A DNA stretch of 32,339 nucleotides from Desulfosporosinus sp. (GTDB lineage: Bacteria > Campylobacterota > Campylobacteria > Campylobacterales > Arcobacteraceae), in the NCBI GenBank assembly GCA_020719775.1, contig DYPS01000026.1:1-32339 (forward strand). The letters are read 5' to 3'. The translations under genes and the position numbers were made by a program. Below the pieces are notes generated by a model, which had not been told where the DNA came from, did no database searches, and was given only the letters and a program-made list of their open reading frames with translations. Shown here piece after piece: positions 1-32,339 of this stretch (positions are counted from its first letter, which is position 1; each line of letters begins with the position of its first letter).

Positions 1-215
1 TCTCCATCCTCTTCAACCCTTACAAACTCTTCACCAAGTGGTTTTAAAGTTTCTCTTAAATAATTTAAAAGAGCAATTGAGTGTTTATTATTGAGTGCTG
101 TTGCAATAATAACCGTATCAACGATATACCCTTTCCCTTTTAAATCTATCGTTTCAATATTTTCAGCTTTTTTCTCATTAAGAAAATTTACTATTCTTTC
201 TATTCTTTGTTCCAA
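1..215 (-). CDS. rsfS: Ribosomal silencing factor RsfS (partial, C-terminus outside window)
   Basis: RsfS (DUF143/Iojap family) binds ribosomal protein uL14 and blocks subunit joining when nutrients run low. The minus strand reads 71 open codons from a TTG at 213-215, beginning LEQRIERIVNFLNEKKAENI. It continues through DLKGKGYIVDTVIIATALNN, the conserved N-terminal half of the family, and runs off the window at base 1. The TTG lies inside the end of nadD, overlapping it by 16 nt. No ATG or GTG is available nearby, so TTG is the likely start. The nadD-rsfS pair is a common arrangement, which supports the call. About a third of the protein is not visible. Confidence 0.85.
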   Translation of the reverse strand, partial: MEQRIERIVNFLNEKKAENIETIDLKGKGYIVDTVIIATALNNKHSIALLNYLRETLKPLGEEFVRVEEDG

Positions 216-748
216 ATTTGTTTTACCTTTTCTTTTAATTTTATTGGAATTAAATCCAAATTTATGTTTATTCTTAAATCTGTAGAACTCACCTTTTCCT
301 CAAGATTGAGAACTGTGAAAGTATCGAGATACTCATTTTCTAAAAGAATATCATCTCTGGTTACAACCACAAATGAAACTAACTCTTGTAATTCCGAAAA
401 ATTATACCATAAATGTATATTTTTAAGATTATCGGCCCCAATAATAAGATATATTTTTCCAATATTGTACGATGCTTTTAAAAAAGAAATTGTTTCAAAA
501 GTGGGTGTTTTTTCCTTTTTTTCGATTTCATAATCACAAATTTCGACTTTTTTGTTCTCTTCAAACAACTCTTTTAAAAGGTCAAATCTTTCACTTGGTT
601 CGAGATGAAAATGTGATTTAAACGGATTTAAATAGGTTGGCACCACAAATAATTTCTCAATAGGTAACTCCACAAGTACTAATTCAACTATTTTTTGATG
701 CCCAATATGAGGTGGGTCAAAACTACCACCAAAAACTGCAATGTCCAT
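200..748 (-). CDS. nadD: Nicotinate-nucleotide adenylyltransferase
   Basis: NadD transfers AMP from ATP to nicotinate mononucleotide, giving deamido-NAD in NAD synthesis (cytosol). The protein is 182 residues, close to the usual size. It opens with the nucleotidyltransferase signature GGSFDPPHIGH (residues 7-17), whose His residues bind the ATP phosphates. Near the C-terminus SSTDLRININ matches the family's ISST-R motif. An AGAGG ribosome site precedes the ATG. It is divergent from gap and overlaps rsfS downstream, as in many Campylobacterota. Confidence 0.95.
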   Translation of the reverse strand: MDIAVFGGSFDPPHIGHQKIVELVLVELPIEKLFVVPTYLNPFKSHFHLEPSERFDLLKELFEENKKVEICDYEIEKKEKTPTFETISFLKASYNIGKIYLIIGADNLKNIHLWYNFSELQELVSFVVVTRDDILLENEYLDTFTVLNLEEKVSSTDLRININLDLIPIKLKEKVKQIWNKE

Positions 749-772
749 TTTGAACCTCTATTTTTAACAAAA

Positions 773-778
773 ATTATA
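773..778 (-). promoter_or_regulatory. Probable -10 box of the nadD-rsfS operon
   Basis: On the minus strand TATAAT lies 25 nt upstream of the nadD ATG. No -35 hexamer is evident, as usual in Campylobacterota. A start near 766 would give a leader of about 18 nt holding the AGAGG ribosome site. Confidence 0.5.
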
Positions 779-790
779 GCTTAAATAGGA

Positions 791-796
791 TAAAAT
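791..796 (+). promoter_or_regulatory. Possible -10 box for gap
   Basis: TAAAAT, preceded by GGA, lies about 34 nt upstream of the gap ATG in the 81-nt divergent region shared with nadD. An AAGGA ribosome site follows at 819-823. The match to a -10 is imperfect and no -35 is seen. Confidence 0.35.
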
Positions 797-829
797 CAAT
801 AAAATTAATTTGATTTACAAGGATAACTG

Positions 830-1828
830 ATGGCTGTAAAGGTTGCAATTAATGGTTTGGGAAGAATTGGAAAATGTGTTGCTAGAATCATAGCAGATAG
901 AGATGATGTGGAATTAGTCGCTGCAAACGCAAGCGGTACAGATGAAATGATCCAATATGGACTTAAATACGATTCAGTACATGGAACGAAAAATAATGTT
1001 GTTGTAAAAGATGGATATATCACTATTGGAAAACAAAAAGCAAAACTTTTAAGCGAAAGAGATCCAGCGAAAATTGATTTCGCAAGTTATGGTGCGGAGA
1101 TTGTTTTAGAGTGTACTGGAGCATTTTTAACAAAAGAATCTGTGCAACCATATCTTGATAATGGTATAAAAAAAGTAATTTTTTCTGCACCTGCAAAAGA
1201 TGATACTGCAACTTTTGTATATGGAGTCAATCAATCAACATATGGGGGGGAGTCTGTAATCTCAAATGCAAGTTGCACAACAAATGGGCTTGCCCCAATC
1301 GTAAAAGTACTTGATGATGCTTTTGGGGTAGAAAAAGCACTTATGACAACTATTCACAGCTACACAAGTAGCCAACCAATTTTAGATGCAAAGGATAAAA
1401 AAGATCCTCGAAAAGCAAGAGCAGGAGCACTTAATATGTCTCCAACTACAACAGGTGCAGCAAAAGCTATTGGGAAAGTTCTTCCTCATCTTAATGGAAA
1501 AATCAATGGTCAATCTGTAAGAGTTCCTACTCCAAATGTTTCAATGATAGATTTAACAGCTACACTACAAAGGGATATTACGATTGAAGAGGCAAAAGAG
1601 GCATTTTTTAAAGCGGAAGCTGGTGAGTTAAAAGGGATACTCGCAGTTGATACAGATTATAGGGTTTCTAGCGATTTCAATGGTGAAACAAATAGCACAG
1701 TTATCCCAATCGATACGATTCAAATCGTTGGTGGAAATATGATTAAAGTACTTTCTTGGTATGATAATGAGTGGGGATATTCAACAAGACTTGTTGATAT
1801 GGCTGTTTATGTTGGAAGTAAAAAGTAA
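830..1828 (+). CDS. gap: Type I glyceraldehyde-3-phosphate dehydrogenase
   Basis: GAPDH interconverts glyceraldehyde-3-phosphate and 1,3-bisphosphoglycerate in glycolysis and gluconeogenesis. At 332 residues it is of normal length. The Rossmann start INGLGRIGK (8-16), the active site SNASCTTNG with Cys149, His176 in TTIHSYT, the phosphate-binding TTTGAAKA, RVPTPNVS and WYDNEWGYS are all present, so it should be active. One oddity is that the residue normally Asp in the VxVND motif, which selects NAD, is Ala34 (local reading NASGT). This change is expected to allow or favour NADP. It is followed by pgk after a 115-nt gap and is the head gene of a glycolytic run. The AAGGA ribosome site supports the ATG. 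Confidence 0.97.
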   Translation: MAVKVAINGLGRIGKCVARIIADRDDVELVAANASGTDEMIQYGLKYDSVHGTKNNVVVKDGYITIGKQKAKLLSERDPAKIDFASYGAEIVLECTGAFLTKESVQPYLDNGIKKVIFSAPAKDDTATFVYGVNQSTYGGESVISNASCTTNGLAPIVKVLDDAFGVEKALMTTIHSYTSSQPILDAKDKKDPRKARAGALNMSPTTTGAAKAIGKVLPHLNGKINGQSVRVPTPNVSMIDLTATLQRDITIEEAKEAFFKAEAGELKGILAVDTDYRVSSDFNGETNSTVIPIDTIQIVGGNMIKVLSWYDNEWGYSTRLVDMAVYVGSKK

Positions 1829-1943
1829 GTAAATTGATTTGCCCTTTAGGAGTTGCTAATTTAGAATGAATTTTATTCATTTGATAAAAGTAGAAAAAAA
1901 TAATTGGTCCCTTTAAAAATGGGACATTTTGAAAGGAAATTTT
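1829..1943 (+). promoter_or_regulatory. gap-pgk intergenic region with two small stem-loops
   Basis: This is the longest gap in an otherwise tight operon. It holds a 7-bp stem-loop AATGAAT-TTT-ATTCATT at 1865-1881. A second arm pair, GTCCC (1907-1911) and GGGAC (1921-1925), sits just before the pgk ribosome site GAAAGGA (1931-1937). Neither stem is followed by a T-tract, so they look more like mRNA processing or stability structures than terminators. The function is inferred only. Confidence 0.3.
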
Positions 1944-3137
1944 ATGAAATTACAAGAATTAAAAAATATTAATATTAGTGGGAAGAAAGTATTTATACGG
2001 TGTGATTTTAATGTTCCAGTTGATGAATATCAAAATATTACTGATGACAGAAGAATTAGAAGTGCGTTGCCAACTATTAAATATTGTATAGATAATGACT
2101 GTTCAATTATTATAGCAACACATTTTGGAAGACCAAAAGGTGGGTATGAGGAGGAATATTCTCTTAAACCAATAGCAAAACGATTGCACACTTTACTCAA
2201 AACTGAAATCAAACTTGCTCCAAATGTAGTGTGTGGAGAATCGATTGCAATGGCTAAAGATTTGCAAAAAGGAGAAATTTTACTATTAGAAAATATCAGA
2301 TTTGAACTTGGTGAAACTAAAAATGATGAAGTTTTCAGTAAAACATTAGCTGATATGGCTGATATTTATATCAACGATGCCTTTGGTGTAAGCCATAGAG
2401 CACACTCATCTGTTGAAGGGATTGCAAAATATTTTGATATTGAACACAAAGCTGCTGGATTTTTACTAGCTAGTGAAATCAAATTTTTCTATCATATTAT
2501 CCAAGAACCAAAACGACCATTTGTAAGTATAGTTGGCGGAAGCAAAGTAAGCGGGAAGCTTGAGGCTCTTTATAATCTTGTTCCTAAGGTTGATAAAATT
2601 ATTATTGGTGGAGGAATGGCATTTACATTCTTAAAAGCACTTGGATACGAGATTGGAAATTCACTGTGTGAAGATGATTTGATCCCTGAAGCGCTTAAAA
2701 TTATGCAAGAGGCAAAAACCCTTGGAGTGAAGCTTTATCTTCCTGTTGATGTTATTGTTGCAGAGACTTTTAATAGTGAATCATTTGCAAAAGCAACTAC
2801 AGTACAAGAGATACCAAAAAATTGGATCGGTCTTGATATTGGACCTGCAACCAGTTTACTTTTTGCACAAGCACTAGAAGATGCTCATACAATTCTTTGG
2901 AATGGTCCAATGGGGGTTTATGAAATGGATAAGTTTGCCAAAGGAAGCGCGAAAATCTCTCATGCGGTTGCTTCAAGTTATGCAACAACTGTTGTTGGTG
3001 GTGGTGATACAGCAGATTTAGTTCGACAAACTGGTGATGAAGATGCAATGACTTTTATAAGTACTGGTGGCGGGGCATCGCTTGAACTTATCGAAGGGAA
3101 AATTTTACCAGGTGTAAAAGCACTTATTATCGAATAA
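1944..3137 (+). CDS. pgk: Phosphoglycerate kinase
   Basis: Pgk exchanges phosphate between 1,3-bisphosphoglycerate/ADP and 3-phosphoglycerate/ATP. The start is taken as the ATG at 1944, which has GAAAGGA seven bases upstream and gives a normal N-terminus ([20 protein letters not shown]). A TTG five codons earlier lies on the ribosome site itself and is unlikely. The 397-residue product has the N-domain signature RCDFNVP with HFGRPKG, and the C-domain nucleotide elements [16 protein letters not shown] and GGGDTAD. Its stop overlaps the next gene's start by one base (TAATG), so the two are translationally coupled. Confidence 0.97.
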
Positions 3138-4182
3138 TGAAAATACTTTTAAATGGTATTGGGAGGATTGGGAAGTCGATTTTACGACTCTCAAACTCTT
3201 CAGATTTAGAAATTGTAGCTATCAATGAGATAAATCAAAATATTGAAAATATCGCTTATTTGATAAATTATGATTCAACCTACGGCAAATTAGCTGATAA
3301 ATTTGAAGTAATTGAAAATCATTTCATCAAAAATAGCACACAAAAAATAGAAATTTTAAATCATAATACTTTAGACACCATAGATTATAAGGCTTTAAAA
3401 ATTGATATTATTATCGATGCAAGTGGTCAGCTACAAAAAAGAGAATTGCTAGAAAAACTTGAAGTAAAAGCTATCTTTTTAACCCATCCAAGTAGTGAAG
3501 CAGATATAAATATTGTCCTTGGAGCAAATGAAGAATATATGAGCCTAAGCCATAAAATCATCTCAACAAGTTCTTGCAATGCTTCAGCTCTTTTACCTTT
3601 TTTAAAACTTATCGATGACAATTATAAAATCATAAGTGGTGATATAGTGACTATTCATCCCCTTTTGAATCATCAAAAAACACTTGATAGTAAATGTATC
3701 AGTAGTTCCGACAGAGATGTGCAATGCAACTTTGAATTTGGAAGAAGTGCTACCCAAAATATCATTCCAAGCAAAACGACAACCATTGAAGCTTGTAGTT
3801 TTATCTTTTCACATTTTAATGAAAATCTTATTTCTTCGAGCTCTTTAAGGGTACCAACACCAACGGTTGGAGCTATCAATGTTGTACTTAATGTTAAAAA
3901 AAATCTTACTCTTGATGAAATTCGTCTTCTTTTGAAAAAACAAGAGGAAATGCAAGAGTACTCAATTTTCAAAAATAGCAATGAACCTCTTGTCTCAAGC
4001 GATTTTCAAGGGGAAATTTTCTCAACCATCATTGACACAAAATTTACAAAAGTTACCAATAACACTCTCATAAAAGCACTTATTTGGTATGACAATGAAT
4101 ATGGTTATGCTTCAAAAGTTGTAGAGATAGTTCATAGGTATATTATGTTAAAATCAATAAATAATCAAGAAGGAAGCCAAAA

Positions 4183-4186
<4 letters not shown>
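3137..4186 (+). CDS. Divergent GAPDH-family dehydrogenase, possibly erythrose-4-phosphate dehydrogenase-like
   Basis: A second GAPDH-fold protein (349 residues) sits between pgk and tpiA and overlaps both (TAATG and ATGA). It keeps the Rossmann motif NGIGRIGKS (6-14), Cys147 (SSCNAS), His174 (TIHPLLNHQ), RVPTPTVG and WYDNEYGYA. The canonical SCTTN reads SCNAS, however, and the SxTGAA phosphate loop reads SKTTTIEA. Several features recall Epd/GapB-type enzymes: AINE in place of the NAD-site ND, the THPSS loop, IHxxxNxQ and IIPxKT. Epd oxidises erythrose-4-phosphate in the DXP-dependent vitamin B6 route. The substrate is not proven; it could equally be a specialised or weakened GAPDH. The family is certain and the function open. 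Confidence 0.8.
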
Positions 4187-5764
<1,578 letters not shown>

Positions 5765-5766
5765 AA

Positions 5767-6975
5767 ATGTCTATAGATTTTAAAGAATTAGCTACGAAAT
5801 ATGGAACACCATACTATGTGTATGATTTCGACCATATCACAAACCAATACAATGAACTCAAAAGTGCTTTTAAAGCTAGAAAATCACTTATCTCTTATGC
5901 TGTAAAATCAAATTCAAATTTAAGCGTAATTAAACATCTTGGAAATCTCGGAAGTGGGGCTGATTGTGTAAGTATCGGAGAAGTCAGAAGAGCTTTAATG
6001 GCAGGAATTCCAAAATATAAAATCATCTTTAGTGGTGTTGGTAAAACTGATGACGAAATCAGAGAAGCAATCAATGCTGATATTTTGATGATAAATCTTG
6101 AAAGCGAAGCGGAGTTCGAAAGAGTTGAGCTTATAGCAAAAGAGATTGGAAAAAAAACCAGAATAAGTATTCGAGTCAATCCAAATGTTGATCCACAAAC
6201 TCATCCATATATCTCAACAGGCTTACATGAAAATAAATTTGGGGTAGATTTAGATACAGCAAAAAGAATGTACATCAAGGCCAAAAGAAGCGAAGTTATA
6301 GAGCCAACCGGAATCCATTGTCATATCGGTAGCCAATTAACAGAGCTTTCACCTATCAAAGAAGCTATAAATATCGTTGCAAATTTGGTACGAAATCTTA
6401 AATCGGCCCTTAATATTGAACTTAGTTTTTTCGATGTAGGTGGTGGACTTGGCATAGTTTATAAAGATGAGACACTCATTAATACTTATGAATATGCTCA
6501 AACTATTTTAGACGCGATACATGGCCTTGATATCACAATAGTCTGCGAACCTGGACGATTTATAGTTGGAAATAGTGGTATCTTTGTCACAAAAGTTTTG
6601 TATGAAAAAATTAATGGAAAAAAAAGATTTATCATTGTTGATGGAGCTATGAATGATCTTATTCGACCGAGTCTTTATAATGCTTACCATAAAATTGAAG
6701 TATTAGAACGAACTGAAAATATAAGTGATTGTAATGTTGTTGGACCTGTTTGTGAAAGTGGTGATTTTTTTGGAAAAAATATCCAATTACCGCTTACAGA
6801 ACATAATGATTTAATAGCAATTTATAGTACTGGAGCATATGGATTTACGATGTCTAGCAATTATAATACTAGAGGACGAGTTGTTGAAATTGCTTTGGAA
6901 AATGGAAAAAATAGAATTATTAGAAAAAGAGAAACTTTTGAAGATTTAATCGCTTTGGAAAAAGAGTATCTTTAA
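5767..6975 (+). CDS. lysA: Diaminopimelate decarboxylase
   Basis: LysA is a PLP enzyme that decarboxylates meso-diaminopimelate to lysine. The 402-residue protein has the PLP lysine Lys47 in SYAVKSNSN, the dimer and phosphate motifs HCHIGSQ (185-191) and GGGLGI, and EPGRFIVGNSG (261-271). It also has the catalytic-site Cys329 in GPVCESGDFF donated across the dimer, and YGFTMSSNYN near the end. All key residues are present. It starts two bases after fabI and precedes pheA and hisC, the order known from Campylobacter. Confidence 0.97.
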   Translation: MSIDFKELATKYGTPYYVYDFDHITNQYNELKSAFKARKSLISYAVKSNSNLSVIKHLGNLGSGADCVSIGEVRRALMAGIPKYKIIFSGVGKTDDEIREAINADILMINLESEAEFERVELIAKEIGKKTRISIRVNPNVDPQTHPYISTGLHENKFGVDLDTAKRMYIKAKRSEVIEPTGIHCHIGSQLTELSPIKEAINIVANLVRNLKSALNIELSFFDVGGGLGIVYKDETLINTYEYAQTILDAIHGLDITIVCEPGRFIVGNSGIFVTKVLYEKINGKKRFIIVDGAMNDLIRPSLYNAYHKIEVLERTENISDCNVVGPVCESGDFFGKNIQLPLTEHNDLIAIYSTGAYGFTMSSNYNTRGRVVEIALENGKNRIIRKRETFEDLIALEKEYL

Positions 6976-6998
6976 TAGATTTAAGTCTAGGAAATAGT

Positions 6999-8078
6999 AT
7001 GAATAAAGAAAAAGAACTTCAAGCTTTAAGAGATACTTTAGATAGTATCGATGATAAAATTTTAGATTTACTAAATGAGAGGATGAAGACCGTTCATAAA
7101 GTTGGAGCAGTAAAAGCAAAAAGTGGTGGTGCTATTTACCGGCCAGAACGAGAGAAATCTATTATTACACGACTTACAAAAAAATCTACTAACACAAATG
7201 GTCTTTTAAATAAATCGGCTATCGAAGCTTTATTTTTAGAAATTTTTGCAATTAGTAGAAATTTGGAATTACCTGAAAATATTGCTTATCTTGGGCCAGA
7301 GGGAAGTTTTACCCATCAAGCTGCTGAAAGTCGTTTTGGAGCAATGAGTTCTTATCTTGCATTAGGAAGCATCAAAGGTGTTTTTAGAGAAGTTGCGAAT
7401 GGAAAAGCAAAATTTGGTGTGATTCCCATTGAAAACAGTAGTAATGGGATAGTGAGTGACACTATCACTTGTTTTGGAGACTATGATCTTAAAATCATAG
7501 CAGAAGTGATGATTGATATTCATCATACTTTTGCTTCTACTATGGATAAAGTAAAAGATATCAAAAAAATATATTCAAAAGATATAGCCTTTGACCAATG
7601 CCGTAAATTTTTAGAAGATTTTGGACTTCTTGAGTGTGAACTTATCCCAGTTGAAAGTACAGCAAAAGCTGCAAAACTTGCTATGAATGAACCAAATAGT
7701 GCAGCGATTTGTTCTCATGTTGGAGCGAAAATGTACAATTTACCGATTTTGTTTGAAAATATTGAAGATACAGGGAATAATCGAACAAGATTTTTAATTA
7801 TTTCTGATTTTGAAAATGGGGAAAGTGGTGACGATAAAACTTCCATTCTCGTGCAACTATCAAATGAAGCTGGTGCATTAGTGAAGTTTTTAAATGTTTT
7901 TGATAGAGAAGGGATAAATCTTACAAAAATAAAATCCCATATAGTTGAAGGTGTATCTACATTCTTTTTAGAGTTCAATGCTCATAAAGATGACCAAAGA
8001 GTACAAAATATTTTTAATAGATTTCCAAATGAAATAAAATTTTTGGGAAGTTATGTGAGGGAAGCAGATGATATTTAA
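6999..8078 (+). CDS. pheA: Bifunctional chorismate mutase / prephenate dehydratase (P-protein)
   Basis: The protein (359 residues) converts chorismate to prephenate and then phenylpyruvate for phenylalanine synthesis. Residues about 5-90 form an AroQ chorismate mutase domain ([24 protein letters not shown]). About 93-270 is the prephenate dehydratase domain, starting [13 protein letters not shown] and containing the catalytic TRF at 263-265. About 280-355 is an ACT regulatory domain. The ACT domain keeps GALV (292-295), but the usual ESRP motif, needed for phenylalanine binding in characterised enzymes, reads KSHI (312-315). Feedback control may therefore differ. Its end overlaps hisC by 11 nt. 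Confidence 0.95.
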
Positions 8079-9162
8079 TAAAAGTTTAGACAATGTAAGT
8101 ATTTATGAGGCGGGGAAACCTATAGAATTAGTAGTAAGAGAATATGGAATTCAACCGCACGAAATAGTAAAGCTAGCCTCAAATGAAAATCCGTATGGAA
8201 CTTGTGATGCTGTGGCTGATGTGATAGCGCGAAAAGCGATTAGTGCTTTTGTTTATCCAGATGATAGTATGTATGAACTCAAAGAAGCACTTGCTACAAA
8301 ATATGAAGTGACAAGCCAAAATATCGTAATTGGGGCTGGAAGTGACCAAGTGATAGAGTTTTGTATCCATGCAAAATGTCATACAGGTAGCAAAGTTTTG
8401 ATGGCAAAAACAACCTTTGCTATGTATGAAATTTATGCAAAACAAGTGGGCGCAACTATTCTTAAAACTCCAAGTGATGCTCACAATCTGGATGAATTTA
8501 GAGAGATCTATAAAAAAGAGGGTGCGGATATTATTTTCCTTTGTTTACCAAATAATCCTCTTGGAGAATGCCTTGATGCCAAAGATGTGTATGCTTTTTT
8601 AGATGAGGTTGATAGTAATACTTTAGTAATACTTGATGGTGCTTACCAAGAGTTTGCTAGTTATAAAGATGGTGCAAAAAAGATTACTCCAAATGAAGTG
8701 ATAGCGAAGTATCCAAATGTGATCTATCTTGGAACTTTTTCAAAAGCATATGGACTTGGCGGAATGAGGGTAGGATATGGGATATCAAATAGTGAAATTA
8801 TTAGTGTATTACATAAAGTAAGACCACCTTTTAATATCACAACATTGTCCCTTGCGGGTGCTATTGAAGCTTTAAAACATGAATCATTTGTAACTATGGG
8901 GATAGAGAAAAACTTTAGTGAAATGAAACGATATGAAGAATATGCAACATCTAAAGGGTTAAGATTTATCCCATCGTATACAAATTTTATCACTATTTAT
9001 ATGGATGGATATATTTCAAAAGAGGTAGCTTTAGAGCTATTAAAAAAAGGGATTATTGTAAGAGATATGACTAGTTACGGATTTAATGCGATACGAATCA
9101 CCATTGGAAAAGTTGACCAAAATACAAAAGTATTTAAAGCACTTGATACTATTTTAGGCTAA
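8068..9162 (+). CDS. hisC: Histidinol-phosphate aminotransferase
   Basis: HisC is a PLP aminotransferase that makes histidinol phosphate from imidazole-acetol phosphate and glutamate; many homologues also act on aromatic keto acids, which fits its coupling to pheA. The 364-residue product has the substrate loop LASNENPYG (37-45), PNNPLG (161-166), DGAYQEF (190-196) and the PLP lysine Lys226 in [16 protein letters not shown]. The ATG overlaps the end of pheA and has GAGGGA just upstream. Confidence 0.95.
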
Positions 9163-9165
9163 AAA

Positions 9166-9609
9166 TTGATAGAAAAATATTATTATGGGTATGATGAGTT
9201 TAGAGTTGATGTCAATCAAATAGCTTCAAAAGTTAAAAATGAAAACTTTGAAGCTATTATTGGAATAGCAAGAGGTGGGCTTCTCTTAACTCAATTTTTA
9301 GCGATAAAACTAAATCTTCGAGATGTGTTTACCATAAACTCAATACTTTATGATGATATGACAAAAAAAGAGAGTGGGGTTGTTTTTAATATTCCAGATT
9401 TAAGCAACTATAAAAAGGTGCTTATCGCTGATGATATAGTCGATAGTGGAGAAACTATGAAAAATATTTTGGAAGTTTTACAAGAAAAATTCCCAAATAT
9501 CGAATTTAAAATAGCTAGTTTGTTTTATAAAAAAACAGCATTGATACAACCAGATTTTATGGAAAAAGAAGCAACAGCATGGGTAGATTTTTTTTGGGAA
9601 GTTGATTAG
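9166..9609 (+). CDS. Phosphoribosyltransferase family protein (purine PRTase-like)
   Basis: This is a 147-residue type I phosphoribosyltransferase fold. The PRPP-binding signature VLIADDIVDSGETM spans residues 85-98, and the pyrophosphate loop IGIARGGLL is at 32-40. The short size and the C-terminal WVDFFWE (an aromatic base-stacking position) resemble xanthine/hypoxanthine-guanine PRTases of the Gpt group. The base specificity cannot be decided. The only start in frame is TTG at 9166, with a weak AGG upstream; the next in-frame ATG would remove the pyrophosphate loop. It is packed between hisC and dxs. Confidence 0.85.
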   Translation: MIEKYYYGYDEFRVDVNQIASKVKNENFEAIIGIARGGLLLTQFLAIKLNLRDVFTINSILYDDMTKKESGVVFNIPDLSNYKKVLIADDIVDSGETMKNILEVLQEKFPNIEFKIASLFYKKTALIQPDFMEKEATAWVDFFWEVD

Positions 9610-9615
9610 GAAAAA

Positions 9616-11427
9616 ATGATAGATATAAAAAATAAAACAACGAAAGAGCTAGAAACAATAGCTGGGGATATCAGAAATCGTATCATAGATGTGGTTTCAA
9701 GAAATGGTGGACACTTTAGTTCTACTTTAGGAGCTGTTGAGCTCACTATTGGAATGCACAAAGTGTTTGATAGCACAAATGATCCTTTTATTTTTGATGT
9801 TTCTCATCAATGTTATCCACACAAACTTATCACGGAAAGATGGGAAGAGTTCGAAACAATTAGACAATTTGGTGGACTTAGCGGATTTACAAAACCAAAA
9901 GAATCCCCTTATGATTATTTTGTAGCGGGTCATGCTTCAACAAGTATTTCACTGGCTGTTGGTGCAGCCAAAGCAAATAAACTAAGTGGCGGTTCAAAAG
10001 TTCCTGTTGTGATGATAGGGGATGGAAGTATGACCGCTGGGATGGTTTATGAAGCTATGAATGAGCTAGGAGATTTAAAACTTCCAGTCGTTATCATACT
10101 TAATGATAACGAGATGAGTATTGCTAAACCAATAGGAGCTATCAGTAAATATCTTAGCAAACTACTTGCTGGAAAATCTTACCAAGGATTTAAAGAAAGA
10201 GTTGACAAATTTATAAGAAATAATCTTCCAGAAGGTTCCTTGTATCTTGCAAAAAGATTTGAAGAGAGTCTTAAGCTTATCACCCCTGGGATGTTATTTG
10301 AAGAGATGGGGATAGACTATATTGGTCCAATTGACGGGCATGACATAGAAGAGGTTATCGAAACTCTTACTTTAGCTAAAAACTTTGGTAAACCTGTAAT
10401 AGTTCATGCTAGAACAGTTAAAGGGAAAGGGTATCCAATAGCTGAAGGGCAACATGAACATTGGCATGGAGTTGGACCTTTTGATATCAAAACTGGAAAG
10501 TTTGAGAAAAAAGAGGGTGCGAAGTCGGCGACGGCAGTATTTAGCGAGGCACTTTATGAGTTAGCAAAAAAAGATGAAAAAGTGGTCGGTGTAACCGCTG
10601 CTATGCCAAGTGGTACGGGGATAGATAAACTTATGAGTGAATTTCCAAATCGTTTTTGGGATGTAGCAATTGCGGAACAACATGCCGTTACTTCAATGGC
10701 AGCGATGGCAAAAGAGGGATTTAAACCATTTGTAACTATCTATTCTACATTTTTACAAAGGGGATTTGACCAGATTATCCACGATGTTTGTTTAATGAAT
10801 TTAGGGGTAACTTTTGCTATAGATAGAGCTGGAATCGTAGGAGCTGATGGGGAAACACATCAAGGACAATTTGATATAAGTTTTTTAAGATTTTTACCAA
10901 ATATGACACTTGTAGCCCCAAGAGACAGTAGAACTTTAGAGCTTGGTTTAGAGTTTGGGGCAAATTTAGGCTCACCTTGTGCTTTACGATATCCAAGAGG
11001 CGCTTTCAAAGAGTTACCCTATCTGGCTACCCCATTTATCCATGGAAAAGGGGAAGTGTTAAAAACTGGGGCATCAAATATCGCTTTTATAGGATATGGT
11101 GCTGGGGTAAGTCGTGCAATAGATACCGCAAATCTTCTTGATATCGATATTACAATTGTTGATTTACGATTTGTAAAACCACTTGATAAAGAACTTTTAA
11201 CTGAACTCTCAAGGCAAACAAATAAATGGTATATTTTTAGTGATAGCCAAAAACAAGGTGGAGTAGGAAGTGCTATTTTGGAATTTTTAAATGAAACGAA
11301 AATCCAAATTGAGCTCGTTACTTTTGAGTATGAAGATATCTATATCCAACATGGGGATACAAAGCTCTTAGAGGAGGATTTAGGTATCACTCCAAAACAA
11401 TTAGCTACAAAAGTTAAGCTTTCTTAA
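9616..11427 (+). CDS. dxs: 1-deoxy-D-xylulose-5-phosphate synthase
   Basis: Dxs condenses pyruvate and glyceraldehyde-3-phosphate with thiamine diphosphate. Its product feeds the MEP isoprenoid route, thiamine, and PLP synthesis. The 603-residue protein shows SHQCYPHK, AGHASTSIS, and the ThDP/Mg motif GDGSMTAGMVYEAMN ending in NDNEMSI. The central transketolase domain has DRAGIVGADGETHQG, and the C-terminal domain has YPRG. AGGAAAAA precedes the ATG. It draws one substrate directly from the triose block upstream. Confidence 0.97.
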   Translation: MIDIKNKTTKELETIAGDIRNRIIDVVSRNGGHFSSTLGAVELTIGMHKVFDSTNDPFIFDVSHQCYPHKLITERWEEFETIRQFGGLSGFTKPKESPYDYFVAGHASTSISLAVGAAKANKLSGGSKVPVVMIGDGSMTAGMVYEAMNELGDLKLPVVIILNDNEMSIAKPIGAISKYLSKLLAGKSYQGFKERVDKFIRNNLPEGSLYLAKRFEESLKLITPGMLFEEMGIDYIGPIDGHDIEEVIETLTLAKNFGKPVIVHARTVKGKGYPIAEGQHEHWHGVGPFDIKTGKFEKKEGAKSATAVFSEALYELAKKDEKVVGVTAAMPSGTGIDKLMSEFPNRFWDVAIAEQHAVTSMAAMAKEGFKPFVTIYSTFLQRGFDQIIHDVCLMNLGVTFAIDRAGIVGADGETHQGQFDISFLRFLPNMTLVAPRDSRTLELGLEFGANLGSPCALRYPRGAFKELPYLATPFIHGKGEVLKTGASNIAFIGYGAGVSRAIDTANLLDIDITIVDLRFVKPLDKELLTELSRQTNKWYIFSDSQKQGGVGSAILEFLNETKIQIELVTFEYEDIYIQHGDTKLLEEDLGITPKQLATKVKLS

Positions 11428-11449
11428 TATAAAAATAAAAGGGCAATAA

Positions 11450-12379
11450 ATGAAAAAAATAATAGTTTTACTTAATATGGGTGGACCAAATAATTTAGAT
11501 GAAGTAAAACTATTCCTCACAAATATGTTTAATGACAAATATATTATAGGAGCTCCTCAACCGATAAGAGCGATGATAGCTTGGCTTATTACAACACTTA
11601 GAGAAAAAGAGGCAAAACATAACTACTCGTTACTTGGGGGAATCTCACCAATAGTAGGACATACAAAAAGATTAGTACAACAACTTAAAAAAGAGCTAAA
11701 TACTGATGTTTTTTATGTGATGCGATACACTCCGCCATTTGCAGATGATATTATGGAAAACTTGTGTAAATATGATGAAATATTTGCTTTTCCGATGTAT
11801 CCCCACTATTCACAAACAACTACAAAATCCTCCATGGAAGACTTTATGGAATCAGCTAAAAAATATGGGATTGAAGAAAAAATCAAAACAATCGATAGCT
11901 ATTATGACAATGAACTCTATAATAAAGCGATAGTTGAAAGGATCAAACAAGCGATGGATGGAGTTGATACAAAAGAGTATGACCTTATCTTTTCAGCTCA
12001 TGGGCTTACTCAAAAAGTGATAGACAAAGGAGATTTGTACCAAAAACATATCTTAGCAAATGCAGAAGCAACAAAAAAAGAACTTCAAAAAGAGGGGATA
12101 GAGTTTAATAATATTCACCTCGCTTACCAGTCACGACTTGGACCTATGAAGTGGTTACGACCTTATATGAGCGATAAATTAACTGAATTTAAAGACAAAA
12201 AAGTGTTAATCTATCCCATTTCATTTACAGTTGATAACTCTGAAACTGAATATGAACTTGATATTGAATATCGAGAATTAGCTGATAAAATTGGAATAGC
12301 TGACTACAAGGTAGCAAAAGCTCCAAATCATCATCCCTATTTTATAGAGATGATAAAACAAAAATGGGAAGAAAATTAA
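11450..12379 (+). CDS. hemH: Ferrochelatase
   Basis: HemH inserts ferrous iron into protoporphyrin IX, the last step of protohaem synthesis, at the membrane surface. The 309-residue protein starts with the family entry LLNMGGPNNLDEV. The catalytic His184 sits in FSAHGLTQ, and YQSRLGPMKWL and the conserved glutamate in DNSETEYELDIEY (Glu265) are present. An AAGGG ribosome site precedes the ATG. It is the last gene of the long plus-strand run; the next gene has its own promoter. Confidence 0.96.
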   Translation: MKKIIVLLNMGGPNNLDEVKLFLTNMFNDKYIIGAPQPIRAMIAWLITTLREKEAKHNYSLLGGISPIVGHTKRLVQQLKKELNTDVFYVMRYTPPFADDIMENLCKYDEIFAFPMYPHYSQTTTKSSMEDFMESAKKYGIEEKIKTIDSYYDNELYNKAIVERIKQAMDGVDTKEYDLIFSAHGLTQKVIDKGDLYQKHILANAEATKKELQKEGIEFNNIHLAYQSRLGPMKWLRPYMSDKLTEFKDKKVLIYPISFTVDNSETEYELDIEYRELADKIGIADYKVAKAPNHHPYFIEMIKQKWEEN

Positions 12380-12443
12380 AATAAAATCTTCCCTAAACAA
12401 AAACTACCAATCAAATTTTAAATCAAAATAAAATTTTTTTCTG

Positions 12444-12449
12444 TATAAT
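12444..12449 (+). promoter_or_regulatory. -10 box of the proA-fdh-yraN transcript
   Basis: A perfect TATAAT preceded by TG (TGTATAAT, 12442-12449) follows a T-rich run at 12434-12440, the form of Campylobacterota sigma-70 promoters. The GTG of proA starts 28 nt downstream and has GAAAGG in between. Confidence 0.65.
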
Positions 12450-12477
12450 TAACCATTATTGGATAGAAAGGTTATTC

Positions 12478-13710
12478 GTGGAACAATTTTTACAAAGTGC
12501 AAAAAAAGCAAAATCTATCATAGCGACTTTAAGTGGAGAACAAAGAAATAATATACTTCATCAAATGAGTGAAGCTCTCTTGGGAAATGCTCTTTTTATC
12601 ATACGAGAAAATATGAAAGATATCGAGTATGGTCGAATCAACAATCTCTCTCCATCCCTTATGGATAGACTCCTCCTTAACCCTTCAAGGATAGAAGATA
12701 TGGCAAATGCCGTAAAAGAGATAGCCTCACTTAAAGACCCTGTTGGAAGAATTCTTGATGGGTGGGTAACCGAAAATGGACTTTCAATTGAAAAAGTAGC
12801 TGTTCCAATCGGAGTCATTGGTATCATCTATGAAAGTCGTCCAAATGTGACGAGTGATACAGCAGCACTTTGTTTTAAAAGTGGAAATGTTTGCATATTA
12901 AAAGGTGGAAAAGAAGCGGAACATAGCAATAAAGCAATAACTCAAGTATTACAACAAGTGCTTATCACAAACAATCTTCCAGAAGGTATCATCTCTCTTT
13001 TACCAGATAGTAGTCGAGAAGGTGTTGCAAATCTTATCAAACAAGATGCTTATGTTGATTTAATAGTTCCAAGGGGAGGAGAGGCTTTAATACAGTTTGT
13101 AAGTAGAAATTCTTCAGTACCTGTTATCAAACACGACAAAGGACTTTGCCATACCTATATCGATAAATATGCTTCTGAAGAGAAAGCAATCAAAATAGTT
13201 ATCAATGCGAAATGTCAAAGACCAGGTGTTTGTAATTCTCTAGAAACTTTACTTGTGCATAAAGATTTAGCACCATTTGTGTTACCAAAGCTTTATAAAG
13301 AGCTAAAAATTAATGGAACGGAACTTTTTGGATGTCCTAAAACAATGGAGATTATCACAACAAAAGAGGCAACTGAAGAGGACTACAAAACAGAATATTT
13401 AGCAAATATCCTTACTATTAAAATTGTTGCTTCAACAGATGAAGCAATTGAACATATAGAAAAATATGGCTCAGGCCATAGTGAAGCTATTATCTCGGAA
13501 AGCTATACAGAGATACAGAAGTTTTTAAATACAGTCGACAGTGCCTGTGTATATGCAAATGCTTCTACAAGATTTACAGATGGTGGAGCTTTTGGATTTG
13601 GAGCTGAAGTTGGAATCAGTACAAATAAACTCCATGCAAGGGGACCTATGGGAATAAATGAACTTACAACTTACAAATTTAAAATATTGGGAAATGGACA
13701 AACAAGATGA
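12478..13710 (+). CDS. proA: Gamma-glutamyl phosphate reductase
   Basis: ProA reduces gamma-glutamyl phosphate with NADPH in proline synthesis. The 410-residue aldehyde-dehydrogenase-fold protein has YESRPNVTSD (119-128), KSGNVCILKGGKEA, the catalytic Cys252 in QRPGVCNSLET, and TDGGAFGFGAEVGIS followed by HARGPMG. The start is GTG, placed by the ribosome site and by the normal N-terminal length. No proB lies beside it. Its stop overlaps the next gene (ATGA), so it is coupled to the molybdoenzyme, an unexpected pairing. Confidence 0.96.
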   Translation: MEQFLQSAKKAKSIIATLSGEQRNNILHQMSEALLGNALFIIRENMKDIEYGRINNLSPSLMDRLLLNPSRIEDMANAVKEIASLKDPVGRILDGWVTENGLSIEKVAVPIGVIGIIYESRPNVTSDTAALCFKSGNVCILKGGKEAEHSNKAITQVLQQVLITNNLPEGIISLLPDSSREGVANLIKQDAYVDLIVPRGGEALIQFVSRNSSVPVIKHDKGLCHTYIDKYASEEKAIKIVINAKCQRPGVCNSLETLLVHKDLAPFVLPKLYKELKINGTELFGCPKTMEIITTKEATEEDYKTEYLANILTIKIVASTDEAIEHIEKYGSGHSEAIISESYTEIQKFLNTVDSACVYANASTRFTDGGAFGFGAEVGISTNKLHARGPMGINELTTYKFKILGNGQTR

Positions 13711-15788
13711 GTGCTCAAGAGATACAATCAGTTTGCACCTATTGTGGTGTAGGATGTGATATAACAGCCATTGTAGAAAACAATACAATTCAGAAAATCT
13801 ATGCTCAAACGGATGGTTATGTAAGTCGTGGAAAATTATGTGTAAAAGGGAGAACTGGATACCATTTTGTTGCAAGCGAAAACAGAATACGAGATGTGCG
13901 AGTTAAAAAATCTTTCATAGAAAAGAATTTTGCTGATATGCCAAAAGAGTTACAAGCAAGAAGTAAACGGCTTACCCATATCGATGATGTTTGGTATAGT
14001 GTTCCTCATGAATTTGGAACATCATTATGTGCATGGAAACTTGATCGTATTAAAGAAAAATATGGGCGACATTCATTTAGTGCTATGGGGGGTGCACGAA
14101 CTTCTTGTGAAAGTGCTTACTCTTTGCAAAAGTTCGCAAGAACTACAATGGAATCACCAAATATAGATAATTGTGCTAGAGTTTGCCATAGTCCAAGCTT
14201 GAGTGGTATGAGACAAACCATAGGTGAAGGAGCTGCAACTAATCCTTATGATGATATTTTTAAAACAGAATTTATGGTTGTTATGGGTTCGAATACAACT
14301 GAAGCCCATCCAATTGTAGCAAACAGAATGATAGAAGCAGTCAAAGAGAAAACTGCTGAACTTGCTGTAATCGATGTACGACAAATACAACTAAATAAAT
14401 ATGCTTCAATAGAAGCTGTGATCCCATTTGAAGCCAATCTTCTTATTTTAAATATGATGGCGTTCGTTATCATCAAAGAGGAGCTTTATAGTAGAGAATT
14501 TATAGAAGCTAGAACAATTGGTTTTGATAACTATAAACAAAAAATCTTAGATGACAAGTATGCCAATCCAGATTTTTTTAAAACACTCGAAGGATACGAA
14601 GAGTTAGCTGAAATAATCCCTCAAATTGCAAGAAAATATGCTACTAGTAAATCTATGTTTTTTTGGGGACTGGGAATCACTGAGCATCTTGATGGATCAA
14701 AAGCTGTTATGGCTATCACCCATCTTGCGCTTATGACTGGTAATATTGGGAAAGTTGGAGCTGGGCTTATGCCACTTCGTGGACAAAATAATGTTCAAGG
14801 TGCTTGTGATGTAGGATGTTTACCATATTATGACCCAGATTATCAAACGCCAAAAGAGATAGGTCTTATGACACCTGATGCTGTTGATGCAATGATAGAT
14901 GGAAAAATAAAATCACTCTATGTAATGGGGGAAGATTTTACCCATATTCATCCAAATCAAAACAAAGTACATCAAGCTATTTCAAATCTTGAAATCATCA
15001 TCGTTCAAGATCTCTTTATGAATGATATAGCACAAAAAGCAGATGTTGTATTTGGAGTAAAATCAGCCTATGAAAAAACAGGTGTCTATGTCAATGCTAT
15101 GAGAAGATTGCATCTCTCTCAACCACTTGTCCAATGTGATTTGCCAGATGATTGGGAAGTGTTAAGAGATATCGAAAATAAACTCAAAGGGGAAAGCCAT
15201 TTTCAAACACCAGAAGATGTTTGGAATGAGATACGAACTGTAGCTCCACATAGATTTAGTGGTGCGAGTTATCTTAAATTGGCAAAAAATAGAGCGAGAG
15301 GTCTTCAATGGCCAGTAGGTAAAACAGATACCCCTATCTTGCACCTTGAAGATTTCAGAACAAAAGATGGTTTAGGAAGGTTTAAATACCATCAATACAC
15401 CCTGAGAGAGCAAGTCCAAAAAGTACTTCACGATGAGCAAAGAGAGACATTTTATCTTACAACTGGAAGAACGATTGTTCACTACAATAATGGTGCTCAA
15501 ACAGGACAAAGTGAAAAATTACTTGAAAGACATAGTGAAGATGTAATTCAAGTTTCTTTTGAGGATCAAGATAAATTTACAAGTGAAAAAGTAATTCTTA
15601 AAAACAAATATGGTCAAACAAAACCACTTGCAATTAAGTTTGTAAAAACACTCAAAATTGGGACGATGTTTTGTACTTTCCATCATGCTAAATCACATAT
15701 CAACTATATCTTTGGAGATGAAGCAGATGATATTATCAAAACCGCAAGATTTAAATCTGTAGAGGTTGAAGTAGTCCCAGCAATATGA
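13707..15788 (+). CDS. FdhF-like molybdopterin oxidoreductase, probable formate dehydrogenase (Cys type)
   Basis: This is a 693-residue DMSO-reductase-family molybdoenzyme. The N-terminus carries one [4Fe-4S] site (Cys10, Cys13, Cys17, Cys45) with Lys48 after it. NCARVCHSPS places the Mo ligand at Cys160, followed by His161. These match the Sec140-His141 pair of E. coli formate dehydrogenase H, with cysteine instead of selenocysteine. RGQNNVQGACD holds the substrate-site arginine. There is no Tat signal and no N-terminal ferredoxin domain, so it is cytoplasmic with one visible cluster and no obvious partner subunit nearby. Formate is the likely substrate. A different oxidoreductase of the same branch is possible, because the stretch around VVFGVKSAYEKTGVYVNAMR departs from the usual form. 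Confidence 0.8.
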   Translation: MSAQEIQSVCTYCGVGCDITAIVENNTIQKIYAQTDGYVSRGKLCVKGRTGYHFVASENRIRDVRVKKSFIEKNFADMPKELQARSKRLTHIDDVWYSVPHEFGTSLCAWKLDRIKEKYGRHSFSAMGGARTSCESAYSLQKFARTTMESPNIDNCARVCHSPSLSGMRQTIGEGAATNPYDDIFKTEFMVVMGSNTTEAHPIVANRMIEAVKEKTAELAVIDVRQIQLNKYASIEAVIPFEANLLILNMMAFVIIKEELYSREFIEARTIGFDNYKQKILDDKYANPDFFKTLEGYEELAEIIPQIARKYATSKSMFFWGLGITEHLDGSKAVMAITHLALMTGNIGKVGAGLMPLRGQNNVQGACDVGCLPYYDPDYQTPKEIGLMTPDAVDAMIDGKIKSLYVMGEDFTHIHPNQNKVHQAISNLEIIIVQDLFMNDIAQKADVVFGVKSAYEKTGVYVNAMRRLHLSQPLVQCDLPDDWEVLRDIENKLKGESHFQTPEDVWNEIRTVAPHRFSGASYLKLAKNRARGLQWPVGKTDTPILHLEDFRTKDGLGRFKYHQYTLREQVQKVLHDEQRETFYLTTGRTIVHYNNGAQTGQSEKLLERHSEDVIQVSFEDQDKFTSEKVILKNKYGQTKPLAIKFVKTLKIGTMFCTFHHAKSHINYIFGDEADDIIKTARFKSVEVEVVPAI

Positions 15789-16114
15789 CAAAAGACAAAG
15801 GAAACTATTTTGAAGATAAAGCCTGTGAATACTTATCCTCAAGTGGTTACCTTTTGGTTGAGAGAAACTTTTATGCTAAAAAACTTGGTGAAATAGACAT
15901 CATCGCAACCAAAGAGGGTGTGTATCATTTTGTGGAGGTAAAAAGTGGCGAGAGCTTTGAAGCAGTTTACAATATCACCCCATCAAAACTTGGAAAACTC
16001 AAACGAAGTATTGAATATTATCTACAAACCAAAAAACTGAGTATTCCATACTGTGTTGATGCGATTATTTTTGCTGGTGAGGAGCTTGAATTTATAGAAA
16101 ATATTACTTTTTGA
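15785..16114 (+). CDS. YraN family protein (UPF0102)
   Basis: The 109-residue protein shows the UPF0102 nuclease-like fold: Gly-Asn-x-x-Glu at the start (GNYFEDKACEYL), LVERNFYAKKLGEIDIIA (about 24-41), and FVEVKSG (49-55). The spaced Glu, Asp and Glu-x-Lys residues recall a PD-(D/E)XK endonuclease centre. No firm function is known for the family. It overlaps the molybdoenzyme by four bases (ATGA) and ends the operon. Confidence 0.9.
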   Translation: MTKDKGNYFEDKACEYLSSSGYLLVERNFYAKKLGEIDIIATKEGVYHFVEVKSGESFEAVYNITPSKLGKLKRSIEYYLQTKKLSIPYCVDAIIFAGEELEFIENITF

Positions 16115-16119
16115 CAATT

Positions 16120-16148
16120 AATCAATCTTGATTCTTTTTTCTCTTTTA
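16120..16148 (+). terminator. Possible terminator after yraN
   Basis: AATCAA-TC-TTGATT begins six bases after the yraN stop and is followed by a pyrimidine tract (six T, CTC, then four T). The stem is short and AT-rich, so it may be weak, but the position fits the operon end. Confidence 0.4.
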
Positions 16149-16220
16149 ATCTATGTCTTTCTCCTTGTGTGAATTAGTGTAGCCGGATTACTTTGAATAT
16201 TTTTATAATTTCATTTTATT

Positions 16221-16263
16221 CTTGATTGATGTCAATCAAGAATCTTCATCTTTCTACTACAAT
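16221..16263 (+). promoter_or_regulatory. FNR-type palindrome and -10 upstream of the FmdE-domain gene
   Basis: CTTGATTGATGTCAATCAAG (16221-16240) is a 9-bp perfect inverted repeat around TG. It also contains TTGAT-GTCA-ATCAA (16226-16239), an exact FNR/CRP-family consensus. TACAAT at 16258-16263 could be the -10. A start near 16271 puts the palindrome centre at about -40, the class II activator position. Another TATAAT at 16204-16209 would instead put the palindrome just after its start site, a repressor-like position. The first reading is preferred because the same box is found at nrdD. Confidence 0.65.
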
Positions 16264-16291
16264 CCTTTCAAAAATAAAAGGAACTCCCAAT

Positions 16292-16828
16292 ATGACTTAT
16301 CCACAATTCTTCGACAATATAGAAAAAATAATTTTACAAGATGATTTAGCAAAAGCATTGGGAACATTTGAAGATGGTATCGTAGAATTCTCTTTTCTTG
16401 ATGTAGTAAAATGTGCTGGTCATAGTTGCCCAACTGTAAGTGGTGCCTATCTTTGTACTTTGGTTGGGCTTAAAGCTCTTTACCCAAATAGCCTCCCAAA
16501 AAGAGGGGAGATACAAGTGGAACTTCCAAATGAGATCACAGAAGGGGTAACTGGAGTTATCGGAGCTGTTATATCAAATATCACTGGAGCTACCACAAAT
16601 TATGGATTTAAAGGGCTTTCTGGTGCGTTTGCAAGAACAAATCTAATGTTTTACAATGCATCCTCGATAAAAGGAAATGTACGATTTACAAGAGTAGATA
16701 CAAAAGAATTTGTTGATGTTTCTTATACCCCTTCTATTTTAAAATCAACAAAAACAACTTGGCAAGAAAAAGTTGCTGAAATATTTGAAAATATAGATAA
16801 AGTTATAGCTATTGCTACGGAAAAATAA
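16292..16828 (+). CDS. FmdE-domain protein
   Basis: A 178-residue protein with the FmdE fold named after subunit E of formylmethanofuran dehydrogenase. The diagnostic metal-site region is VVKCAGHSCPTVSGAY, giving Cys41, His44 and Cys46. No C-terminal zinc ribbon is present, so it is the short form. The open frame extends upstream to a TTG inside the palindrome. The ATG at 16292 is chosen because AAAGGAAC lies just before it and the upstream residues look unrelated. The biochemical role of stand-alone FmdE proteins is not established; a role with molybdoenzymes or formate is a guess from the fold's name and the molybdoenzyme two genes upstream. The FNR-type box suggests anaerobic expression. 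Confidence 0.8.
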   Translation: MTYPQFFDNIEKIILQDDLAKALGTFEDGIVEFSFLDVVKCAGHSCPTVSGAYLCTLVGLKALYPNSLPKRGEIQVELPNEITEGVTGVIGAVISNITGATTNYGFKGLSGAFARTNLMFYNASSIKGNVRFTRVDTKEFVDVSYTPSILKSTKTTWQEKVAEIFENIDKVIAIATEK

Positions 16829-16852
16829 TAATTAACTATAAAGTTGAATTTG

Positions 16853-16877
16853 TTTTAATTTTACAAAAAAATTAAAA
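16853..16877. terminator. AT-only stem-loop between convergent genes
   Basis: TTTTAATTTT, five loop bases, then AAAATTAAAA. It is a perfect 10-bp stem, overlaps the nrdG stop, and has A/T tracts on both sides, so it could end transcription from both directions. Lack of G-C pairs makes it weak. Confidence 0.4.
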
Positions 16878-17576
16878 ATTTCTAAAACTTACAGAAAATT
16901 TATATTTATCCAAATCACACAATTCTTGAGATAGATTAATTGAATTTTTTTGTGTTATTTGTCCTATAGTTTTTGTATCATACATAAAATTCTGTAAATA
17001 ATAATTTCCTATAAAATTTAAATTCTGAAGTTCATTCATCATAATTTTTACATCATGAACAGTAAGTAGATTATCGCAAAAAGTTGTTCTTACTTCAAAA
17101 TTAATATTTTGCTTGATAAGTATTTTGAGAGTTTTTATAAAAGTATCGTATTTTTCAGGACTAGTCTTCGTAACGATTTCAAATTTTTCTTTAGGTGCTT
17201 TAAAATCAAGGGCTACATAATCAACAAGAGTATTTTCCAAAAGTATTTTAATTATTTCTGGTTTTAACCCATTTGTATCAAGCTTGACTTTATAACCTAA
17301 TGCTTTTAGATATTTTGCTATTTCTATGATTTGTTTATGAATAGTTGGTTCCCCTCCACACAAAACAACTCCCTTAAGAAGATTTTTTCTTTCATCAAAA
17401 AATAAGCTAAAATCATCAAAACAAAAATTACCAACCCCATAAACAATTTCAGGATTATAACAATAACCACATCTCATATTGCATCCAGAAAACCACAAGA
17501 TAGCAGATGGTGTATTTTCAAAATCTAGAAGCGTAAAAGGGGTGAGAGATTCAAATATTTTTTGTTTTTTCCACAA
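16872..17576 (-). CDS. nrdG: Anaerobic ribonucleotide reductase activase (radical SAM)
   Basis: NrdG uses S-adenosylmethionine and a [4Fe-4S] cluster to create the glycyl radical on class III ribonucleotide reductase. The 234-residue protein has SGCNMRCGYCYN with Cys32, Cys36 and Cys39 (CX3CX2C), and GGEPT for SAM binding. It is longer than the E. coli enzyme (154 residues), like the activases that accompany NrdD proteins of the Thermotoga kind. The start is TTG at 17576, inside the preceding small gene (26-nt overlap), with only a weak AAAGAG upstream; the next good start would cut the fold. Third gene of the nrdD operon. Confidence 0.9.
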   Translation of the reverse strand: MWKKQKIFESLTPFTLLDFENTPSAILWFSGCNMRCGYCYNPEIVYGVGNFCFDDFSLFFDERKNLLKGVVLCGGEPTIHKQIIEIAKYLKALGYKVKLDTNGLKPEIIKILLENTLVDYVALDFKAPKEKFEIVTKTSPEKYDTFIKTLKILIKQNINFEVRTTFCDNLLTVHDVKIMMNELQNLNFIGNYYLQNFMYDTKTIGQITQKNSINLSQELCDLDKYKFSVSFRNF

Positions 17577-17715
17577 AATATACTCTTTGATGATGCTCAG
17601 CTTTCTTTCCTATATTAAAACTTTCTACTGGTCTATGATATCCCATAACCCTTGTATACACAGTACACTTCGTTCTTTTATTTTCATTCTTTTCTAATAT
17701 TTGTTTTTCGTTCAT
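17551..17715 (-). CDS. Separate glycyl-radical (C-terminal) segment of class III ribonucleotide reductase
   Basis: A 54-residue ORF between nrdD and nrdG. The core YTRVMGYHRPVESFNIGKK matches the C-terminal end of NrdD proteins (R-V-x-G-Y ... N-x-G-K ... R), where the glycine of R-V-x-G-Y carries the catalytic radical; here it is Gly25. The nrdD frame ends in TAA TAA, and the ATG of this ORF follows at once in the same frame. AAGGA within the last nrdD codons is seven bases upstream of the ATG, so reinitiation or coupled translation is likely. The large NrdD protein lacks this motif. The first 16 residues (MNEKQILEKNENKRTK) have no counterpart in one-piece NrdD and may form a linker. Confidence 0.85.
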   Translation of the reverse strand: MNEKQILEKNENKRTKCTVYTRVMGYHRPVESFNIGKKAEHHQRVYFVEKTKNI

Positions 17716-17718
17716 TTA

Positions 17719-19815
17719 TTATTCCTTTGTATAATTGTTTAAAATCTCTTCATCACATTTTGGACAATATTCATGCTCTCCACTGATATAGCCATGTTTT
17801 TCACATACTGAAAATATTGGTGTTAATGTAATATAAGGCAACCTAAAATTCTCCAAAACAGCCCTTAAAAACTCTCTTGTTGAGTTAATGCTATGTAATC
17901 TTTCGTTCATATAAAGATGCAGTACAGTACCTCCTGTGTATTTGGTTTGAAACTTATCTTGTTTGAGAAGTGCCTCAAATGGGTCTTGTGTGAAATCTAC
18001 TGGAAGTTGTGAAGAATTGGTATAGTAAATATTTTCCCCTTCACCAGCTTGCAAAATATCTGGGTATCTTTTTTTGTCTTCTTTTGCAAATCTATAGGTT
18101 GTACCTTCAGCTGGGGTTGCTTCAAGATTATAAAGATTACCACTCTTTTCTTGAAATAATTTAATCTTTTCTCGTATAAAATCTAAAACCTCAAGCGCAA
18201 GTGTTTCTCCAAATTGACTACAGATGTCGCTTTTATCACCCGTAAAATTTCGTACCATTTCATTAATTCCATTTACACCGATAGTTGAAAAATGATTATT
18301 AAATCCTTTTAAATACCTTTTTGTATATGGATAAAGTCCATCTTCAAATAGCTTATTGATAGTAATTCTTTTCTTCTCTAAAGTTTCATATGAAAGTTCT
18401 AAAAGTTCTTCTATTCTCTGAAATAATTGTGATTTATTATTTTTATACAAATACCCAAGTCTTGCCATGTTTAATGTAACGACCCCTATGCTTCCTGTCA
18501 TTTCAGCTGAACCAAAAAGACCATTTCCTCTTTTTAGAAGTTCTCGTAAATCAAGTTGTAATCTACAACACATACTTCTTACAGCATTTGGTTTATAAGC
18601 TTCCTCATTTTCTACTTTGTTTCCAGCATCATCTATTTTATATTGACTCCCAATAAAGTTTTGAAAATATGAACTTCCAATTTTTGCACTATTTTCCAAA
18701 AGAACATCAACATTTTCACCATACCAATCAAAATCTTCTGTGATATTTACAGTTGGAATTGGAAAAGTAAATGGCTGTCCTGTTTTATCCCCTTCTGTCA
18801 TAATTTCATAATAAGCTTTGTTTATCAAATCCATTTCAGGTTTAAAATCTTTATAGGTTAATGCTTCAAGACTATCAATTCCTCTACTATTTGCTTTTTG
18901 TAATAATAAATCAAAAGAATTGATATTCTTAAATAGATGAATATCATATCGTGTCGGAATTTGATTTTTTAAATCCTCAGGTACTGTCCAATCTATTGTG
19001 ATATTTGTAAATGGAGACTGTCCCCATCTTGACGGGACATTAAGATTATAAACAAAGCTTCGTATTGCTTTTTTTATCTCACTATAATTCAAATCATCAG
19101 CAAAAACATAAGGTGCAAGATAGGTATCAAATGAACTAAAAGCTTGTGCACCAGCCCATTCACTTTGAAGTATTCCTAAAAAGTTTGCCATTTGTCCTAA
19201 AGCTTCACGAAAGTGTTTAGGAGCATCACTTTCAACTCTTCCACGAACTCCGTTAAATCCTTCATTTAAAAGTTGTCGTAAACTCCATCCAGCACAATAT
19301 CCAGTCAAACAATCAAGGTCATGAATATGGATATCTCCATTTCTATGGGCATAACCTTCCTCTTTTGTATAAACTTTATCAAGCCAGTAGTTTGCTATAA
19401 CTTTTCCAGCAAGATTGTTAACAAGACCAGAATTGGAATAACCAGTATTTGCATTTGCTTTAATTCGCCAATCATTCTTTTGAATATATTCTTCTACACT
19501 TGCTGTTGAATTAACGAAAGTTGTATCTTTCCCAAGCCCTAAGATCTCTTCTCGTTGCATTTTATGCAAAAATCGATAAGTGATAAAAGCTTTTGCAATT
19601 TCAAAATATCCAAAATTAAAGAGTACTTTTTCTATTAAATCCTGTATATTCTCTACTTCAATAATATGTTTTTCAGATAAAGCTTCCAATACAGCTTCGT
19701 AAATTCTTTTATTATATGGTTTATTTTGACTTTTGAAAGCTTTTTTTATAGCATCACTGATTTTATAAGCTTTAAATTCCTCTTTGGAACCATCCCTTTT
19801 GATAATAAATTGCAT
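17719..19815 (-). CDS. nrdD: Anaerobic ribonucleoside-triphosphate reductase, large segment
   Basis: Class III RNR makes deoxynucleotides without oxygen. The ATG at 19815 is preferred: it has AGGGAG upstream and gives the standard start MQFIIKRDGS. The longer frame to 19884 would begin in the FNR box. In the 698 residues, 1-90 are an ATP-cone (allosteric site). Cys169/Cys174 (DCLTGYC) and Cys416/Cys417 (RSMCCRL) line the active site, with the thiyl cysteine expected in the latter. Cys671, His674, Cys684 and Cys687 form the zinc site (CEKHGYISGE, CPKC). The protein then stops, short of the glycyl-radical motif, which lies on the next ORF. Overall it resembles the Thermotoga type (GWSLRQLL, AGAQAFSSFDTY). 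Whether formate or a redoxin is the reductant cannot be told. Confidence 0.95.
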   Translation of the reverse strand: MQFIIKRDGSKEEFKAYKISDAIKKAFKSQNKPYNKRIYEAVLEALSEKHIIEVENIQDLIEKVLFNFGYFEIAKAFITYRFLHKMQREEILGLGKDTTFVNSTASVEEYIQKNDWRIKANANTGYSNSGLVNNLAGKVIANYWLDKVYTKEEGYAHRNGDIHIHDLDCLTGYCAGWSLRQLLNEGFNGVRGRVESDAPKHFREALGQMANFLGILQSEWAGAQAFSSFDTYLAPYVFADDLNYSEIKKAIRSFVYNLNVPSRWGQSPFTNITIDWTVPEDLKNQIPTRYDIHLFKNINSFDLLLQKANSRGIDSLEALTYKDFKPEMDLINKAYYEIMTEGDKTGQPFTFPIPTVNITEDFDWYGENVDVLLENSAKIGSSYFQNFIGSQYKIDDAGNKVENEEAYKPNAVRSMCCRLQLDLRELLKRGNGLFGSAEMTGSIGVVTLNMARLGYLYKNNKSQLFQRIEELLELSYETLEKKRITINKLFEDGLYPYTKRYLKGFNNHFSTIGVNGINEMVRNFTGDKSDICSQFGETLALEVLDFIREKIKLFQEKSGNLYNLEATPAEGTTYRFAKEDKKRYPDILQAGEGENIYYTNSSQLPVDFTQDPFEALLKQDKFQTKYTGGTVLHLYMNERLHSINSTREFLRAVLENFRLPYITLTPIFSVCEKHGYISGEHEYCPKCDEEILNNYTKE

Positions 19816-19841
19816 GAAACTCCCTTTGGAATATTTCGCAT

Positions 19842-19884
19842 ATTCTATCAAATGGAGAGGAGATACAACATTGATCGAGATCAA
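19842..19884 (-). promoter_or_regulatory. nrdD promoter with FNR-type box
   Basis: TTGAT-CGAG-ATCAA (19871-19884) is an exact FNR consensus. On the minus strand TAGAAT (19842-19847) is a -10 candidate. A start near 19836 places the box centre at -41.5, the class II FNR position, leaving a leader of about 20 nt with AGGGAG before the ATG. Anaerobic induction of nrdDG fits this well. Confidence 0.75.
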
Positions 19885-19927
19885 TAAATTATAAAAAATA
19901 TTACTCTTATTTATTGTATAAAATCAA

Positions 19928-20437
19928 TTAACTTACAATCTCTTTGGCTATTTTTACTTCATATGAAAGTGCTTTTTTAAGATACTCTACGGGATAAAAG
20001 AAAAGAGCTTTAAAAACTATCCCTATTTTTGCATCATCTTCATTCACTTCGGCAAATAAAGGAAAAGATAACTCTTGTATAGTATCCACTTTTGGTGTAA
20101 CTACAAACTCTATGTTTTTTAATGCTTTTATCATATTGAGTGTTGTTTTAAAATCTTTTGGAGCTAGATTTTGTAAGATACTTCCATCCATTTCTTCTTT
20201 TTTAACTGCATAAAAAAGTGCCGTAAGGGAATCTTTATGGATAACTTTCCCCCAATTTATTTTAAATTTAGAATGATGGAACACTGAACTTTGATGCAAC
20301 AATGGATTCGTTTTTTCATTTCGCATATCTTCAATCACTTTTAAAAAACTATTTTTACCTCCAAAATTCATTGCCAATTCCAAAATTATTGTGTGTAAAA
20401 TCTCTTTTTGTTTTATTTCTATTTTATAAAATTCCAT
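19928..20437 (-). CDS. Hypothetical protein
   Basis: A 169-residue soluble protein I do not recognise. AGGAG stands a few bases before the ATG, and codon use matches the neighbours, so it is probably real. It has no signal peptide, membrane segment, cysteine pair or nucleotide motif. The N-terminal third holds HTIILELAMNFGGKNSF, and the C-terminal third is alternating hydrophobic (FPLFAEV, GIVFKALFFYPVEYL). It follows the glycosyltransferase-like gene by 29 nt in the same direction and probably shares its transcript. It ends 43 bases short of the nrdD FNR box. Confidence 0.7.
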   Translation of the reverse strand: MEFYKIEIKQKEILHTIILELAMNFGGKNSFLKVIEDMRNEKTNPLLHQSSVFHHSKFKINWGKVIHKDSLTALFYAVKKEEMDGSILQNLAPKDFKTTLNMIKALKNIEFVVTPKVDTIQELSFPLFAEVNEDDAKIGIVFKALFFYPVEYLKKALSYEVKIAKEIVS

Positions 20438-20466
20438 TTTATCTCCTATTCTTTTGCTAGTTTTAT

Positions 20467-21303
20467 CTACTGATACATTGCTTCATATTTTTTCATTGTA
20501 GCTTCAATATTTATAATAATTTGACTCATATCAAACTTTTTAATGGAATTTGTTTGCGGATAATCAGCAATAATTTTTTCAAAATTTAAAACCAATTGAT
20601 CAAGATTTTCTCCGCTAATCTGTGGAATATTATATTTTTCTAAAAACTGTAGTTCCCCTTTGTATGGCTTAATATTTCTAGAGAAAAAGACTGGATGATT
20701 CCCACTTGCAAGCGATTCTAAAGCAGCATGAATTGATGAAGTTAAAAGATATTTTGTTCCTTTAATAAACTTTTCATACTCTTCATCTTCATACATTTCA
20801 CCAAAATACGGAGCAAGTTTTGTTTCACTCCCAAGAAAGAAATAATGCCCAAGTAAAATTGGCAAAGTACAATTTTTAGAACCTTCACATATTTTTAAAA
20901 GATCTGCTTCATAATCATCATCTGCAAAGAAAAAACCTTTTTCATTAATAATTTTACCTTCAGTGAAATACTCCTCATCGACAATATCATAAGGGATATC
21001 AACACCAACTTCCAAAAGAATTTCACAAAAATCTGTCATATATTCTCTCATTGTTTCACTAGGTTCAAGTGAATCGAAAATAAGGATATCTTTTCGTCTC
21101 ATCATATGGGGAAGATTTCCTATGATATCGACACCTACACCTTTATTTACCCCAAGCTCACTCTTTGCAAAAGTTGCCGCTCGATAGTCAGCTGTAGCTA
21201 AAATAGGGTCAAAATGTGCTAGTTGTTTATAAATAGCCGAGCATCTTCTAATATTTTCCAAACCAAAATTGTGTCCACTTTTCGCATATACATATAAAGT
21301 CAT
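20467..21303 (-). CDS. Glycosyltransferase-like (GT-B fold) protein of unknown substrate
   Basis: A 278-residue protein starting MTLYVYAKSGHNFGLENIRR at the ATG at 21303; the frame extends 12 codons further up into the HMA gene, without support. The pattern recalls PseG/SpsG or MurG-type GT-B proteins: a Gly-His-x-x-Gly loop with Arg-Arg at the N-terminus, a DILIFDSLEPS strand in the first half, and SSIHAALESLASGNHPVFF in the second. The last resembles the nucleotide-sugar-binding helix of the S-x-x-x-x-x-E-x-L-x-x-G-x-P form. This is fold-level similarity judged by eye; no substrate can be named. Two bases separate it from the HMA gene's stop. Confidence 0.55.
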   Translation of the reverse strand: MTLYVYAKSGHNFGLENIRRCSAIYKQLAHFDPILATADYRAATFAKSELGVNKGVGVDIIGNLPHMMRRKDILIFDSLEPSETMREYMTDFCEILLEVGVDIPYDIVDEEYFTEGKIINEKGFFFADDDYEADLLKICEGSKNCTLPILLGHYFFLGSETKLAPYFGEMYEDEEYEKFIKGTKYLLTSSIHAALESLASGNHPVFFSRNIKPYKGELQFLEKYNIPQISGENLDQLVLNFEKIIADYPQTNSIKKFDMSQIIINIEATMKKYEAMYQ

Positions 21304-21304
21304 T

Positions 21305-21589
21305 TTAATTATCCATCTTTCCAATAGCACAAGAGACAAAACTCTTTGCTGTTGTTGTTATTTTTTCGATTGTATTTAATTCATCTGAGGCAAGGGGATA
21401 GCCAAGTGTTTTAAGTTTTAATTTTAAGCTTTCTATTTGTGTTTCATCAATATTAAGTGTTATCTCCCGTGGCATAACCTCAAGATTTACCTCTATCTCT
21501 CCAAACTCTTCTAAAAGCGATTTTTTAAGGGTATTTGCACATCCCCCACATTTTACATTGAGTACTTGAAATATTTGTTTTTGATTCAT
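21305..21589 (-). CDS. Heavy-metal-associated (HMA) domain protein
   Basis: A 94-residue protein. The first 70 residues are a CopZ/ATX1-like HMA domain: VLNVKCGGCANTLKKSL with Cys14 and Cys17 as the metal pair, a central strand (EVMPREITLNI), and LKLKLKTLGYPL. The canonical MxCxxC is VKCGGC, so the residue two before the first Cys is Val, not Met. The last 24 residues are an extension with another Cys (SFVSCAIG). Copper binding is likely but not proven, and no P-type ATPase is nearby. First gene of a minus-strand trio with the glycosyltransferase-like and hypothetical genes. Confidence 0.8.
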   Translation of the reverse strand: MNQKQIFQVLNVKCGGCANTLKKSLLEEFGEIEVNLEVMPREITLNIDETQIESLKLKLKTLGYPLASDELNTIEKITTTAKSFVSCAIGKMDN

Positions 21590-21615
21590 TTTGAGCCTTA
21601 TAAAAGAGATACTGG

Positions 21616-21641
21616 ATTGTAACTATTATCTTCTAATTATA
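21616..21641 (-). promoter_or_regulatory. Candidate promoters for the HMA gene
   Basis: On the minus strand TATAAT (21636-21641) and TACAAT (21616-21621) both lie upstream of the HMA ATG at 21589, in a long AT-rich leader. Which is used cannot be told. Confidence 0.35.
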
Positions 21642-21672
21642 TGATTAACAAGATTGTCTCAACTTTATTATT

Positions 21673-21795
21673 TAGAATAAAAATGGAGAACAGTTAGGAA
21701 CTTTTAATGATAAAAAACAACTCATCTTGTATCCATTTTTTGATAAACGAAATAAAATTTTAGATGCTTTGGATTTTATGATGAATGCGTTTTGA
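21673..21795 (+). pseudogene. Possible gene remnant (about 40 codons)
   Basis: After an in-frame TAG at 21673, the plus strand reads NKNGEQLGTFNDKKQL, then ILYPFFDKRNKILDALDFMM, then NAF and a stop at 21793-21795. The piece has protein-like composition and a plausible helical end, but no start codon or ribosome site. It could be the decayed tail of a lost gene or chance. The family is not recognised. Confidence 0.25.
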
Positions 21796-21801
21796 AGCTG
21801 C

Positions 21802-21828
21802 TTGTTCCTAAATAAAACTTTAGAACAA
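21802..21828. other. Stem-loop downstream of mnmG
   Basis: TTGTTC-C-TAAA pairs with TTTA-GAACAA around a TAAAAC loop: 10 bp with one bulged C. It lies about 40 bases beyond the mnmG stop. No T-tract follows on either strand, so it is not a standard terminator. Confidence 0.35.
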
Positions 21829-21866
21829 ACAGAAATTAGTTATAAAATACATAGCCTACAAAATTA

Positions 21867-26049
<4,183 letters not shown>

Positions 26050-26063
26050 TTAAAATCCTTTTC

Positions 26064-27128
26064 TTATACTATTACTGGCATTATAATTGTTGTAAAATTG
26101 TTGTCTTTAAGAGCAAATGGTAATCTTGTTTCATTAAATCCTATCTCAAACTTTTCACTATTAGAAGTACTTAAAAAGTCAAGAAAATATTTACTATTTA
26201 CTGCGAAATAAAATGGTTCACTTATTTTTAAATTTTCTTCAATTTGTGTTTTAGCTTCACTATCTTCATCTAAACTTTCTAAAACTATATTATTTGGAAA
26301 AAAAGTAATTTTAATATTTGGTTTTAGAGATGTTATAAGTTTAATAGCATCTATAAATTGATTTTTATTTACTGTTACAGTTATTTTAAAATTATTAGGG
26401 AGGATTCTTGTATAATCTGGAAATTTTCCATTAATTAATTTTGTAAAAAATGTATAGTTTTTATTTTTTACTACAAGATTAACATCATCGTATTTTATTT
26501 CACAATCATCAAAAAACAGTTTTTGTATTTCAATGATAGCTTTTTTAGGGATAATAATTTGATTTGATTTATTATTTATATTTTCAATTTTACTAATAGC
26601 TAATCTTCTTGTATCTGTTGCTACAAAATTTATTTTATCTTCTTTAATATCTATTAGAGCACCATTAAGTTCAAATTTTGGATTATTATTATCAATAGCT
26701 GGTGTTATATTTTTAATAGAATTTATAATTTTCATAATATTTATATCAATTAAATGAAGGGTTTTCATATTTGGAAAATCTGGATATTCATTTGCATCAT
26801 ACATAGGTAATTTAAAAGATGTTTTATTTTGTTTAATATGAAGATTATTATTAATAACTTCAAAATTAATATTTTCATTTTTAAGTCGTCTAATTATATT
26901 TAGAAGATTACTACCATTAACTGTAGCTTTTCCATTTTCATAATTTTCAATTTCATTTAAATGAGATAATAAACCCATTTCATAATCTGTCGATTTTAAA
27001 GTTAATGAATCGTTAATGACTTCAATAAAAATATGAGAAGTTATTGCGCTTAGATCCTTTTTTTCTAAAAAAGGTTGCATAGAAGCTATAATTTGTTCAA
27101 ATCTTCCTTTATTTGTGCTAAATTTCAT
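26064..27128 (-). CDS. dnaN: DNA polymerase III subunit beta (sliding clamp)
   Basis: The clamp ring that holds DNA polymerase III on DNA. The 354-residue protein has the three-fold repeat plan of the family: MKFSTNKGRFEQIIASMQPF at the start, FVATDTRRLAISKIE in the middle, and LPFALKDNNFTTIIMPV at the end, a near match to the usual hydrophobic-pocket MPVRL end but finishing MPVIV. It is noticeably richer in Asn and AT-rich codons than gyrB. AAAAAGG precedes the ATG, directly beside the DnaA-trio-like element of the origin. Confidence 0.95.
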   Translation of the reverse strand: MKFSTNKGRFEQIIASMQPFLEKKDLSAITSHIFIEVINDSLTLKSTDYEMGLLSHLNEIENYENGKATVNGSNLLNIIRRLKNENINFEVINNNLHIKQNKTSFKLPMYDANEYPDFPNMKTLHLIDINIMKIINSIKNITPAIDNNNPKFELNGALIDIKEDKINFVATDTRRLAISKIENINNKSNQIIIPKKAIIEIQKLFFDDCEIKYDDVNLVVKNKNYTFFTKLINGKFPDYTRILPNNFKITVTVNKNQFIDAIKLITSLKPNIKITFFPNNIVLESLDEDSEAKTQIEENLKISEPFYFAVNSKYFLDFLSTSNSEKFEIGFNETRLPFALKDNNFTTIIMPVIV

Positions 27129-27155
27129 AGTTTTTCCTTTTTCTATTTTAATTAA

Positions 27156-27267
27156 AAGTAGTAGTGATAGTAGTCTATGTGAATAGATGAAAATAAGTTG
27201 AAAAGGAATTAACCATAGGCTTTTAAGACAGTGAGAAATTCTTTACATTTATTCACATTTATTCACA
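27156..27267. other. oriC: Probable replication origin: DnaA boxes and DnaA-trio-like element between dnaA and dnaN
   Basis: Two perfect TTATTCACA boxes, 10 bp apart (27249-27257, 27259-27267), face one way. A third box (27178-27186; CTATTCACA on the minus strand, one mismatch) faces the other. Directly after that box the minus strand reads CTA-CTA-TCA-CTA-CTA-CTT-TTA (27173 down to 27153) and then an AT-rich run. That is the orientation and spacing of the DnaA-trio unwinding element next to a DnaA box. Box spelling fits Campylobacterota DnaA sites. Strand opening would be expected just before dnaN. Confidence 0.75.
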
Positions 27268-27284
27268 TATTTTTATCAACTCCT

Positions 27285-28598
27285 TTATTTAGTTAGTATT
27301 TTATTTTTTAAATTTTCTAAAATTAATTTAAAATTTTCATCTTTTTCTAATACTTCATTAGCTTTAGAGATATTTTTAGAAACACTTGAATGATCTTTCA
27401 TCCCTAAAAATTTAGCAATATCAGGCATAGAATTGTGAGTTAATTCTCTAGCTAAAAAAATCACAATTCGTCTTGCATTTACTATATTTACAGTTCTTTT
27501 TGATGATTTTAAATCACTTGGTTTTATATTAAGTTCAGTTGCAATTACTTCAATGATATTGGGTAATGTTATATTGTTTTTTTTCTCTTTAATTTGGTCT
27601 TTTAGAAGATTTTTTACTAAATCTAAATCTATTTTTTGACCTAATAAATCAGCACTGGCATTTATTTTTATCAAAAGACCTTCTATTTCTCTAATTGAAC
27701 TATCAAGGGTAGTAGCAATATAATTAATAATCTCTTTCGAAAGATGAATGCCATTTAATTCACTCTTTTTTTCAACAATAGCTATTTTTGTTTCGAGTTC
27801 AGGTAATTGAATATCAGCAGTAAGTCCCCATTCAAATCTGCTTTTGAGTCGTTCTTCAAGCCCTGCGATTTGACTTGGAAGTTTATCACTTGTGAGTATG
27901 ATTTGTTTATTTGCTGTATGTAGCTCATTAAAAGTATGAAAAAATTCTTTTTGTGTTTCCTCTTTCCCACTTAAGAATTGAATATCGTCTATAAGAAGAA
28001 GATCACATTTTCTATACTTATTTCTAAAATGCTCCATGTTTTTATTTTTGAGACTAAAAGTAAAATCGTTCATGAATTGCTCAATTGTTACATAAATTAC
28101 TATCTTATGATTCTCAATAGCGTCATTTCCAATCGCTTGTAAAAGATGAGTTTTTCCAAGTCCAGTGCCACCGTAGATAAATAAGGGATTATATTGTTTT
28201 CCTAAATTTTTAGCTACAGCTTTGGAAGCATTATATGCCATTTGATTTGAACTTCCTACTACAAAAGATTCAAATGTGTAAGATTGGTTAAGAATAGTAT
28301 TTTCTGGGGTATTAACTGATAAATGTTCGTTTATAATATCTTTTTTTGGTCTTCTTTTTTCACCTATTGTTAGTATTTCAATAGATGGTCTTATAGATGT
28401 TTTATTAAAATATAAATCTTGAATAATCGAAGAAAATTTTGTTTTTATAAATGTTGCTATAAATTTATTTGGAACTTCAAAAACAAGTAATTCATCACTT
28501 GAGCTAGCTTTTTTAAAAATAAGCTGCTGAATAAATTTTGTATAGTCTGAGGGAGAAACCTCTTGTTTTAATTCTTCAATAATATTTATTTTTGACAA
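27285..28598 (-). CDS. dnaA: Chromosomal replication initiator protein DnaA
   Basis: DnaA-ATP binds DnaA boxes and melts the origin. The 437-residue protein shows an N-terminal domain (1-80), an unusually short linker, and an AAA+ ATPase with Walker A GGTGLGKTHLL (143-153) and Walker B LLLIDDIQFL (200-209). The C-terminal DNA-binding domain has DHSSVSKNISKA, the base-reading helix signature. DnaA boxes lie on both sides of the gene. Confidence 0.98.
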   Translation of the reverse strand: MSKINIIEELKQEVSPSDYTKFIQQLIFKKASSSDELLVFEVPNKFIATFIKTKFSSIIQDLYFNKTSIRPSIEILTIGEKRRPKKDIINEHLSVNTPENTILNQSYTFESFVVGSSNQMAYNASKAVAKNLGKQYNPLFIYGGTGLGKTHLLQAIGNDAIENHKIVIYVTIEQFMNDFTFSLKNKNMEHFRNKYRKCDLLLIDDIQFLSGKEETQKEFFHTFNELHTANKQIILTSDKLPSQIAGLEERLKSRFEWGLTADIQLPELETKIAIVEKKSELNGIHLSKEIINYIATTLDSSIREIEGLLIKINASADLLGQKIDLDLVKNLLKDQIKEKKNNITLPNIIEVIATELNIKPSDLKSSKRTVNIVNARRIVIFLARELTHNSMPDIAKFLGMKDHSSVSKNISKANEVLEKDENFKLILENLKNKILTK

Positions 28599-28661
28599 AC
28601 TTACTAATCCTAATATATTTTTAAAATGTTTCTGATTGTATCTAAAATCTTTTTAAAACTA

Positions 28662-28706
28662 TGTGAATTATGTGAATAACTTTTTGTGAACTAGTGAAAA
28701 AGTATA
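28662..28706. promoter_or_regulatory. DnaA-box cluster and -10 upstream of dnaA (second origin part / autoregulation)
   Basis: On the minus strand TATACT (28701-28706) is a likely dnaA -10. Just downstream are boxes TAGTTCACA (28685-28693, two mismatches), TTATTCACA (28671-28679, perfect) and TAATTCACA (28662-28670, one mismatch), the last two head to tail without spacing. They cover the expected transcription start, so DnaA could repress its own gene. With the dnaA-dnaN boxes they give the two-part origin layout known in Helicobacter. Confidence 0.6.
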
Positions 28707-28811
28707 AAATAAATTGGGTAGGTATTTTATAAAAAGAGCAGTGGCGTGATTGTAAATAAAAAAATCTCAAGAAGAAAATTTGAATAAGTCGTGAAATATT
28801 TATTATTTTGA

Positions 28812-28817
28812 TATTAT
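28812..28817 (+). promoter_or_regulatory. Possible ruvC -10; leaderless transcript
   Basis: TATTAT ends eight bases before the ruvC ATG, and no Shine-Dalgarno sequence exists in the preceding 25 bases (only A/T). A start seven or so bases downstream would fall on or next to the A of the ATG. Confidence 0.35.
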
Positions 28818-28824
28818 TTTATTT

Positions 28825-29307
28825 ATGAAAATATTAAGTATTGATCCTGGAACTATTAACTGCGGGTACTCTATTTTGGAAGTTACTAATAAAAAACCAA
28901 AATTAGTGGAAGCTGGACTTATAAAGATGAAATCAAGAATTTTACAAGAACAGATAGTTGAATTTATTGAAGGGCTTGATCTTGTTGTTAAAAATCATAC
29001 TATAAGCGAAGTTGCAATGGAAGATATGTTTTATGCTTTTAACCCAAAGACAGTGATAAAATTGGCTCAATTTAGAGGTGCTATCACCCTAAAGCTTTTA
29101 CAAGATTTTGGAAATTTTTATGAGTATACTCCTTTGCAAGTAAAAAAAGCTGTTACAGGAAATGGAAAAGCCACAAAAGAACAAGTTTCATTTATGGTTA
29201 AAAGATTATTGAATTTAAAAGAAGAGATTAAACCATTTGATGTTACAGATGCGATTGCAGTTGGATTAACTCATGTACAAAGGCTAAATTTCCCAACAGT
29301 AAGATAA
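28825..29307 (+). CDS. ruvC: Crossover junction endodeoxyribonuclease RuvC
   Basis: RuvC cuts Holliday junctions moved by RuvAB. The 160-residue protein has the four acidic residues of the RNase H-like centre: Asp7 (SIDPGT), Glu66 ([13 protein letters not shown]), and Asp139/Asp142 ([11 protein letters not shown]). It also has KLAQFRGA and the DNA-contact loop [21 protein letters not shown] is the standard N-terminus, so the ATG is right although no ribosome site is seen. Divergent from dnaA. Confidence 0.95.
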
Positions 29308-29309
29308 AG

Positions 29310-29359
29310 CATAACTAGACAATATTACATCTATAATTTTATTAAAAATACTAGTTATG
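29310..29359. repeat. Inverted repeat between convergent ruvC and thyX
   Basis: CATAACTAG (29310-29318) and CTAGTTATG (29351-29359) are perfect 9-bp complements around a 32-base AT-rich spacer. It could be a two-way terminator or a protein site; the long loop argues against a strong terminator. Confidence 0.4.
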
Positions 29360-29376
29360 ATTATGTAGTTTATATT

Positions 29377-30048
29377 TTAATTTAAGTAACTTTCAAAGAG
29401 ATATTTATGATCACTTGGTAATATTCCAAATAAACTTCTAGCTAAATCTTGAATCTCCCATAAAGCACTTTTACTACTTCTAAGCCCTAAGAAGTTTTGT
29501 AAGCTTCTAGCATTGATTGTCCAAGTGAGTTCAGTTTTATAACTCTCTGGTAAGCAGTATTTGGCTCTGTCATTGCTTACCCCATCAACTAGCATAAGGC
29601 GTAAATTTTCTAATGCCGTAATTGAAGAAAAATCAACTCCTAGGATGTCACTCCAAACAAGATATTTACTAGCTCTTATCATATGTTTGTCACTATAAAC
29701 TTCAGTTGGATTTGTGTATTTTTCTTTGAGTTCTATCATCGACATACCATCTGTAAAGCTTTCTTCTTCTTTGAGTTCTTTAAGTGTGTATCTTGTTGAT
29801 TTTACACTTGGGCTCGCCATTCTATGTCTTGCTAACTCTTGCAATAATGCTCGACTTATTCCGCTAATATAAAATGTGTAAGTTAAATGCTCTAGTGTTG
29901 AAGCATGTTTAAATTTATTTCCAACTCTATCGATGAGGTCTTTATCTTTCTCTCCACCATTATCACTTTTATCGTGGCTTGCCCAACAAGTTCGTATAGC
30001 TGTTGCACATACTGTTAAAGATGTGTGTTGTAATAGTTCCACTTTCAT
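29377..30048 (-). CDS. thyX: Flavin-dependent thymidylate synthase ThyX
   Basis: ThyX makes dTMP from dUMP with FAD and methylenetetrahydrofolate, without the TS-type Ser/Cys chemistry of ThyA. The 223-residue protein has the signature RHRX7S: Arg74-His75-Arg76 to Ser84 in RHRMASPSVKSTRY. Substrate-binding positions are in EHLTYTF (53-59) and the C-terminal LQNFLGLRSS. AGGAAAAA precedes the ATG. It is the last gene of the hemD-zinc protein-thyX run and supplies dTTP close to the replication genes. Confidence 0.96.
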   Translation of the reverse strand: MKVELLQHTSLTVCATAIRTCWASHDKSDNGGEKDKDLIDRVGNKFKHASTLEHLTYTFYISGISRALLQELARHRMASPSVKSTRYTLKELKEEESFTDGMSMIELKEKYTNPTEVYSDKHMIRASKYLVWSDILGVDFSSITALENLRLMLVDGVSNDRAKYCLPESYKTELTWTINARSLQNFLGLRSSKSALWEIQDLARSLFGILPSDHKYLFESYLN

Positions 30049-30056
30049 ATTTTTTC

Positions 30057-30440
30057 CTATTTTTCATTTTCTTTATTGTACTCATTTTCAACTTCCAAAT
30101 CCCATAAAACAGAAATACCATACTCTCTATCAAGTGCAATATATTTAAAATATTCTTTTTTTGTGTTGTAGCTAAAAAGTCGCACAATCACATCTTCTCC
30201 GTTTAGAAGATTTTTCACTTCGTAGGGTCCAATTCCCTTTTTACCCCATTTTACAAGGGCATTCCCCCATATACGAAAAGAGCAAGTGGCATTTGGAGAA
30301 AGCTCAAACATCTCCCCGTCTTCGCTTCTCCAAGAGGCATTTGAACAGGTATAAATTTTTGTATTTTTTCCACAAACCACTTTTTTTTCGTAACTTACAA
30401 TGCCATTTTGGCAATATGGACACTTCCCAACACTAGCCAT
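30057..30440 (-). CDS. Small cysteine-rich (probable zinc) protein of unknown function
   Basis: A 127-residue protein. Cys7 and Cys10 (KCPYCQNGI), then Cys23, Cys32 and Cys53, resemble a topoisomerase-I-type C4 zinc ribbon with an enlarged second knuckle. The rest (about 60-120) is a beta-rich stretch with WGKKGIGPYEVKNLLNGED, which may be a second copy of the ribbon-like strand pattern without cysteines. It overlaps hemD by eight bases (ATGGCTAG) and ends eight bases before thyX, so it is expressed with both. DNA or RNA binding is a guess; no family name is recalled. Confidence 0.75.
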   Translation of the reverse strand: MASVGKCPYCQNGIVSYEKKVVCGKNTKIYTCSNASWRSEDGEMFELSPNATCSFRIWGNALVKWGKKGIGPYEVKNLLNGEDVIVRLFSYNTKKEYFKYIALDREYGISVLWDLEVENEYNKENEK

Positions 30441-31074
30441 TAGCCACCTTTAATGCTTTTTTTACACAACTTTCAATTGATCTTTCATCTGCAATAATGG
30501 GAGAGATGTAGGTTGGAAAATATCTTGCCGTTGTTTCCCCAATAGCAATTGCACTATAGGTTTCATCCCAAGTAAAGTTTTCTAAGAAACATTTGATAGT
30601 TGAAGGTGACGAAAAGATAAAAATTGAATTTTTTGGAAGATTATATATTGTATCATGCACTTTACATACGGTTTCATACACAATAACTTCATCACAAATA
30701 ATCCCATTGTTAGTTAAAATTGTAACTAGATTTGAAACAACTTCTTTGCCCCTTACATATAAAACTTTTTTATTTTTTAGATGGGGAATTAACTCTTTTG
30801 CAAATAGATCTCCGTGACCATTTTCGCCAGTAAAAGATAGTTTGCCATGAATCTCTTTTACTACTTTTGCAGTTTGAATAGCTATAGCATAAGCATCTAT
30901 ACTTTTCCAATCGGAAGTGATTTTATCGATCCCAAAGATACCATTTTTGGATGTAAAAATAAGTGCATCATAGAGCTTTAAATCTATTGAAGGTTTTAGA
31001 TAATTTATCTCTAGCGTTGGTAAATTCAAGGCAGGGAAAACTTTTTTATCCCCTAAAATATAGATATTTTTTAT
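30433..31074 (-). CDS. hemD: Uroporphyrinogen-III synthase (probable ATA start)
   Basis: HemD closes hydroxymethylbilane to uroporphyrinogen III in tetrapyrrole synthesis. Family features are DALIFTSKNGI, LYVRG, IFSSPSTIKCFLENF and IAIGETTA. The first canonical start in frame is TTG at 31029 (198 residues), with no ribosome site. It would remove the first beta strand, which reads KNIYILGDKKVFPA just upstream, a good match to the usual HemD N-terminus. No ATG, GTG or TTG exists in that upstream part. An AGGAG (31081-31085) six bases before an ATA at 31072-31074 and a TATAAT further up suggest initiation at ATA, giving 213 residues. Cooperates with hemH elsewhere in the window. Confidence 0.88.
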   Translation of the reverse strand: MKNIYILGDKKVFPALNLPTLEINYLKPSIDLKLYDALIFTSKNGIFGIDKITSDWKSIDAYAIAIQTAKVVKEIHGKLSFTGENGHGDLFAKELIPHLKNKKVLYVRGKEVVSNLVTILTNNGIICDEVIVYETVCKVHDTIYNLPKNSIFIFSSPSTIKCFLENFTWDETYSAIAIGETTARYFPTYISPIIADERSIESCVKKALKVANG

Positions 31075-31080
31075 AGGAAA

Positions 31081-31107
31081 CTCCTGAAATTTTATTTTTT
31101 GATTATA
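31081..31107 (-). promoter_or_regulatory. hemD promoter -10 and ribosome site
   Basis: Minus strand: TATAAT (31102-31107), expected start near 31095, then AGGAG (31081-31085). The short leader fits translation from 31074, not from the TTG at 31029. Confidence 0.6.
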
Positions 31108-31140
31108 GTGATTAACTCCTAAAATAGAGCTATTTTTTGG

Positions 31141-31146
31141 TACAAT
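31141..31146 (+). promoter_or_regulatory. -10 box of purT
   Basis: TACAAT preceded by a T-rich run (TATTTTTTGG) and followed, 30 nt on, by the AAAGGA ribosome site and the purT ATG. Confidence 0.5.
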
Positions 31147-31181
31147 TAAACCATATATTTATAGAAAAATAAAGGAAAAAT

Positions 31182-32339
31182 ATGAAATTTACAGCACCAT
31201 TAAAATCAAATAGTACAAAAATTATGCTTCTTGGAAGTGGAGAACTTGGAAAAGAAGTTGTTATTGAAGCTCAAAGATTGGGAATAGAAACTGTTGCCGT
31301 TGATAGCTATGCGAACGCACCAGCACATTTGGTTGCAAACCGAAGCTATGTTATAAATATGAAAAATCAAGACGAACTTTTGGATGTTATTAGAAGAGAA
31401 AAACCTGATTTTATTTTGCCTGAAGTTGAAGCTATAAGCATTTCGGCTCTTTTTCAAGCAGAAAAAGAAGGTTTTCATGTCATTCCAAATGCAGAAGCTG
31501 TAAATAAAACAATGAACCGAAAAAATATTCGAGTTTTTGCTTGCGAGGAATTGAAACTAACGGCTTCAAAGTATGAATTTGTTACAACTTATGAAGGACT
31601 TCAAGGTGCTGCTATCAAGATGGGCTTCCCTTGTGTTATAAAGCCTGTTATGAGTAGTAGTGGACATGGACAAAGTGTAGCTAGAAGTGTGGATGATTTA
31701 CCTAAATCTTGGGAATTAGCAAAAGAAGCTAGAGGAGATGCGAGCGAACTTATTGTTGAAGAATTTATAACATTTGACTATGAGATAACACTTTTAACTG
31801 TAAGAAATGAAACCGGAACAGTTTTCTGTGAGCCTATTGGACATATCCAAAAAGATGGTGACTATATCTTCTCATGGCAACCAATGGAGATGAGTGAAGT
31901 AGCGAAAGCAAAATCAATTGAAATCGCTCAAAAAATCACTGATGGACTAGGTGGAAGAGGACTTTTTGGAGTAGAGCTTTTTGTAAAAGGTGATGAGGTT
32001 TATTTTAGTGAAGTAAGTCCGCGTCCTCATGATACTGGAATGGTTACTTTGATAACACAATCCCAAAGTGAATTTGCACTTCATGTAAGGGCCGTTTTGG
32101 GGCTTCCGCTTGACTTTATAACTTACGGTGCTGGAGCTAGTGCTGCTTACAAATCTACAACTGATACTTTTGTCCCTGAGCTTTTGGTTGGTAGTGAATT
32201 GTTTGCAAAAAATTCTTTCGTAAGGGTTTTTGGAAAACCACAAAGTCATATCGGAAGAAGAATGGCAGTTGCCCTTACTTTTGACAAAGAGAGTTCAGCA
32301 GTAGCATTGGAAAATGCAAAAGAGTTGATAGGGAAGATT
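31182..32339 (+). CDS. purT: Formate-dependent phosphoribosylglycinamide formyltransferase (partial at 3' end)
   Basis: PurT is an ATP-grasp enzyme that formylates GAR with free formate and ATP in purine synthesis, replacing the folate-dependent PurN step. 386 codons are open to the window edge; E. coli PurT has 392 residues, so only a few are missing. Visible are the N-terminal Rossmann-like [20 protein letters not shown], the ATP-grasp stretch [51 protein letters not shown] with its metal-binding Glu residues, and [12 protein letters not shown]. The ATG at 31182 follows AAAGGA. Divergent from hemD. Confidence 0.95.

Follow-up and report, generated by a model that had tools for sequence, protein, structure and literature searches.

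The 156-bp intergenic region between dnaA and dnaN, at positions 27129-27284 of the window (the whole 32,339-nucleotide stretch analyzed here, which is the entire contig C87 of a 2.85 Mb genome in 228 contigs), is very probably oriC2, i.e., the part of a bipartite chromosome origin in which the duplex is unwound, through a DnaA-trio array. This reading draws on sequence, gene context, conservation, box spacing, and GC skew in relatives, and we infer binding, filament formation, melting, and looping from published work on related bacteria. Several observations were counted against it, i.e., the third trio reads TCA, the skew minimum of one same-genus contig (G003:C40) lies away from dnaA, the AT-rich run beside the trios is not unique, 17 of 80 sequences from outside the family could not be placed, and DnaA carries Thr at the position equivalent to I190.

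Results

The closest matches to the DnaA of the window were Arcobacteraceae MAGs (90-92% identity, e.g., JAQUAG010000001.1), and the genome is that of a member of the Arcobacteraceae. Pfam assignments gave the gene order ruvC (28825-29307, plus strand), dnaA (27285-28598, minus strand, with a TTG start in the ORF list), dnaN (26064-27128, minus strand, with its ATG at 27128), and gyrB (23725-26049, minus strand), and ruvC-dnaA-dnaN-gyrB is the order given for the Epsilonproteobacterial origin locus in the consulted part of PMC5043019. Boxes with a TTCAC core flank dnaA on both sides, three in oriC2 and five in oriC1 (28662-28798, minus strand), where all five point in a single direction between dnaA and ruvC. 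These features support a locus of the form ruvC-oriC1-dnaA-oriC2-dnaN-gyrB, with the trio element as its oriC2. Elsewhere in the window, a gene for a ThyX-type thymidylate synthase adjoins ruvC (29377-30048), and an anaerobic ribonucleotide reductase is encoded close to the origin (17719-19884). Transcription of a long block of plus-strand genes (830-15788) runs towards the origin, and GC skew in this block is positive; it contains two GAPDH-like genes flanking pgk, followed by enoyl reductase, decarboxylase, and prephenate dehydratase genes, as well as genes for an aminotransferase, DXP synthase, and a molybdopterin oxidoreductase.

Starting from the dnaA side, oriC2 begins with an opposed pair of DnaA boxes on the plus strand, both TTATTCACA, of which the outer member (27259-27267) has its core 83 bp, and the trio-nearer member (27249-27257) 73 bp, from the core of the trio-proximal box. 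A degenerate middle box, TTTCTCACT (27230-27238, minus strand), follows at a core-to-core distance of 52 bp from the proximal box, and its NTCAC position is kept in relatives. Next comes a minus-strand tandem (27178-27194), in which the weak upstream box ATTTTCATC (27186-27194), with family columns that are almost invariant, shares one base with the strong, trio-proximal box CTATTCACA (27178-27186). After a 4-nt spacer, TAGA (27174-27177), whose final three bases vary, the minus strand reads CTA CTA TCA CTA CTA (27159-27173), i.e., an array of 3'-GAT-5' trios on the plus strand in which trio 3 is deviant. The AT-rich run beyond it (27129-27158; 5 G/C) opens with CTT TTA and is presumed to melt next, so that the full minus-strand triplet run from 27173 to 27153 is CTA CTA TCA CTA CTA CTT TTA. 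A preliminary description had reported a box followed by triplets on the minus strand, and CTATTCACA, TAGA, the triplet run, and AT-rich DNA can be read there directly. Its count of six fitting triplets out of seven is right under a middle-T rule, TCA being the misfit, and the two opposed TTATTCACA boxes that it placed 63-89 bp from CTATTCACA are found on the plus strand at 27249-27267; the TAGA spacer, the weak box ATTTTCATC, the middle box TTTCTCACT, and the oriC1 cluster were absent from it.

A basal unwinding system (BUS) is expected to hold a DnaA box within 16 bp of its trios, and here the spacer after CTATTCACA measures 4 nt. Tandem boxes, one of them weaker, occur in 57% of predicted BUS elements, a single box being found as well, and in the window ATTTTCATC stands beside CTATTCACA in conserved columns. 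The search rule given in PMC8287927 asks for at least three consecutive trios with a conserved middle base. Two good trios run from trio 1 before TCA breaks the series, and a run of the required kind starts at trio 4 (CTA CTA CTT TTA, 13 nt past the box). The least stable 30-bp duplex of the gap lies at 27140-27169; with 682 of the contig's 32,310 30-bp windows equally weak or weaker (the weakest 2-3%), this stretch is not unique, and duplex stability was dropped as a discriminator.

We then compared 195 loci (the window, L002-L058, L083-L119, and L129-L228). For the family, 98 genomes gave a match and 51 were fetched by hand, in addition to loci from other searches for relatives, while for the phylum at least 199 genomes gave a match, of which 30 were taken as loci and 49 were fetched; the weakest phylum matches fell outside those listed, and sampling is therefore thin in some genera whose DnaA has diverged furthest. 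The first 140 nt after dnaA defined 166 unique sequences once L041 and L057, with nothing after dnaA, had been dropped. Four more were set aside (L058, L215, and L228, with no box pair, and L091, a 26% match below the identity cut-off), leaving 82 Arcobacteraceae, anchored by DnaA identity >65% plus L173-L176, and 80 other Campylobacterota. Placing used the box pair and trios 1-2 alone, and succeeded for 82/82 Arcobacteraceae and 63/80 others (145 in total). Among the 17 unplaced sequences (L119, L117, L188, L115, L118, L182, L194, L206, L203, L054, L183, L218, L211, L190, L225, L226, and L223), some, e.g., L117, L115, L118, and L183, have recognizable trios and failed at the first trio only. 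Distant loci from other phyla (L058-L081) were compared by eye. As to the relatives themselves, L002 (CAMCYD010000004.1) is titled a Helicobacter pylori PMSS1 MAG, has a DnaA 92% identical to that of the window, and is probably mislabeled; L038 (JAKZMJ010000030.1), with a DnaA 72% identical, is a MAG titled Sulfurospirillum sp. The same-genus genome G001 (7% contamination) has two dnaA genes, one on G001:C330 (L089, 79% identity) and one on G001:C314 (L090, 57%) that looks like a contaminant.

Comparing the triplets across relatives had been suggested in the preliminary description, and they proved to be kept along with the boxes. Of the 82 Arcobacteraceae, all carry CTA at trio 1, 74 at trio 2, 26 at trio 3, 16 at trio 4, and 75 at trio 5, and in three further sequences the trio-5 CTA lies one base later; elsewhere between +14 and +39, CTA occurred in 1 sequence at +16, 2 at +25, 9 at +36, and 1 at +37. 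Parsimony steps were counted per column on the DnaA tree for 73 of the 82, omitting L129, L093, L162, L161, L160, L165, L040 (a 6-nt spacer in that placing), and L015 and L173 (a +1 shift). Trios 1 to 5 required 0,0,0 / 0,0,4 / 6,4,9 / 6,9,2 / 0,0,1 steps, the tandem box 0-4, the four spacer bases 7, 18, 21, and 15, and the downstream columns 5-17. As expected of a BUS, the triplets are better conserved than their flanks at trios 1, 2, and 5 (0-4 steps vs. 5-17 downstream), with 2-9 steps at trios 3-4, and CTACT was fixed in 73/73 profiled sequences. In the genus of the window (8 unique sequences), trios 1, 2, 4, and 5 were CTA in 8/8, and trio 3 was TCA (3), CCA, CAA, TAA, or ATA (2). By this comparison, the misfit third triplet TCA is a regular feature of the group and reads as an interruption of the array.

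For the middle base on the trio strand, A or C is functional in B. subtilis and G or T is less so (PMC10721633); on the CTA strand, a middle T or G was correspondingly scored as good (o) and C or A as poor (x). A good-interrupted-good array in register was present in 51/82 Arcobacteraceae (oooxo in 39, ooxoo in 11, and ooxxo in 1), with 28/82 uninterrupted and 3/82 ending poor, and the 63 placed sequences from other families comprised 30 uninterrupted, 13 oooxo, and 20 ending poor in that register. In the Arcobacteraceae, 43/82 have a poor middle base at trio 4, 14/82 at trio 3, and 3/82 at trio 5, representing 12, 6, and 2 changes on the tree, respectively, and none of the 82 has one at trios 1 or 2. 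The distal CTA was at +12 in 36/63 and at +13 in 13/63 sequences of other families; over all 145 placed sequences it was at +12 in 111, at +13 in 16, and absent from 18, with 6 register changes. It is missing from 4/82 Arcobacteraceae and 14/63 others, which counts against the generality of a split array. The distance from trio to dnaN ATG, in the 28 other-family sequences listed, was 81-93 nt in seven and 37-46 nt in the remaining 21, and in those seven the distal CTA was still at +12, so that it tracks the boxes rather than dnaN.

Could trio 5 be kept for a protein other than DnaA, within an array that otherwise works as proposed? One example would be a regulator of the HP1021/Cj1509 type, known in H. 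pylori and C. jejuni to bind boxes and DUE; we regard this as unlikely. Trio 5 is conserved like trios 1-2 and unlike trios 3-4, it can sit one base off register (+13 in 16/145), and the Cj1509 sites described in the consulted part of PMC6052347 overlap box 2 and the DUE; against this, TTTCACA, which that paper gives for Cj1509 box 1, is similar to the DnaA boxes and not to CTA. We hypothesize a split mechanism in which the distal CTA would be read by a late DnaA protomer or by another protein. A DnaD-type TnnT at the distal trio was present in 60/79 Arcobacteraceae vs. 55.8 expected, which is unconvincing, and in 33/40 sequences of other families vs. 23.9 expected. PF07261, the DnaD-type domain, was found in 0/104 Arcobacteraceae genomes and was recovered from the B. 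subtilis control. In the window's own genome, HobA is present, and a search of this one genome for DciA returned no match.

On the side of DnaA, the equivalent of N187 (B. subtilis numbering), which contacts the middle adenine of the trio in B. subtilis (PMC10721633), is Asn in 153/162 sequences, including the window. The equivalent of I190, a residue whose change to Ala abolishes opening in B. subtilis (PMC8287927), is Thr in 122/162, again including the window, and Thr is the common state at this position in the phylum sample. The N187 position was changed in 9/162 only, to Ser (4), Thr (4), or Ile (1), in L188, L194, L203, L054, L213, L180, L184, L186, and L212, eight of them in family f3 and one titled Campylobacter. 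Trios are decayed where the residue is Ser or Ile, and not where it is Thr. Coevolution of reader and motif at N187 is possible, and we do not claim a link between N187 changes and decayed trios, as the exceptions lie within one family and represent few independent events.

We also examined the distances between boxes. The opposed pair, GTGAA-N5-GTGAA, was found in 78/82 Arcobacteraceae, its first core being separated from the proximal one by 83 bp in 67 sequences, 82 in 9, 81 in 1, and 72 in 1, and in 36/63 others, at 81-83 bp in 34 and at 103 and 104 bp in two. In the Arcobacteraceae, this length had a SD of 1.3 nt, compared to 8.9 nt from the dnaA stop to the pair (n = 78). From trio to dnaN ATG, the SD was 10.0 (n = 48) due to two values of 92 (L010 and L011, where the start codon is uncertain), the others being 40-47, and this side is also rather constant in the family. 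Between the boxes, mean column identity (middle box excluded) was 41% vs. 29% at random and 94% in box columns, as measured in 66 unique sequences selected for the exact 83-bp spacing, whereas the length counts above are unselected. The middle NTCAC lies at 52 bp in 54/82 and at 51 bp in 7/82 Arcobacteraceae, and at 50 or 51 bp in 32/63 sequences of other families; it is a full TTCAC in just 24 Arcobacteraceae at 51/52 bp. With ~10.5 bp per turn of the DNA helix, the distances of 52, 73, and 83 bp in the window correspond to 5.0, 7.0, and 7.9 turns, and the middle box is 52 - 8 = 44 bp from the upstream tandem box. By sequence, one shared box arrangement was found in 114/145 placed sequences. 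Within the tandem, the strong core adjoins the trios in 76/82 Arcobacteraceae and is the farther one in 39/63 others (20 changes). A conserved hairpin in the box-to-box spacer was considered and rejected, since a dyad in L002 was not general and the best 12 6-bp helices were paired in 45-62% of cells; local dyads (CATTTCGTACGATGAAATG type) also occur in the fixed-length spacer of L010, L011, and L138, with no position shared across the family.

Since the genome of the window is too fragmented for a skew plot, we used relatives instead. In G002:C10 (same genus; 200,000 of 218,828 bases read), the cumulative minimum at 78,772 falls within dnaA (78,564-79,868). In G140, a complete genome of a sister genus, 9/11 sampled 20-kb pieces before 1.21 Mb were negative and 7/8 beyond that point were positive. 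In the piece at its dnaA gene (1,215,159-1,216,457), the running sum was lowest at 1,216,000 (1-kb steps). The minimum of G003:C40 (same genus), by contrast, is at 265,279, ~30 kb from its dnaA (234,643-235,953), where there is merely a shallow local dip. On the skew check named in the preliminary description, two relatives agree with an origin here by turning at dnaA and the third speaks against it; the origin reading is not refuted. Within the window, the skew sign also flips near 17 kb (~17000), along with gene direction.

The displaced minimum in G003:C40, together with the five TTCAC boxes of oriC1, could be taken to mean that the oriC2 boxes serve DnaA-binding control of dnaA/dnaN expression, or DnaA titration, and that opening takes place elsewhere, in oriC1 or another site. 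We consider this very improbable, given that trios are found family-wide at a fixed distance from the box pair, that skew turns at dnaA in the two other genomes, and that opening in vitro, as reported in the consulted part of PMC5043019, was confined to oriC2 in A. butzleri and two other species.

Finally, we asked how far the element exceeds chance, using a composite score built from two box cores at a distance of 8 nt, a spacer of 3-8, and five trios, which was devised once the motif was known and is therefore biased towards it. The oriC2 of the window scored 18.5, a value reached by 0/20,000 dinucleotide shuffles of the gap (maximum 15.9), and neither strand of the window held a second site scoring ≥14. 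The oriC copy topped the list in G003:C40 (292 kb; 18.5, runner-up 14.4) and in G140 (400 kb sampled; 17.1, runner-up 15.3); in G002:C10 (200 kb), the best background site scored 15.1, the oriC of that contig being unscorable at the end of a piece. Loose patterns were not enriched over reversed controls in the window's own genome, with 13 occurrences of TTCACN{3,8}CTACTA vs. 33 for the control and 1 of CTACTANNACTACTA (at oriC2) vs. 3, and were replaced as evidence by the composite score. As simple patterns are weak, conservation is the main evidence. The lack of enrichment of short loose patterns might suggest that the triplets arose by chance, are simple-sequence DNA, or belong to a dnaN promoter. 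This is hardly credible in view of the shuffles, the fixation of CTACT in 73/73, and a distal CTA that stays at +12 in the seven other-family sequences with 81-93 nt to the dnaN ATG.

Discussion

The proposal of a DnaA-trio origin made in the preliminary description is supported by gene context, by relatives, by the composite of boxes and trios in 82/82 Arcobacteraceae, and by skew in two genomes. The trio-contacting Asn kept in DnaA and the presence of HobA also count in its favor. It needs correction in two respects, in that the layout had already been published for Arcobacter butzleri and others (PMC5043019) and that the deviation at trio 3 is normal for the group. Trios have been reported for A. 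butzleri, S. denitrificans, W. succinogenes, and H. pylori, and as degenerate in C. jejuni, in the literature as far as consulted. Because both the DnaA-trio and DnaA-dependent opening of A. butzleri oriC2 are published (PMC5043019), the element in the window is a known kind in a new organism. Arcobacter (Aliarcobacter) butzleri shares with it the family, gene order, TTCAC core, DUE in the dnaA-dnaN gap, DnaA-trio, opposed box arrays, and unidirectional oriC1 boxes (PMC5043019). According to the consulted text of the same paper, in vitro binding revealed one DUE-proximal box and no box arrangement common to the four species, whereas the sequences compared here show an arrangement that recurs at fixed distances across the family, weak tandem box included.

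In H. pylori, where the trio is required for opening, oriC2 likewise has tandem boxes (ts1-ts2), a short spacer, about five trios, and an AT-rich region; it differs in that its five trios are described as perfect YTR, unlike trio 3 (TCA) of the window, and its spacer as GC-rich, where three of four spacer columns vary freely among relatives of the window (PMC8235120, PMC8287927). C. jejuni oriC is alike in its twin proximal boxes with a 1-bp overlap and a DUE in the dnaA-dnaN gap, but is described in the consulted part of PMC6052347 as monopartite with a degenerate trio motif. The BUS/incC of B. subtilis also has tandem boxes that anchor the trios and helically phased distal boxes, the phasing holding in either orientation (PMC6669920). 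Its native box 3 and box 6 lie 44 bp apart in the same direction, the shortest working distance there (PMC6669920), and the middle and tandem boxes of the window are also 44 bp apart, a match that suggests a shared orisome geometry. On the CTA strand, B. subtilis reads CTA CTA TTA CTT CTA CTA (PMC10201434), with CTA at trios 1, 2, and 5 and not at 3-4, and this array follows a less pronounced version of the same rhythm; opening there is slowed by deleting one base and not by deleting three (PMC6669920). The two systems differ in box sequence, in the middle base, which is intact in every B. subtilis trio, and in that the distal motif of B. subtilis is read on the opposite strand by DnaD, a type of domain that we did not detect in any of 104 Arcobacteraceae genomes. 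In the published view, the trios nearest the box are the most strongly conserved and the most required (PMC8287927; PMC10201434), and trios without a middle adenine have already been suspected (PMC8287927). Our search, which covered parts of main texts, found no description of the split trio pattern or of the fixed box distances.

If the oriC2 reading is right, DnaA would bind the TTCAC-core boxes. With the tandem boxes beside the trios as its anchor, a DnaA filament would move onto the plus strand at the 3'-GAT-5' trios (27159-27173) and open the duplex, and melting would spread through the AT-rich run in the direction of dnaN. The upstream boxes, which lie close to whole numbers of helical turns away, would act on the same face and help to load or hold the filament, and oriC1 would probably join by looping. 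A bolder and rather doubtful extension is that Campylobacterota oriC2 is a fixed-geometry machine, in which boxes kept ~5, 7, and 8 turns from the unwinding box, in DNA that has otherwise diverged, feed a split array, trios 1-2 start the filament, and the distal CTA 12 or 13 nt on is read separately, either by a DnaA protomer arriving late, past a skip, or by an opposite-strand helicase-loading factor replacing DnaD.

What is new here is the constraint profile and the box ruler, the kind of element being already known. The relatives turn the statement that trios are conserved into a positional prediction, namely that trios 1, 2, and 5 matter and trios 3-4 are nearly free, and the comparison further predicts that the distances between boxes matter and the intervening sequence does not. 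Were the distal CTA indeed read on the other strand, it would point to a helicase-loading signal in a family with no detected DnaD-type domain. Chromosome opening in this Arcobacter-like bacterium most likely starts in the oriC2 gap, which provides a precise melting-site prediction for an Arcobacteraceae lineage.
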